NCBI RefSeq assembly: GCF_003634575.1
Contig: NZ_RBLJ01000005.1
Span: 186,001-250,000, forward strand
Length of the DNA: 64,000 nucleotides
Direction: 5' to 3'
Source: Photorhabdus asymbiotica
Lineage (GTDB): Bacteria; Pseudomonadota; Gammaproteobacteria; Enterobacterales; Enterobacteriaceae
The notes under the pieces were generated by a model. It was given only the letters and a program-made list of their open reading frames with translations, did not search any database and was not told the origin of the DNA. A program made the translations under genes and the position numbers. Of this stretch, positions 1 through 64,000 are shown piece after piece. How positions within the stretch are numbered: the stretch's first letter is position 1; every line of letters starts with the position of its first letter.

Positions 1-1
1 T

Positions 2-1162
2 GGCTATCACGGTGAAGCTTCTGCTAAAGGCGGAAACTCCCCAGAAGGCAAGAATATTCACATTGGTCTTGGTGGCGGTTATAACACCGATAGCAAAAAT
101 AGCAGCACAGCTCAGGTGAGTAAGATTGACGGTCAGCAAGGTGTCAACCTGAACGCAGGTAATCATTTGACACTGAAAGGCTCAGAAGTAACAGGCAAGC
201 AGATCGATCTGAAGGCTAAACAAGGTAATGTTGAATTGGTATCTGCTCAGGATCGAGTGAATAACGACGGTTGGGAATTCAATCTGAAAGGCAACGGTGG
301 TCATTCAAACTCCGTCAAAAAAGCGGAAGATGACAGTACAACTACCACCACAAAACAGAGCTTTGGTGGAGAACTCAAAGCCGGAGTTGATCGCCTGCAA
401 GCAACAACTCACCATAATAGCCATATTAAAGGTGAAAATGTCGTTATCAACAGTGGCGGTGATACAACAATTAGCGGGGCACGGATAGACGCTGATCAAG
501 TAACAGGTAACATTGGCGGTGACTTGCGGGTCGAAAGCCGTAAAGACACTGAACATGGGCTGAATGTCGGTGTTGATGCGGGTCTTAATTACGCGAAAGA
601 ATCCAAAGTAAAAAGCGACGATCTACCTAAAGATGAGGCAACGAAAGATAGTCCACCTCAGGATGATTCATCTAAAGACGATATATTGAAAGATGATCCA
701 ACTAAAAATCCAACAGAAGAGCCACAACAGAAAGGATTGCAGGAAAGGCTGACCTCCGCATTTAACACTATCAATAATCTTAAAGGTATTAATGGGGTTA
801 CAGGTAAATTCAAAGGCAATGTCGATATCAAAGATCGGGAAAGTGTCAGTGAACAATCCGTTATTTCCGGTAATCAGGGAGTTAATCTGGATGTAAAAGG
901 AAATACACATCTGGTCGGCGGGCAGATTGGTAGCGAGAAAGGTAATGTCATTCTTAATACCCAAAATGTAGAACAACAATCTGTCACCGGCTATGACAAT
1001 GGTAAAGGAGGTAACATTGCATTACCTGATTCTGTTAGCGGAATTGTCAAAGCCGTTCAAGAAGGTGTATTGTCCGGTAAAATACCTTTGGTGAAAACCT
1101 ATAGTAATGAAACCGAAAATGGTATGACTAATGGTGAAATAATTAATCATAAGTCTCAGTAA
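2..1162 (+). CDS. Filamentous haemagglutinin-family protein, 3' end only
   Basis: The frame is open from the left edge of the window, so this is the last 386 codons of a larger gene; the internal GTG at 116 is not taken as the start. It shows the monotonous Gly/Asn/Asp-rich beta-helix repeats of haemagglutinin (FHA/HpmA-like) two-partner-secretion exoproteins, for example GQQGVNLNAGNHLTLKGSEV and GENVVINSGGDTTISGARID. A low-complexity acidic linker of DD/KD/P units lies around residues 205-245. Such proteins are exported through a TpsB pore and act at the cell surface in adhesion, haemolysis or contact inhibition. No VENN motif or recognisable toxin tip is visible in this end, and the last 25 residues resemble nothing I know. 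A hairpin terminator follows. The family call is firm; the role is not. Confidence 0.85.
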   Translation, partial: GYHGEASAKGGNSPEGKNIHIGLGGGYNTDSKNSSTAQVSKIDGQQGVNLNAGNHLTLKGSEVTGKQIDLKAKQGNVELVSAQDRVNNDGWEFNLKGNGGHSNSVKKAEDDSTTTTTKQSFGGELKAGVDRLQATTHHNSHIKGENVVINSGGDTTISGARIDADQVTGNIGGDLRVESRKDTEHGLNVGVDAGLNYAKESKVKSDDLPKDEATKDSPPQDDSSKDDILKDDPTKNPTEEPQQKGLQERLTSAFNTINNLKGINGVTGKFKGNVDIKDRESVSEQSVISGNQGVNLDVKGNTHLVGGQIGSEKGNVILNTQNVEQQSVTGYDNGKGGNIALPDSVSGIVKAVQEGVLSGKIPLVKTYSNETENGMTNGEIINHKSQ

Positions 1163-1175
1163 TTTTTTCTTTTCT

Positions 1176-1204
1176 AAAAGATCCTTCAAATGGAGGATCT
1201 TTTT
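1176..1204 (+). terminator. Rho-independent terminator after the haemagglutinin gene
   Basis: Arms AAAAGATCCT (1176-1185) and AGGATCTTTT (1194-1203) pair perfectly around an 8-base loop, and the right arm runs into a T tract. It starts 13 bases after the haemagglutinin stop codon. Confidence 0.85.
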
Positions 1205-1399
1205 ATTGCCGTTGATATTTCATAACTCATATTCTTTTCAGCAGATGAGCAAGGCAAACCATCTTTAACAGTTGACCATCCAATACAAATATTTTATATA
1301 TCAAATCATAAGATAATAAGCCACCTTGATGAAGGTGGTTTTTAAATAAAGCCAGCATCAATATTTTTTTATTTCCTTTAAAATTTGGTAAATATTCTC

Positions 1400-1526
1400 T
1401 ATACCCAATAAATTTCGAGTTGCAGCGCGGCGGCAAGTAAACGAATCCCCAGGAGCATAGATAACTATGTGACTGGGGTGAGTGAAAGCAGCCAACAAAG
1501 CAGCAACTTGAAGGATGAAGGGTATA
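1400..1526. repeat. ERIC element (127 bp)
   Basis: The sequence runs from TATACCC to GGGTATA and is exactly 127 bp, the standard ERIC (intergenic repeat unit) length. It contains the diagnostic core CCCCAGGAGC ... GTGACTGGGGTGAG, which folds into the central hairpin. It lies between the haemagglutinin gene and the small exported protein. Confidence 0.95.
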
Positions 1527-1604
1527 TACCAATAGAACATTCATCATCTGAAGCTAAAGTCGTTGTTATGAAACTGAGTCTATCCCTAGATTTGTTGGTA
1601 AATG

Positions 1605-1946
1605 TTACATTTGCCTATAAATCGGCTGAGATAAATAAATATCATCAAACTCATGTTTATCATTCAGTACTTTTCCCCTTTCAGCCTTAGCTATTTCACG
1701 TTGTAAAATAATAGCTACTTCACTTTTATTTAATTTCTCAGAAAGAATTAATGATGTTTGCGTTTTATCGAAATCGATATTATGTCTATCAATACCAAAG
1801 TCATTCAAACTATTCGCAGTAAGCTGGGTTGCCCATCCATTTATATCTGAACAATCAGGTCCCGCTGCAATAGCAGATATTGACAGTGACAACATAGTCA
1901 CAGACATTAATATTATTCGACCGTTAAATCGTGATCGCCACTGCAC
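1605..1946 (-). CDS. Small exported protein of unknown function (113 aa)
   Basis: I do not recognise this family. The N-terminus is a clear Sec signal: basic start, hydrophobic stretch (IILMSVTMLSLSISAIAA) and a likely cut after Ala-28, leaving a mature protein of about 85 residues with one cysteine. The mature part is rich in Lys, Asp, Glu and Leu and probably helical. The start is a GTG at 1946 with no good Shine-Dalgarno; the ATG at codon 14 is an alternative that would still leave a short signal. It faces the haemagglutinin gene across an ERIC. An accessory role for the haemagglutinin is possible but nothing in the sequence proves it. Confidence 0.6.
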   Translation of the reverse strand: MQWRSRFNGRIILMSVTMLSLSISAIAAGPDCSDINGWATQLTANSLNDFGIDRHNIDFDKTQTSLILSEKLNKSEVAIILQREIAKAERGKVLNDKHEFDDIYLSQPIYRQM

Positions 1947-2201
1947 CCTATTTGTTTCTTGGTTATTGTTTCAATGGTCAAGATTACACTTATATGATTA
2001 ATAAATGAAAGGTTAAATTTTGTCCGTGACTGTCGCCTGGAAAATCAGCATTACCGAAAGTTTATCGGACCACATTCTCCCCGTTAAACTGACAACATAT
2101 CACTTTGATAAAAGCTCACATTTGACAACGGAATCATCTCGTAGAAATATGGCACTATGAGATCACTCATATTTATTCAAAGTAACTATTTGAGGCTATA
2201 C

Positions 2202-3197
2202 ATGCCAAAGGATGCAGAAAGACAGGAAATAGCAGAACATCAGCCGGAAAGGTTATCCAGAACACCTTTAGAGAAGGGAATTCATCACGGTAAAACAGCC
2301 ATTTCTCTGACTGTCAGGATAGGAAATTATATCCGCAATATTCCTGTCGTCGCTCACTTTATTCGCGCAACTCTGCGCTTTAATGATCGAATGGGTAATC
2401 AGTTTGGTGCCGCAATAACGTATTTTTCATTCTTATCTCTTATCCCAATCCTGATGCTCTCTTTCGCCATTGCAGGTTTTATTCTTGCCTCTAATCCCGA
2501 TTTGCTGGCAAAACTGATCAATGGGATCGCAAACAGTATTAGTGATCCGACATTAGCCAATACACTGAAAAATAGTGTCGATACCGCAATTAAACAACGT
2601 ACTACTGTGGGATTAACCGGTTTAGCCATTGCACTTTATTCCGGTGTGAACTGGGTAAGTAATTTACGCCAGGCTATTCTCGCGCAATTTCACCCTGTTT
2701 GGCTGCGTAATCAGGAAGATGAAAAGAAGATCTATTTTAAATATATTCGTGATGCCATTTCTCTGATTGGGCTACTGTTAGCGCTGGTTATCACTCTATC
2801 ACTGACTTCTATCGCCGGTTCCGCACAGGCAATCATAGTCGAAATATTAGGATTAAGTGGCATTGAATGGCTGCGACCATCCTGGTTTCTGATTGGTTTG
2901 GCAATTTCTATTATCGCCAATTATCTACTGTTCCTGTGGCTATTCTGGGTGCTACCCCACCACCAGCCAGAACGCAAGGCTCTGTTGAAGGGGACGCTGA
3001 TGGCAGCTATCGGCTTTGAAGTTATTAAATATATTATGACTATGACGCTGCCACGCCTCGCCAGCTCCCCTTCTGGTGCCGCGTTCGGCTCAGTTATCGG
3101 TCTGATGACATTTTTCTATCTCTTTGCCCGTTTAACGCTATTCTGCGCTGCCTGGATAGCCACCGCAGATAATAATCAAGATAAAAATACCGAATAA
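2202..3197 (+). CDS. yhjD: YhjD, inner-membrane protein of the YihY/BrkB family
   Basis: This is a 331-residue polytopic membrane protein that closely follows E. coli YhjD (337 aa), including the block FNDRMGNQFGAAITYFSFLS and the C-terminal SPSGAAFGSVIGL and ARLTLFCAAWIATA segments. YhjD was once annotated as ribonuclease BN-like and has been proposed to transport a lipid A precursor, because a mutant form allows Kdo-free growth in E. coli; the natural substrate is not settled. I chose the ATG at 2202 because TTGAGG lies just upstream; an in-frame ATG at 2157 has no ribosome-binding site. Five or six hydrophobic helices are visible. Confidence 0.9.
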   Translation: MPKDAERQEIAEHQPERLSRTPLEKGIHHGKTAISLTVRIGNYIRNIPVVAHFIRATLRFNDRMGNQFGAAITYFSFLSLIPILMLSFAIAGFILASNPDLLAKLINGIANSISDPTLANTLKNSVDTAIKQRTTVGLTGLAIALYSGVNWVSNLRQAILAQFHPVWLRNQEDEKKIYFKYIRDAISLIGLLLALVITLSLTSIAGSAQAIIVEILGLSGIEWLRPSWFLIGLAISIIANYLLFLWLFWVLPHHQPERKALLKGTLMAAIGFEVIKYIMTMTLPRLASSPSGAAFGSVIGLMTFFYLFARLTLFCAAWIATADNNQDKNTE

Positions 3198-3252
3198 ATA
3201 TTCCCAGGCAGATCTCATCTGTCAATTAATAACCGATGAAAAGGAGCTGTTT

Positions 3253-3459
3253 ATGCCGTTTGTTAATATCAGAATTACTCGTGAAGGTGCTACAGCAGAA
3301 CAAAAGAAGCAATTGATTGAAGGAGCCACTCAGTTACTGGTCGATGTATTGGGTAAAAATCCTGCAACAACCTTTGTTATCATTGATGAAGTCGAAACGG
3401 ATAACTGGGGAATCGGCGGTCAGAATGTGACTGAACTTAGAGCTGCGGCTAAAAAATAG
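3253..3459 (+). CDS. 4-oxalocrotonate tautomerase family protein (68 aa)
   Basis: This small enzyme of the tautomerase superfamily begins Met-Pro, so removal of Met exposes the catalytic N-terminal proline. The spacing, the Arg residues after the first strand (IRITREG) and the C-terminal WGIGGQ (FGIGGE in classic 4-oxalocrotonate tautomerase) fit a 4-OT-type monomer, which normally forms hexamers. The substrate cannot be read from sequence; many genomic copies are orphan tautomerases outside catechol pathways, and no such pathway is nearby. AAGGAGCTGTTT precedes the ATG. The gene stands alone between yhjD and the dioxygenase operon. Confidence 0.85.
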   Translation: MPFVNIRITREGATAEQKKQLIEGATQLLVDVLGKNPATTFVIIDEVETDNWGIGGQNVTELRAAAKK

Positions 3460-3871
3460 CTCAACTTTAGTATGATCAGGGCGGTATTTCCACTGAGGTA
3501 TCCCCATAAAACAAGCATAGAGTTTTGTGATCTTATTGATTGTGCCAACCAATGAGATAACTCTATGCCTGTTTGTTCATTATGTCAGACATTTTTCCGG
3601 AATGCGCTTATTCCTCTGCATATCCTATCGTCAAAGAACCATCATTGACTGACTTTTATCCCGGTAATGTAACCCTTCCTTTATGTAACTGACAGCATCA
3701 CAGATACCAAATAAACATTAGTAAACCTACTAAATTTTGGACAAATTTTTACCTCGTTTCTTGTCTTATATTTAGTTATGTACCTGTTAATTCGAAGTTA
3801 AAATAATTATAGACATAATATTTATTCTTGATATCATAACATTACAATAAAACATAAATTTTTTTAATAAA
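3460..3871. other. Intergenic stretch with a distant inverted repeat
   Basis: I see no gene here. A perfect 10-bp inverted repeat, GCATAGAGTT (3515-3524) and AACTCTATGC (3559-3568), encloses 34 bases; it has no T tract, so I do not call it a terminator. The last 150 bases are very AT-rich and presumably hold the promoter of the dioxygenase gene. Confidence 0.4.
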
Positions 3872-4630
3872 ATGCAAAACAATAACTTAAAATCCGAAGG
3901 CTTTTCCCACTATCAATTAAATCTGGAGTATTCAGAGAAAGATAAAAGTAACTTATTAAATGAATTCAGCAAATTGGAGCCTGACGCTTATGCTCCTGAC
4001 AAAGTTTCCCGATTTCGTCGGTATGGAAATGCCATCATTATCCCATGGTTAAAAGAACCTAAGTTGTATTGGCTACCAACAGTAAAAGATGATAACGGTA
4101 ATAATCTATCTGGTTATGATCAAGGAAGTAACAATCCAGAACACAAAAACATGAGATATTTTAGTGCATTAAGTGATGAAGTAAAAAATAACGCACTATT
4201 AGAGAGTATAATTCTTGACGATTTTAAGAGTACATTTGGGTTAAATGATCATTATCTACCCATATATGTTGGAATACATTTTGTTAAAGTAAAATGTACG
4301 GATAATAAACTGCCTGGATTTAGTTCTCCTGACTGTTTCCACCAAGACGGTGAGCCTTTTACGTTTGCTCATTTAATAAACAGAAGTGAAAATATCGATG
4401 GCGGAATAAATTATATAGGAAAAGTTTCAGCCCGAAATAAAAAAATAGAAGATGTGAGTGATGACGAAATAATCAGTCAGTTCACATTAGAAAATTTCCT
4501 AGAGAGTTTCGCGGTTTGTGATGAATTAGTCAGCCATTATATATCTCATATTACGTTAAAAGAAGACGATGGAGAGGCAGAAAGAAGCATGATCCTGATA
4601 GACTTCTCAATGACTAAACAGGATATATAA
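3872..4630 (+). CDS. 2-oxoglutarate/Fe(II) dioxygenase, probable amino-acid hydroxylase
   Basis: This 252-residue protein fits the 2OG-Fe oxygenase family that contains the Bacillus L-isoleucine dioxygenase. The first two iron ligands are the HxD motif at His157-Asp159 (CFHQDGEPFTF). A distal His at about 226 and Arg238 (ERSMILIDF) would complete the facial triad and bind 2-oxoglutarate. Family members hydroxylate free aliphatic or basic amino acids; which one is used here cannot be read from sequence. The stop codon overlaps the start of the exporter gene by one base, so the two are translationally coupled. No good ribosome-binding site precedes the ATG and the gene is AT-rich compared with the backbone, hinting at transfer. 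Confidence 0.75.
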   Translation: MQNNNLKSEGFSHYQLNLEYSEKDKSNLLNEFSKLEPDAYAPDKVSRFRRYGNAIIIPWLKEPKLYWLPTVKDDNGNNLSGYDQGSNNPEHKNMRYFSALSDEVKNNALLESIILDDFKSTFGLNDHYLPIYVGIHFVKVKCTDNKLPGFSSPDCFHQDGEPFTFAHLINRSENIDGGINYIGKVSARNKKIEDVSDDEIISQFTLENFLESFAVCDELVSHYISHITLKEDDGEAERSMILIDFSMTKQDI

Positions 4631-5520
4631 TGAAGGAGTCAATCACTTCAATTCTTATTATTTGTTTTTTACTAGCTCTAGGCTTTTTTCTTGGTAAATT
4701 AATCAAGGAAAATATCAAGGCAAAGTTAGTAGGAAGCATAACTATGATAGTGATGCTACTACTTTTCATGATGGGAATTGAATTAGGTGAAGTTTTCATA
4801 AACAGTAACCTGGGAACATCAATTATCATTGAGTCCATAGTGTTATCTTCTTTAATATCAATATCAACATTCTTGATATTATTTAAAAGAAAATTTTGCC
4901 AGATTGAAAAAAAAGAGAAACAATCATTCTTAGATCCATTTATTGGGTGTTTTAAAGCTATAATGTTTTTCTGCTTAGGCGTTTTGGTTTATAAGTTTAC
5001 ACATCTATCCTTAGCAGAACACAATATATCGAGTAATTATGCGTTATACACGTTGATATTACTTGTAGGGTTAGATTTGGTTAATTTCAGCTTTAAAGAT
5101 ATAAAAATTAACCACATAAAAATCCCTATTTTCACTATCGCGGGTACTGTTATCGGTGCCCTGATATTTTCTATGTTGACTGACTACTCTATCAGTGAGT
5201 CTATGTTAATATCTAGTGGATATGGATGGTTTTCATTATCTGGTCCTATGGTTACATCAATGACAAATCCTCATTATGGATCTTTGTCTTTCATGACTGA
5301 TCTATTTAGAGAAATATTTAGTATATTCTTTCTTTATTTTCTTGGAAGAAGTTACCCTCAAGGTGCAATAGGGATATCTGGTGCAGCAGCATTAGATTCA
5401 GCTCTACCATTTATTAAAGAGAATTGCACTAATGAGGATATTAAATATGCAATCGCAAGTGGATTTGTACTAACGTTGTTAGCACCATTATTTATATCAG
5501 TATTTGTTGGATTAGTTTGA
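4630..5520 (+). CDS. lysO: LysO-family amino-acid exporter
   Basis: A 296-residue membrane protein with about eight hydrophobic helices, resembling E. coli LysO (YbjE, 299 aa), the lysine/thialysine exporter. The conserved C-terminal blocks are present: GYGWFSLSGPM, the Asp-Leu-x-Arg-Glu helix (DLFREIFSIF) and ISGAAALDSALPFI. It starts with an ATG overlapping the dioxygenase stop (TAATG) and has AAGGAG just inside the coding start, so the pair is one transcription unit. By context it may export the hydroxylated product rather than lysine itself; that is inference. The gene is as AT-rich as its partner. Confidence 0.75.
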   Translation: MKESITSILIICFLLALGFFLGKLIKENIKAKLVGSITMIVMLLLFMMGIELGEVFINSNLGTSIIIESIVLSSLISISTFLILFKRKFCQIEKKEKQSFLDPFIGCFKAIMFFCLGVLVYKFTHLSLAEHNISSNYALYTLILLVGLDLVNFSFKDIKINHIKIPIFTIAGTVIGALIFSMLTDYSISESMLISSGYGWFSLSGPMVTSMTNPHYGSLSFMTDLFREIFSIFFLYFLGRSYPQGAIGISGAAALDSALPFIKENCTNEDIKYAIASGFVLTLLAPLFISVFVGLV

Positions 5521-5841
5521 TTTTTTTAGCTCTCCGTTCTCCTGCTTAAAATAAGCAGGAGAGCGTGCTATAACCATATTTATCCTGTAAAGCCCTCCTC
5601 TAACACAATATTGTGTCGTATCTGCTTGCCGCGCATGATGATACTCTGCGTAATCGAGAATACCTTTCGAAATAAAGACAGAAAAAACCACCGTTCAAAG
5701 GATCGCAAACCACGCCCATCGCTGAAAGAACAGGGACGAGCGTTAGCCCGGACACCATGGCTGATATTCATAATACAACACAATATACAGCCTGACAGAT
5801 AATGAAAATCTACAGCCGAAGAACGCAGTCTTCTATACCTT
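5521..5841. other. Intergenic stretch with a hairpin
   Basis: No gene is supported. A perfect 9-bp hairpin, CTCCTGCTT (5539-5547) and AAGCAGGAG (5553-5561), follows the exporter by 18 bases and could end its transcript, but it has no downstream T tract on the + strand. The rest, up to the 3' end of yhjJ, shows no motif I recognise; the reading frames seen there are not protein-like. Confidence 0.4.
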
Positions 5842-7326
5842 TCAAGAAGCCTTTTCTTCCGGCTTGGATACCGGCGGTTGTGCCGGAGGATCAACTTTAT
5901 CCGGCGCAAGTAACATTATCTGATTAAAGCTATTTCTTAACTGGTTCACATCCATCTCTGCCTCCCCTTTTGGCTGAATCAGAACAAATGCAACCTCTTG
6001 TGAAAGGATATGTTTTAGTTCATGGTTAAGCATTTCAGGTGTCAAGGAAGCCAAAAAAGCTTGCCTCAAGCGCTGATACTGTTCAGGGGCAATATCCACA
6101 ACATTACTTTGTTGGGATAAGAGGCGCTGATTAATCAGAATATCCGTGCTGGTATGGCCGTACATGGCAAATAATTGCTTGAGCTGTGTCTGTTTCTGCG
6201 CATACAGCTCATCAAACTGCCCTTTCGGCAATCCTTTATCACGCAATGTCACCAACTCAGCTGCCAGATATTCCATTGCTGGCTTTAGATTACCTGCCGT
6301 GGTATTGAGATTCAGAGCACAACTCGCACGTTGATACTGCACTTTGCAATCCAAGCCCAATTTCAGCGCCTTATCATTTTTCTTCTCTAGCCCCAGTTGC
6401 AGGTAACGATAAAGTGCCTCTCGGGTAATATCACTGATCCAATAATGGCTAAGCACTTGCGAATCATTAATCGGCTGCCAATTGAGATCCCAAATCAGGG
6501 ATAAAGTATCTTCTTTCTTTTTATCGCTAATGATCCCGATTGTTTCCGGTTTCATTGGTGACAATGTTGCAACAGTTGCTGGAGTATGGCGCTTACCTTT
6601 CAATGATGAAAACGACTGGCTAATATTTTCTGGTAGCGCACGGCTATCCACGTGGCCCGCGACATACAGCGTCATCATATCAGGGGTATACCACTGCCGG
6701 TAGAACTGCTTAAGTTTATCCAGGTCAACAGGGTGAGCAGCACTCTGAGCCGGATCATGCCCTAACAAGGTTGAACCTTTCAGACGTCTACGCCACACCG
6801 GGTCCTGTATATCCGGTGGATAAGTTGCTACCGATGTATTGGCCATTTTCATGGCATGTTGCAAGGTTTCTGGCGTAAATGCCGTTTTACCCGCAGCATC
6901 AGCCAACCAACTTAACGCGTTTTTCAGTAGTTCAGGATGGTTATGTGGCAAGCTCAAGCTATAGAGGGTGAAATCATATGAAACAATAGCAGGAGGCAGC
7001 GGGTATTTCGGATCAATAGCGCTGTTCCATAGCTGTTCCAATTTGACAGAAGATAAGCTTTTACTACTGAACAGAGCGACTTTAGGAATCAACCAGGTAT
7101 AACCTGCTTGTTGGGTTTTCTCCGCTAGAGAACCTGTTTTCACGACCAGACGCAACTGTATTCTGTCGTTAGGACGTTGTGGCGTTTGCAAAATTTGCCA
7201 GTTAAAACCGTTCTCCAGCTTACCCTGTTTCCAGGCAGGGTCAGGTTGCAGGACTTCTGCCTGCGTCTGGCCTGCAACGACCAGCATTATCCCACCAATA
7301 AAATAACGAATTTTCGTACCCTGCAT
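5842..7326 (-). CDS. yhjJ: YhjJ, M16-like peptidase homologue without the zinc site
   Basis: This 494-residue protein matches E. coli YhjJ (498 aa) in length and neighbourhood. It carries a signal peptide (cut near AGQTQA) and so is periplasmic. The fold is that of the M16 zinc peptidases: the N-terminal GSLAEKTQQAG segment is where active members have Gly-Ser-x-x-Glu followed by HxxEH. Here the corresponding stretch reads WLIPKVALFSS, so the inverted zinc motif is missing and the protein is probably not a peptidase. A second M16 domain with the RQWYTPDMMTLYVAGHV block follows near residue 220. The C-terminal tail is Pro/Glu/Lys-rich. Function is unknown. Confidence 0.85.
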   Translation of the reverse strand: MQGTKIRYFIGGIMLVVAGQTQAEVLQPDPAWKQGKLENGFNWQILQTPQRPNDRIQLRLVVKTGSLAEKTQQAGYTWLIPKVALFSSKSLSSVKLEQLWNSAIDPKYPLPPAIVSYDFTLYSLSLPHNHPELLKNALSWLADAAGKTAFTPETLQHAMKMANTSVATYPPDIQDPVWRRRLKGSTLLGHDPAQSAAHPVDLDKLKQFYRQWYTPDMMTLYVAGHVDSRALPENISQSFSSLKGKRHTPATVATLSPMKPETIGIISDKKKEDTLSLIWDLNWQPINDSQVLSHYWISDITREALYRYLQLGLEKKNDKALKLGLDCKVQYQRASCALNLNTTAGNLKPAMEYLAAELVTLRDKGLPKGQFDELYAQKQTQLKQLFAMYGHTSTDILINQRLLSQQSNVVDIAPEQYQRLRQAFLASLTPEMLNHELKHILSQEVAFVLIQPKGEAEMDVNQLRNSFNQIMLLAPDKVDPPAQPPVSKPEEKAS

Positions 7327-7468
7327 GTGAACCCCTATACGATGTCTATCCTTGGTTTTAGCCTTCTATTGATAACGGAATATGTTCCCCTTAACCAATA
7401 ACAATCGGTAGAAAAAGCAAAAACCTGAATTTTAACAGGCGAGACCCTGTCAGGATTATAATTGAGGG

Positions 7469-8209
7469 TTAGACCTCAAACCGCCCAGGATGGTTTCTTG
7501 ATGACGGAAGTTTATGCTTATCAAATTGACGATTATATCCCCTGATCAGCAGGCCCAGCTCATCATCCTGATGGTGTTTAGGGCAAGTCATTGGCTCCGG
7601 TGGTTGATCGTTATTAAGATCCCGTGCAATGTCACGCAATGGGTGCACAATAATCCGGTTAATACACCAGCTTATTGATACCGTAAGAATAAGTGCTAGC
7701 AATAAATAAGCTGTCAACATCAGAGCCAATGTATTCATAGCAAAACGATATACCCGGTTGGAATCCACTTGCAAAATCAAATGTCCCAACGGCTTGGCGT
7801 TTGCTGGTACTGAACCATACGCATAAAGAGGGATACTCACCTCGACAGGTATCCCAAAAACACGTTTAGCCAGTTCTGGAATCGGACGATGGGTGGCAAA
7901 ATTCAATCGTATCACCCGGATATTCTCCGGTAACACCACATCTGCCCGCCCTAAAATACCCGCAGTACGTAGCCCTATCAGCAACTCTTTTGCTTTACTG
8001 AGATCGGACCTGAGTAGTGCTTCTGTTAACGGTACCTGCACCTGGACTGCTGCATTATTAAGCTGGCTGATATAATCATCTTTACGTTGCTGTATAAGAT
8101 GGCATAACTGAATAGCAATAAAAATAGCAATGGTCACCAGCGTGACGCCGGTCACTGCGGCCATCTGTTTAATGGTTAACGAACGTTTGACACGCAATTT
8201 CATTTTCAC
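7469..8209 (-). CDS. hmsP: Shortened HmsP/YhjK: membrane and HAMP part only, no GGDEF or EAL
   Basis: The 246 residues align with the N-terminus of E. coli YhjK/HmsP: the start (RVKRSLTIKQM), a first transmembrane helix, a periplasmic sensor domain (LGRADVVLPENIR), a second helix (AYLLLALILTVSISWCINR) and the HAMP region ending DDELGLLIRGYNRQF. The full protein continues for about 400 residues with a degenerate GGDEF and an EAL phosphodiesterase domain that removes cyclic di-GMP. Here the frame ends soon after HAMP, and only 142 bases separate it from yhjJ, so the catalytic part is gone and not merely frameshifted. It sits between yhjJ and dpp, as expected. It is either a dead gene or a membrane stub. 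Confidence 0.85.
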   Translation of the reverse strand: MKMKLRVKRSLTIKQMAAVTGVTLVTIAIFIAIQLCHLIQQRKDDYISQLNNAAVQVQVPLTEALLRSDLSKAKELLIGLRTAGILGRADVVLPENIRVIRLNFATHRPIPELAKRVFGIPVEVSIPLYAYGSVPANAKPLGHLILQVDSNRVYRFAMNTLALMLTAYLLLALILTVSISWCINRIIVHPLRDIARDLNNDQPPEPMTCPKHHQDDELGLLIRGYNRQFDKHKLPSSRNHPGRFEV

Positions 8210-8380
8210 TTAAACCAATGCCTATGGGATATTGCAGTTATAACATGCCATCAATGAAATTGAGTATACTTGATTTTACTACTAACGATCCCTGTTTCAC
8301 TTATCCAAGTCGTTATTTTTCAGAAATAATTACCTTTTATAGCTATCTAAACTATTAGAAATACACCAAAATATTTACAT

Positions 8381-8407
8381 GGTGATAATGGCGAACCCAT
8401 TATCACC
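8381..8407 (-). terminator. Hairpin downstream of the dpp operon
   Basis: Perfect arms GGTGATAATGG (8381-8391) and CCATTATCACC (8397-8407) with a 5-base loop lie 30 bases beyond the dppF stop. The T tract on the minus strand is poor, so its role as terminator is likely from position but not proven. Confidence 0.55.
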
Positions 8408-8437
8408 AAAATTTCTTATTGAATACTTACTAAGCCA

Positions 8438-9457
8438 TTATTCCATAGCAACATTTTCATCCTGATCAACCGCAAAACAAGCAATCAGTTGATCACCATG
8501 TTGATTCAGTTTTGGCTGAAGCTGAGTACACATGCTCAGTGCCCGGCGACAACGGGCCGCAAATGCACAACCGGGTGGTGGATTCATGGGGCTTGGCAGT
8601 TCACCTGTCAGTTTTATCCGTTCACGGCGTAATTCAGGGTTCAACCTCGGCGTTGCTGATAACAACGCCTGCGTATAGGGATGACGTGGGTTACTGAAGA
8701 TCATCTCCTTACTGCCTTTTTCCACACAACGGCCAAGGTACATCACCATTACCTCATCAGCGATATGCTCGACCACAGATAAGTCATGAGAAATAAAGAC
8801 ATAAGACAGTCCCAAATCTTGCTGTAAGTCCATCATCAGATTTAACACCTGTGCCCGCACCGATACATCCAGCGCAGAAACTGGCTCATCTGCAATCACT
8901 ACATCTGGGTTCAACATCAACCCACGAGCAATCGCAATTCGCTGACGCTGGCCACCAGAGAACATGTGCGGATAACGTCCGTAATGTTCGGTTTTTAGCC
9001 CCACTTTCTCCATCATCTGCAACACCTTCTCTTTACGCTCATGTGCACTCAGTTTGGTATTGATTAGCAGTGGCTCCTCCAGGATTTGCCCCACTTTCTT
9101 ACGTGGATTAAGTGAACCATAAGGATTTTGGAACACAATCTGGATCTTCTGACGACGTAACTTTTCAGCTTCCTTATTGGGTACCAGTAAATCCTGTCCC
9201 TGATAATAAAGCTCACCCTCGGTCGGCTTTTCAATCATCGTCAGCAGCCGCCCTAACGTGGATTTACCACAACCAGATTCACCAACAACCGCCAGCGTTT
9301 TTCCTTTCTCCAGTTCGAAAGAGACACCATCCAGTGCTTTTACAATACGGGCAGGTGAAAAAAGTCCCCCTTTGATCGGGTAATATTTTTTCAGTTCCGC
9401 CGCTTTTAATAACGGTACTGTCGATGTTTCCCGTTCCTGATAAGTCTGTTCACTCAT
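8438..9457 (-). CDS. dppF: Dipeptide ABC transporter ATP-binding protein DppF
   Basis: One of two ATPases that drive dipeptide import (339 aa; E. coli 334). Visible motifs are Walker [10 protein letters not shown], the ABC signature [14 protein letters not shown], Walker B DVVIADEP and the switch histidine in VFISHDLSV. The C-terminal oligopeptide-transporter domain carries the cysteine cluster [18 protein letters not shown] start at the ATG at 9457, which overlaps the dppD stop (ATGA); the frame is open 30 codons further up but that part lies inside dppD and is not conserved. It is the last gene of dppABCDF. Confidence 0.95.
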
Positions 9458-10434
9458 ATTGTCGGCCTCCCCGCATCGTCCAACGGCATATGACATTTCA
9501 CCTGACGTTCCCCTACCGTTCTTAATTCCGGCTCCACTTGATGACAATAGTCATCAGCATATGGACAACGAGGATTCAGCAAGCAACCGATAGGTCGGTC
9601 ATATTTCCCCGGCACAACACCCGGTAAAGAGGCAAGACGGGATTTATCCGCAGCAAATTCAGGTAATGCTCTGAGCAACGCCTGAGTATACGGATGGCGT
9701 GGCGCCCGAAAGATTTCTGATGCTTTGCCAGATTCCACAACCTGCCCGGCATACATCACGATAATATGATGAGCCGCTTCCGCAACTAATGCCAAATCAT
9801 GAGTGATTAATACCAGCGCCATATTTTCCCGTTGTTGCAACTCCAACAACAGTTCAATAACCTGTGCTTGAATGGTGACATCCAAAGCTGTTGTCGGTTC
9901 ATCAGCGATCAGCAATTTTGGTCGGCAAGCAATTGCCATTGCGATCATAACCCGTTGACTCATACCACCAGATAACTGATGCGGATAAACATCCAAACGC
10001 GAGGCAGGATCGGGAATACCAACCAATGTCAGCAAATCAATCGCCCGCTGACGGCGGGTGCGACGGTTACCGCCCTGATGCACTTTCAGCGCTTCCATAA
10101 TCTGATATCCAACGGTATAGCAGGGGTTTAGACTGGTCATCGGGTCCTGGAAGATCATCGCCACTTCCGCACCGACCAATTGGCGGCGCTCTTTCTCGGA
10201 GATTTTGGTCAAATCACGCTGATTAAATTCCAGTTTGTCAGCCATCACCCTGCCCGGATAATCAATCAATCCCATCACCGCCAATGAACTCACTGATTTA
10301 CCAGAGCCGGATTCTCCAACAATCCCGACAACCTGACCCTGTTCAACACGGTAGCTGATGCGGTCAACGGCGCGGAATGGTGCCTCTTCTTCACCGAAGT
10401 GAACCGATAATTTTTCTACATTTAACAGTGCCAT
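9454..10434 (-). CDS. dppD: Dipeptide ABC transporter ATP-binding protein DppD
   Basis: Second ATPase of the dipeptide importer (326 aa). It contains Walker [12 protein letters not shown], signature [14 protein letters not shown], Walker [13 protein letters not shown], and a C-terminal Cys-rich segment ([15 protein letters not shown]) typical of Opp/Dpp ATPases. It pairs with DppF under the DppB/DppC membrane pair. The start lies 12 bases after the dppC stop, and its own stop overlaps the dppF start by four bases, so translation of the two is coupled. Confidence 0.96.
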
Positions 10435-10446
10435 TTCGCTACCTCG

Positions 10447-11349
10447 CTACTGCTTGAGTTTAGGATCAAGTGCATCACGCAAACCGTCACCCATCAGGTT
10501 AAATGCCAACACTGTCAGCAGAATTGCCAATCCCGGGAATGTCACCACCCACCAGGCACTTTGTGCAAACTGCAATACATCAGACAGCATCGTTCCCCAT
10601 TCTGGCGTGGGTGGCTGTGCCCCCATTCCCAGAAAACCTAACGCAGCCATATCGAGAATGGCATTAGAAAAACCTAGAGAAGCCTGCACAATCAACGGTG
10701 CCAGACAGTTAGGTAAGATATTGACAAACATCTGGCGCATGGAACCAGCACCCGCCACTTGTGAAGCTGTGACATAATCGCGATTCACTTCCACCAGCAC
10801 CGCAGCGCGCGTTAAACGGATGTAATGTGGCAAAGCGACAAAAGTTAGCGCCAGCGAAGCATTGACAATTGATGGGCCAAATATTGCTACTAACACCAGA
10901 GCCAACAATAAGCTTGGCAATGCCAGCATAATATCAACGATGCGCATGATGATAATATCCACCACACCACCGAAATAACCTGCCAGCACGCCCAGCATAA
11001 CTCCCATAAGCAGGGATAACACCACTACCAGACAGCCCACCAGCAATGAAAGCCGGGCGCCATACATCAGGCGTGAAAGTAAATCACGCCCAACATCGTC
11101 AGTCCCCAGAATAAACTGCCAGCTTCCCCCTTCCTGCCACACCGGTGGCGTCAGCAAGGAATCACGGAACTGCTCAGCCGCACTATGTGGAGCAAGTACC
11201 CCAGCCAATAGCGCAATGAGTAACATCAGTACAATATAAACCAGGCCAACAACCGCCCCTTTATTGCGCTTGAAGTAATACCAAAACTCCTGTACCGGCG
11301 TCATAATCTTAGGCGCATTATTTGCTACAGGCTCAGTCACTTGAGACAT
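10447..11349 (-). CDS. dppC: Dipeptide ABC transporter permease DppC
   Basis: Inner-membrane permease (300 aa, same as E. coli). It has an N-terminal transmembrane helix (GLVYIVLMLLIALLAG) and the BPD-transport core with the EAA loop region ASQVAGAGSMRQMFVNILPN, which docks on the ATPases. The motif LGTDDVGRDLLSRLMYGARL is characteristic of the DppC/OppC subgroup. It forms the translocation channel with DppB and lies between dppB and dppD with only 11-12 bases on each side. Confidence 0.96.
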   Translation of the reverse strand: MSQVTEPVANNAPKIMTPVQEFWYYFKRNKGAVVGLVYIVLMLLIALLAGVLAPHSAAEQFRDSLLTPPVWQEGGSWQFILGTDDVGRDLLSRLMYGARLSLLVGCLVVVLSLLMGVMLGVLAGYFGGVVDIIIMRIVDIMLALPSLLLALVLVAIFGPSIVNASLALTFVALPHYIRLTRAAVLVEVNRDYVTASQVAGAGSMRQMFVNILPNCLAPLIVQASLGFSNAILDMAALGFLGMGAQPPTPEWGTMLSDVLQFAQSAWWVVTFPGLAILLTVLAFNLMGDGLRDALDPKLKQ

Positions 11350-11360
11350 AATGTGCCCCC

Positions 11361-12380
11361 CTATTTCTTATGACGGATACGCGGGTTAACAATGCCATAC
11401 AGCACGTCAACTACCAGATTTACCAGGATGATCATGATCGCCACCAGCAATACACCTCCCTGCACCACCGGATAATCTCGGCGTTGAAGGGCATCGATCA
11501 ACCAGCGCCCCAGCCCCGGCCAGGAGAAGATGGTTTCTGTCAGGATTGCCCCTGCCAGCATAATACCCACCTGCAAACCGATGACAGTCACCACTGGCAG
11601 CAATGCATTGCGCAGAGCATGAACCACAATCACCCGGATACGGCTCAAACCTTTAGCACGCGCAGTACGGATATAATCCTCACCCAACACTTCTAACATA
11701 GAAGAGCGGGTCATACGGACAATAACCGCCAACGGAATCGTTCCTAAAACAATAGCCGGCAAAATCATATGCATTATGGCATCTTTGAAATCGCCTTCTT
11801 CTCCCCAGATAAGGGTATCAATCAACATAAAACCCGTCAGCGGATTGCTATCATCAAGGAAAACGCTGTCGCTTATCCGCCCGGATACCGGAGTCAGATC
11901 CAATTGGACAGAGACCAACATGATCAACATGATCCCCCACCAGAAGATCGGCATGGAATATCCGGTTAGGGAAAGCCCTATCGCAGTATGATCAAAAACC
12001 GATCCACGCTTGACTGCGGCCAGTACTCCAACCGGAATACCCACCGCAATAGCGAACAACATGGCGCATACCCCCAGTTCGAGGGTTGCTTTGAAACGGG
12101 GAACAAATTCTTCCCACACAGAGATGCGACTTTTCAGGGAGATACCAAGATCTCCGTGTAATACACCATTTACATAATGAAAGTATTGCTGCCAGAGTGG
12201 CTTATCCAGCCCCATTTCAGCCATTAGCTGAGCATGGCGCTCAGCAGATATTCCACGTTCCCCAGCCATAATTGTCACCGGGTCTCCCGGGATCATATGG
12301 ACAAAAGCAAAAGTCAGCAAAGTAATGCCGATAAACGTTGGGATCACCAACCCCAGACGTCGGAGTATGAACTGCAACAT
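11361..12380 (-). CDS. dppB: Dipeptide ABC transporter permease DppB
   Basis: Inner-membrane permease (339 aa, E. coli 339). The start MLQFILRRLGLVIPTFIGIT, the HMIPGDPV segment and the EAA loop (ARAKGLSRIRVIVVHALRNA) are family hallmarks. It pairs with DppC. A 216-base gap with a strong hairpin separates it from dppA, the usual arrangement that lets the binding protein be made in excess of the permease. Confidence 0.97.
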   Translation of the reverse strand: MLQFILRRLGLVIPTFIGITLLTFAFVHMIPGDPVTIMAGERGISAERHAQLMAEMGLDKPLWQQYFHYVNGVLHGDLGISLKSRISVWEEFVPRFKATLELGVCAMLFAIAVGIPVGVLAAVKRGSVFDHTAIGLSLTGYSMPIFWWGIMLIMLVSVQLDLTPVSGRISDSVFLDDSNPLTGFMLIDTLIWGEEGDFKDAIMHMILPAIVLGTIPLAVIVRMTRSSMLEVLGEDYIRTARAKGLSRIRVIVVHALRNALLPVVTVIGLQVGIMLAGAILTETIFSWPGLGRWLIDALQRRDYPVVQGGVLLVAIMIILVNLVVDVLYGIVNPRIRHKK

Positions 12381-12437
12381 ATCCCAAACTCTCTTTTTTT
12401 AAATGCCGGTTACAGCTCTCAGGCCGCTTGGCTTGAT

Positions 12438-12459
12438 AAGGGGGAGGACTTTCCCCCTT
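12438..12459 (-). terminator. Intercistronic hairpin between dppA and dppB
   Basis: AAGGGGGA (12438-12445) and TCCCCCTT (12452-12459) form a GC-rich stem with a 6-base loop, about 140 bases after dppA and 60 before dppB. There is no strong T tract, so it more likely stabilises the dppA message or partly attenuates dppB than fully terminates. Confidence 0.6.
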
Positions 12460-12596
12460 TCGCTCACTACTCAATGAACTGCTTGCCTCTACTGGTTTGT
12501 CAGCCTTTCCCCAGCGATGACTGATAGCCAGGGAGAAGTCACCATCTCCGTTAAAAAATCAGGAAGATGGCCTATTACAACCGAGTAAAAACCAGA

Positions 12597-14204
12597 TTAT
12601 TCAAGAGATACGTTGCTGAAAATATGCCTGCCCAGAGGATCAACGACATAACCTTTCACCTCTTTACGTACCGGTTCATAAACCGTGGAGTGAGCGATAA
12701 TCAGCGCCGGAACCTGTTCGTGCATCACAGCCTGAGCCTGCTTATAAAGTTCAACACGTTTAGCATGCTCAGAAGCGATCCGGGCTGGCTGAATGGCATC
12801 TTCAAACGGCTTGTAACACCATTTAGAGTAGTTGGAACCTCGTTCTTTGGCTGCGCAACTAAACAAAGTTGCGAAGAAGTTATCTGGGTCACCATTGTCC
12901 CCCGTCCAACCCATCATCACAATCTGATGTTCGCCATCTTTAGCCCGTTTTAAGTATTCACCCCATTCATAACTGACAATTTTGGCCTTAACACCAATTT
13001 TCGCCCAGTCAGCTTGAACCATTTCAGCCATACGGCGAGCATTCGGGTTATACGGGCGTTGTACTGGCATTGCCCACAGGTCGATAGCAAAACCATCGCT
13101 CATCCCTGCTTCCTTCAGTAACTGCTTCGCTTTTTCCGGATCGTATTGGTAATCTTTCAGCGCATTGTCATAACTCCACATCGTTGGTGGAATCAGATTT
13201 TTGGCTTTCTGACCAGCGCCTTGGTAAACCGCATCAATGATAGCGTCTTTATTAACCGCCATTGCCAGCGCCTGACGAACTTTGACGTTATCCAGCGGCT
13301 TTTTGGTGACGTTGAAAGAAACATAACCAACATTCAGACCTGGCTGTTCCATCAAGACAATATCTTTATCCTGCTTCATACGAGCAATATCCGCTGGATT
13401 TGGATATGGCATGATCTGACATTCATTTTTCTGTAATTTTGCATAACGAACGGATGCATCAGGAGTAATAGAGAAAACTAGCCGGTCAACTTTGGCTTTA
13501 TCTCCCCAGTATTCTTTGAAGGCTTTATACAGAATGCGAGAATCTTTCTGATATTGCACCAACTGGAACGGACCTGTACCAATTGGATTCAAATCGACTT
13601 TCTCCGGTGTACCGGCTTTCATCATCTTATCGGCATATTCTGCTGACAGAATAGAGGCAAAATCCATCCCTAAGTCAGCCAGAAATGGCGCTTCCGGGCG
13701 GCTCAGTTCAATCCTGACCGTATAATCGTCTACTTTTTCAACCTTATTGATCATCTCACCCATACCCATGCCAATAAAATACTCATAGCTGCCGCCTGAC
13801 ACCTTGTGATATGGATGGTTTGCATCTTTTTGCCGCATGAAAGTATAAATCACATCATCCGCATTGAATTCTCGGCTTGGTTTGAACTCTTTATTACCGT
13901 GCCACTTAACGCCTTTACGCAGATGAAAAATGTAAACTTTACCGTCATCACTAATATCCCATTTTTCAGCCAAACTCGGGATAATTTCAGTTTTTCCTGT
14001 TTCGAAATCAACCAAACGGTTATACAACGGTCTGGAACTGGCATCATAAGTTGTGCCCGCGGTGAACAGTTGTGGGTTAAATCCTTCTGGTGAACCTTCA
14101 GAGCAGTAAACCAATGTTTTTGCCTGAACGCTGGCAGTGACTGCCAATGCAATTAAGCTGATCCCTAGCTTTAATAACCCAGTCTTTTTAGAGGAAGTTG
14201 TCAT
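12597..14204 (-). CDS. dppA: Periplasmic dipeptide-binding protein DppA
   Basis: Substrate-binding protein of the dipeptide importer (535 aa, identical in length to E. coli DppA). Signal peptide MTTSSKKTGLLKLGISLIAL with a cut after VQA; the mature protein starts KTLVYCSEGSPEGFNPQ. Typical SBP_bac_5 features include YDASSRPLYNRLVDF, PIGTGPFQLVQY and the Cys pair near residue 400. In E. coli DppA also serves haem uptake and dipeptide chemotaxis. I start at 14204 because GGAGTGCAAGAGA lies directly upstream; upstream in-frame codons lie in the leader. The leader has a CA-rich stretch suited to GcvB control. Confidence 0.97.
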   Translation of the reverse strand: MTTSSKKTGLLKLGISLIALAVTASVQAKTLVYCSEGSPEGFNPQLFTAGTTYDASSRPLYNRLVDFETGKTEIIPSLAEKWDISDDGKVYIFHLRKGVKWHGNKEFKPSREFNADDVIYTFMRQKDANHPYHKVSGGSYEYFIGMGMGEMINKVEKVDDYTVRIELSRPEAPFLADLGMDFASILSAEYADKMMKAGTPEKVDLNPIGTGPFQLVQYQKDSRILYKAFKEYWGDKAKVDRLVFSITPDASVRYAKLQKNECQIMPYPNPADIARMKQDKDIVLMEQPGLNVGYVSFNVTKKPLDNVKVRQALAMAVNKDAIIDAVYQGAGQKAKNLIPPTMWSYDNALKDYQYDPEKAKQLLKEAGMSDGFAIDLWAMPVQRPYNPNARRMAEMVQADWAKIGVKAKIVSYEWGEYLKRAKDGEHQIVMMGWTGDNGDPDNFFATLFSCAAKERGSNYSKWCYKPFEDAIQPARIASEHAKRVELYKQAQAVMHEQVPALIIAHSTVYEPVRKEVKGYVVDPLGRHIFSNVSLE

Positions 14205-14220
14205 TCTCTTGCACTCCATT

Positions 14221-14236
14221 TGTGATGTTGTTGTGT
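14221..14236 (-). promoter_or_regulatory. Likely GcvB small-RNA target in the dppA leader
   Basis: On the minus strand the leader reads ACACAACAACATCACA, ending 16 bases before the dppA start codon. In E. coli and Salmonella the GU-rich R1 region of GcvB binds a very similar CA-rich stretch in this leader and blocks translation. The sequence is seen; the regulation is inferred from the known case. Confidence 0.55.
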
Positions 14237-14239
14237 ACA

Positions 14240-15125
14240 GCCAGAACCTGCATTGTGTTTCAGGCACCGTGCTGTTGGGTTTTGTTATTATTTTCGGTTT
14301 ATCAATTAAACAACTGTTGTCTCTTGCGTCAATAAGATCTCAACAGATGTCATCAGCAACAGGAAAACACAAAGGAAACCTATTATTAACATAATTAGCA
14401 CAAAAACATGACGCAATGCACGTTTTGTAGCCAAATAGACCATAATAAGGCAATAGTTACAGCATGAGTAACTATTAAGCGATACGCAAAATTTGTGGTT
14501 GAGTGCTTAATTAGTAAACGATTATTTCAGTGAAAAAGGTTAAAACTGGTACAAAATATTGTGTGCCAAATAAAATTGGCACCTGAAAAGTGAATTAAAT
14601 AAGTGTAATACTAATCATACAAATCAATATAAAAACCTGTTAGTGGTTTATTTAATTTTATAACTTCTGGCGGCACCCATTTTATTAATGATATTACCAG
14701 CAAACATATACCCAATAGATTTCAAGTTGCAGCGCGACGGCAAGTGAACGAATCCCCAGGAGCATAGATAACTATGTGACTGGGGTGAGTGAAAGCAGCC
14801 AACAAAGCAGCAACTTGAAGGATGAAGGGTATAGAACAGTTCCGTAATACCCAAACCCGCATCCATTTCATTCTGCAACTGGCTACTTCAAGGCTAAACA
14901 GCAGTTTTTCAACGTATCGCTCGATGAAGCCAGCAACGCCAGCTAAAAACCATAATCTCTAAATGGAACGTAGACGAACGCGAAACAAAAAGCGTGTTAC
15001 TAATATGCTCTGTTTCGCTTGATCCTTTTTAAGACTGAACGGGATCTTTCAGGATCTGACCGGGCTTACTCATATCATCTTTAGGTTATGCTATACCTTA
15101 TAGGACATAGGAAAAGGGCTATTTT
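14240..15125. other. Long intergenic region between dppA and the fused toxin-antitoxin gene
   Basis: About 890 bases without a supportable gene. The first 350 bases are AT-rich and should hold the dppA promoter. An ERIC occupies 14707-14833. The 290 bases after it are less AT-rich and might be a decayed coding stretch, but no frame longer than about 40 codons looks protein-like and I recognise no family. Confidence 0.4.
14707..14833. repeat. ERIC element (127 bp)
   Basis: Complete TATACCC-to-GGGTATA copy of 127 bp with the CCCCAGG/CTGGGG core, upstream of dppA. Confidence 0.95.
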
Positions 15126-15527
15126 GTGTTTGAACTGATCTTTCACCCTGAAGCACAACAAGAAATATTAGACCTTGATAGTGCTATGCAAGGTAAAGCG
15201 TTCGCTGCACTGGATAAGCTTGAGTCACAAGGTAATCAGTTGCGTTATCCGCACACTGATATTATTCAGGATGGCCTTTTCGAGTTAAGAGCTGGCAAAA
15301 AGGATATTACACGTACCTTTTTTGCTTTTGCTAAGGAAGAACTACAGAAGCTTTTGGCTGATATGCGCCGTCGAGCTGGCATAAACAGCACTCAAGTTGC
15401 TGAACGTATGGGTATCACTCAGCCAGCCGTAAGCAAATTAGAAAAAAACGCCAGCAAAGCCAGTATTTCAACACTTGAACGGTACGCTGCGGCGTGTGGT
15501 GCCAGTATCAAAATAGTCATAGGCTAA
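15126..15527 (+). CDS. HigB-like toxin fragment fused to a HigA-like antitoxin
   Basis: The first 70 or so residues are the N-terminal two thirds of a HigB/Gp49-type mRNA interferase (ELIFHPEAQQEILDLD, then DGLFELRAGKKDITRTFFAF). The frame then runs straight into a Cro/XRE helix-turn-helix antitoxin (ADMRRRAGINSTQVAERMGI, QPAVSKLEKNASKASISTLE). In an ordinary higBA pair these are separate genes with a toxin tail (about 40 residues) and an antitoxin head (about 30) in between; that part is absent here, so an in-frame deletion probably fused the two. The fusion lacks the toxin C-terminus and is likely inactive as an RNase but may still bind DNA. The start is GTG; total 133 aa. Confidence 0.8.
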   Translation: MFELIFHPEAQQEILDLDSAMQGKAFAALDKLESQGNQLRYPHTDIIQDGLFELRAGKKDITRTFFAFAKEELQKLLADMRRRAGINSTQVAERMGITQPAVSKLEKNASKASISTLERYAAACGASIKIVIG

Positions 15528-15676
15528 TTATTAGGCTATGAGAATGAAGGGGAAAAAAATTAGGAGAGGATGAAATAAAGAATATGATTCGGTCAACACT
15601 GGAAAATGGTGGATATTTTCCTGAGCCAGCCGAAATACAAGCCTAATTACTCAGCCAAAGATAAGGTTATTTTATC

Positions 15677-15705
15677 TCGATAATTATGAATTAGATAATT
15701 ATCGA
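15677..15705. repeat. Perfect 11-bp AT-rich inverted repeat
   Basis: TCGATAATTAT (15677-15687) and ATAATTATCGA (15695-15705) enclose 7 bases. It could be an operator or a weak terminator; neither can be decided from sequence. Confidence 0.6.
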
Positions 15706-15827
15706 TTATTCTCCGAACAGAAATTTCCTATAAGAAAATCAATCTTTGTTATTCCATTATTGATCATCTTAACATTGTCAATGTGGTCACAATGAGATAA
15801 AAAACCATGTAAAAGACAATAACGACA

Positions 15828-15859
15828 AAAAGCCTTACAGCAATCACTGTAAGGCTTTT
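15828..15859 (-). terminator. Terminator of the tRNA-Pro gene
   Basis: Perfect 13-bp arms, AAAAGCCTTACAG (15828-15840) and CTGTAAGGCTTTT (15847-15859), with a 6-base loop; on the minus strand the stem ends in a T run. It lies about 50 bases beyond the tRNA 3' end. Confidence 0.85.
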
Positions 15860-15909
15860 CTAATTCTCTTAAGTCTGCGGACTTACTCAACATCCCCAAA
15901 CTATAAATT

Positions 15910-15986
15910 TGGTCGGCGAGAGAGGATTCGAACCTCCGACCCACTGGTCCCAAACCAGTTGCGCTACCAAGCTGCGCTACTCGCCG
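15910..15986 (-). tRNA. proM: tRNA-Pro (UGG)
   Basis: On the minus strand a 77-base gene starts CGGCGAGTAGCGCAGCTTGG and ends with an encoded CCA. The acceptor stem CGGCGAG/CTCGCCG, the T-arm GGTTCGAATCC and the anticodon stem ACTGG/CCAGT around loop TTTGGGA are all intact, giving anticodon UGG. It appears the same as E. coli proM as I remember it. Confidence 0.97.
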
Positions 15987-16079
15987 AAAACGAGGCGCAT
16001 ATTACTGCGCTCATTATAGGCCGTCAATACCTTTTTGATAATCATGGGTTAGTTGTTGATAAAAACAGCATGAACACCG

Positions 16080-16099
16080 CGTAGCTCAATTGAGCTACG
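16080..16099 (-). terminator. Perfect palindrome beyond glyS
   Basis: CGTAGCTCAATTGAGCTACG is a 20-bp perfect palindrome, 74 bases past the glyS stop. It may end the glyQS transcript; the following T tract on the minus strand is interrupted. Confidence 0.5.
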
Positions 16100-16172
16100 A
16101 AATTAATATAAAAGGATATTTAAGTTCCGACGACTGCATGTCACGACCGCCGGAACTGGCTATTTCAGGTCA

Positions 16173-18242
16173 TTATTGCAGTAATGAAATATCAGCAACT
16201 TTCAGGAATAATTCACGCAATTCACTTAACAAAGTTAAGCGATTCACTCGCACCTGCTGGTCTTCATCCATTACCATCACATTGTCAAAGAAAGCATCGA
16301 CAACTTCACGTAGGGAGGCCAACTCAACCAGCGCTTCCTGATAACACCCCTCAGCAAACAAAGGCGCCAACTTATCTTGTAAAACCACCAGATGCGTTGC
16401 CAGTTTCACCTCTTCAGGCGCTTTCAGCACAGAAGCACTGACTTTCTCATTCAATGTCTCTTCAGACTTCGCCAGAATGTTAGAAACGCGCTTATTCGCA
16501 GCGGCCAGCGCTGTCGCTTCATCCAATGTACGGAAATGAGTCACCGCCTTAACGCGGGCATCAAAATCAGCGGGTTGGGTTGGACGACGGGCCAACACAG
16601 CCTGAATGGTATCAATGCTGTAACCTTGTTCCTGATACCAGGCACGGAAACGGCCAAGCATAAATTCCACCACGTCATCGATGACCTTGGCATTCGTTAG
16701 CTTGTCACCATACAAACGAACCGCTTCTTCCGTCAGTGTCTGCAAATCCAGCGGCAATTTTTTCTCAACGATAATACGCAGAGCACCCAGCGCAGCACGA
16801 CGCAACGCAAATGGATCTTTATCGCCTTTTGGATGCTGACCAATGCCAAAAATACCCGCCAGAGTATCCATTTTGTCCGCAATGGCTAACGCACAAGAAA
16901 TGCCGGTGGACGGCAATTCATCACCAGCAAAACGCGGTTGATACTGCTCATTCAGTGCCAGAGCAACCTCTTCCGCTTCACCGTCATGACGGGCGTAATG
17001 CATTCCCATCACACCCTGCGTATCGGTGAACTCAAATACCATGTTGGTCATCAGGTCACATTTAGACAACAGACCAGCACGGGTAGCATGATTCACATCA
17101 GCACCGATTTTCTCTGCAATCCAGCCAGCCAGCGCCTGAATACGATCCGTTTTATCACGCAAAGTACCAAGCTGTTTCTGGAACAGAACTGTTTCTAACC
17201 GAGGCAGATTATCTTCCAGACGCTGTTTACGATCCGTCTTAAAGAAAAATTCCGCATCAGCCAAACGTGGACGAACTACTTTTTCGTTGCCAGAAATAAT
17301 TTGCTGTGGATCAGAAGATTCAATGTTGGCGACAAAAATAAAGTTCGCCATCAACTTGCCAGCATGGTCGTAAACTGGGAAGTATTTCTGGTCACCTTTC
17401 ATGGTGTAAACCAATGCTTCCGCTGGCACTTCAAGGAATTTTTCTTCAAATTTCGCCGTCAGCACAACCGGCCATTCAACCAACGAAGTGACCTCTTCCA
17501 ACAAGCTGTCACTAATATCAGCAATCCCACCCAATTTAACTGCCGCTTGTTCTACATCCTGCTTAATCAGCGCTTTACGAGTGACATAATCCGCCATCAC
17601 TTTACCGCGCTGCTGCAAAATTTCTGGGTACTGTTCCGTATTATCAATCGTAAACTCAGATTCACCCATAAAACGGTGACCACGAATGACACGAGTGGAT
17701 TTAATGCCCAGAATGTCTCCCTCAATCAGTTCATTACCGAATAACATGGTAACGGTATGAACCGGACGAACAAACTGAGTCTCTTTATCACTCCAACGCA
17801 TCAATTTGGGAATTGGCAACTTACTCAGCGCATTGTTGACCATACCCGCCAATAGCTCTTTTACGCTGAGGCCCTTAACCAGCGCGCGATACAATAACCA
17901 TTCGCCTTTATCTGTCACTAAACGTTCAGCCTGAGCAGCCGTGATACCACAACCGCGAGCCCAACCTTCAGCCGCTTTTGTTGGTTTACCCTCAGCATCA
18001 AATGCTTGAGCAATCGCCGGACCGCGTTTCTCTACTTCACGGTCGGCCTGAGCTTCATCCAGATTAGCAACTTTCAGTGCCAGACGGCGTGGAGTTGCAA
18101 ACCAGCTCACCTCACCATGCGCCAAATTCGCATTATCCAACTCCGCTGCAAAATTGGCGGCAAATGCTTCAGCCAGTGAACGAAGAGCCTTCGGCGGCAA
18201 CTCTTCTGTGCCGATTTCCACCAGGAAAGTCTGTTGAGTCAT
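16173..18242 (-). CDS. glyS: Glycyl-tRNA synthetase beta subunit
   Basis: Beta chain of the heterotetrameric (alpha2 beta2) bacterial glycyl-tRNA synthetase, which binds tRNA-Gly for charging. It is 689 residues, the same length as E. coli GlyS. It opens [20 protein letters not shown] and includes [20 protein letters not shown], the HD-like segment [20 protein letters not shown] and a C-terminal DALR-type anticodon-binding domain ([15 protein letters not shown]). It lies 9 bases after glyQ, so the two form an operon. Confidence 0.98.
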
Positions 18243-18251
18243 GACAGCCTC

Positions 18252-19166
18252 TTAGTTCTGATTCTTTTTACACATAGGGAAACCCAACGCCTCACGGGAG
18301 GCATAATACGCTTCTGCAACAGCTTTGGTTAGGGTACGGATACGCAAGATATAACGCTGACGTTCAGTTACTGAGATAGCTTTACGGGCATCCAGTAAGT
18401 TGAATGTATGACCCGCTTTGAGAATACGTTCATAAGCAGGCAGAGGCAGCGGTGTTTCTAACGCCAGCAAATCCTGAGCTTCTTTTTCATATTGTTCAAA
18501 GCAGGTAAACAGGAAATCCACATCGGCATGTTCAAAGTTATAGGTGGATTGTTCCACTTCATTTTGATGATAAATATCGCCATAAGTGGTCTTACCCAGC
18601 AGGCCATCGCACCAAACCAGATCATAAACACTGTCTACGCCTTGGATATACATTGCCAGACGCTCAAGGCCATAAGTGATCTCACCGGTGACGGGTTTAC
18701 ACTCAAGGCCGCCGACCTGTTGGAAGTAAGTGAACTGAGTCACTTCCATCCCATTGAGCCACACTTCCCAACCCAATCCCCAGGCGCCCAACGTTGGGTT
18801 TTCCCAGTTATCCTCAACAAAACGGATATCATGAACCGTTGGGTCCAATCCCAGCTCTTTCAGAGAGCCCAGATATAATTCCTGAATATTGTCTGGTGAG
18901 GGCTTAATAATGACCTGAAACTGATAGTAATGTTGTAAACGATTCGGGTTTTCACCGTAACGACCATCCGTCGGACGGCGGGAAGGTTGCACATAAGCCG
19001 CAGCAATTGGCTCTGGGCCAAGTGCACGCAGGCAAGTTATTGGATGAGAAGTACCAGCGCCAACTTCCATGTCCAATGGTTGGACAATGGTGCAGCCCTG
19101 GCGTGCCCAATAATCCTGTAATGTCAGGATCAGCCCCTGAAAGGTTTTGGTATCAAACTTTTGCAT
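18252..19166 (-). CDS. glyQ: Glycyl-tRNA synthetase alpha subunit
   Basis: Catalytic alpha chain (304 aa; E. coli 303) with the class II synthetase fold. Clear family blocks are [20 protein letters not shown] at the start, [20 protein letters not shown], and [20 protein letters not shown], which holds active-site arginines. It forms glycyl-adenylate and, with GlyS, charges tRNA-Gly. It is the first gene of glyQS. Confidence 0.98.
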
Positions 19167-19361
19167 GTTGGATTCGCACGCGATACATATGAATTTGAAA
19201 GGAAGTGGGTCAGTATACCCTTTGACCTTAAGATATACAGCCCTGAATTAACGTTCAATTCGGCCCTAAAATAAAAAAATCCTCATCTGGCTACTTTACT
19301 TGTATGTATATACAGTTAAAGTGTGATCGATTCTCAACCAACAGCACAGGAAATCACAACG

Positions 19362-19919
19362 ATGGAATTGACACGCTGTCATTGGGTCACCTCTGATCCT
19401 GAGTATCTGGCTTACCATGACAATGAGTGGGGAAAACCCCAAAAAAACAGTCAAAAGCTGTTTGAAATGATCTGCCTGGAAGGGCAGCAATCTGGGTTAT
19501 CTTGGCTGACTATCCTGAAAAAACGTGAAGGCTACCGTAAATGTTTTCACCAATTTGACCCGGTAAAAATCGCCGTCATGAATGAAAATGATGTAGAACG
19601 GTTAATGCAGGATCGCACTATTGTCCGTAATCGTGCCAAAATTAACGCGATTATTAACAACGCGCTAGCATACCTTAAAATGCAGCAACAAGGAGAAGAA
19701 TTCAGTGCTTTTATCTGGCATTTTGTCGATAACAAACCCATTATTAATCAGTGGAAAACCATCACAGCGGTACCGGTAAAAACAGAGATTTCAGATGCAT
19801 TATCACAAGCGCTGAAAAAGAGAGGTTTTAAATTTACCGGCAGTACTACTTGTTATGCATTTATGCAGGCTACTGGTTTAGTCAATGACCATATAACAAG
19901 CTGTCTATGTCGAAAATGA
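19362..19919 (+). CDS. tag: DNA-3-methyladenine glycosylase I
   Basis: Base-excision repair enzyme that removes 3-methyladenine from alkylated DNA (185 aa; E. coli 187). The zinc ligands are expected at Cys6, His19 and the C-terminal His and Cys in LVNDHITSCLC; the catalytic glutamate is in MICLEGQQSGLSW. The conserved tail ALKKRGFKFTGSTTCYAFMQ is present. I chose the ATG at 19362 because AGGAAA precedes it and the protein then starts like E. coli Tag; the frame is open 13 codons further up. Confidence 0.96.
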   Translation: MELTRCHWVTSDPEYLAYHDNEWGKPQKNSQKLFEMICLEGQQSGLSWLTILKKREGYRKCFHQFDPVKIAVMNENDVERLMQDRTIVRNRAKINAIINNALAYLKMQQQGEEFSAFIWHFVDNKPIINQWKTITAVPVKTEISDALSQALKKRGFKFTGSTTCYAFMQATGLVNDHITSCLCRK

Positions 19920-20127
19920 ATTCAGTTAATGACGATTGCACTATAGCTGCTCACCGCTGTCTCTGCATTTTTTTAACCGGTTGGCTGATTTTAACATCTC
20001 AACTAACACCACTTGATTTTCAGCAATAAATTTTCGAGCAAGTTTATGTTGAAAACCAACACGGGCATTGACTATTTTTTCGTGACATTTTGCTATTCAA
20101 CATCGGGTTTTCGAGTTTAAAACAGTG

Positions 20128-20254
20128 TATACCAAATAGATTTCAAGATGCATCGCGACGGCAAAGGAGCGAATCCCCGGGAGCATAGATAACTATGTGA
20201 CCGGGGTGAGTGAGTGCAGCCAACAAAGAGGCAACTTGAAAGATAACAGGTATA
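20128..20254. repeat. ERIC element (127 bp)
   Basis: Complete copy of the second sequence type: core CCCCGGGAGC ... GTGACCGGGGTGAG and GAGGCAACTTGAAAGATAAC. One end is mutated (TATACCA). Confidence 0.93.
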
Positions 20255-20300
20255 AAACAAGTTTAATCTGACGTATTTAAGGTATTGTAATTTTGCATAA

Positions 20301-20427
20301 TATACCCAATGGATTTCGAGTTGCAGCGCGGCGGCAAGTGAACGAATCCCCAGGAGCATAGATAACTATGTGACTGGGGTGAGTGAAAGCAGCCAACAAA
20401 GCAGCAACTTGAAAGATGAAGGGTATA
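20301..20427. repeat. ERIC element (127 bp)
   Basis: Complete copy of the CCCCAGG/CTGGGG type, 46 bases from the preceding ERIC. Confidence 0.95.
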
Positions 20428-20728
20428 AATATAAATGCCAAATAACACTGCCAATAACCCGATTCACATTCTGTTAAATCATTCATTGCCGAATTTTTTA
20501 TGATCGATTATTTAACTGTTTTATAGGGCCAGAATTTGCGGCAGTTTTTGCTAAAATTCAATTGAATAATAAAGCTGGATGTTAACTAAACCATTTAACA
20601 CTTATTTGAAATGCCAAATTAAATATTAAATAACCAATAGTCATAATTTTCCCGATTGCACGCCGATTGTACGCGGAGTATGGTGTTATATCTCCTAACC
20701 CAAACACATACTGATAACGAACGTGGCT

Positions 20729-21982
20729 ATGATTTTTTCTCAATTTGGTAACAAATTCACACAAGATGCAGGCATAACCCGCCTGATGAATGATCTTAAT
20801 CAAGGGTTGAGGACTCCCGGTGCGATTATGCTAGGCGGCGGCAACCCGGCACATATCCCAGAAATGGATGACTATTTTCAGCAATTACTCACTGAAATGG
20901 CCGCAAACGGTCAACTGGCTGACACGCTATGTAACTATGATGGTCCTCAAGGTAAAGATACGCTCATTCAAGCGCTGGCAAAAATGTTACGCGAAAAGTT
21001 TGGTTGGGAAATTGGCACACAAAACATTGCCCTGACCAATGGCAGCCAAAGTGCATTTTTCTATCTGTTTAACTTGCTTGCTGGGCGTAGTGAAGATGGC
21101 TCTATTCGTAAAGTGCTGTTCCCACTGGCACCAGAATATATTGGTTATTCCGACTCAGGACTAAATGACGATTTATTTGTTGCCAATAAACCCAATATTG
21201 AATTATTACCAGAAGGTCAATTCAAATATCACGTTGATTTTGATCATCTGAAAATTACCGAAGATATTGGTTTGATTTGTGTTTCCCGTCCAACCAACCC
21301 AACCGGTAACGTCATCACCGATGAAGAACTACAACGGTTAGATCGCTTGGCCCAACAACATCAAATCCCACTGCTGATTGATAATGCCTATGGCGTCCCC
21401 TTCCCAAGTATTATTTTCAGCGAGGCCACGCCATTGTGGAATCCCAATATTATTCTGTGCATGAGCTTATCCAAATTAGGTCTACCGGGTTCACGCTGCG
21501 GAATCATTATTGCTAACGATAAAATCATCAATGCTGTCAGTAACATGAATGGCATCATCAGCCTTGCACCTGGCGGGGTAGGCCCAGCAATCGCATTGGA
21601 AATGATCCGTCGCAATGACCTGCTTCGTTTGTCACAGGAAGTTATCCGCCCGTTCTATCAGCAACGCGTTCAAGACGTTATTCATATTATCCGTCGTTAC
21701 TTACCAACAGAACTCTGCCTGATTCATAAACCAGAAGGCGCTATTTTTCTGTGGCTGTGGTTTAAAAACCTGCCCATAACAACAGAAATGCTTTATCAAA
21801 GACTGAAAAAACGCGGTGTGCTAATGGTTCCAGGTCACTATTTCTTCCCCGGATTGGAGCAAAACTGGCCGCATGCTCACGAATGTATGCGTATGAACTA
21901 CGTTCCTGACCCAACAAGTATCGAAAAAGGCATTGCAATTCTGGCGGAAGAAATTGAACTGGCACATCAACAAGCAGCCTGA
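20729..21982 (+). CDS. avtA: Valine-pyruvate aminotransferase
   Basis: PLP-dependent fold-type I aminotransferase (417 aa, equal to E. coli AvtA) that makes alanine from pyruvate and valine, or the reverse. The PLP-binding lysine is Lys249 in SLSKLGLPGSRCG, and SRPTNPTGN holds the cofactor-contacting Asn. The block LRTPGAIMLGGGNPAHIPEM is typical of AvtA. I use the ATG at 20729; a GTG two codons upstream is also in frame. It stands alone, with an ERIC-bearing gap on each side. Confidence 0.96.
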   Translation: MIFSQFGNKFTQDAGITRLMNDLNQGLRTPGAIMLGGGNPAHIPEMDDYFQQLLTEMAANGQLADTLCNYDGPQGKDTLIQALAKMLREKFGWEIGTQNIALTNGSQSAFFYLFNLLAGRSEDGSIRKVLFPLAPEYIGYSDSGLNDDLFVANKPNIELLPEGQFKYHVDFDHLKITEDIGLICVSRPTNPTGNVITDEELQRLDRLAQQHQIPLLIDNAYGVPFPSIIFSEATPLWNPNIILCMSLSKLGLPGSRCGIIIANDKIINAVSNMNGIISLAPGGVGPAIALEMIRRNDLLRLSQEVIRPFYQQRVQDVIHIIRRYLPTELCLIHKPEGAIFLWLWFKNLPITTEMLYQRLKKRGVLMVPGHYFFPGLEQNWPHAHECMRMNYVPDPTSIEKGIAILAEEIELAHQQAA

Positions 21983-21996
21983 AATTAACAATAAAA

Positions 21997-22022
21997 AGCT
22001 CCTGCTGGGAAATGCAGGAGCT
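21997..22022. terminator. Hairpin after avtA
   Basis: Perfect arms AGCTCCTGC (21997-22005) and GCAGGAGCT (22014-22022) begin 14 bases after the avtA stop. There is no T tract on the + strand, so strength as a terminator is uncertain. Confidence 0.5.
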
Positions 22023-22677
22023 AAATGACAACGAGGACTTTTACATGATTATTATCAGAGTTTGTAGGATGTTTTATGCATTAAGAAGAAGAGAATAACA
22101 TTCCTTATTTATCCACTCTTCTTAAGCAGTACCTATTTAATCAGAAAATTATAAATCCAATGGCTTGAATAGGCCGGTTTTTGTGCGTTTACTGAAGGCT
22201 AATGCAAGGCTGCCGATCTGTTCCAACAAATTTCACATACAACCCGCCAATCATCGGGTAAAAAATGGCAACAATTAAGTGTATTAGCTCAGACCAAATC
22301 ACCTGATCCTTAAATGATGGTTTGAATTGGTTTTTTATTCATCAGAAGAACGAAAAAATCGTGTGACATAAAAAATTCACTATTCTCAGGTATTAATGCT
22401 ATGTTCAATGTTGCATAACGTGATTATAGTGACTGATATATACCCAATAGATTTCAAGTTGCAGCGCGGCGGCAAGTGAACGAATCCCCAGGAGCATAGA
22501 TAACTATGTGACTGGGGTGAATGAAAGCAGCCAACAAAGCAGCAACTTGAAGGATGAAGGGTATAGAATCCCTTAGCTAAGCTCTCCTAGTAAATATTAG
22601 TCACCCAACAGGTAACAGAGTAACTTAGTTAAAGTGGAATGTTCTGGCTATTTGACCATACGAGATCAATAGAACCG
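22023..22677. other. Intergenic region with an ERIC
   Basis: About 650 bases with no gene I can support. An ERIC fills 22439-22565. The stretch 22140-22340 is less AT-rich than its surroundings but has no long frame. Confidence 0.4.
22439..22565. repeat. ERIC element (127 bp)
   Basis: Complete copy of the CCCCAGG/CTGGGG type, upstream of the yidQ-like gene. Confidence 0.95.
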
Positions 22678-22998
22678 ATGAAGAGTAATAAATTAATTCT
22701 ACTTTGCGTCACATTAGGATGGCTGTTAATCAGCGGATGTACCAGCATCATGACGCATTCAGGACCTAGCCGCGGTTATTATCCCGGCACCAAGGCAAAT
22801 ATCGAAATGCTGAAAGATGATAATACTGGCTGGGTAGTGAGACCATTGCTAGCGATTGATCTCCCTTTTTCTGCACTGTTAGATACCTTTTTATTACCTT
22901 ATGACTATATAAAATCTGATGAGGATCAGTCAGCAAATTCACCAAAAGAACGAATTGAAAAAATAGAAAAAGCACAAAATCAGCCTAAAACCAATTAA
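22678..22998 (+). CDS. yidQ: YidQ-like lipoprotein (YceK/YidQ family)
   Basis: A 106-residue predicted lipoprotein: signal MKSNKLILLCVTLGWLLISG followed by the lipidated Cys21 (lipobox LISGC). The mature part has the family pattern SxMTHSG...YYPGTKA..., D...W.., DLPFSALLDTFLLPYD. E. coli YidQ and YceK are envelope lipoproteins of unknown role. In E. coli yidQ sits beside yidR, as here, which supports the name. An in-frame ATG at 22639 is possible, but the lipoprotein signal argues for 22678. A basic Lys/Glu/Asn tail ends the protein. Confidence 0.85.
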   Translation: MKSNKLILLCVTLGWLLISGCTSIMTHSGPSRGYYPGTKANIEMLKDDNTGWVVRPLLAIDLPFSALLDTFLLPYDYIKSDEDQSANSPKERIEKIEKAQNQPKTN

Positions 22999-23051
22999 TC
23001 ATTCGTTCTGGTTGATTAATTGCCACCAGTGGATAGCCAACTGGTAACAAA

Positions 23052-23133
23052 TATACCCTTCATCTTTCAAGTTGCTGCTTTGTTGGCTGCGTTCACTTGC
23101 CGCCGCGCTGCAACTCGAAATCTATTAGGTATA
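23052..23133. repeat. Internally deleted ERIC element (82 bp)
   Basis: Both outer arms of an ERIC are present, but 45 bases that form the whole central hairpin are missing. It abuts the next complete ERIC and shares its terminal TA bases with it. Confidence 0.9.
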
Positions 23134-23258
23134 TACCCTTCATCCTTCAAGTTGCTGCTTTGTTGGCTGCTTTCACTCACCCCAGTCACATAGTTATCTA
23201 TGCTCCTGGGGATTCGTTCACTTGCCGCCGCGCTGCAACTTGAAATCTATTGGGTATA
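23132..23258. repeat. ERIC element (127 bp)
   Basis: Complete copy, reverse orientation relative to most others here, directly joined to the deleted copy at 23052-23133. Confidence 0.95.
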
Positions 23259-23261
23259 TAT

Positions 23262-24551
23262 TTATTTGAGTCCGGTTTCTACCAGGAAAATTTGCGTATA
23301 GCCATCAACTTCACGCATAAAGGCAACATGACGGCTATCAGGTGAAATCACAACTGCCTCCGCAGCAGGTGCTTTCTCGGTACGCTTTGTCAAACGTTGC
23401 ATTTGACTATTTTGCACATCACACAGCATCACACTGTTATCACAAATAAAAACAACATACTGACCGCTTCGATCCCAACTGAAAGCAGATTGAATACCAT
23501 AACTACCCTTCGTTATCTGACGTGGCTTTCCACCATTTGGCGATATTGTCCACAGTTGGACAATGCTATTGTCATCTTTCATCAAAAAACCAATCTGTTC
23601 GCCATCCGGTGAAGCCCGCAACCAGTGACGTGGATTATTCACTACTCCCGGCCAACGTTTATGATTGGTAAATGTCAGACGACGTTGCATAACATTAGCA
23701 GGCGGTGCCGGTAATGTCGTTTCCGTACCTTCCAGCGGTTTTTCCCCTGCAATTGCATAATCAGTGTCCTGTTCGGGTAAATCAACGATATAGATTTCCG
23801 GTACCTTTTCCCCTGTTGCAGAAATGGTATCGCCAATAAATGCCAACGCCCAACGCTGCCAATTTCCATCCTCTTTACAATACCCTGCTTGACCTACCCA
23901 ACACTCTTCATAGGCACGGTTAATCTCATCACTACCTGGCTCCGGCTGAGACTCTGTACTACTGACAACAACGGAGAAATAGTTACCATCATATTCACGA
24001 GGATGTTGTTTAGGCGGTTCAACTGATTTGAGAGGCACAGCAACAGCGATATTACGTAAATCCAGCGCTGGATCAAGCTCATGCATAACATGGTCGTTAT
24101 AAGTAAAACTCAAACGGCTGCCATCCGGGCTGAATACATGAACGTGACTGCCCCCGCGCAACGCTCCCGGAGTATAAGGGGCAGTAATATCCATTGCATC
24201 CAGCGTAACCGCTTTTCCCGGCGCATCCTCACTGACAATCACGCCCCGCCGATGATGAAAATCATAATGCCATTGCTCATCTGGGAATTCAGGCCCATGA
24301 ATAAACGCATACCGGACAGGTTCGGTTGGGCTGACTGTCACCACGCCAACATGAGCGCCCTCTTCGGCCTGATAGATAATGTCTGATTTACCACTGTGTA
24401 CATGAATTTTTTCTATCGTTAAACCGGTAAAAGAAGCACCATGGGGACGAACATCATACGCTAACCACTGGCTGTCTGGTGTCCAGACATTAATATTAGT
24501 AAGCTGATGGCTGCGATTGTCAAACGTGATTTGCCGTTCCTGAAAGTCCAT
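23262..24551 (-). CDS. yidR: YidR, DUF3748 beta-propeller protein
   Basis: A 429-residue protein corresponding to E. coli YidR (415 aa). It contains repeated WD40/TolB-like blade motifs such as VWTPDSQWLAYDVR, VFSPDGSRLSFTYN, RASPDGEQIGFLM, SWDRSGQYVVFICD and ISPDSRHVAFMRE, which predict a seven- or eight-bladed propeller. No signal peptide is visible, so it is probably cytoplasmic. Function is unknown. AAGGATAATGCA precedes the ATG. The gene ends only 4 bases from an ERIC, and it converges with yidQ. Confidence 0.88.
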   Translation of the reverse strand: MDFQERQITFDNRSHQLTNINVWTPDSQWLAYDVRPHGASFTGLTIEKIHVHSGKSDIIYQAEEGAHVGVVTVSPTEPVRYAFIHGPEFPDEQWHYDFHHRRGVIVSEDAPGKAVTLDAMDITAPYTPGALRGGSHVHVFSPDGSRLSFTYNDHVMHELDPALDLRNIAVAVPLKSVEPPKQHPREYDGNYFSVVVSSTESQPEPGSDEINRAYEECWVGQAGYCKEDGNWQRWALAFIGDTISATGEKVPEIYIVDLPEQDTDYAIAGEKPLEGTETTLPAPPANVMQRRLTFTNHKRWPGVVNNPRHWLRASPDGEQIGFLMKDDNSIVQLWTISPNGGKPRQITKGSYGIQSAFSWDRSGQYVVFICDNSVMLCDVQNSQMQRLTKRTEKAPAAEAVVISPDSRHVAFMREVDGYTQIFLVETGLK

Positions 24552-24685
24552 TGCATTATCCTTACATCAGGTTTTTTCGAATAAAAAATACTAATCTGAA
24601 ATAGATGGAACTAAAAAATTTCAGTCGAGACTTTACCATTTCGACATTACCCTTATCTTTTTACGCTGTGCATATCGAATAATCT

Positions 24686-27218
<2,533 letters not shown>

Positions 27219-27311
27219 AATTGCATTGCTTATTGCATTGCAATTAATAATTAAATTCTAAGTCTTTCAAGAAGCAGGATACTTGATTGTTTTTCCGTTA
27301 CCCATCATACT

Positions 27312-27333
27312 TATGCGCATACCTTTGCGCATA
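27312..27333 (+). promoter_or_regulatory. Probable CcdAB operator
   Basis: The palindrome TATGCGCATA (27312-27321) is followed by a near copy TTTGCGCATA (27324-27333), ending 12 bases before the ccdA start. Two spaced half-palindromes at this place fit binding of the CcdA-CcdB autorepressor complex. Role inferred. Confidence 0.5.
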
Positions 27334-27345
27334 GGAGTAAACACC

Positions 27346-27606
27346 ATGAATACCGTTACCTCTCCCCGTAACAGCATCAAAAGAAGCACCAAAAGAAGCA
27401 CCAACGTGTACCTGACGGCTTCACTGGTCGATAAAGCCCATAGTATGGACATGAATCTCTCAGCAACACTAGATATTCTTCTGGCGCAGGCTATAAAAGC
27501 TAAACAGGATGAGAGAGAGAAAGAGAAAGAAGATATGCAGGCTATGAACATATTCATGGCGAAAGCTGGAATGCTCACAGACGATGAATTTTTCGGGAGC
27601 CTGTAA
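27346..27606 (+). CDS. ccdA: CcdA-family antitoxin
   Basis: An 86-residue antitoxin of a CcdAB system. The N-terminal half is a ribbon-helix-helix DNA-binding domain (STNVYLTASLVDKAHSMDMN, NLSATLDILL), and the charged C-terminal half with the DDEFFGSL tail should wrap the toxin. The ATG at 27346 is chosen because AGGAG lies 8 bases upstream. Its stop overlaps the toxin start (TAATG), the standard coupling for this module. The antitoxin neutralises the DNA-gyrase poison CcdB and represses the operon. Confidence 0.88.
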   Translation: MNTVTSPRNSIKRSTKRSTNVYLTASLVDKAHSMDMNLSATLDILLAQAIKAKQDEREKEKEDMQAMNIFMAKAGMLTDDEFFGSL

Positions 27607-27929
27607 TGCCACAGCAATTTGATGTGTATCGTAATCCATCGGCCAAAACAAACAGACTTTGGCCGTTTTACCTTATTATCCAGAATGATTATTTTGATGA
27701 TTTAACAACAAGGATTATTGTTCCTCTGGTATCTAAAAATGACATTAGCCTCAACCAGAAAAGAATCACCCCTCAGGTGGTCATTAATAATAATAGTTAT
27801 TATATATTTACACCGGCAATAACGTTTCTGGATGCAAAAAAAATCAACAAATCAGATTTTGTATGCAACGTAGCCTCATCCAGAAATGAAATTATCTCAG
27901 CCCTCGATGCCATCATAACGAACACCTGA
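27606..27929 (+). CDS. ccdB: CcdB-family gyrase toxin
   Basis: A 107-residue CcdB: it starts MPQQFDVYRNPSAKTNRLWP like other chromosomal CcdBs, includes the strand PYLIIQNDYF-like segment (FYLIIQNDYFDDL), and reads through to a helix SSRNEIISALDAI. CcdB poisons the GyrA-DNA complex; plasmid F CcdB needs its last three residues (WGI) for killing, and here the protein ends ITNT, so activity should be tested and not assumed. It is coupled to ccdA. The module lies between two direct copies of the ligB 5' region. Confidence 0.88.
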   Translation: MPQQFDVYRNPSAKTNRLWPFYLIIQNDYFDDLTTRIIVPLVSKNDISLNQKRITPQVVINNNSYYIFTPAITFLDAKKINKSDFVCNVASSRNEIISALDAIITNT

Positions 27930-27999
27930 ACCCGCAAAGAGAAGAAAGATAACTAGAACCGTCAGACCCCTTCGTGCGGAGCATGTAAAAAATACCCGC

Positions 28000-28280
<281 letters not shown>

Positions 28281-28336
28281 GTTCAGAGCTGCAATCAACA
28301 ATCTCCGCCACTCGGGTTTTCATCGAAAACAGAGGT

Positions 28337-28372
28337 TTGACAACTTACAAACTTATCATATAAGATAAGTTT
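28337..28372 (+). promoter_or_regulatory. Promoter and operator of the split HigBA module
   Basis: TTGACA (28337-28342) and TATAAG (28359-28364) are 16 bases apart. A perfect inverted repeat, AAACTTATC (28349-28357) and GATAAGTTT (28364-28372), overlaps the -10 and is well placed for autorepression by the antitoxin. Confidence 0.6.
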
Positions 28373-28388
28373 AAGGGCAATATTGAAT

Positions 28389-28834
28389 ATGAACTGGAAC
28401 ATTGAGTTCTATGATGGTGTCGAGGGTGTGATCCTAGATATGCCACCCGGAATTCAGGCACGTATACTAAAACTGCTTGAGCTCATTGAAGAATATGGCG
28501 CTAATCTTGGAGAGCCACACACTAAGCCAATAGGAAAAGGCCTATTCGAGATTCGAGCCAAAGCGCAAGAAGGTATTGGACGCGGATTGTTTTGCTATAC
28601 CCTATGGATTTCAAGATGCATCGCGACGGCAAGGGAGTGAATCCCCGGGAGCATAGCGAACTATGTGACCGGGGTGAGCGAGTGCAGCCAACAAAGAGGC
28701 AACTTGAAAGATAACGGGTATATCTACAAGGTCCAAATATCATTGTCCTTCATGCGTTTATTAAGAAAAACCAGAAGATATCTAAAAAGGATCTTGATCT
28801 CGCTTATGAACGAATGAAAGAGGTTACAAAATGA
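28389..28834 (+). pseudogene. HigB/Gp49-like toxin gene split by an ERIC
   Basis: The 5' part encodes an mRNA-interferase toxin start (WNIEFYDGVEGVILDMPPGI ... GLFEIRAKAQEGIGRGLFCY). An ERIC follows at codon 70, after which the frame resumes as LQGPNIIVLHAFIKKNQKIS and ends at a TGA that overlaps the antitoxin ATG. Removing 125 bases (28599-28723) restores one continuous frame across Cys-Tyr-Leu-Gln-Gly, so the insertion alone killed the gene. An in-frame TTG at 28383 is an alternative start. The toxin should be inactive, leaving the antitoxin as an orphan. Confidence 0.85.
28596..28722. repeat. ERIC element inserted in a toxin gene (127 bp)
   Basis: Complete copy of the CCCCGGG/CCGGGG type. 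The reading frames on each side show that the net gain is 125 bp, consistent with a 123-bp core plus a duplicated TA target. Confidence 0.95.
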
Positions 28835-29109
28835 GTAGCTTAAAGTCTCTAAAATCCAAAGCATTAGCTAACCCAGATGTAAAAGCTGAGTATGATGCGC
28901 TAGAGCCAGAATTCGAACTAATTAATACTCTATTACGCATGCGGCATGCTGCTGGTTTAACTCAAAATCAAGTTGCACAGCGTATGGGAACAAAAGAAGC
29001 GAATATTTCCAGGCTTGAAAAAGGAAATGGAAACCCAACACTTAAGACACTATTGAACTACGCCAAAGCTTGCAATTGTAAACTGCATTTTGGCTTCAAA
29101 ACAACTTAA
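28831..29109 (+). CDS. HigA-like XRE-family antitoxin
   Basis: A 92-residue antitoxin with a central Cro/C1 helix-turn-helix: LLRMRHAAGLTQNQVAQRMG, then EANISRLEKGNGNPTLKTLL. The N-terminal helix (ALANPDVKAEYDALEPEFEL) matches HigA proteins of the HigB-first type. GAAAGAGG precedes the ATG, which overlaps the dead toxin's stop (ATGA). It should still repress its own promoter. Similar HTH residues occur in the fused protein at 15126-15527. Confidence 0.9.
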   Translation: MSSLKSLKSKALANPDVKAEYDALEPEFELINTLLRMRHAAGLTQNQVAQRMGTKEANISRLEKGNGNPTLKTLLNYAKACNCKLHFGFKTT

Positions 29110-29752
29110 TCCAAACGATATGAAAAACATCTTTCGGGGGTTTTTCATATTTGTTTTCTTTTATAGCAGTCTTTCGGGTGAACAACGGAGAGTTAGCAGG
29201 AAAAGCCTCGATACCAAAGCACATAATGATACGATTAGTTAATTTACTAAGTAATATTTTGTTATTGCGAGCTATTAATCAATGATTTAACCAAATATAA
29301 TGACTCAGCCTATCACATATTAATTTTATCGTCCCCTGTCATTACCAAAATAAACCTTCAAATAAATATCAAAATAAAATAACTCCACCAAACAATTTGG
29401 AAAAAAATATTACAACCATCACCCTAGTGATTTTTACTCTTTGCTTTACAGTTAATACTTAGTAAATTAAGTAACATATTTACGTATTAATTAGTAGCCA
29501 TAAATATGTACATTTCCTCTAAATTCCGTCGTTCAAGCCTCATAATTTTAACCTTCATCACTTATCGATAAAAAATAATCTAAAACCAACTACCAAAAAA
29601 TCAATTTAGTATTAACCTAAAGTTATTAGCCGATAACCTCTCTCTAAGTTGCAATATAAAATCAGCTTAACCCGCAAAGGATAGGTTTTATGGCATAAAT
29701 TCCCCTGTGGGTAAAAAGATCAATCCGATATCACCACCATTAGGAGAACAAT
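29110..29752. other. AT-rich intergenic region with a repeated leader
   Basis: About 640 bases with no gene. A short AT-poor stretch near 29130 precedes very AT-rich DNA. From about 29300 on, the sequence resembles the regions upstream of the paralogues at 32907 and 34674. The last 90 bases form the first of four copies of a 5' leader module that ends in AGGAG and an ATG. Confidence 0.55.
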
Positions 29753-30082
29753 ATGAATCAAAATAACGATCCCTCACCAAACATCGATACTGGCAGTAAT
29801 CCTACAAAACAATATTGGCAACCAAACAGGAGTAATCATGCTGATAATAATACGCCTATCGCCTCTACCAGAGGGGCAACCGCCATGTTATTACCAAATG
29901 GCAGAGTGATCGCTTGGGGAAATGACTCCAGTAGTCAAATTCCACCCGACATTGCCCAATTACAAGATATCGTTAGCCTAAGTGCATCAAGACACTCATT
30001 TACCGTACTGCGGGCCGATGGTCAGAGAGTTGGCTGGGGGTCGACTGGTGACAATAAATTACATTATGAATACGACTACTAG
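29753..30082 (+). CDS. Short RCC1-like repeat protein (109 aa)
   Basis: After a polar, Asn-rich head (MNQNNDPSPNIDTGSNPT) come about two RCC1-like blades: ATAMLLPNGRVIAWGNDSSS, IPPDIAQLQDIVSLSA and FTVLRADGQRVGWGS. A working propeller needs about seven blades, so this is a fragment or a minimal relative of the 541-residue protein downstream. It lacks the signal region of that protein. A good AGGAG lies upstream. The head resembles short reading frames upstream of the three later paralogues. Confidence 0.6.
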   Translation: MNQNNDPSPNIDTGSNPTKQYWQPNRSNHADNNTPIASTRGATAMLLPNGRVIAWGNDSSSQIPPDIAQLQDIVSLSASRHSFTVLRADGQRVGWGSTGDNKLHYEYDY

Positions 30083-30086
30083 TTAA

Positions 30087-30461
30087 TCCATTGAGCAGAG
30101 ATTTTACGGTACAGACTGCCTGTGGGTAAGGTCAATCCAATACCACCTTAAATTTAGGAGGGTAATATGAATCCAAACGATTTCTCCTCAAATATAAGTG
30201 CCAGCAATACTCTTATACCCAATGGATTTCAAGATGCATCGCGACGGCAAGGGAGCGAATCCCCGGGAGCATAGATAACTCTGTGACTGGGGTGAGTGAA
30301 CGCAGCCAACAAAGAGGCAACTTGAAAGATGACGGGTATATATAAATGCAATCTGTAATGATGGCCTGCACGGATAACCCGATGCAGAAAATAATCATCT
30401 AAATTAAGGAGCGCCCTTAAAAGGCCAAGGCAATCTGGCCGGGATAGGGTTATCACAAAGA
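30087..30461 (+). other. Leader of the RCC1-like gene, with a leader ORF cut by an ERIC
   Basis: A conserved leader with AGGAGGG precedes an ATG at 30167 whose frame (MNPNDFSSNISASN) runs into an ERIC and stops at 30274 after 35 codons. The two paralogous leaders downstream have the same frame without the ERIC. Past the ERIC come two hairpins, CTGCACGG...CCGATGCAG and GGCCAAGGCAATCTGGCC, before the next gene. Confidence 0.6.
30214..30340. repeat. ERIC element inserted in a duplicated leader (127 bp)
   Basis: Complete copy; the arms mix both sequence types (CCCCGGG on the left, CTGGGG on the right, giving a G-T pair). The paralogous leaders near 32790 and 34550 are empty sites. Confidence 0.95.
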
Positions 30462-32087
30462 ATGAAAATTTTTAATATGCCAACCGGGGAACAATCCCCG
30501 TCAGAATATCCGATGAATACTGAAAAAACGTTCATTAATAGAGTAAAGCAGGGTGTTGGCCGAATAGCGGTTCGCTATCGCCGGTGGTCGGCATGGGTGA
30601 TGTGCGTATCTATAGGGGCGCTTTTTTTCACCTCGGTATTGGCTGCTACTGAATACCCCAGTAAACCAACACCAGACCTAGGGTACCCCGCGACTCCCCC
30701 CTGGGACGCAGAATACATATTCAAATCTCTCGGGCAGCCAATAATCAATGGGAAAGACAACAAGGCCTCCATCACCTCCACTTACACCGCAACCGCCATG
30801 TTATTAACAAATGGCAGAATAGTCGCCTGGGGAGATGAGGGCGGCGGCGGCTCTATACCGCCAGAAATTGCCAAATTACAGGATATCGTCAGCCTGAGTT
30901 CAACAGGTTATGCATTCGCAGCCCTGCGGGCAGACCGTAGCGTGGTCGCTTGGGGAGATGAGAGGTATGGCGGCACTCTTCCAGAAGAAATTGCTAAATT
31001 ACAGGATATTGTCAGCCTGAGTTCAACGAATTATGCTTTCTCTGCCCTACGGGCAGACGGTAGTGTAGTCGCTTGGGGAGATCAGAAATATGGCGGCAAA
31101 TTACCAGCAGAAATTGCTGAATTAAAGGACATTATAAGCATAAATTCAATACATAACCTTTCGGATCATGTCTGTGCAGCCTGGTGGCCAGACCGTAATC
31201 AATTCTATTGCGGAGATGACAACCGTGGCAAACACAAATTCAATGCAGTATATAACTTCACAAATGATACCTTTACCGCCCTTAGGGCAAACGGCAGCGT
31301 GGTTTCTTGGGGAAAAGTCCGAGTTCCGCCCGATATTGCCAAATTACAGGATATTATCAGTCTGAGTGTAATAAATAATACTTTCATCGCCCGGCGAGCA
31401 GACCTCACAGTAGTCACCTGGCCCGGATATTCGATACCGCCTGAAATTGCAAAATGGCAAGATATTGTCAACCTAAGTATAACAACTTATGCTTTAGCCG
31501 CCCTGCGGGCAAACCGCAGCGTAGTCGCTTGGGGACATCAAGACTATGGCGGCCAAGTCCCACCAGAAATCGCCTCATTACGGGATATTATCAGTCTAAG
31601 TGCGACAAATGGCGCTTTCGCCGCTTTGCGTACAGATCGCAGTGTCGTCGCCTGGGGGGAGCCAAGCTCTGGTGGTCAGATTCCACCCGAAATTGCCGCA
31701 TTAAAAGATATTGTCAGCCTATACTCATCAAGAACCACATTCATAGCCCTACGGGCAGACCGCAGTGTGGTCTCCTGGGGTACTATCAGTGTCCCTCCTG
31801 AGGTTGCCAAATTAAAGGATATCGTCAGCCTGAGTACAACTGATCTTGATGATTCCTCACGAGGTCATTATGCTTTCGCGGCTCTACGAGCAAATCGTAG
31901 CGTGGTCGCTTGGGGGTTCAAAGAGCTTAATATCCAGATACCACCTGGAATAACCCAACTACAAGATATCATCAGCCTAAGTGCATCCAGCAGCGCATTC
32001 ACCGTCTTACGGGCAAATGGTCAAAGATTAGCCTGGGATCTGTTGGATATGGGAGACAATATAGTACATAGCGAATATGATGATTGA
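30462..32087 (+). CDS. Secreted RCC1-like repeat protein (541 aa)
   Basis: The first 85 residues are shared with the two 303-residue proteins downstream: a basic stretch, then a transmembrane or signal segment (WVMCVSIGALFFTSVLAA), then LGYPATPPW and GQPIINGKDN. The remainder holds about ten RCC1-like blades of 45-55 residues with the pattern AALRADRSVVAWGD..YGG and PPEIAKLQDIVSLS. RCC1-type propellers bind partner proteins or DNA; bacterial secreted versions are often effectors or adhesins, and the target here is unknown. The start is uncertain: no clear ribosome-binding site precedes 30462, and Met18 (30513) would also leave a signal peptide. A terminator-like hairpin follows. Confidence 0.75.
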   Translation: MKIFNMPTGEQSPSEYPMNTEKTFINRVKQGVGRIAVRYRRWSAWVMCVSIGALFFTSVLAATEYPSKPTPDLGYPATPPWDAEYIFKSLGQPIINGKDNKASITSTYTATAMLLTNGRIVAWGDEGGGGSIPPEIAKLQDIVSLSSTGYAFAALRADRSVVAWGDERYGGTLPEEIAKLQDIVSLSSTNYAFSALRADGSVVAWGDQKYGGKLPAEIAELKDIISINSIHNLSDHVCAAWWPDRNQFYCGDDNRGKHKFNAVYNFTNDTFTALRANGSVVSWGKVRVPPDIAKLQDIISLSVINNTFIARRADLTVVTWPGYSIPPEIAKWQDIVNLSITTYALAALRANRSVVAWGHQDYGGQVPPEIASLRDIISLSATNGAFAALRTDRSVVAWGEPSSGGQIPPEIAALKDIVSLYSSRTTFIALRADRSVVSWGTISVPPEVAKLKDIVSLSTTDLDDSSRGHYAFAALRANRSVVAWGFKELNIQIPPGITQLQDIISLSASSSAFTVLRANGQRLAWDLLDMGDNIVHSEYDD

Positions 32088-32126
32088 TCCCTTGTTATTA
32101 TGAATGACTAAAAAACACGAAAACCA

Positions 32127-32156
32127 AGGCTGAGCCATAATTCCTCGGTTCAGCCT
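32127..32156 (+). terminator. Terminator-like hairpin after the RCC1-like gene
   Basis: AGGCTGA (32127-32133) pairs with TCAGCCT (32150-32156), followed by ATCTTTTATT. A similar hairpin recurs after the first 303-residue gene and, reversed, beside the RCC1 remnant at 54445. Confidence 0.6.
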
Positions 32157-32735
32157 ATCTTTTATTCCATTTAAAATATCAACTTACCTACCCCCTGTTA
32201 TTACCAATATCAACTTTCAAATCACGTTCAAAAGACAATAACTTTATGAAATAGTTTGAAAAATAAATATTAAAAATCTCAAAATAACTAATTCTTTATA
32301 AACCATATAGAGTGAAAATTACGACAACAACTTAACAATCTTTTATTTCCTGCCTAACAACTAATTGTTAGTTAATCAAGTTACTCATTCAAGTAATAAT
32401 AGCCATAAAGATGTATATCCCCTCTAAATTATTCTGCCTAAATCTCATTATTATTACTCTTATCATTTATCTGTAAAAATGACCTTAAAAACCACCATCA
32501 ACAATCAACTTTAGCGTTAACCAATAGTTATAGACTGATAATCTTTTATTATCACATTCTGTTAATTTTTTGCTTTCTCTATTATCTTTTTTTTAAAGAA
32601 TTGCTAAACTTATTTATGTCTTATTAGCCGCAATAGAAAATCAGCGTAATCCGCAAGGGATTAAGTTTTACGGTATAAGCTCGCTTGTGGGTAAAAAAGG
32701 TCAATCCAATACCACCTTAAATTTAGGAGCGTAAT
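32157..32735. other. AT-rich region and leader upstream of the first 303-residue gene
   Basis: No gene. The DNA is strikingly AT-rich and repeated after the gene. The final 95 bases are another copy of the leader module (CCGCAAGGGAT, then GTGGGTAAAAA, TCAATCCAATACCACC and AGGAGCGTAAT). Confidence 0.5.
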
Positions 32736-32822
32736 ATGAATCCAGACGATTTCTCCTCAAACATAAGTGCCAGCAATTACTCTCATATGAATGCAATCTG
32801 TAATGATGGCCTGCACGGGTAA
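32736..32822 (+). CDS. Possible 28-residue leader peptide
   Basis: An ATG with AGGAGCG upstream opens a 28-codon frame (MNPDDFSSNISASNYSHMNA and 8 more) ending in the left part of a hairpin, CTGCACGGGTAACCCGATGCAG-like, 85 bases before the next gene. The paralogous leader at 34505 has a 17-codon version. It may be a translated leader, or the relic of a gene head like that at 29753; I cannot tell which. Confidence 0.4.
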   Translation: MNPDDFSSNISASNYSHMNAICNDGLHG

Positions 32823-32906
32823 CCCGATGCAGAAAATAATCATCTAAATTAAGGAGCGCCCTTAAAAGGCCAAAGCAATCTGGCCGGAATAGGGTTATCA
32901 CAAAGA

Positions 32907-33818
32907 ATGAAAATTTCTAACCTGCCAACCGGGGAACAATCCCCGTCAGAATATCCGATGAATACTGAAAAAGCGTTCATCAATAGAGTGAAGCAGAATG
33001 TTGGTCGAAATCGCCGGTGGTCGGCATGGGTGATGTGCGCGTCTATCGGGGCGCTTTTTTCCACCTCGGTATTGGCCGCTACTGAATGCCCTAAAGTACC
33101 AGTAAAAGACCTAGGGTACCCTGCAACTCCTCCCTGGAACCCAGAAGTCCTATTCAGAGCTCTCGGGCAGCCAATAATCAATGGGAAAGACAACCAAGGT
33201 AAGCCGGTTCATTACCCAGCAAGGGGGTCCACTAACTTAGTGGGTGTCTTTCCACCAGTAGTTGATTATGATTTTCCAACGCCGACAGGCGATTTAAAGT
33301 TAAAAGACGGTCTGTTTTGGGTTAGCGCCCCAAACAGAATCTTCAAGGTTCCACATGTGGTCACAGGTAAGTATCACTGTAAGATGATTGCCAAACGTAA
33401 AGATGGAGCGCCCGGGCGAGCCACAGCAACCCTTGAGACAGATGCTGTCGTTGCAAATCATATCATCCACCGATTTCAAGGAGACAAAAATGTTCTGGAA
33501 TCTAGCGTGACAGACCTGGTTTATACAGTAACCTGCCGAGGGACCGGATTTTCATGGGAGCGTAAACCCGAAGAGAAATTTGAATGGGAAAGTGTGTGGG
33601 ACAACTCGGTGCCGTTAATTAGAATGCAAGACCTTTGTAATTGGGTTCATAATGTTGCTTTCTGGACGCCACCAAGCGACAATCCGAATGATCGGTTTAA
33701 AGACCCGGCTGTCCTAAGGCCGATGAGTGCGGAAAGTGCTGACTTGAAGAAATCAGATGCCAACGCTACCCCAGATAATCTATCCGGGACGAAAAGAGCG
33801 GATAGCGGCAATAAATAA
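32907..33818 (+). CDS. Secreted paralogue of the fimbrial tip N-terminal domain (303 aa), copy 1
   Basis: The N-terminus is the shared signal region (WVMCASIGALFSTSVLAA, cut before TECPK). The body aligns with residues about 55-280 of the predicted fimbrial tip protein at 40997-42337: FKVPHVVTGKYHC against FKVPRVVSGSYEC, VLESSVTDLVYTVTCRG against IAEGRISDLDFDVSCRG, and FSWERKPEEKFEWES against FSWQRNPDEKVEFDS. Similarity ends at KDPAVLRP (KDPVTVLDP in the tip protein), where the pilin-like domain would start; here a polar, probably disordered tail follows. Four or more Cys may form disulphides in the periplasm. Without the pilin domain it cannot join a fimbria by donor strand exchange. It may be a free binding domain or a silent cassette. 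Confidence 0.7.
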   Translation: MKISNLPTGEQSPSEYPMNTEKAFINRVKQNVGRNRRWSAWVMCASIGALFSTSVLAATECPKVPVKDLGYPATPPWNPEVLFRALGQPIINGKDNQGKPVHYPARGSTNLVGVFPPVVDYDFPTPTGDLKLKDGLFWVSAPNRIFKVPHVVTGKYHCKMIAKRKDGAPGRATATLETDAVVANHIIHRFQGDKNVLESSVTDLVYTVTCRGTGFSWERKPEEKFEWESVWDNSVPLIRMQDLCNWVHNVAFWTPPSDNPNDRFKDPAVLRPMSAESADLKKSDANATPDNLSGTKRADSGNK

Positions 33819-33833
33819 AAATCGTTAACAGAA

Positions 33834-33857
33834 CAGCCGGGGAACAATCCCCGGTTG
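33834..33857 (+). terminator. Hairpin after the first 303-residue gene
   Basis: CCGGGGA and TCCCCGG pair around ACAA shortly after the stop. The same hairpin lies inside the first codons of these genes, and the downstream copy still reads TAGEQSPVE in one frame, so it is the relic of another gene head, perhaps reused as a terminator. Confidence 0.5.
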
Positions 33858-33869
33858 AGCACGCAATAA

Positions 33870-34504
33870 TTGTTATTAGGAGTGACTAAAAAACACGAAA
33901 ACCAAGGCTAAACCATAATACCCGGTTCAACCCATCGCTTATTCCGTTTTAAATATCAACTCACCCACCCGCTGTTATTACCAATAATCAACTGCCAAAT
34001 AAATCTCAAAAGACAATAACTTTACGAAATAGTTTGAAAAATAAATATTAAAAATCTCAAAATAACTAAGTTTTTATAAACCATATAAAGCGAAAATTAC
34101 GACAAAAACTTAACAATCCCTTATTTTCTTTCTTACAATTAACTGTTAGTTAATTAAGTTACTCATTCAAGTAATAATAGCCCAGAATATGTATATCTCC
34201 TTTAAATTCTTCTGCCTAAATCTCATTATTATCACTCTTGTCATTTAGCTGTGGGAAATAATCTTAAAACAATCAACTGTAGCGTTAACCTACAGTTATC
34301 AACCGATAACTATTAGTTATCACATTCTTTTAATCTTTTTATATTTCTATTACCTTTTTCTTAAAGAGTTGCTAAACTTATTTATGTCTTAATTAGTCGC
34401 AATAGAAAATCAGCGTAATCCGCAAGGGATTCAGTTCTACGGTATAAGCTCCCCTGTGGGTAAAAAAGGTCAATCCAATACCACCTTAAATTTAGGAGGG
34501 TAAT
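33870..34504. other. AT-rich region and leader upstream of the second 303-residue gene
   Basis: No gene; a diverged copy of 32100-32735, ending with the leader module and an AGGAGGG site. Confidence 0.5.
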
Positions 34505-34558
34505 ATGAATCAAGACGATTTCTCCTCAAACATAAGTTCCAGCAATACCCTTATATGA
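34505..34558 (+). CDS. Possible 17-residue leader peptide
   Basis: MNQDDFSSNISSSNTLI, preceded by AGGAGGGTAAT. It corresponds to the frames at 30167 and 32736, but stops earlier. The strong ribosome-binding site contrasts with the absence of one before the main gene at 34674. Confidence 0.4.
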   Translation: MNQDDFSSNISSSNTLI

Positions 34559-34673
34559 ATGCAATCTGTAATAACGGCCTGCACGGGTAATCCGATGCAG
34601 AAAATAATCATTTAAAGAAGGAGGACCCTTAAAAGGCCAATGCAATCTGGCCGGGACAGGGTTATCACAAAGA

Positions 34674-35585
34674 ATGAAAATTTTTAATATGCCAATCGGG
34701 GAACACTCCCCATCAGAGTATCCGATGAACACGGAAAAAACGTTCATCAACAGAGTGAAGCAGAATGTTGGTCGAAATCGCCGGTGGTCGGCATGGGTAA
34801 TGTGCGCGTCTATCGGGGCGCTGTTTTCCACCTCAGTATTGGCCGCTACTGAATGCCCTAAAGTACCAGTACAAGACCTAGGGTACCCTGCGACTCCTCC
34901 CTGGAACCCAAAAGTCCTATTCAGAGCTCTCGGGCAGCCAATAATCAATGGGAAAGACAACCAAGGTAAGCCGGTTCATTACCCAGCAAGGGGGTCCACT
35001 AACTTAGTGGGTGTCTTTCCACCAGTAGTTGATTATGATTTTCCAACGCCGACCGGCGATTTGATGTTAAAAGACGCCAAGTTTTGGGTTAGAGCACAAA
35101 ACAGAATCTTCAAGGTTCCACATGTGGTCACAGGTATGTATCACTGTAAGATGGTTGCCAAACGTAAAGATGGAGCGCCTGGGCGAGCCACAGCAAACCT
35201 TTATACGGATGCTATTGTTGTAAATCATGATACCCACAAGTTCCAGGGAGACCAAAACGTCATGGAATCTAGCGTGACAGACCTGGTTTACACAGCAACC
35301 TGCAAAGGGGCTGGATTTTCATGGGAACGTAAACCCGAAGAGAAATTTGAATGGGAAAGTAAGTGGGAAAACGGGGTGCCGTCAATTGAAATGCTAGACA
35401 ACTGCCATTGGATTCATAATGTCGCTTTCTGGACGCCGCCAGACGATAATCCAAATGATAAGTTTAAAGACCCGGCCGTCCTGAGACCGACGAGTGCGGA
35501 AAATGCTAACCCGAAGAAGTCAGTCCCCCATGATAACCCAGATAATTTCCCCTGGAAGAGAAAAGCAGATAGCAATAATCAATAA
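34674..35585 (+). CDS. Secreted paralogue of the fimbrial tip N-terminal domain (303 aa), copy 2
   Basis: Same length and plan as the gene at 32907, with the shared signal region, the GQPIINGKDN and RGSTNLVGVFPPVVDYDFPT segments, and the cysteine pattern kept. Differences concentrate in the second half (for example FWVRAQNRIF against FWVSAPNRIF, and in the tail), as expected for a surface-exposed or receptor-contacting domain under selection, or for a relaxed duplicate. It also ends just after KDPAVLRP with a polar tail. No ribosome-binding site is evident before the ATG at 34674; Met18 is an alternative start. Confidence 0.7.
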   Translation: MKIFNMPIGEHSPSEYPMNTEKTFINRVKQNVGRNRRWSAWVMCASIGALFSTSVLAATECPKVPVQDLGYPATPPWNPKVLFRALGQPIINGKDNQGKPVHYPARGSTNLVGVFPPVVDYDFPTPTGDLMLKDAKFWVRAQNRIFKVPHVVTGMYHCKMVAKRKDGAPGRATANLYTDAIVVNHDTHKFQGDQNVMESSVTDLVYTATCKGAGFSWERKPEEKFEWESKWENGVPSIEMLDNCHWIHNVAFWTPPDDNPNDKFKDPAVLRPTSAENANPKKSVPHDNPDNFPWKRKADSNNQ

Positions 35586-35877
35586 AGATCATTAATAAAA
35601 CAGCCGGGGAGCAATCCCCGGTTGAATATCCAAGCAATACAGATAATAGACCGAGTTATCATTCATCTTATTTGCTATTAATCTGAAATATCAGAATATT
35701 TAATTCCAGTTATTATACTGATTTGCTAATAAAAATTAAAAACGATAACTCAAAACTTCAAATGAAAAATCAACAACCAATATCGCTCACACTTAATCAT
35801 ATTATCCGCTTACTTGTTCATGTTACTCTTTCAATTACTTTCATTCGCAAAATATCTCAACTTATGTGATATTTTAT
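35586..35877. other. Relic of another gene head, then AT-rich DNA
   Basis: A CCGGGGA/TCCCCGG hairpin at about 35604-35622 lies in a frame reading TAGEQSPVEYPSNTDN, which copies the start of the upstream paralogues (PTGEQSPSEYPMNTEK) but lacks the rest. The remaining 230 bases are AT-rich without a gene. Confidence 0.6.
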
Positions 35878-36315
35878 TTAATGATGTAATGTAGTATTAA
35901 CGACTATATCTAGCTTTCTATTTAACTGATGCAAAGCCAATTCAACAACTTCAACCTTTGATGAATGTTCAACATCAAGAAGCCGATCAATCTGCGGCCC
36001 CTTTTGTCCCAGCCGTCGAGCAAGATCGGCTTTGCGTGTTCCTGTTTCTACCATTGCATTATGCAATGCCACTTTCATTACGACGAGAATAGGAAGAGTG
36101 ACGATGTATTCACCTGCCTCCAACATGGATGCTTCAGGTATAGGCCGACGTTTGTCAATTTCTATAGAAATAGCCGTAACCAACCCATCAATAGATTCTA
36201 GAAGAGCTTCGTCAACTGAGTCACCGACTGAGTTGAATAAGGGAAGATCACGACAACTTGCCACATAACTTCCTGTCTCTTCGTCATATTCTAGTTTTAT
36301 AGGATAATTAAACAT
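35878..36315 (-). CDS. hicB: HicB-family antitoxin
   Basis: A 145-residue HicB. The N-terminal partial RNase H-like fold has the typical LEYDEETGSYVASCRDLP and SVDEALLESIDGLVTAISI; the C-terminal helix-turn-helix (TRKADLARRLGQKGPQIDRL) binds the operator. It blocks HicA. The gene lies 31 bases after hicA with AGAGAGG upstream, so both are in one operon, toxin first as is usual for this family. Confidence 0.92.
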   Translation of the reverse strand: MFNYPIKLEYDEETGSYVASCRDLPLFNSVGDSVDEALLESIDGLVTAISIEIDKRRPIPEASMLEAGEYIVTLPILVVMKVALHNAMVETGTRKADLARRLGQKGPQIDRLLDVEHSSKVEVVELALHQLNRKLDIVVNTTLHH

Positions 36316-36346
36316 AGTACCTCTCTTTAAGATAGATAACCGGAAC

Positions 36347-36529
36347 TTAAAGCCCCAGATCCTTCATTATTTTCTTCCTCAATGGTTCAGGAATCTCTTT
36401 GGAACCATGATCGGGGAAAACCGACGATTTACCGTTTATGGATACCTTTCGGTGGCTTCCTCCACCCCTAGCCTTCTCTATTAGAACTCCTTGAGAAATT
36501 AGCCATCGGCGGAACTCACTGTATTTCAT
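36347..36529 (-). CDS. hicA: HicA-family mRNA interferase toxin
   Basis: A 60-residue HicA with the double-stranded-RNA-binding-like fold. The catalytic His is in GGGSHRKV, and the pattern SVFPDHGSKEIPEPLRKKIM is classic. The start at 36529 is chosen because AAGGAGG sits directly upstream; the longer frame to 36595 adds an improbable Cys-rich head. HicA cleaves mRNA independently of ribosomes. No damage is visible, so this is one of the intact modules in the window. Confidence 0.92.
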   Translation of the reverse strand: MKYSEFRRWLISQGVLIEKARGGGSHRKVSINGKSSVFPDHGSKEIPEPLRKKIMKDLGL

Positions 36530-36752
36530 CCACACCTCCTTTTCGACCAAGCAATCATGACACATAAAACAGCAAATACAACATTTTTGTTTCATTTAAC
36601 AACAGTTATGATAACTCATAGAGCAAAATTCTAAGCAAAGAACTCCCCCCTAACGATACAAAATACCCATTAGCAATCCTTCGCCAACAAAATTTCGGCT
36701 GAAATGCATCGGCAACGCGACTGTGTGAGCGGGTATGTGTATACTGTTATAA

Positions 36753-37427
<675 letters not shown>

Positions 37428-37481
37428 ACCAAGTTTCAGTATCATGCCCAGTCATTTCTTTACCTGTGGAGTCGCACACAT

Positions 37482-37757
37482 ATGGCACGCGTAACTGTTC
37501 AAGACGCTGTAGAAAAAATTGGTAACCGTTTTGACCTGGTGTTGGTCGCCGCTCGTCGAGCACGTCAACTACAAACAGGCGGTAAAGACCCGCTGGTTGC
37601 GGAAGAGAACGATAAAGTGACCGTTATCGCTCTGCGTGAAGTGGAAGAGGGGCTGATTAACGGTAAGATCCTGGATGTCCGTGAGCGCCAGGAACAACAA
37701 GAGCAGGAAGCAGCAGAAATGCAAGCGGTTTCTGCTATCGCGGAAAGTCGTCGTTAA
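37482..37757 (+). CDS. rpoZ: RNA polymerase omega subunit
   Basis: Omega (91 aa, E. coli 91), which helps fold and assemble beta-prime. [20 protein letters not shown] and the helix [15 protein letters not shown]-like segment are nearly invariant. It lies 54 bases after gmk and 17 before spoT. Confidence 0.98.
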
Positions 37758-37774
37758 TCCACGGTAGGTCTGCC

Positions 37775-39892
37775 TTGTATCTGTTCGAAAGCCTGAATCT
37801 GCTTATCCAGAAATACCTGCCTGAGAGTCAAATTGAACTCCTCAAGCAGGCTTACTCTGTTGCGCGGGATGCTCATGAAGGGCAAACCCGCACCAGTGGC
37901 GAACCCTACATTACGCACCCGGTTGCGGTTGCTTGTATTCTGGCCGAGATGCGTCTCGACCATGAAACACTGATGGCCGCTTTGTTGCATGATGTGATTG
38001 AAGACACGCCCGCCACCTTTCAAGATATCGCCCAACCTTTCGGCCCGGTGGTCGCCGGGTTAGTTGAAGGGGTTTCCAAGCTTGATAAGTTGAATTTTCG
38101 CGATAAAAAAGAGGCACAAGCAGAGAACTTTCGCAAAATGATTATGGCGATGGTGCAAGATATCCGTGTCATTTTGATCAAACTGGCAGACCGTACCCAT
38201 AATATGCGCACTCTCGGGGCGTTACGTCCAGATAAGCGCCGTCGTATCGCCCGGGAAACGTTAGAAATTTACAGCCCCCTGGCTCATCGTCTGGGTATTC
38301 ACCACCTGAAAACTGAGTTAGAGGAACTCGGGTTTGAAGCCCTCCACCCTAACCGCTATCGTGTTATCAAAGAGGTGGTAAAAGCGGCCCGTGGCAACCG
38401 TAAAGAGATGATCCAGAAAATTCTGTCTGAAATTGCCGGCAGGCTGGCCGAAGCCAATATTGAGTGCAAAGTCAGCGGCAGGGAAAAACATCTCTATTCT
38501 ATCTACCGGAAAATGCACCTCAAAGAGCAGCGTTTCCATTCCATTATGGATATTTATGCCTTTCGGGTCATCGTTAACAATGTTGATATCTGCTATCGCG
38601 TTTTGGGGCAGATGCACAGCCTGTATAAACCCCGCCCTGGTAGAGTCAAAGATTACATTGCTATCCCCAAAGCTAACGGCTACCAATCGTTGCATACTTC
38701 CCTGATTGGTCCTCACGGCGTACCCGTTGAAGTCCAGATTCGCACCGAAGATATGGAACAAATGGCTGAAATGGGCGTCGCGGCACACTGGACTTACAAA
38801 GAACAAGGTGAATCCGGTACAGCGGCCCAAGTCCGTGCTCAGCGCTGGATGCAAAGTCTGCTGGAATTACAGCAAAGTGCCGGCAACTCTTTTGAATTTA
38901 TCGAAAGCGTTAAATCTGATCTGTTTCCTGATGAGATTTACGTTTTCACCCCGAAAGGGCGTATCGTCGAGCTACCCGCGGGCTCTACCCCGGTTGACTT
39001 TGCTTACGCTGTACACACCGATATTGGTCATGCCTGTGTCGGTTCGCGAGTTGATCGCCAGCCCTATCCACTATCTCAATCGCTGACCAACGGCCAGACA
39101 GTGGAAATTATTACCGCGCCGGGCGCGCGACCAAACGCAGCCTGGCTGAACTTTGTCGTCAGTTCAAAAGCGCGCGCCAAAATTCGCCAATTGCTAAAAA
39201 ACCTTAAGCGCGAAGATTCAATTGGGCTAGGCCGCCGTTTGCTAAATCACGCATTGGGTAACGGGAAAAAACTGGTTGATATTCCACCGGAAAATATCAA
39301 TAAAGAGTTAACGAGAATGAAACTCGTGACAATCGATGATCTGCTGGCTGAAATCGGGCTTGGCAATACCATGAGTATCGTCGTCGCCCGCAACCTGCTA
39401 GGTGCGCAAGAAAATACCGCCAGCACCAGTAGTCATAACAGCGGAGCACGTAAATTACCCATCAAAGGCGCTGACGGTGTACTTATTACGTTTGCCAAAT
39501 GCTGTCGGCCCATCCCCGGCGATCCGATTATCGCCCATATCAGCCCCGGTAAAGGGTTGGTTATCCACCATGAATCCTGTCGTAATATTCGTGGCTATCA
39601 GAAAGAGCCTGAGAAATTTATGGCGGTAGAGTGGGATAAAGAGATTAACAGCGATTTTATTGCTGAAATAAAAGTGGATATGTTTAACCATCAAGGGGCG
39701 CTGGCAAATTTGACCGCCGCCATTAACGCGGTAAATTCCAATATTCAGAGCATGAATACAGAAGAGAAAGATGGCCGGGTTTACTGTGCTTTTATCCGGC
39801 TGACCACTAAAGACCGTATTCAATTAGCAAATATTATGCGCAAAATCCGAATTATGCCGGATGTGATGCGCGTCAGCCGTAACAGAAACTAA
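37775..39892 (+). CDS. spoT: Bifunctional (p)ppGpp hydrolase/synthetase SpoT
   Basis: SpoT (705 aa; E. coli 702) controls the stringent alarmone. The HD hydrolase domain includes LLHDVIEDTPAT and ADRTHNMRTLGALRPDKR; the weak synthetase domain includes RFHSIMDIYAFRVIV; then come the TGS domain (DEIYVFTPKGRIVELPAG), a zinc-finger-like region (AKCCRPIPGDPIIAH) and a C-terminal ACT domain. Translation starts at TTG, as in E. coli. In E. coli trmH and recG follow; here the fimbrial island comes next. Confidence 0.98.
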   Translation: MYLFESLNLLIQKYLPESQIELLKQAYSVARDAHEGQTRTSGEPYITHPVAVACILAEMRLDHETLMAALLHDVIEDTPATFQDIAQPFGPVVAGLVEGVSKLDKLNFRDKKEAQAENFRKMIMAMVQDIRVILIKLADRTHNMRTLGALRPDKRRRIARETLEIYSPLAHRLGIHHLKTELEELGFEALHPNRYRVIKEVVKAARGNRKEMIQKILSEIAGRLAEANIECKVSGREKHLYSIYRKMHLKEQRFHSIMDIYAFRVIVNNVDICYRVLGQMHSLYKPRPGRVKDYIAIPKANGYQSLHTSLIGPHGVPVEVQIRTEDMEQMAEMGVAAHWTYKEQGESGTAAQVRAQRWMQSLLELQQSAGNSFEFIESVKSDLFPDEIYVFTPKGRIVELPAGSTPVDFAYAVHTDIGHACVGSRVDRQPYPLSQSLTNGQTVEIITAPGARPNAAWLNFVVSSKARAKIRQLLKNLKREDSIGLGRRLLNHALGNGKKLVDIPPENINKELTRMKLVTIDDLLAEIGLGNTMSIVVARNLLGAQENTASTSSHNSGARKLPIKGADGVLITFAKCCRPIPGDPIIAHISPGKGLVIHHESCRNIRGYQKEPEKFMAVEWDKEINSDFIAEIKVDMFNHQGALANLTAAINAVNSNIQSMNTEEKDGRVYCAFIRLTTKDRIQLANIMRKIRIMPDVMRVSRNRN

Positions 39893-39914
39893 ACTGAATA
39901 GATTGCCCTGTTAT

Positions 39915-40340
39915 TCAGAGAACCTGCTTCTGATTATTATTTTCTGCACCGGGTAACCCGTGCAACTCAGCCGGTGAACAGCCAACAGTGCTATTCACCG
40001 CAAACCCACAAGACAGCATCAAAGATGACGACACATCACCCTGGTTCTCAAAAAGTAGACCAACCAATACGGAATCAATCTCATCCAATAGGTGGCCTAA
40101 CCAACCCTCCTCCCCTACACCAAACATCAACACCAGCCCGATAACAATAAACAACAGTGGCACGATCCAGGTTCGACACCAATAAGCTAATAGCATACGG
40201 GGATACAAAGAGTGGCGAATCTTATTCCCCAGTAACAACCCACCGACAGTAAGTAACACGACAATGATAACCAGTACTACCCGACTTATCAGCATCCCAT
40301 AGGGCATCCCACACAGAATCGATAAAAATTCGTCCTCCAT
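39915..40340 (-). CDS. Small membrane protein at the end of the fimbrial operon
   Basis: I do not recognise the family. The protein (141 aa from 40340) has two hydrophobic helices, MLISRVVLVIIVVLLTVGGL and WIVPLLFIVIGLVLMFGVG, separated by a basic stretch, then a polar C-terminal tail of about 65 residues. The start is uncertain: ATGs at 40370 and 40340 are in frame; I prefer 40340 because GGCGGG lies 6 bases upstream. It comes right after the GrlA-like regulator on the same strand and appears to be the last gene of the operon. Confidence 0.5.
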   Translation of the reverse strand: MEDEFLSILCGMPYGMLISRVVLVIIVVLLTVGGLLLGNKIRHSLYPRMLLAYWCRTWIVPLLFIVIGLVLMFGVGEEGWLGHLLDEIDSVLVGLLFENQGDVSSSLMLSCGFAVNSTVGCSPAELHGLPGAENNNQKQVL

Positions 40341-40375
40341 TATGTCCCGCCAGACAACCACATGTGTCATATACT

Positions 40376-40867
40376 TTAGGAAATAAACGGACCACAAGCG
40401 CGTTGCAAAAACCAAGTGCGCATATGATGAATCCGTGCTGATGTCAGGGAACTGGCCGACTTCACCGTTTTTGTCACCAGTATCTGGTTCCTCTGGGGCA
40501 TAGGTTTAGCGACTGCCGTAACAATCAACATCAGACGCCGACTCCTGCGTTTTTCACGAAAAAAGACTTTTTCACAGGAAATCACATCACGCCGCTCATT
40601 GTAGATATAATTCATCACATCCCTTGCCCGGCGTTCTGACACCCGAAACACCTGACTAATTTCATTTTTGGTAAATCCGCGCCCCTTCAATAATCCCCAA
40701 TACGCGACCGCCAGGTACAACGGTGTATCATTCAAGTGAGACAAGCAGACAGGCAGACGAAAATCCCCATGATTACTCTGCTTGCCGGTAATCGTCTGAC
40801 TGCCAGGCAAATCGGTCTGGTTGCCGCTCATCTGAAGCAGCACTGAATCATTAACATTGATTGTCAT
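40376..40867 (-). CDS. CaiF/GrlA-family transcriptional regulator
   Basis: A 163-residue protein whose central segment LPVCLSHLNDTPLYLAVAYW and following FTKNEISQVFRVSERRARDV is the helix-turn-helix of the CaiF/GrlA family. GrlA activates the LEE island of enteropathogenic E. coli, and related proteins sit at the ends of fimbrial operons where they act on fimbrial or motility genes. The C-terminal third is very basic (RREKRRSRRLM type). It lies on the fimbrial strand, 130 bases after the tip-protein gene. In the Photorhabdus mad operon a regulator occupies a comparable place. Confidence 0.75.
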   Translation of the reverse strand: MTINVNDSVLLQMSGNQTDLPGSQTITGKQSNHGDFRLPVCLSHLNDTPLYLAVAYWGLLKGRGFTKNEISQVFRVSERRARDVMNYIYNERRDVISCEKVFFREKRRSRRLMLIVTAVAKPMPQRNQILVTKTVKSASSLTSARIHHMRTWFLQRACGPFIS

Positions 40868-40996
40868 TTTACTCTCCCCTGGTGACTAACTGGTCAATCT
40901 GTTACCACATGAGAAATGAAATAGTGTGATTTATTGAGATGAAGCACTCGGGCGACTAAGCCCATGCCATATTTAAATACCCTGCCATCGTAGGCG

Positions 40997-42337
40997 TTAT
41001 CGCACGACTAACGTTACGTTCATAGTGGTCTGAAATTCACCAGAAGTACCAGGATCTAACGCCTTTACTTGCCAAAGTTGCACATTAAATCGGTTTTGAG
41101 AGACATAGGTGTTTGGCGTATTACCCACAGTAAAATACAGAACATCCGCCGGGTTAGTTGGAGGACCAAATTTTACTGGCCTGTCTTTCACGTTTGGCGC
41201 CGCCAACTGAGTATTCCCGCCTATCACATTCGGCACCACCTTTATCCTCAACGCGTTATCGAAGTTAGGCACCACGATACTTTCATTATTATCAGCTAGC
41301 TGTGAGGCAGAAAACTGCAAAGTGGCCACTCCGCCAGTACTATTCTTATCGCTTACAGTGCATATAATGTTCATAGGAAAAAATGGGGTATACTCGTCGC
41401 TGAGTGAATTTGTTGGAAGCAGTGCTGGATATGGCCCGAGCGACCGAAGAACCTCTCCCATCGGCACTACACCCACAAAAGCGCCTGGGGTGCCAAAATC
41501 TAAGCCGCAAACCGGCGGGTCCAGTACTGTTACCGGGTCTTTGATAGGCGGAAAGCGTGGTTTGGACCACGACATGAACTCCTCTCCATCAGCCAAAATA
41601 CTTAAAATTGGTGCGTTATCGTCACTATCAAATTCGACTTTTTCATCAGGATTCCGCTGCCATGAAAAATTTACCCCACGACAGGACACATCAAAATCGA
41701 GGTCGCTTATCCTTCCCTCTGCTATATTCTTATCATCCTGATTATTAGGATTTTCCGGCTGGAAATATAATGGTTGAGAAAGATTTTCATTGGGGTATGG
41801 CTTATCAAGACTCACCGTAAAGTGTTGAATGGCTGTTCCTTCAATAGGATTCTTAGTATGGTAATAATGAGATTTGGCTATAATTGTACATTCGTAACTG
41901 CCTGACACCACTCTAGGGACTTTAAAAATTTCCCCGCGCCCTGCTCTGAGCTGGAACCGGACATCCTCCAGAAATTTCTGATCATACGAGGTGGTTTTAC
42001 TCGCTATCCTCTTCCTATAAAACGGAAACACATCTAATGTCGCTTTACCCGCTGCCGGGTAAGTGATTACTCCATCACTGCGCTTTACCATCCGCTCAGG
42101 CCCCAAGACTTTCAAGGTCGTATCAGCGTTCCAATTTAGTGACTCGGCAAACACTGAGGGAGAAGAAAAGATAGCCACCACGGATAGGCATATCATTGCC
42201 ACCCATATCGGCCACTTACGACAACAAACCGCCATCCAACCAATATCCTGTTTTAGCTTGTTAATAAACGTCTTCTTCGTATTCATCGGCTGCCCAACCG
42301 GGAGTAACTTCCCGGTTGCTATATTAGAAATTTTCAT
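40997..42337 (-). CDS. Predicted two-domain fimbrial tip protein (mad-type operon)
   Basis: A 446-residue secreted protein. Its long N-terminal signal region (MKISNIATGKLLPVGQPMNT, then a membrane segment ending SSPSVFA) resembles those of the three island genes at 30462, 32907 and 34674. Residues about 55-280 form the domain shared with the 303-residue paralogues. From VCGLDFGTPGAF on, the sequence looks like a pilin: alternating strands and a terminal FQTTMNVTLVVR strand suitable for donor exchange. A two-domain tip adhesin is the best reading. GGAGTGATATCAACGA upstream supports the start. It follows the usher by 147 bases containing a three-copy tandem repeat and a leader similar to those in the island. 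Confidence 0.7.
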   Translation of the reverse strand: MKISNIATGKLLPVGQPMNTKKTFINKLKQDIGWMAVCCRKWPIWVAMICLSVVAIFSSPSVFAESLNWNADTTLKVLGPERMVKRSDGVITYPAAGKATLDVFPFYRKRIASKTTSYDQKFLEDVRFQLRAGRGEIFKVPRVVSGSYECTIIAKSHYYHTKNPIEGTAIQHFTVSLDKPYPNENLSQPLYFQPENPNNQDDKNIAEGRISDLDFDVSCRGVNFSWQRNPDEKVEFDSDDNAPILSILADGEEFMSWSKPRFPPIKDPVTVLDPPVCGLDFGTPGAFVGVVPMGEVLRSLGPYPALLPTNSLSDEYTPFFPMNIICTVSDKNSTGGVATLQFSASQLADNNESIVVPNFDNALRIKVVPNVIGGNTQLAAPNVKDRPVKFGPPTNPADVLYFTVGNTPNTYVSQNRFNVQLWQVKALDPGTSGEFQTTMNVTLVVR

Positions 42338-42389
42338 TCGTTGATATCACTCCATCCCGGCCAGATTACACTCACCTTTCAGAGGTTCC

Positions 42390-42435
42390 CCTCTAATTAA
42401 CTATGCCTCTAATAACTATGCCTCTAATAACTATG
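42390..42435. repeat. 15-bp tandem repeat, three copies, before the tip gene
   Basis: CCTCTAATAACTATG occurs twice exactly (42406-42420, 42421-42435) and once with an extra T (42390-42405). It lies in the gap between usher and tip gene. Confidence 0.9.
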
Positions 42436-42484
42436 GTTTTCCGCATCAGGTTATCAGCGCAGATCCACAACATTCCGCCTCATC

Positions 42485-45235
42485 TTAACGGCAGGTTTCG
42501 TTCAATTGCCTCATGGGACTCCAGCTCTTATCTTTCTTCGCTTTTACCGGAGGAGGCCCCAGGTTAAACACCACCTCACATTGACTATCCGGCGCGCTGC
42601 CCCACTTCACTTTGAGTACCCCGTTGGGGGGCATGCCGCTCAGGTACACTTGTCCGCCTTCCCCGACTATCGCCGCCAGATTTGTTGTTGTATCCCCTTT
42701 AAGCCTCGCCATTGCTCCAAACGGTACCGGCTTACCGTGATAGAGCAAATTCATCAGCAATTGCTGCCCGATACGCACGGGGTAATCCACCATCACAACC
42801 GCCCCTTTCGTCGGGAATACGTTCTTGCTACCCTGTGCCATATCGGCCCCCTCCGGCAGCGATGACGGATCTAAACTGATACTATTACGGCTGTAGGTCT
42901 GAGCATAAGGCACCACCGCATATCCCCAGCGATTAGTCGAAATCGAGTCGGAGTTCATCACACGAATACCGCCAACCCCCGAGGTCCGCACCAATACCGC
43001 AGCATCACCAACCCGCGATGTCAAAGTGACGCCATGCTGATGGGCGATCAATCCGCCACTAACCCCGTAGTTCACACCTCGCCCTCCCGACGAATCGTAG
43101 TTGTATCCCAAACTGGCCTGCCCAAGGGAGCCACGGTATCCCATTGACACTGAACCGCTGTTCCCCTGCCCTTTATTAGCCTGACTTTGCGATACACTCC
43201 AAGACAAGCTATTGTCATCCAGCAATGAACCGCCCAAACCTAACTGGTTACTGCTGCGCCCGGTACTATCATGGAACAAGCTATAATTGGCGTAGGCATT
43301 GTTCAGCGCTGCATAGGAGCCGAACAGACTGAGAGGAATGTTGACGTTCAACGAGACTTGCCGGTTCTCAGGCCAGTCGCCGTTGCCACGTATGCGATCA
43401 ATGCTGTAATTGAGTCCCCAGCCCACACGGTAGAAAGAACCATTCAATCCCATCGACAGGGTGGTGTTAGTTTTAGAACTGCCCCAGTAGTTATCCCGCT
43501 GACCACTGAGCCACAGGGAATAGTTACCCGGCAATGACTGGCTCAACCTCATTTGCCAACTGCTACGACGTCGTTGAGACATCCAGGAAGGGAGTTCCCC
43601 CCAAACCGTGTAACCTTGGGTATTAACATCGGAAAAACTAAGGTAATTACGTGTGGAATAGCGGTACGCAGTTAAATCCACCGTCGTGCCAGAGGTCAGC
43701 ATACTTTTCGAATATTTAGCGCGGTAAGATTCTCCGCGCTGGATGTCAGCCATATTTTTCAATCTGGCCCGAGAAGTGGTGATATCCGCAGATAACGCCC
43801 CCATCATACCAAGGGAAAGCCCGGTCCCCAGCGCTGCGGACTGGTACGATTGCGCAACCAAACCACCACCGTATACCGTGACGTTGCCGGGCAGACCATA
43901 AATCATGGAGACCATGCCGAATACTGGCTTATGCCCGCCACTACTATACCCACTACTGTGATAGCGCCCTGCTGCCGCTTCATACTTGAATTGACCCTGC
44001 CGCAACATCATCGGCAGGCTAGAATAAGCCTGACTGAACCCATGATGGGTACCATCAGCCTCGGTTATCGTTACCTGCAAATCCCCGCCGGTACTGCTAC
44101 CCACCAAATCCGTGATACGAAATGGACCTGGCGCGACATTGGTTTGATAAATGACACTGCCATTTTGCGTCACCGTCACCTGAGCATTAGATTTAGCTAT
44201 CCCACTGATAATTGGAGCAAAACCACTCTGCCTACCCGGTATCATCGAATCACTGGTGGCCAGCCCAATCCCACGATAAGGGAAACCATCAAATACCTGA
44301 CCCGCCACACTGCCGGTCGAAGTATCCCCTATCGTCAGATCACTGCGTAACGCCACCACATCCCGCTGCAAATAGGTTTGCAGGAAGTTCCATCTTTGCT
44401 GGGATTGAGTGGTTTTTTTCATTGCGTCATTAAGTGAGTCATACCGGTTATAAGTTTGAGTACTATAAGAATAGGTCGCCGTGTTACGAAGACGCCAAGC
44501 CCCCAGATTCAATCCAGAATTGAAGCTACCGAATAAGCTCTGATTAGCCTGTTTATTACCAAACTGTGAACGTCGATTCTGACTGCCATTAATACTGTAA
44601 TTCAATATAAAAGCCGGGATGCCCTCTTGCCATAACTTCGGATCAACCTGACCATTGGCTGAAGGCTTCATCGCTATTTGGGGGATACTCAAATTTAACC
44701 GCATCTGGGAAAAGTTGAGGCGAGCCGTAGCTTGGGGAATAAATTTATCTAACGGACTCTCTATCGGCTTATCCGCCGGCAACGTTTTTAATGCCGGTGT
44801 ATCGCTAATATTGACACCCGCGGTCTCTAACAAATCTGGGGTAAGTACCGGAACCAGCTCACTGTCGCCATTACGCTGGAATGTAATATCCCGTGAATCA
44901 AAAAAAGTGCCATTCACGTAAATGTCTACCCGATAAGTCCCAGGTGCCTGACCTCCGGCAGTTTCAAACTGTGATAAATCCACCGGTTGTCCTGAATTCG
45001 AACCAAAGTCCAACAAGGCCGGGTCAAAATAATCACGCGCTGTCGCCTGCACACCCCATCCAGTCAGAAATACCAGCACCATCCGACAGAAAATGAGAGA
45101 AAGGCGTAATTTCACTGAGCATTTTAATAAAACCAGAGAAATAGAAATATTTTGATTTACACGATGATAAATAGGCGGCCGTTCTAAACAGCAATTTATC
45201 ATCGGAATTAACATTTTCATTATTAAAGTCGCCAT
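42485..45235 (-). CDS. Fimbrial outer-membrane usher (mad-type operon)
   Basis: A 916-residue usher of the chaperone-usher pathway. The mature start DYFDPALLDFG, the N-terminal domain, the pore motif (FAPIISGIAKSNAQVTVTQN), the plug region (GPFRITDLVGSSTGGDLQVT) and the C-terminal Cys pair with PNGVLKVKWG are all present. It opens the pore through which chaperone-subunit complexes are assembled. The signal segment is MVLVFLTGWGVQATA, but the frame is open 50 codons further up; which Met is used is unclear. A four-copy 16-bp tandem repeat lies just upstream. Confidence 0.93.
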   Translation of the reverse strand: MATLIMKMLIPMINCCLERPPIYHRVNQNISISLVLLKCSVKLRLSLIFCRMVLVFLTGWGVQATARDYFDPALLDFGSNSGQPVDLSQFETAGGQAPGTYRVDIYVNGTFFDSRDITFQRNGDSELVPVLTPDLLETAGVNISDTPALKTLPADKPIESPLDKFIPQATARLNFSQMRLNLSIPQIAMKPSANGQVDPKLWQEGIPAFILNYSINGSQNRRSQFGNKQANQSLFGSFNSGLNLGAWRLRNTATYSYSTQTYNRYDSLNDAMKKTTQSQQRWNFLQTYLQRDVVALRSDLTIGDTSTGSVAGQVFDGFPYRGIGLATSDSMIPGRQSGFAPIISGIAKSNAQVTVTQNGSVIYQTNVAPGPFRITDLVGSSTGGDLQVTITEADGTHHGFSQAYSSLPMMLRQGQFKYEAAAGRYHSSGYSSGGHKPVFGMVSMIYGLPGNVTVYGGGLVAQSYQSAALGTGLSLGMMGALSADITTSRARLKNMADIQRGESYRAKYSKSMLTSGTTVDLTAYRYSTRNYLSFSDVNTQGYTVWGELPSWMSQRRRSSWQMRLSQSLPGNYSLWLSGQRDNYWGSSKTNTTLSMGLNGSFYRVGWGLNYSIDRIRGNGDWPENRQVSLNVNIPLSLFGSYAALNNAYANYSLFHDSTGRSSNQLGLGGSLLDDNSLSWSVSQSQANKGQGNSGSVSMGYRGSLGQASLGYNYDSSGGRGVNYGVSGGLIAHQHGVTLTSRVGDAAVLVRTSGVGGIRVMNSDSISTNRWGYAVVPYAQTYSRNSISLDPSSLPEGADMAQGSKNVFPTKGAVVMVDYPVRIGQQLLMNLLYHGKPVPFGAMARLKGDTTTNLAAIVGEGGQVYLSGMPPNGVLKVKWGSAPDSQCEVVFNLGPPPVKAKKDKSWSPMRQLNETCR

Positions 45236-45288
45236 CTCTTATTTAAATATATTTAACTCATATCTACTCTGTCGGTATCTGTAATATT

Positions 45289-45346
45289 GCTATTAGCCAC
45301 ATTTGTTATTAACCATATTTGCTATTAACCATATTTGCTATTAACC
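45289..45346. repeat. 16-bp tandem repeat, about four copies, before the usher
   Basis: Units such as GCTATTAACCATATTT start at 45289, 45305, 45321 and 45337 (the last is partial), filling most of the gap between a chaperone gene and the usher. Confidence 0.9.
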
Positions 45347-45351
45347 AGTTA

Positions 45352-46146
45352 TTAACCACTGCCAGATACAGTAATAGATCGACTCTCTTCATCGGTGCCT
45401 AAGCCGAATTCATCAATGGCACGCCACGATATCGTGACATTATTACCAGGAAGTACTTTGCCCACCGGCAGTGACCAGCTCTGCTGACCAAATGGCGGCA
45501 CCATCCTAAATAAATCCTGCTCCGGTACGGCAAACGAACTTACATGTAAAGCCTGCAATGTGATCCAAAACGGTGACGGATTAGTCAGCGTTACAACACT
45601 CTCTTTTACTGACGCGCTTAATTGTTTCACTGCGCCGGCAACGCCCTCTTTTGGCAATCCTTCAGGACGATAGAACACCTTCACCGCTAAAGCCGTCGTC
45701 ATTTTCACCTTGCCTGAGAAACCTTTAGATACCGATGATGGTTTCTCAGAAGGCAACATACGCACATTGAGAAAGAACAGAGATTCCCGATCCTTAGGAA
45801 AATCCCCACCAGTACGAAGGATTTTCAGCACCTGCCGTTCATGCGCATCCACCTTGGCAATAGGCGGAATCACGATAAATGGCGCCTTAATATCCAGCGG
45901 TAAACCGGTGGCAGGGTCCAATTCCCGTACCGTTGACTGAATCAGATAATTGCTGTCGCTGTTATTAATGAATGTTGAAGGAACCCCATTGTTGAATGAT
46001 TCAAGGTAAAGCACACGGGCATCATTGATATATAATGCCCCCATCAGAGCCTCTTCCGCCCTCAGTGGCAAAACCGGTAATATCATTGCCAGAGCGCATA
46101 ACACAGACGTCACCCTCTGCTTTATTGAAACCTTACGTTCCGCCAT
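45352..46146 (-). CDS. Periplasmic fimbrial chaperone (third of the operon)
   Basis: A 264-residue PapD-like chaperone. It has a signal peptide (cut near LPLRAEEA) and two immunoglobulin-like domains: the first with the subunit-binding edge LKILRTGGDFPKDRESLFFL, the second with FYRPEGLP and PSPFWITLQ. It differs from the other two chaperones and may serve the tip protein. The ATG at 46146 has GGAAGAG upstream and gives a normal signal. It lies 28 bases after the preceding chaperone. Confidence 0.88.
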   Translation of the reverse strand: MAERKVSIKQRVTSVLCALAMILPVLPLRAEEALMGALYINDARVLYLESFNNGVPSTFINNSDSNYLIQSTVRELDPATGLPLDIKAPFIVIPPIAKVDAHERQVLKILRTGGDFPKDRESLFFLNVRMLPSEKPSSVSKGFSGKVKMTTALAVKVFYRPEGLPKEGVAGAVKQLSASVKESVVTLTNPSPFWITLQALHVSSFAVPEQDLFRMVPPFGQQSWSLPVGKVLPGNNVTISWRAIDEFGLGTDEESRSITVSGSG

Positions 46147-46174
46147 GTGATGCTCTTCCAATCTCAAAATATAC

Positions 46175-46912
46175 TCAGCCAGCCTGTAACGTACCGCTCT
46201 GTAACTTACTCACCCCGCCGATATCAGTGATCATCGACCATTCCACCTTACTTCCAGCTTTGCCCGCCAAGGGAAAAGTGGTCTGGCCGAAAGGGACCAA
46301 TATTGACGGGGCTTTGTCAAAATCCACCGCCTTGCCGTCAAATTTCAGTTGAGCAAAAGTCTGGTAATACGGCGTTGGGTTGGTCACTACCACACTATTG
46401 CCTGATTGTGTAAACGTCAGCCGACCCCGGGCCTGTTCCGGTGTCATCGGCAGCTTATCCGGCCGGTAGATAAGTTTAATGTTCATCCCCAACGAGATAG
46501 ACAGCGACGCGCCAATCTCATCTTGTTTGCCGCTGCTATTTTCCTGGCCGTTATCAACTGTTTTCTTCGCTGGGATCGCATTAATCCGAAAACGAAACAG
46601 AGACTCACGATCATCAGGAAAATCACCGCCGGTACGCATAACCCGCATCACATTCAAGCTATTGCCCTCCATACGGAACAACGGGGGCAACACAGTAAAC
46701 TCCGATGAACGAGTATTTGGGTTATCCCACGGCGTCACCGCAGCTTGTACCAGATAGACCTCTTCGCCTGAATTTTGCAGTGAGATGCTTTGCACCTTGT
46801 CGCCCTGCTGATAAATAATGCGTGTCTTCCTCAACATAAGACCTGCGTGTGCTGATGACGACGCCACAACCGCCCATATCCCCAGCATCCCCATGACTAT
46901 CAGCTTTTTCAT
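46175..46912 (-). CDS. Periplasmic fimbrial chaperone (second of the operon)
   Basis: A 245-residue PapD-like chaperone: signal MKKLIVMGMLGIWAVVASSS, mature start GLMLRKTRIIYQQGD, edge strand NVMRVMRTGGDFPDDRESLF and the C-domain signature KLIYRPDKLP, NPTPYYQTFAQLK. A GTG three codons upstream is possible. It follows a minor fimbrin by about 60 bases. Two adjacent chaperones before the usher is unusual and suggests separate clients. Confidence 0.9.
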   Translation of the reverse strand: MKKLIVMGMLGIWAVVASSSAHAGLMLRKTRIIYQQGDKVQSISLQNSGEEVYLVQAAVTPWDNPNTRSSEFTVLPPLFRMEGNSLNVMRVMRTGGDFPDDRESLFRFRINAIPAKKTVDNGQENSSGKQDEIGASLSISLGMNIKLIYRPDKLPMTPEQARGRLTFTQSGNSVVVTNPTPYYQTFAQLKFDGKAVDFDKAPSILVPFGQTTFPLAGKAGSKVEWSMITDIGGVSKLQSGTLQAG

Positions 46913-46970
46913 ATATCCCACTTCATCTCAGACATTCCTCCTCAAATACACCCGGCTTATAACGTTTTAT

Positions 46971-47648
46971 CTACTTCAAGTGCTCATAGGAAAACTCAAA
47001 ATGTATCTGCACATTCGCAGTTCCTCCGCATAACACATTGGTACCGTCACTTTTACACGTTGCTGGATTATTTTTATCACCTAAACCTCCGACATAAGCC
47101 CGGAACGTCCTCGTTGTTCCATCCCCCGCGGACGGTAGCGGCACCTTAAACGGATCATTAATAGGTTTCACCTTAACAAACTGATTGGTGCTAACGTCCA
47201 ATAGCCTAATCCCCACTCCTTCGGCACTAGCAGTCCCATCCGCAGGCATGAACAGTTCCGAATCATCTGAGTTGCCAGCATACAGACTCCATATGTATAA
47301 AGCTGGCGATTGACCTGGACTACAGTGACTGAGCTGAACTTCCAAATCTAAGGCTGAACTTTCTACATATTTGCTATTTCTAAGTTGATTCGCATAGACC
47401 TGAGGCATAGTATCGTCATAACTACCACCACTAGATCCGCCATACTTGCCGTTTACACTCAATGCACAGGTCGGACGTAACAGATTGCCTTTAATTGTGA
47501 TCTCAATATTCTTACCATCCGCCTGAACCGACAAAGACACACAACCAATGATCCATCCAATCAGTATCATGATGAGTAACGAATATTTCGCTCTGCTGTG
47601 ACATGTTATTAACTCACGGTTTATAAGAGTGTTATTTTTCGCTTTCAT
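46971..47648 (-). CDS. Minor fimbrial subunit (225 aa)
   Basis: Secreted subunit with a long basic head and a signal segment ending LSVQADG. The body follows the pilin pattern: EITIKGNLLRPTCALSVNGK with the first Cys, LSHCSPGQSP with the second, and a last strand ANVQIHFEFSYEHLK with the penultimate aromatic of chaperone-bound subunits. Two extra Cys (ATCKSDGTNVLCGG) may form a second disulphide. It lies between another minor fimbrin and the second chaperone. Its exact place in the fibre is unknown. Confidence 0.8.
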   Translation of the reverse strand: MKAKNNTLINRELITCHSRAKYSLLIMILIGWIIGCVSLSVQADGKNIEITIKGNLLRPTCALSVNGKYGGSSGGSYDDTMPQVYANQLRNSKYVESSALDLEVQLSHCSPGQSPALYIWSLYAGNSDDSELFMPADGTASAEGVGIRLLDVSTNQFVKVKPINDPFKVPLPSAGDGTTRTFRAYVGGLGDKNNPATCKSDGTNVLCGGTANVQIHFEFSYEHLK

Positions 47649-47705
47649 TTAACTCTCCGCTCCCCCCCTAATTCCCCATTTTTATCATCCGTGATAAACC
47701 ACATC

Positions 47706-48404
47706 TCACGGATAAGAGTAGGTAAACGCAACTCGCGCAATTAATGAGCCAGGTCGAATAACCTTACTATCTTTTCCACGCGCAACCGCTACTGTTACCG
47801 GAAGCTGTGCACGACCATCATCAAAAAATAGCGAATCAAGGCGATTCTCATGATTATTTATTACCAAGTTACCCCAATCTATTTTCCCTTCACCTCCTAA
47901 ATGAACAATAAACCCCAACCCCTCAGAGGCGTTATCATAGGAACCAGAGACAGGACCACGGAATATTGAACCTTGTTCAGCGTCGATGGTGTTTCCTGAC
48001 ACAGTGATAACAGGTCTACTCGGTGAAACATCCGGATCACCACAATTGGTTAATTCCAGATTAAATCTCCTGGGGTTTGATATATGCCCTGCCTGACTGA
48101 ACTCCGCCGCTGGCAACGAGCCGAAATTCAGCTCCGAGCCATTGATATCATCACCACTGATCCCTACGTCACAAGGTTCAGGCACAACAGTTATGAACAG
48201 ATCTACGTTTATCCCACTCGATTTCGTCGATGGGAATGGGGGTTTAGGATCTTCGGATTCAGCCATAACGCTGCCTGCCAAGAACAGCGCAGCTAACATA
48301 ACCCCCCAACAAAACCGGAGTACCACGATACGCAACGTCGAGCAGCCGCCATTACTCAGAAAAGCTGGTTGGTCGCCCACTCTGTTTTTTTCTTGCCTTG
48401 TCAC
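47706..48404 (-). CDS. Minor fimbrial subunit (232 aa)
   Basis: Signal segment GVMLAALFLAGSVMAES after a long polar head, then the pilin fold: VDLFITVVPEPCDVGISGDD (first Cys), LELTNCGDPD (second Cys) and the terminal strand ARVAFTYSYP. The head resembles the extended signal regions of other genes in this operon. It sits between the minor fimbrin at 48466 and that at 46971, with short gaps, and is probably an adaptor or minor pilin. Confidence 0.8.
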   Translation of the reverse strand: MTRQEKNRVGDQPAFLSNGGCSTLRIVVLRFCWGVMLAALFLAGSVMAESEDPKPPFPSTKSSGINVDLFITVVPEPCDVGISGDDINGSELNFGSLPAAEFSQAGHISNPRRFNLELTNCGDPDVSPSRPVITVSGNTIDAEQGSIFRGPVSGSYDNASEGLGFIVHLGGEGKIDWGNLVINNHENRLDSLFFDDGRAQLPVTVAVARGKDSKVIRPGSLIARVAFTYSYP

Positions 48405-48465
48405 TTTGTGTTCACCTTAAACTCACTCGTTTACAACTCTTCTGTTAATGAACCGCGCTGCAAAC

Positions 48466-49086
48466 TCAACGATAATCAAATGTAAAATTCACGTTGGCAT
48501 AGATTTTTCCTGGCTTTTTACAGACCATTACCGTCTCCCCGGCTGCCGGGGCGCATACCAGTGAAAATCTCACCGGCACAGAAGGAGTTTGATCGTTTAT
48601 GACTGTGCCTTTATCCGCCAGATAAAATGGTTCACCATCCGCTATATTTGAGGACCACTCCGTTCCATTAAGCTTCTTCAAACGCACCGTGACGCCCACG
48701 GCCTTTGAAACCGAATCTTCGCTTTTTTGACTACGAAACAGCGTGTTATCATTTGTACCAAAATGCTCTCCGGTAATGGTAATCGCAGGAGCAACCCTAT
48801 TTGCATCGATCACATCTGAGCAATTTCTCAGAGTGAGATTGGTTTCCCCGTAGGCGTTCCCTGATACCAAGCTGGCAAATTGCACTTTGCCCAAATCGAT
48901 ATTATTGTTATCCACAGTGACATCACACGTTCCGTAGGCAATGTCGGCCTTAAATGTGGCGATGGCAGAATTCGCTGCCCACAAGGGACCCGAAGAGAGC
49001 CACAGAATTCCTCCTATGCCGATGTAATTCAGGTATCTGCGTACACGCTGAATCCTTGAGATATCGGCTTTACTGAATTTCACCAT
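48466..49086 (-). CDS. Minor fimbrial subunit (206 aa)
   Basis: Signal region ending SGPLWAANS, first Cys in DIAYGTCDVTVDNNN, second in LTLRNCSDVIDA, terminal strand YANVNFTFDYR. I start at the ATG at 49086 because GGAGAGAACTTCA, inside the end of the chaperone gene, is well spaced; this gives a 17-base overlap with the chaperone and implies coupled translation. Two further Cys near the C-terminus (LVCAPAAGETVMVCKK) are unusual for a pilin. Confidence 0.82.
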   Translation of the reverse strand: MVKFSKADISRIQRVRRYLNYIGIGGILWLSSGPLWAANSAIATFKADIAYGTCDVTVDNNNIDLGKVQFASLVSGNAYGETNLTLRNCSDVIDANRVAPAITITGEHFGTNDNTLFRSQKSEDSVSKAVGVTVRLKKLNGTEWSSNIADGEPFYLADKGTVINDQTPSVPVRFSLVCAPAAGETVMVCKKPGKIYANVNFTFDYR

Positions 49087-49816
49087 TGAAGTTCTCTCCA
49101 CCGCCGAGATCGCTAATCACCGCCCATTCCACTTTCTTTTTATTCTGATTATTTTGAGCGGGATAAACATGGCTACTGAAAGGCGCCAACATTTGTGGAT
49201 GGCTTTCAGAAAACTTCACAGGTACGCCATCAACTTTGATCTGGGTAAAGCTGATGTGATAAGGCGAATTGTTGCTAACTTGAATGCCATCGGGAGCATG
49301 GGTAAAGCGCAGGGCTTTGTATGCCTGCTCCGGCGTTCCCACCAATCCCGTTGGCCGATAAAATAGTTTGATGGTATTGCCGATGGCATAAGCTATCCCA
49401 CCGCCAATTTTGGCGCTTTCAAAGCGCTGGCCCGGCGGATTATTACTACCGGGAATAGCAGAGGCATTAAAATAAAAGACGCTTTCTCTGTCAGTCGGCA
49501 ACTTACTGGTATCGCCTAAGATGCGCAGGACATTGGTTCCTTTAGGCTCCAAACGGAACAAAGGAGGAGAGACGTAAAATGGCGCTTTACCCTTACCATC
49601 AACGGTGCGAGTAATTTTAGTCGTCACTAGGTAAGGGATATTGGTTGTTGTATTGCGCACCGATACCGTCGTCGCTTCGGCTTTATCCTGTAAGAAAATA
49701 ATGCGCGTAACATCGATGCCAAATCCGCCTTCGGCCTGACTCTGCGACGCGAACAGAAACGCACCCAATATAAGGCTTTTTACTATGATGTTGGGAAGTC
49801 GGAGTTTATTGATCAT
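49070..49816 (-). CDS. Periplasmic fimbrial chaperone (first of the operon)
   Basis: A 248-residue PapD-like chaperone: signal cut near SQSQAEGG, mature start FGIDVTRIIFLQDKAEATTV, edge strand NVLRILGDTSKLPTDRESVF with the Arg and Lys expected to hold the subunit C-terminus, and C-domain motifs LFYRPTGL and SPYHISFTQIKVDG. It comes directly after the major fimbrin, past an attenuator-like hairpin, and overlaps the next subunit gene. Confidence 0.92.
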   Translation of the reverse strand: MINKLRLPNIIVKSLILGAFLFASQSQAEGGFGIDVTRIIFLQDKAEATTVSVRNTTTNIPYLVTTKITRTVDGKGKAPFYVSPPLFRLEPKGTNVLRILGDTSKLPTDRESVFYFNASAIPGSNNPPGQRFESAKIGGGIAYAIGNTIKLFYRPTGLVGTPEQAYKALRFTHAPDGIQVSNNSPYHISFTQIKVDGVPVKFSESHPQMLAPFSSHVYPAQNNQNKKKVEWAVISDLGGGENFNGEIQ

Positions 49817-49902
49817 CTTTTGTTTCTCACTATTTTGGCTCTGCCCGCCAGTAACTGCCTAATAAAAGGCATCATCAATCATCTAAAATTTTTCGCCAAA
49901 GA

Positions 49903-49927
49903 AGCCCGAGGAGGTGCTCCTCAGGCT
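49903..49927 (-). terminator. Attenuator-like hairpin after the major fimbrin
   Basis: On the minus strand AGCCTGAGGAG pairs with CTCCTCGGGCT (one wobble pair) and a T-rich TTCTTTGG follows, 16 bases after the fimbrin stop. Partial termination here would give more major subunit than assembly proteins, as in many fimbrial operons. Confidence 0.65.
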
Positions 49928-49942
49928 AAAACCACATAAACG

Positions 49943-50560
49943 TTAGTTATATGCATAGGAGAAGGTGATAGGGGCATTAACGTGCTGATTTGATCCCGGC
50001 TTAGGGACTATTGATGCCATATACGCAGTAAATGTTATGGACTGACCATTAAACTCTGCGCCCGTAGACCCCTTAGCTCCCAGAAGGACATTGCTATTGT
50101 TTGAGACAACTGTTTCTTTAGCATCTTTATCCTTATAAGTTAGTATTGCGCCTACATTCTTACCATCTTCACTGTTATTAAAGATGAGGTTATTCGATCC
50201 ACCTAACACTGGTCCTGTCACATGCAATTGAACTTTGTCTGCCACGGTATTCTTGTCATCACAGTTACTAAGAGCGATAGTAATTGGTCTAGAAGACTCC
50301 TTAGCATAAGATACGATGCCTTTTTGATCCGTAAAGGCGCTAGCTAAAAATGCGTTTTCCGAAGCATTCCCCAAATTCACTTTCCCGTTTGCATTAGGGC
50401 TGGTTACATCACACGTCGCAGCCACAACGTTACCTGTAATCGTTACCATGGTATTCTTCCCCACATGTCCCTCCTCAGTCGCCTCACCTGCTGCCAAAGC
50501 AGCCGAAGCTGCCCCCATAACCAGCGCTGCCACCGCGCTTATCTTTAATATCTTTTTCAT
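49943..50560 (-). CDS. Major fimbrial subunit (mad-type operon)
   Basis: A 205-residue pilin: signal MKKILKISAVAALVMGAASA (cut after ALAA), first Cys in VVAATCDVTSPNA, second in ALSNCDDKNT, and a final strand APITFSYAYN with the penultimate Tyr. It is the first structural gene after the recombinase. In the known Photorhabdus mad operon the main subunit has this place, followed by chaperone and minor subunits. The assignment to mad rests on gene order and on the recombinase, not on a database match. Confidence 0.85.
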   Translation of the reverse strand: MKKILKISAVAALVMGAASAALAAGEATEEGHVGKNTMVTITGNVVAATCDVTSPNANGKVNLGNASENAFLASAFTDQKGIVSYAKESSRPITIALSNCDDKNTVADKVQLHVTGPVLGGSNNLIFNNSEDGKNVGAILTYKDKDAKETVVSNNSNVLLGAKGSTGAEFNGQSITFTAYMASIVPKPGSNQHVNAPITFSYAYN

Positions 50561-50648
50561 TTCATTAATTCCACTTAACCATCGAACAAAAGTCCAACAT
50601 AGATTTACATATCATTTGCTGATAAACAGCAACACTCGGTTGTACATA

Positions 50649-50661
50649 AATTTGTCAAATT
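50649..50661. promoter_or_regulatory. 13-bp palindrome over a -35-like box upstream of the major fimbrin
   Basis: AATTTGTCAAATT is a 6+1+6 palindrome; on the minus strand it contains TTGACA, 90 bases before the fimbrin start. No convincing -10 lies at the right distance, so operator and promoter roles are only possible. Confidence 0.35.
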
Positions 50662-50678
50662 GGTCCTAATTGTAATGA

Positions 50679-51245
50679 TTAACGTTTGCCCTTCATTCCC
50701 CAAACTCCTTGAAAACGTTCAGCATTACTCGCCGTATAACGTACAGTATGACGAATGTTTTTATGTCCAAGATAATCTTGTATCAGTCGGGTATCCACTC
50801 CCCGGTCTGCAAGGGCAAAACCACAGGCATGACGCAACATATGCGGATGCGGAACGACAGCAATATTCGCCAGTTGCCCTAATCGGCTAATAATCTGGTA
50901 AATCCGCTGACGCGTCAGCGGCTTCCCGGAACGAGACAAGAACAGCCAATCACTATCTGCCCCCAAAAAAGTTTTGCGTACTTTGAGCCACGCCTTAATT
51001 GCCCGAATTTCACGACGCAATAGGGGATGGTTGGTACAAAATCCCCCTTTTAGTCGCCGGATATACAGGCATCTTTCGTTCAATTCCATATCAGATAATC
51101 GTAAATGTCTGGCTTCGCTGACACGAAAACCGTGGATAAAACTCATGTACACCAGACAATAGTTCCGCTCTGGATTAGCACCGACTTTCGCCATTTCCAG
51201 CATGCTTTCTACTTCCGACTGAGTCAGATATTTTCTTTGGCCCAT
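50679..51245 (-). CDS. FimB/MrpI-type tyrosine recombinase
   Basis: A 188-residue site-specific recombinase of the fimbrial-switch group, about the size of FimB, FimE and MrpI, which consist of a catalytic domain only. The catalytic residues are visible: Arg in GFRVSEARHL, HxxR in HPHMLRHACGFALA, the second His in YLGHKNIRHT, and the Tyr nucleophile in VRYTASNAERF. I start at 51245, where GGAG is well spaced; the frame extends upstream without a site. It points the same way as the fimbrial operon and lies 118 bases before the major fimbrin. It probably flips a promoter nearby. Confidence 0.92.
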   Translation of the reverse strand: MGQRKYLTQSEVESMLEMAKVGANPERNYCLVYMSFIHGFRVSEARHLRLSDMELNERCLYIRRLKGGFCTNHPLLRREIRAIKAWLKVRKTFLGADSDWLFLSRSGKPLTRQRIYQIISRLGQLANIAVVPHPHMLRHACGFALADRGVDTRLIQDYLGHKNIRHTVRYTASNAERFQGVWGMKGKR

Positions 51246-51707
51246 GATTATTTCTCCAAACATATTAGATAGCACAACCCAGCGGTTATCCCCTGACAGA
51301 ACTATTTCCAACTTCGAGACATAAGCCAGAAACAGACTAAATCCGGAAATAAAATACACACCATTAATTTGCCCAAATGGTATGTTGTTCACCGGGGCTA
51401 CAGAGGGTTATACAGATGAGAGGTAGGATTTAAACACCTTTTTTTGATTATTTTTTCATCTTATGAACTCGCTGTTAAATTTGGTTGAACCAAGCAAAGA
51501 TGCAACAAGCGTTAGCACACGATACATAACCTTGATGATTGCAGGTGTTTAACCGCAATGTATTGACATGATTTTCAACCAATTATTAGGAAAATATTAC
51601 GTTGCTTACATTAACCCGGTCTGTATTATTATGGAGAATAAGCAAGACCGGTTCGTAACCCATGCAACATGACGAACTGCCATGCCATCAATGGAGAAAA
51701 AAATCGT
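51246..51707. other. Recombinase-recG intergenic region, candidate phase switch
   Basis: This holds a perfect 10-bp inverted repeat, TTAAACACCT (51430-51439) and AGGTGTTTAA (51543-51552), around 103 bases, and inside it a 13-bp palindrome TTGGTTGAACCAA (51481-51493). The right part has a promoter-like TTGCTT-17-ATTATT for recG and a hairpin CCGGTCT/AGACCGG (51616-51622, 51645-51651). No gene is present. The repeats are the best candidate for the recombinase target, but I could not find the long inverted repeats described for other switches. Confidence 0.4.
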
Positions 51708-53789
51708 ATGAAAGGCCAACTGCTTGATGCCATCCCTTTAACTTCCCTGCATGGAGTCGGGGCAAGTCAGGCAGCTAAACTGGCAAAAATGGGCCTGATC
51801 AACTTACAGGATCTGCTATTGCACTTCCCCCTGCGTTACGAAGACCAAACCCGCCTTTATACGATTAATGATCTTCTACCGGGTATCTCTGCCACAGTCA
51901 CAGGTGAAATTCTCCATACCAATATTATTTTTGGCCGCCGCCGGATGATGATCTGCCAAATCAGTGATGGCACCGGTGTACTCACACTACGTTTTTTTAA
52001 TTTCTCTGCGGCAATGAAAAACAATCTAGCAAAAGGCAAGCAGGTCGTTGCTTACGGTGAAATCAGAAGAGGTAGTCAGGGAGCGGAAATTATCCATCCT
52101 GAGTATAAGATTCAAACTTATGCTGGAAATGTACGGCTTCAAGAAACATTAACGCCTATTTATCCCACGACGGAAGGGATTCGTCAGGCGACTCTTCGTA
52201 AGCTGATTGAGCAGGCCCTGCAATTGCTTGATACCTGTGCTATCAACGAACTCTTACCGGAAGAGTTAAGCCGTTCGATGATTAGCCTGCCACAAGCATT
52301 ACATACTCTGCACCGTCCCACACCAGATATTGTGCTGGCTGATCTGGAAACCGGCAAACACCCAGCTCATCGCCGTTTGATCCTGGAAGAACTGCTGGCT
52401 CACCATTTGAGTATGTTAGAAGTTAAGGTGGGAGCACAACGCTATCATGCACAGTCGCTGCCGACTGAAAACAAGTTAAAACAGCAATTCCTTAATCGTC
52501 TGCCATTTACGCCAACTAATGCGCAACAACGGGTTGTAGCGGAAATTGAGCAGGATCTGGCAAAAGATATACCTATGATGCGACTGATTCAGGGCGATGT
52601 TGGCTCAGGAAAAACGCTGGTTGCCGCGCTAGCAGCGTTACGTGCCATTGCTCATGGTAAACAGGTCGCCTTAATGGCGCCGACTGAATTACTGGCAGAG
52701 CAACACGCTAATACCTTCCGGCAATGGCTGGAACCTTTAGATATTCAGATCGGTTGGCTAGCGGGTAAGCAAAAAGGAAAAGCACGTCAGAAACAGCAAG
52801 AAGCCATTGCCAGCGGCCAAGTCGCCATGATTGTTGGTACGCATGCCATGTTTCAGGAGCAGGTGAAATTTTCCGGTCTGGCACTGGTGATTATTGATGA
52901 GCAACATCGGTTTGGTGTGCATCAACGTCTGGCTTTGTGGGAAAAAGGACGCGAACAGGGTTTTCATCCTCATCAATTGATTATGACGGCTACCCCGATT
53001 CCCCGAACCTTAGCAATGACTGCTTATGCTGATCTCGATACTTCTATTATTGATGAGCTGCCACCGGGGAGAACACCAGTCACAACGGTTGCGATCCCGG
53101 ATACGCGCCGCGAAGAAGTGATCAAACGAATCAAAAATGCCTGCCTTGATGAAAACAGGCAAGCCTATTGGGTCTGTACGCTGATTGAAGATTCTGATGT
53201 GTTGGAAGCTCAAGCGGCACAAGTCACAAGTGAAGAATTGACGCTCGCCTTGCCAGAATTAAAAGTTGGGTTGGTGCATGGCCGAATGAAAGCCGCAGAA
53301 AAGCTGGCAGTGATGGAGGCTTTCAAATGTGGAGAGCTACAGCTTCTGGTTGCAACAACGGTTATTGAAGTGGGCGTGGATGTACCTAATGCCAGTTTGA
53401 TGATCATTGATAACCCGGAACGGCTTGGCTTGGCGCAACTTCATCAGTTACGTGGACGAGTTGGCCGTGGCGCTATTGCCTCCCATTGTGTCCTACTTTA
53501 CAAAACGCCGCTGAGCAGTACTGCCAGAATACGCCTGCAAGTGCTTAGAGACAGTAATGATGGTTTTGTTATCGCGCAAAAAGATCTGGAAATTCGTGGT
53601 CCCGGGGAGCTATTAGGAACACGCCAAACTGGGAATGCAGAATTTAAGGTGGCTGATTTGCTAAGAGATCAGGGAATGTTGCCGGAAGTTCAACGTATTG
53701 CCCGGCATATTCACCAGCGCTATCCTGAACATGCCCGTGCCCTAATTGAACGCTGGTTACCGGAACGGACACATTATAGTAATGCATGA
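51708..53789 (+). CDS. recG: ATP-dependent DNA helicase RecG
   Basis: RecG (693 aa, same as E. coli) remodels stalled forks and branches Holliday junctions. The N-terminal wedge domain is seen in GVLTLRFFNFSAAMKNNLAK; helicase motifs are GDVGSGKTLVAALAAL (Walker A), DEQHRFGV (box II), TATPIPRTLAMT and QLRGRVGRG (motif VI). I use the ATG at 51708, with GGAG 12 bases upstream, giving the E. coli length. The fimbrial island lies just before it and trmH, normally upstream, is missing. Confidence 0.97.
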   Translation: MKGQLLDAIPLTSLHGVGASQAAKLAKMGLINLQDLLLHFPLRYEDQTRLYTINDLLPGISATVTGEILHTNIIFGRRRMMICQISDGTGVLTLRFFNFSAAMKNNLAKGKQVVAYGEIRRGSQGAEIIHPEYKIQTYAGNVRLQETLTPIYPTTEGIRQATLRKLIEQALQLLDTCAINELLPEELSRSMISLPQALHTLHRPTPDIVLADLETGKHPAHRRLILEELLAHHLSMLEVKVGAQRYHAQSLPTENKLKQQFLNRLPFTPTNAQQRVVAEIEQDLAKDIPMMRLIQGDVGSGKTLVAALAALRAIAHGKQVALMAPTELLAEQHANTFRQWLEPLDIQIGWLAGKQKGKARQKQQEAIASGQVAMIVGTHAMFQEQVKFSGLALVIIDEQHRFGVHQRLALWEKGREQGFHPHQLIMTATPIPRTLAMTAYADLDTSIIDELPPGRTPVTTVAIPDTRREEVIKRIKNACLDENRQAYWVCTLIEDSDVLEAQAAQVTSEELTLALPELKVGLVHGRMKAAEKLAVMEAFKCGELQLLVATTVIEVGVDVPNASLMIIDNPERLGLAQLHQLRGRVGRGAIASHCVLLYKTPLSSTARIRLQVLRDSNDGFVIAQKDLEIRGPGELLGTRQTGNAEFKVADLLRDQGMLPEVQRIARHIHQRYPEHARALIERWLPERTHYSNA

Positions 53790-54444
53790 TTGAGAATATA
53801 TCGGAGTGGGCTTTTCGTTTCTCAACGCAACCAAAAATACGGATATCTGGTTTTATCCCATAATTAAGATGCTCTGCTATAGAACTTGCTTTAAATTATT
53901 TCGTTTAATTGGTAATATATTATTTATTTGAGGTGGGAAATACCTATACCCAATAGATTTCGAGTTGCAGCGCGACGGCAAGTGAACGAATCCCCAGGAG
54001 CATAGATAACTATGTGACTGGGGTGAGTGAGTGCAGCCAACAAAGAGGCAACTTGAAAGATGACGGGTATATATGTGAATTCACTAATTTTGAACAGAAG
54101 AATTTAGAGGAGATATACATATTCATTGCCGTTATTACGTGAACACGTGACTCAATTTACTAATAATTAATTGTAAAACAGGGAATAAGAAATTATTGAG
54201 GTTTTTGTCGTAATACCCGTTGTATATAGATTATAAGAAATCAGTTATTTTGAGGTTTTTAATATTTATTTTACAAACTATTGGGTAAAATTATTTTCTT
54301 TTTATATTTATTTAAAAAGTAGTTTTGGTAATAACAAAATACGGGAGAGCTAATATTTCAAATTAAATAAACAATAGGCTAAGCCGGGATATTATAGCTC
54401 AGCCTTAGTTTTAGTGTTTTTTAGTGATTCATAATGACAATGGA
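53790..54444. other. AT-rich intergenic region with an ERIC
   Basis: No gene. After the ERIC the DNA is very AT-rich; 54350-54440, read on the minus strand, matches the region downstream of the RCC1-like gene at 30462, including the hairpin. Confidence 0.5.
53945..54071. repeat. ERIC element (127 bp), mixed type
   Basis: The left half and core follow the CCCCAGG/CTGGGG type while the right arm (GAGGCAACTTGAAAGATGAC) follows the other, suggesting recombination between copies. Confidence 0.93.
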
Positions 54445-54642
54445 TTAATCATCATATTCACTGTGTACTATATTATCGTTATTAGTATTCCAAGCCACCA
54501 TCTGACCATTCCTCCGTAAGACTGCGAATGCATTTTTTGACGCACTTAGGCTAACGATATCTTGTAATTGTGCAATTTCCGGCGGAATACTGCTGCCCGA
54601 AGATGAGTTACCCCAAGCGACGACACTGTGATTTGCCCGTAG
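54445..54642 (-). pseudogene. 3' remnant of an RCC1-like repeat gene
   Basis: On the minus strand this reads LRANHSVVAWGNSSSGSSIP, PEIAQLQDIVSLSASKNAFA and ends NIVHSEYDD, matching the last blade and C-terminus of the 541-residue protein (DNIVHSEYDD). The upstream part is missing; the break lies near 54642. Its downstream flank also matches that of the full gene. Confidence 0.85.
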
Positions 54643-54750
54643 GTACCCAAAAAGTCATCTTGGTTGGCGGTTGGCTATTTTAATTATTGGTAGCTCCATG
54701 CACTTTTAGCCATAATAGCTATTCGAGCCATTTTAGACGGAAGGTGATGT

Positions 54751-55020
54751 ATGGAAATTATTCCCGCACAACTAGCTAAGAACCAGTTTGGTGATCTGCT
54801 TATGAAAGTTCAGCGTGAACCTGTGGAAATTAGTAAGCATGGTAAACGTGTGGCCGTGGTTATCTCTCCCGAAGAGTATGATCAGTTCGCACAGCTCAAG
54901 TTACAGAATTTAAAAGCCGTTCTGGCTGAATCTATTGCACAAGCTGATCGTGGCGAATTGCATAGTATTGATGATGTATTTGCACCGTTGACAGTTGATG
55001 AACTTGAAGGTAAGGCTTAA
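54751..55020 (+). CDS. Phd/YefM-family antitoxin
   Basis: An 89-residue antitoxin beginning MEIIPAQLAKNQFGDLLMKV and PVEISKHGKRVAVVISPEEY, the typical Phd/YefM DNA-binding fold; the C-terminal half (IAQADRGELHSIDDVFA) should cover a toxin. GGAAGGTGATGT precedes the ATG. The partner toxin gene begins 2 bases after the stop but is disrupted, so this antitoxin is now probably an orphan. Confidence 0.88.
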   Translation: MEIIPAQLAKNQFGDLLMKVQREPVEISKHGKRVAVVISPEEYDQFAQLKLQNLKAVLAESIAQADRGELHSIDDVFAPLTVDELEGKA

Positions 55021-55022
55021 GG

Positions 55023-55315
55023 ATGAGTGTCCGGTTTACTAAGAAAGCCAGAGAGCATATTCGTGCAATCAAACTCTATTCTATGCGTCGATGGGGGGCG
55101 AATGTCGCGGAAGCTTATTCAACTTCGTTACGTGTGACTATGACGGAAATTCTTGATCGTCACCCATCCCCCGCGTGATCGCAGTGAGGACCTTTGTTTA
55201 GGTGTACTGAGTTTCCCCGTAGAGAGCCACATTATTTACTACCGGGAAGTTCCGACTGGTATTGAAGTGTTGGCGGTGTTGCATTAGACGCAAGATCCAC
55301 ATAATCATCTATACC
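55023..55315 (+). pseudogene. ParE-like toxin gene, frameshifted and with a stop
   Basis: The first 50 codons read SVRFTKKARE and RRWGANVAEAYSTSL as in ParE toxins. At a run of five C (55168-55172) the frame shifts by +1; the other frame continues PRDRSEDLCLGVLSFPVESH and YYREVPTGIEVLAVLH, then meets TAG (55285-55287) where the family reads a residue, followed by TQDPHNHL. The original stop was almost certainly at the point where the ERIC now sits. Two independent lesions mean the toxin is dead. Confidence 0.85.
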
Positions 55316-55436
55316 CTTCATCTTTCAAGTTGCTGCTTTGTTGGCTGCTTTCACTCACCCCAGTCACATAGTTATCTATGCTCCTGGGGATTCGTTCACT
55401 TGCCGCCGCGCTGCAACTCGAAATCTATTGGGTATA
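55310..55436. repeat. ERIC element at the 3' end of the parE relic (127 bp)
   Basis: Complete copy in reverse orientation. Removing 125 bases joins CATC-TA-TAATG, which restores the expected His-Leu-stop ending of ParE. Confidence 0.95.
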
Positions 55437-55524
55437 TAATGAAGAGCATAAAACGTGGGATACTTTATTTAATTCATGACAAAACAATCAGTAGCGTTGG
55501 AGCGATCTCATTGTGGTATATTTA

Positions 55525-55818
55525 TTATATAATTCGTTTACAAGCTATTTCATAAGTTTTCTCATCTTCCCGTTTACCAACAGCTATCACCCAGATTACG
55601 ATCTCTTCTTCTATCACTTGGTAAACCAGACGAAAGCCTGAAGAACGGAGCTTAATTTTAAAGCAGCCAGCCAGATCACCGTGCAATCTGGCTGACTCAA
55701 TATAGGGATTGTTCTGTAACTTCCGTAGCTTCTTTTTAAACTGATCGCGTATGGTCTGATCCAGTTTGCACCACTCTTTCAAGGCTCGTTCGTCGAAATC
55801 GATATTAAATATCATCAA
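55525..55818 (-). CDS. relE: RelE-family mRNA interferase toxin
   Basis: A 97-residue RelE/ParE-superfamily toxin: IDFDERALKEWCKLDQTIRD, then LHGDLAGCFKIKLRSSGFRL and VYQVIEEEIVIWVIAVGKRE, the sequence of a RelE that cleaves mRNA in the ribosomal A site. Basic residues at the usual places (Arg in RLVYQV, Lys/Arg in GKRED) are present. It overlaps the end of the antitoxin gene by 14 bases and appears intact. Two ATG codons at the start are adjacent; I take the first, 9 bases after AGGG. Confidence 0.88.
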   Translation of the reverse strand: MMIFNIDFDERALKEWCKLDQTIRDQFKKKLRKLQNNPYIESARLHGDLAGCFKIKLRSSGFRLVYQVIEEEIVIWVIAVGKREDEKTYEIACKRII

Positions 55819-56059
55819 GGTTTACCCTGATACGTCTAGCGGGATTTTTAAGACGGTTACGTACCACTGCTAAGATCTCTGCATCTTCATCATGATCTGC
55901 CACCATAACGGAAACTTCAGCGAACGGCAGCTTTTCATTCTCGACAACATAGCGCAGAAAGAGACGCAGCGCATCGGATGGCGATAAGTTCAGTTTCTCA
56001 AATGTCTGATACGCACTTTTTTTAAGTTCTTCATCAACTCTGATCTGAATAGTACTCAT
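55805..56059 (-). CDS. relB: RelB/DinJ-family antitoxin
   Basis: An 84-residue ribbon-helix-helix antitoxin: MSTIQIRVDEELKKSAYQTF followed by LSPSDALRLFLRYVVENEKL-type helices, and an acidic C-terminal half. The ATG at 56059 has AGGAG at the right distance; the longer frame would start inside the promoter region. It and relE form a standard pair with a strong palindromic operator upstream. Confidence 0.9.
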   Translation of the reverse strand: MSTIQIRVDEELKKSAYQTFEKLNLSPSDALRLFLRYVVENEKLPFAEVSVMVADHDEDAEILAVVRNRLKNPARRIRVNLDDI

Positions 56060-56079
56060 AACGTTATCTCCTGTAATGA

Positions 56080-56125
56080 CATTTGTATTACATTTTATTG
56101 CATAACATTTGTAATGCAATAAAAT
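56080..56125 (-). promoter_or_regulatory. relBE operator region
   Basis: Perfect 12-bp arms ATTTTATTGCAT (56092-56103) and ATGCAATAAAAT (56114-56125) with a 10-base centre, plus a direct repeat of ACATTTGTA, lie 21-66 bases before relB. This is where the RelB-RelE complex would bind. Confidence 0.65.
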
Positions 56126-56229
56126 TTTTTGCTATAAGTGGAGTATAGAATCGCTGGTAAATGAATTACACATGGCAGGTAAACAAAGTGAAATCCCGCC
56201 ATAGGCTTATACCAGAAACCATTTTATGA

Positions 56230-56997
56230 TCATTTAAAAAAATCGGGATTTGCCACTTTATCCGGATGACAATCCATAAGAAACATCATCATCTCAGTGG
56301 CATCTTTGCTCAGGTAGAAGCGGACCATTTTTTCATTGAACTCATGCAATTTTGCCGCAGGTACACTGATTGCATCGATGCCATTCGACATCAGGATACC
56401 ATTCATCATAAAACGTGAAGTGCGTTTGTTACCGTCAAAGAAGAATTGCTGTAACGCCCCGAAAAGAAAGAATGCAGTTGCTTGTTCAAAAGGCTGACAT
56501 TCACTCAACACAGCAATACCTTCGTGAAAAACGCGATTCAACTCTGGTGCGTCTGGCTCAGTAGGCAACGGCGTGTGGCGACCATATTCACCCAGTCCAA
56601 CGTCTGGAGTGTAGTTTATCTCTCGGCCTTCCCCACGAAACGCTCCCCATTCCAAAGCTTCATTACGGGCAACTATACTATGAAGTTCAGTAAACGTAGC
56701 CTTGGTCAACTCAAATTGACCTTTTTTCACCAGAGATAACAGGCATCTGGAACTTTCTGCGAGATTCAGTACTTGCTCCTGATCAGAAACCTTCCTACCA
56801 CCGACGGTTACACCGTCCAACAATGTTTTCACTTCTGGGAAGGTGAAGGGATTGCCTTCAAGCACGCTGGCATCCCAAACAAACTCCGGTAGCATCCGGT
56901 GAAAACGAAAGCATACCCGCTCAATAGAATGAATCGGAACAATAAGAGGAACCGCAGACCGGTCCCAATGAAACCCCAATGCGTTGAAAAGCTTCAT
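56230..56997 (-). CDS. Fic-domain protein lacking the catalytic histidine
   Basis: A 255-residue Fic/DOC-superfamily protein. The N-terminal inhibitory-helix region is visible (ASVLEGNPFTFPEV, Glu47), so regulation would be intramolecular (class II). The active-site loop reads QQFFFDGNKRTSRFMMNG (from Gln183). In AMP-transferring members the motif is HxFxDGNGRxxR; here Gln184 replaces the His and Lys191 replaces the second Gly. Without the His ordinary AMPylation should be lost, so the protein may be inactive, bind nucleotide only, or use other chemistry. AAGGAT precedes the ATG. It lies next to relBE. Confidence 0.85.
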   Translation of the reverse strand: MKLFNALGFHWDRSAVPLIVPIHSIERVCFRFHRMLPEFVWDASVLEGNPFTFPEVKTLLDGVTVGGRKVSDQEQVLNLAESSRCLLSLVKKGQFELTKATFTELHSIVARNEALEWGAFRGEGREINYTPDVGLGEYGRHTPLPTEPDAPELNRVFHEGIAVLSECQPFEQATAFFLFGALQQFFFDGNKRTSRFMMNGILMSNGIDAISVPAAKLHEFNEKMVRFYLSKDATEMMMFLMDCHPDKVANPDFFK

Positions 56998-57252
56998 CGT
57001 TGCCCATCCTTTTTACTACATTTGAATGCGCTAAATTATAAGTAAAACACAGTAAAAGACCATCTCACCAGAAACGCTCTCGTTTGACGAGCTAGTCTCT
57101 AAAAATCATTTGCTCCGTCAAGAGCAGGCCAGAGAAAACCGATTAAGCTCATGAGTGAAAAAAGATTTACAAACTGCGAATATATTGCGTTGTATTGTCG
57201 TTTTGACAGTGAAACTATGACGGTTCTTGCCTAATCAAAGAACACAACAACA

Positions 57253-57284
57253 ATACTGCACCAACTGTATAGCTGGTGCAGTAT
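57253..57284 (-). terminator. Terminator of gltS
   Basis: ATACTGCACCA (57253-57263) and TGGTGCAGTAT (57274-57284) pair perfectly with a 10-base loop; on the minus strand a T/G-rich tract follows. It starts 15 bases beyond the gltS stop. Confidence 0.75.
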
Positions 57285-57298
57285 CTAGCTAATTTACC

Positions 57299-58507
57299 CT
57301 ACACCGCCGGGAATACCGGCAACAGCAGATAGAGTTTAATCACAATCGCGTTAACGATATCGATAAAGAATGCCCCAACCATCGGCACCACCAGAAACGC
57401 CACATGAGATGGGCCGAAGCGATCGGTAATCGCCTGCATGTTCGCAATGGCGGTAGGTGTCGCGCCCAAGCCAAAACCACAGTGACCCGCCGCCAGCACC
57501 GCAGCGTCATAGTTTTTCCCCATCACCCGATAGGTGACAAAAATTGCATACAGCGCCATAACGATGGCCTGGATGGTGAGAATGATCAACATCGGTAATG
57601 CCAACGATGCCATCTGCCACAATTTCAAGCTCATTAACGCCATTGCCAGGAACAGGGAAAGGCTTACGTTACCCAATACAGAAACCGCTCGGTCAAATAC
57701 CCGATAAAAACCTAACACCGACAGGCTGTTACTCAGGATAACCCCGATAAACAGCACACAGACGAATGTTGGTAGTTCAAACCATGTACCTTGCAAAAAT
57801 TCAGAGACAAAATTACCTGCCATCAGGCAGATAGCGATCAAGGCGATCGTTTCCAACATCACCAATGCGGTGATCATCCGCCCGGTATAAGGTTTTTCAA
57901 ATGCGGTTGGCACTTCGGTATCGTCGGCCCTGAGTCCTGGGGTTTTGGTATTTTTCACCAGGAAACGAGCCACCGGACCACCAATCAAACCACCCAATAC
58001 TAAACCGAAAGTCGCACAAGCCATTGCAACTTCGGTTGCATTTTCAAAACCATAACGCTCACTAAACAGTTTACCCCAAGCAGCCCCCGTTCCATGACCA
58101 CCAGACAACGTAACAGACCCCGCCAGCAAGCCCATGAGTGGGTCCAGACCCAGCAGTTCAGCCAACGCGATACCTACCGTGTTCTGCACTAGTAACAAGC
58201 CAACAACGACGAAGACAAATGTGAGCAAGACCTTACCACCCGCTTTCAGGCTGGCAAGATTGGCATTCAAGCCGATAGTGGCAAAGAAAGTTAACATCAA
58301 AGGGTCTTTAAGAGACAGGTCAAAACTGATTTCCCAGCCGGTTGTTTGTTGAAGTATTAAAAGAATCAGAGCAACTAACAGGCCACCCGCGACAGGTTCA
58401 GGAATGGTGTATTTTTCAAGAAATGGAACTGATTGTACAAGTTTACGCCCAAGTAATAGTACTAATGCAGACGCAACAAGCGTGCCATAAACATCAAGAT
58501 GATACAT
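57299..58507 (-). CDS. gltS: Sodium/glutamate symporter GltS
   Basis: Na+-driven glutamate importer of the inner membrane (402 aa; E. coli 401). About ten or more helices; the reentrant loop signatures TLSGGHGTGAAWG and GHCGFGLGATPTAIANM are exact family hallmarks in two inverted repeats. It converges with recG, and is divergent from xanP, as in E. coli, although 3.5 kb has been inserted on the recG side. Confidence 0.96.
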   Translation of the reverse strand: MYHLDVYGTLVASALVLLLGRKLVQSVPFLEKYTIPEPVAGGLLVALILLILQQTTGWEISFDLSLKDPLMLTFFATIGLNANLASLKAGGKVLLTFVFVVVGLLLVQNTVGIALAELLGLDPLMGLLAGSVTLSGGHGTGAAWGKLFSERYGFENATEVAMACATFGLVLGGLIGGPVARFLVKNTKTPGLRADDTEVPTAFEKPYTGRMITALVMLETIALIAICLMAGNFVSEFLQGTWFELPTFVCVLFIGVILSNSLSVLGFYRVFDRAVSVLGNVSLSLFLAMALMSLKLWQMASLALPMLIILTIQAIVMALYAIFVTYRVMGKNYDAAVLAAGHCGFGLGATPTAIANMQAITDRFGPSHVAFLVVPMVGAFFIDIVNAIVIKLYLLLPVFPAV

Positions 58508-58744
58508 CTATGTACCCCAGCTATATTGTTAAAATTATGTAAGTTACGACGTTAGACTCATCCTTTAGAAAACGCCAAAAGCAGGCAACGCTGGATTAGA
58601 AAAAAAATCTGCAACAAATACAAGTTAAAACATATAAAAATGTGACCAGAGCAAATCATGATAAATAACAGAATTTTTAAGCAAACGATTGCTTTTACAC
58701 GATTGATCATTAAAATGCGTTTTTTGTCAGTCCGGAATCACACC

Positions 58745-60130
58745 ATGTTCACCTCATCCCCTGAACAAGCCGCAACAATCCCCGTGAAAAAACCAGATAG
58801 TGAATTGATTTATCGCTTAGAAGATCGGCCACCGCTGCTACAAACATTGTTTGCTGCCTGCCAGCATTTACTGGCAATGTTTGTCGCTGTTATCACACCA
58901 GCAATTTTAATCTGTCAGGCACTGGGGCTACCTGCTCACGATACACAGCGGATCATCAGTATGTCTCTGTTTGCTTCAGGGATAGCTTCATTAATCCAGA
59001 TCCGAGCCTGGGGACCTGTCGGTTCTGGTTTACTTTCTATCCAAGGAACCAGTTTTAACTTTGTGTCCCCATTGATTATGGGCGGTCTGGCATTAAAAAA
59101 CGGTGGAGCAGACATCCCGACCATGATGGCAGCACTATTCGGTACTCTAATGTTGGCATCCGTTACCGAAATTCTGTTATCCCGCGTATTACATCTGGCC
59201 CGGAGAATTATCACGCCGCTGGTTTCCGGTGTTGTTGTGATGATTATTGGTTTGTCTCTTATTCAGGTCGGATTAACTTCGATCGGTGGCGGATTCTCTG
59301 CTATCGAAAATCACACCTTTGGTTCTCCAGAGAATCTGTTTCTGGCCGGTGTTGTGTTGGCGGTGATTGTTTTGCTGAACCGCCAGCGTAATCCTTATCT
59401 ACGTGTCGCTTCTCTGGTGATTGCAATGTCGGTCGGTTATGTTGTCGCCTGGCTTATGGGCATGCTGCCACAAGCAACAGTACCGGAGAATAGTTCATTA
59501 ATAACGATTCCTACACCGCTCTATTATGGTCTTTCTTTTGACTGGCATCTGCTTCTCCCTTTGATGCTAATTTTTATGGTCACTTCACTGGAAACCATCG
59601 GCGATATTACCGCGACCTCTGACGTTTCGGAACAACCGGTCAGCGGCCCTCTATATATGAAGCGTATTAAAGGCGGTGTTTTAGCTAACGGTCTAAATTC
59701 AATGCTTTCTGCCGTATTCAATACCTTCCCGAACTCCTGCTTTGGACAGAATAACGGAGTTATCCAGTTAACCGGCGTTGCCAGCCGTCATGTGGGTTAT
59801 GCCGTAGCGTTGATGCTGATTCTGTTAGGTCTGTTTCCTGCGGTGGCAGGCTTTGTACAACAGATCCCTGAACCGGTATTGGGAGGTGCCACTATCGTGA
59901 TGTTTGGTACGATTGCCGCGTCTGGTGTCCGTATCGTTTCCAGAGAGGCTCTTAACCGCCGGGCAATTATGATTATTGCACTATCTTTAGCGGTTGGGAT
60001 GGGTGTTGCTCAACAGCCACTTATTTTACAATTCGCGCCTGATTGGCTGAAAACGCTACTCTCTTCCGGTATTGCCGCTGGTGGTCTGACAGCCATCGTT
60101 CTTAATCTGATATTTCCTCAGGAAAAATAA
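58745..60130 (+). CDS. xanP: Xanthine permease XanP (NCS2 family)
   Basis: Proton-coupled xanthine importer (461 aa; E. coli 463). [20 protein letters not shown] at the start and the NCS2 motif [20 protein letters not shown], with the substrate-contacting Gln and Asn residues, fit E. coli XanP. I start at the ATG at 58745 since it gives the family length; the frame is open 29 codons further upstream with a basic head that is not conserved. It is divergent from gltS. Confidence 0.95.
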
Positions 60131-60174
60131 TATCCACTGAAAAGTCTAATATCAGGTTGCAGGCAATCACCGTA

Positions 60175-60212
60175 ATAATCACGCACATAAAATCATAGTT
60201 GTGCGTGATTAT
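60175..60212. terminator. Bidirectional terminator between xanP and hpaB
   Basis: Perfect 13-bp arms ATAATCACGCACA (60175-60187) and TGTGCGTGATTAT (60200-60212) lie between two convergent genes; it may serve both. Confidence 0.7.
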
Positions 60213-60220
60213 GATTTAGC

Positions 60221-61774
60221 CTAGCGACTGGAAGGCCAAATAAAATCGTTACCAATCCAACCATGAAGATCATATTCACTCATACACTGCTCAGCAAATC
60301 CCTTAAATTGATCCATTAGCCCTGATTCTTGGGCCGTTAATAGCAGTTCGATTCTTATATTTTCATGGTTGCCAGAGTAATTGCGCTCATATAATTCATG
60401 CCTACCGGCAAATTCCGTACCGATAGAATCCCAAATCAGTTTCATCAGTTTTACGCGTTCAACAGCGCTATAACCGTTTGAGCCACGCACATACTTATTA
60501 AGATAGGGAGCAAGCTCCGGGTTAGTAAAATCTCTGGCATGAGAGTTAACATAAATCAGCGCACTCCCTAAATCCTGCTCAATAATTTCTTTTATCCGCG
60601 GGTAGCCCAGTGTCATAAACCAACGATAAGCCATGCCATATTCAGATCGCGGTAATAAAGCATCCCCATGCCAAGGTTGAGGTGATTTAACCATCGCATC
60701 ACTAATTGCCCAAAACATATTACGCCATGCCAATACCTCACCAACACGTGTTTGCACACCACGAAAAGCCTGAGTCCCCGTCGCTTCAACGCCTTTAATA
60801 ATTAATCCACAAAGAAAATCAAGTTTAACCGCCAATCGGGTGACACCATGTAACAATGCCCGATGAAAAAAGCCAGCTTCAGCAAAGAACGACGACGTTT
60901 TCTCAACATCACCATAGATAAATATGTTTTCCCAAGGGACCTTCACTTTATCTAAAACAATAATGGTATCGTTCTCATCAAAACGGGAAGAGAGTGGGTA
61001 ATCAAAAGGACTGCCCATTTTATCCGCCGCCAGTGCATAAGAGGGACGACAAATTAATTTCAATCCCGGTGAATTCATCGGCAATGTACAGACCAATGCA
61101 AATTCTCGTTTTTTGATCGGTAAACCATAATGGCCGATAAAGTTGTAATGAGTGATCGCCGACCCCGTGGCAACAACTTTAGCACCGCTGACAATTAAGC
61201 CATCATCGCACTCTTTTTCCACATGAATACAAACATCACCAATTTCATCAGCGGGTAAATGACGATCTATTGGTGGGTTAATCAGCGCGTGATTCCAGTA
61301 GAGTACTTGTTCCTGTGAACGGGTGTACCAGGTTTTCGCATTATCAGCAAAATCACCATAAAACTCTGGATTTACGCCCAGTGTGGTAAGAAACGAAGCC
61401 TTATAATCTGGGCTTCTCCCCAGCCAACCGTAACTTATGCGCGCCCACGCGGCGATAGCATCACGATCAGCAATTAAGTCTTCCTGTGATCGCGGGATAC
61501 GAAAAAAGGGATGTGTCACACCACAGCTACCCGTATCAGTCGCTGTAGTCAGTACGTCACGGTAAGCAGGATCGTGCAAGGCATCATAGAGTTTCGCCAC
61601 CGCGCGAGCTGGATTTTGAAAAGCAGGATGGTTAGCAATATCGTGGATACGCTCACCATAAGCCCAAATTTCCCGACCATCATTTAACCCTTCCAGAAAT
61701 TCCTTGCCATTTAGTGGACGGGTTATACGGGTATTATTTTCATCCGGCGATTCTTGTTTCATTTCATCTGACAT
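60221..61774 (-). CDS. HpaB-type flavin-dependent phenol hydroxylase
   Basis: A 517-residue member of the 4-hydroxyphenylacetate 3-hydroxylase oxygenase family (E. coli HpaB 520 aa). Similarity is high across the protein: [75 protein letters not shown] and [19 protein letters not shown]. The enzyme uses FADH2 from a separate reductase (HpaC) to make catechols. No hpaC or other hpa degradation gene is in view, so the reductase must be elsewhere and the role may be biosynthetic, for example on a secondary metabolite. CAGGAATATACT precedes the ATG. Confidence 0.85.
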
Positions 61775-62459
61775 AGTATATTCCTGATATTATTTATTCA
61801 CTGGAAAATAAGTAGAATCAAACGTAACGTTTTATTCAAAACATCACTCTAATTAAGATAAAAATAGGCTTAATTATGCAAATAAATTATTATCTTATTG
61901 CTAATAACCTCGTAATACATTCATTTACCGGGAGAGTTTTACGATATAATTACACCACTCTTGATAATTTTAAGGTTATATTAATCACACAATAGAACTA
62001 AAAATACGCCCTAAAATTTTAACAAAAAATTCAGCTTTGTATAGGGAATAAAAATACAGTCAAATAAAAATAAACACTTACGACTTATTCTTGTTGAAAT
62101 AAACTAACAAACAATAATGATTCATTTTCAATTTATTTTTCCATCTGAAAATCATTAAAACTGGCAATTAATATGGTTATTGATTGGCATCTCTGTTTTT
62201 TATTGTCCAATTAATGCTATATACCCAATGGATTTCAAGATGCATCGCGACGGCAAGGGAGCGAATCCCCGGGAGCATAGATAACTATGTGACCGGGGTG
62301 AGTGAGTGCAGCCAACAAAGAGGCAACTTGAAAGATAACGGGTATAAACGTTATAAATAATCACTCCTGCGTGTTTTTAACTTTTATGCGTCATATCTTG
62401 AGTGAACAAGAAAATTACGGCATAAAAAGAAGTTGTTTAGCCACTTAAGTTGGGGTTTG
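61775..62459. other. AT-rich intergenic region with an ERIC
   Basis: About 690 bases without a gene. The first 400 are very AT-rich and lie upstream of the hpaB-like gene, so they presumably hold its promoter. An ERIC occupies 62220-62346. Confidence 0.5.
62220..62346. repeat. ERIC element (127 bp)
   Basis: Complete copy of the CCCCGGG/CCGGGG type, 113 bases before yicH. Confidence 0.95.
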
Positions 62460-62462
62460 ATG

Positions 62463-64000
62463 ATGAAATGGTTAGGAAAATCGCTGGTTACTCTGTTATT
62501 ACTGCTAATACTGGCCGTGGTCACTATTTATGTCGCGATACAGACAAACTGGGGAGCATATCAGCTTAGTCAATGGCTTAGTCATCACAGCCGTTATCAG
62601 GTTCAAATCGGCGATATTGAACATCGCTGGTTACAACCAGGCACTTTGGCATTTTCCAATATCGTCATTCGTAATAAGCAACACACTTTCACTTTAGAAG
62701 CGCAAGTTGCAGCGTTCGATTTCAACTGGCAACAACTCACTTCCCCGCGTCATTTTCATCGTCTGTTATTGCAGCAGGGCCAATTAACAATAAAAGGCCC
62801 GCAACAATCTTTACCTTTTAGCGCCAATATTCTGCAACTTAATCAGATGGCTATTCAGTCAGAAAATGCAGACTGGCAAATCCAGGGACAAAACATTACC
62901 GGCGGCATCACTCCCTGGAACCCGCAATCAAATAAATTGGCAGGCAACGGAAAATTCCAATTCAGTGCTGATAAACTGAATTTCAATGATATTTCTCTTG
63001 CAAAAGTCATTATGCAAGGAGATAGCCAGCAGAATACCCTGATTATCCGTTCACTGGGTGCAACATTGGCACAAGGTTCAATATCGGGTAATGGACAACG
63101 TCTGCCTGATGGTAGCTGGCAGTGGGATAACTTACTTATCAGCAATGTTCGTTGGCAAACGCCAATGACATTTGAGGAGTTATGGTTAAAAGTGAGTCAA
63201 TTACCCGCAATCAGCATCAAAGATCTGAGCCTGACTAATGCTAAGCTGGAAGGTAAAAACTGGTCTGCTAACTATTTAGATGCCTCAGTAAAAAATATCG
63301 GCTTGGCTAACGGGAGCTGGCAAGCAAAAGAGGGCATCCTTGATTTCAACGTCATGGATACTACGCTGAATGATCTGCATTTCACCGACGCTATTGGTCA
63401 CCTGCTTCTTGCCGGCAATGAACTCCGTATTACCAATCTCACTACTCGTTGGGAAAAGGGATTATTCCACGTCAAAGCTCAATGGAATCACCAAACAAAG
63501 CAATTCAATATCGCAAATGCAACGGTTGCCGGTTTAACTTATACCTTGCCACAAAATTGGTATCAGTCATTGAAAAAATCACTGCCTCAATGGATATCCG
63601 GATTTTCCATTAACCAACTGACGATTAATAACAGCTTGTTGATTGATATTAATCCCGATTTTCCATTCCAGCTTACCGCTCTCACTGGCTATATCAATGA
63701 CATGGAATTACTGAAAGAAGGGGAGTGGGGAATCTGGAACGGTTCTTCAAACCTGAGCGCCACCAGCGCAACATTCAACAAAGTTGAATTACATCGCCCT
63801 TACCTTAAATTACACACAGAGGGCAATAAACTGATCATTGATCAATTAGATGCCTCTGTTGATGATGGATTGCTGAAAGTGAAAGGCACAGTCGATCAAC
63901 AGGCACAGAAGCCATTCACTTTAGATTTCCGGGGAATAGATGCAGATTTAGCAATTTTGCCTCAATGGCAGTGGGTTCCGTTAAAATTACCGGGTAAAGG
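62463..64000 (+). CDS. yicH: YicH, AsmA-family envelope protein (5' part)
   Basis: The frame is open to the right edge of the window, so only the first 512 codons are seen. It starts with a single membrane anchor (LVTLLLLLILAVVTIYVAIQ) and continues with the long beta-rich periplasmic domain of AsmA-like proteins. E. coli yicH follows xanP, which supports the name. AsmA-like proteins are thought to take part in phospholipid movement to the outer membrane. Two ATG codons, 62460 and 62463, are adjacent. No frame break is seen in the visible part. Confidence 0.88.
   Translation, partial: MKWLGKSLVTLLLLLILAVVTIYVAIQTNWGAYQLSQWLSHHSRYQVQIGDIEHRWLQPGTLAFSNIVIRNKQHTFTLEAQVAAFDFNWQQLTSPRHFHRLLLQQGQLTIKGPQQSLPFSANILQLNQMAIQSENADWQIQGQNITGGITPWNPQSNKLAGNGKFQFSADKLNFNDISLAKVIMQGDSQQNTLIIRSLGATLAQGSISGNGQRLPDGSWQWDNLLISNVRWQTPMTFEELWLKVSQLPAISIKDLSLTNAKLEGKNWSANYLDASVKNIGLANGSWQAKEGILDFNVMDTTLNDLHFTDAIGHLLLAGNELRITNLTTRWEKGLFHVKAQWNHQTKQFNIANATVAGLTYTLPQNWYQSLKKSLPQWISGFSINQLTINNSLLIDINPDFPFQLTALTGYINDMELLKEGEWGIWNGSSNLSATSATFNKVELHRPYLKLHTEGNKLIIDQLDASVDDGLLKVKGTVDQQAQKPFTLDFRGIDADLAILPQWQWVPLKLPGK

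Follow-up and report, generated by a model that had tools for sequence, protein, structure and literature searches.

Two genes of Photorhabdus asymbiotica encode 303-residue proteins that match the N-terminal domain of a putative fimbrial tip adhesin and lack its C-terminal half. Our reading, which we hold to be reasonably likely, is that both are intact, exported, free-standing versions of the tip's receptor-binding domain, soluble, probably glycan-binding and maintained separately from the tip gene. A tip adhesin is ordinarily expected to be of use only as part of a pilus. Photorhabdus lives in worms and kills insects, and its sequences suggest that it keeps stand-alone versions of its pilus-tip grip, evolving separately and apparently working proteins. 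A binding domain kept alone beside a probable nematode-colonisation pilus makes it possible to test the use of a soluble lectin, competitor or signal in symbiosis.

The two genes, A (32907-33818) and B (34674-35585), lie on the plus strand of the window, the whole stretch of 64,000 nucleotides that was analysed, while the tip gene, T (40997-42337, 446 residues), is on the minus strand. In A, a leader (residues 1 to about 57) is followed by an adhesin-like domain (77-268) and a polar tail; B is 82% identical to A. The preliminary description was right that two 303-residue reading frames sit here and share the N-terminal domain of T (residues 69-269 of T). It placed the match at T residues 55-280 or so; the similarity is real, and it begins earlier, at T residue 1, thus including the leader. 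A aligns with T residues 1-245 (36% identity, E 3e-33) and B with residues 1-271 (30% identity, E 1e-31). Among 40 leader-less domains from 12 genomes (28 copies and 12 T), 21 columns are invariant, including those of FSWxR, GxYxC and two cysteines. In the second motif proposed earlier, B has CKG in place of CRG. A and B do end where the C-terminal half of T begins, with only a polar tail after KDPA; in A this tail has 35 residues, replaces the C-terminal half and has a predicted pLDDT below 50. The leader similarity also extends to R (30462-32087, plus strand), an RCC1-repeat protein, at 77% over 101 residues, so by itself it is uninformative about the tip.

At E<=1, the matches in the own genome are A, B, T and the head of R only. 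No Pfam or NCBIfam family scores above its cut-off for A, B or T; PHROGs at E<=0.01 gave nothing for A or T, and one weak match, to a family of unknown type, for R. Searching PDB sequences with the domain and T profiles gave no match at E<=1. The predicted fold of A is similar to those of fimbrial receptor-binding domains. The scores are moderate, and unrelated folds tie with them: among the non-fimbrial proteins that come close are a cannula protein, a Thermotoga protein and a viral chemokine-binding protein. In CRCIA-P01 and P. tasmaniensis (loci L063 and L073), the tip reading frames begin near the second methionine of the leader, and the true start of the family may lie about 17 residues later than taken here.

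A and B are placed in a repeat-rich stretch, and the DNA units containing them (32092-33858 and 33870-35625) are 88% identical. On one side are R and the decayed remnant of a further array unit (29333-30082, plus strand) with a 109-residue RCC1 fragment; on the other, between the array and gmk, is a hicAB-like pair, named by eye (35878-36595), which is complete in some genomes and shortened or undetected in others. Elsewhere in the window, the reading frame at 116-1162 looks by eye like the repeat part of a filamentous-haemagglutinin-type protein, and an Rfam scan of 27000-43000 found nothing at gathering score.

T and two to three stand-alone copies are present in all 12 genomes of the genus examined, the own genome included, giving 28 copies in total. 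A common gene order is found throughout, with the copies and RCC1-repeat genes followed by gmk, rpoZ, spoT and the last three operon genes; RCC1 genes stand beside the copies in 11 of the 12 genomes. The P. tasmaniensis contig begins just ahead of the first copy, and in P. bodei the array is split over two contigs. Outside the genus the family was absent from the sample, as 295 genomes of the bacterial family yielded three matches, all in Photorhabdus (0 of 292 in other genera). One scan of the genome collection returned 14 loci, again all from Photorhabdus.

The tip gene and its fimbrial operon

T follows a PapC usher gene (42485-45235) in an operon with three PapD-type chaperone genes and three pilin genes that have Pfam Fimbrial matches (45352-50560). 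The same interval holds one pilin-like gene without such a match, at the operon end opposite T. All of these, and a CaiF/GrlA-type regulator gene downstream of T (40376-40867), are on the minus strand. A phage-integrase-type recombinase gene (50679-51392) adjoins the pilin-like gene at the other end of the operon. Since A and B are on the opposite strand and gmk, rpoZ and spoT lie in between, they are not encoded by the operon.

A glycine at position -14 from the end is a mark of chaperone-usher subunits. It is present in all 14 T sequences (those of the 12 genomes, of P. akhurstii and of P. heterorhabditis, where T lacks its N-terminal side at the locus end) and in none of the 28 copies. By reading, only two of the four pilin-type proteins of the window have it, so this glycine is supporting evidence and not proof. 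The C-terminal half of T is predicted to form a second beta domain, with two invariant cysteines in 10 sequences. It has no Pfam match, and with shallow alignments it gave no match to the window's pilins by hhalign (0.1%) and no credible match among PDB sequences. We treat T as a putative tip adhesin, encoded in a chaperone-usher operon that looks like mad.

Mad, the maternal adhesion fimbriae of Photorhabdus, was reportedly described by Somvanshi in 2010 and 2012. The gene order and the recombinase gene beside the operon fit what we take to be the mad locus, and the operon near A and B is probably a nematode-colonisation pilus. No inverted repeat of length at least 14 was found in 49500-51800, and a looser search of 50401-51800 gave short, weak ones only; an invertible promoter is thus not located in this interval. 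Two papers describe the mad fimbria as switched by promoter inversion and as required for the nematode partnership (PMC5333078; PMC5585154).

The proximity of this operon raises the idea that A and B are partners or regulators of the same fimbria, which would modulate its assembly, mask its tip, or act as anti-adhesins that compete for the receptor and release cells. The operon is nearby in all 12 genomes, and both domain and leader are common to T and the copies. However, the copies have neither the C-terminal half nor its glycine, and their domains are about 1.4 substitutions per site from those of T over the whole domain, so that a shared receptor is not a given. We regard such a role as unlikely.

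Integrity, constraint and predicted export of the copies

All 28 copies are intact, complete reading frames with their own starts. Where a single TAA was flagged in a copy, it is that copy's regular stop, which falls close to the end of the alignment (coordinates were checked for several). P. akhurstii and P. heterorhabditis add four more intact reading frames, in a search that broken copies there would escape.

For A, the nonsynonymous rate is below the synonymous rate at P<0.05 in all five pairs with the own genome; for B this holds in three of five pairs, constraint being weak in the other two. For a 229-residue signal-less copy, constraint is seen in two of six pairs, both of which include G006 (P about 0.001). 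Within the khanii group, made up of khanii, bodei, thracensis and G006, pN/pS of T exceeds 1 in six of six pairs, three of them at P<0.05, and a 224-residue copy has a nonsynonymous excess at P<0.05 in three of six, among 54 uncorrected comparisons in which pairs share branches and the khanii T difference is partly a block swap. Positive selection on T and on the 224-residue copy in this group is therefore a lead only. spoT in the khanii-group genomes has pN/pS of 0-0.05.

These values bear on whether the copies are genomic debris, duplicates cut short and hardly constrained in a region full of repeats. A decayed unit does lie nearby, the 224-residue copy exceeds a pN/pS of 3 in three khanii pairs, and the constraint on B is uneven. 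Debris would not be expected to leave every copy intact in 12 genomes and 21 columns invariant, or to show the constraint seen on A, on B in most pairs and on the 229-residue copy in some, and we consider this explanation very unlikely. The free-standing domains proposed as one option in the preliminary description fare best: the domain is common to A, B and T, the C-terminal half is missing, the reading frames are intact and constrained, a hydrophobic leader is present, and the fold of A is like that of tip receptor-binding domains, with the moderate scores given above.

By a crude hydropathy rule, 23 of 32 copies have a hydrophobic segment before the domain. The number of cysteines is even in 20 of these 23 and odd in eight of the nine that lack the segment. 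There are two signal-less copies in each of khanii, bodei, thracensis and G006, and one in CRCIA-P01. A and B themselves are predicted to be exported.

Origin of the array and exchange of sequence

Immediately upstream, A, B and R all have DNA that is similar to the region between usher and T. The segment before A (32811-32906, plus strand) is common to A, B and R and is more weakly matched between usher and T. It contains a 22-base hairpin, CTGCACGGGTAACCCGATGCAG, that occurs four times in the genome when up to two mismatches are allowed: before R (30366-30387), A (32811-32832) and B (34579-34600), and within the last operon gene, at its end (39944-39965). The upstream likeness and the hairpin favour duplication from the operon, and we infer that its direction was from tip to copy.

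R is a chimera, a further rearrangement product, in which the 5' end of an A-type copy was grafted onto an RCC1-repeat gene; A-like sequence makes up its residues 1-101 and extends at least about 120 bp further upstream. A head of A type, including the first domain residues, is fused to an RCC1 body in seven of 14 species (the own species, luminescens, akhurstii, australis, caribbeanensis, namnaonensis and noenieputensis). The fusion would confer a signal peptide on the RCC1 body of R. Among 23 RCC1-type proteins longer than 380 residues, collected from the 12 genomes by a motif filter, all six with an A-type head score a signal, as against one of the 17 without, and that one apparently scores in its repeat part. 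By eye, a short open start upstream of A (32736-32830) is like the first codons of the RCC1 genes of the array (MNPD..FS), and A looks as if inserted into an RCC1 gene.

A and B of seven species fall into orthologous groups when regions 2 and 3 of the domain are compared (supports 99/99 and 100/100). In windows of residues 61-130 or so, there is 97-100% identity between own A and own B for about 60 codons, whereas own A matches luminescens A at only 76-81%; within the domain, A and B are identical without interruption for up to 142 bp. Judged by sequence, this near-identical stretch is a gene conversion tract between the copies (33078-33290, plus strand; about residues 58-128 of A, ends approximate). 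In six species no recent head exchange was found between A, B and R, as identity within a genome is like that between genomes (R-A 0.897 and 0.894, R-B 0.900 and 0.901, A-B 0.916 and 0.911, respectively). The head tree is weakly supported and does not separate A from B, so that older head exchange is neither shown nor excluded.

Comparison of Photorhabdus genomes for gene conversion between the island copies and the tip gene had been suggested as a check. Conversion is found between copies and was not found with T, in a comparison that covered 12 genomes of different species. Within the domain, the longest identical run between T and a copy is 9-15 bp in 28 same-genome pairs, compared with a mean of 11.7 and a maximum of 21 bp in 308 other-genome pairs. 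DNA identity between T and the copies is 0.46-0.52 in the same genome and 0.46-0.51 for the other-genome means. When similarity to T is taken in 60-nt windows, a copy of the own genome leads the best foreign one by 0.09 at most. Trees of the whole domain and of each half place T and the copies in separate clades (SH-aLRT 99). Their heads are 0.65 identical in the same genome (n=16) and 0.63 in others (n=154). What the preliminary description had named as refuting its proposal is seen for the orthologues of A and B in six other species: they are full-length, independent proteins, secreted as far as the hydropathy rule shows, and have no exchange with the tip gene.

The tip domain has its own pattern of variation. 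In four pairs among the own species, luminescens, caribbeanensis and namnaonensis, the N-domain of T is 97-99% identical, compared with 83-86% for the C-terminal half of T, 78-88% for A and 87-92% for B. The own T N-domain is only 74% identical to that of australis and 73% to that of noenieputensis, where A stands at 81% and B at 84%; with T below A and B here, the tip is not generally more conserved. In khanii T (17010-18374 of locus L068, minus strand), some 20 codons of the N-domain depart as a block from the sequence of close relatives; they are about 80% like T in six other genomes and are not similar to any copy. It is the sole block swap noticed, and suggests that tips vary through exchange between species.

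It had also been proposed that A and B are silent cassettes that could recombine into the tip gene. They would then store other versions of the binding domain and pass them to the expressed tip gene by gene conversion, as in systems of the pilS/pilE type. Although the leader and upstream DNA of T are 72% identical to those of A over 130 bp and to those of B over 152 bp, the copies do undergo conversion with each other and the N-domain of the tip differs from one group of species to another, this is most improbable and was rejected for the 12 genomes on the identical runs, the 60-nt windows and half trees, and the head identity, to which are added the khanii block, which matches other tip genes, and the complete reading frames with starts of all 28 copies, unlike donors that have no start of their own. 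The proposal is thus corrected to exchange among the free copies, with none found with the tip.

Proposed function and known systems

For A and B as free-standing binding domains, the following course may be suggested. The 5' part of the tip gene (usher-tip intergenic region, leader and N-terminal domain) would have been duplicated without the C-terminal half, and the duplicate would have become established beyond gmk, rpoZ and spoT before the sampled species split, as the clades and synteny indicate. Without a C-terminal half, its product would not be built into the pilus by donor-strand exchange. A and B would then most likely act in soluble form, in the periplasm or beyond the cell, probably by binding glycans, and their target may be a nematode or insect surface, of the same class as that of the tip or drifted from it. 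The copies would vary, as seen in these genomes, through tandem duplication and mutual gene conversion and not with the tip gene. The further signal-less copies of some species could imply two locations or another exit route. A wider proposal, possible although we would sooner doubt it, is that the exported and signal-less copies form a diffusible, genus-wide family whose binding face is diversified by conversion among copies while the tip is held apart, and which tunes attachment to nematode or insect independently of the pilus.

In the silent cassette systems pilS/pilE and vls, several copies lie near an expressed surface gene. The array resembles them in this and in the conversion among copies; however, the copies here are intact reading frames with starts and leaders and have no tracts in common with the tip gene. 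From two-domain tip adhesins such as MrkD, UcaD/UclD, F17-G and Abp1D, A and B differ in having no C-terminal half and in their place outside the operon. The apparent likeness to the mad fimbriae is one of operon gene order and recombinase gene. Among the titles and available passages of the Photorhabdus and mad literature, no report of stand-alone copies was found, and none of the titles listed by a search on fimbrial domains that stand alone was relevant. The PLL lectins of Photorhabdus are similar in having several homologues, and they have no recognised signal peptide, yet PLL2 and PLL3 are reported from the extracellular fraction (PMC12203525). They thus provide a precedent for the signal-less copies, and differ from A and B in being seven-bladed beta-propellers.
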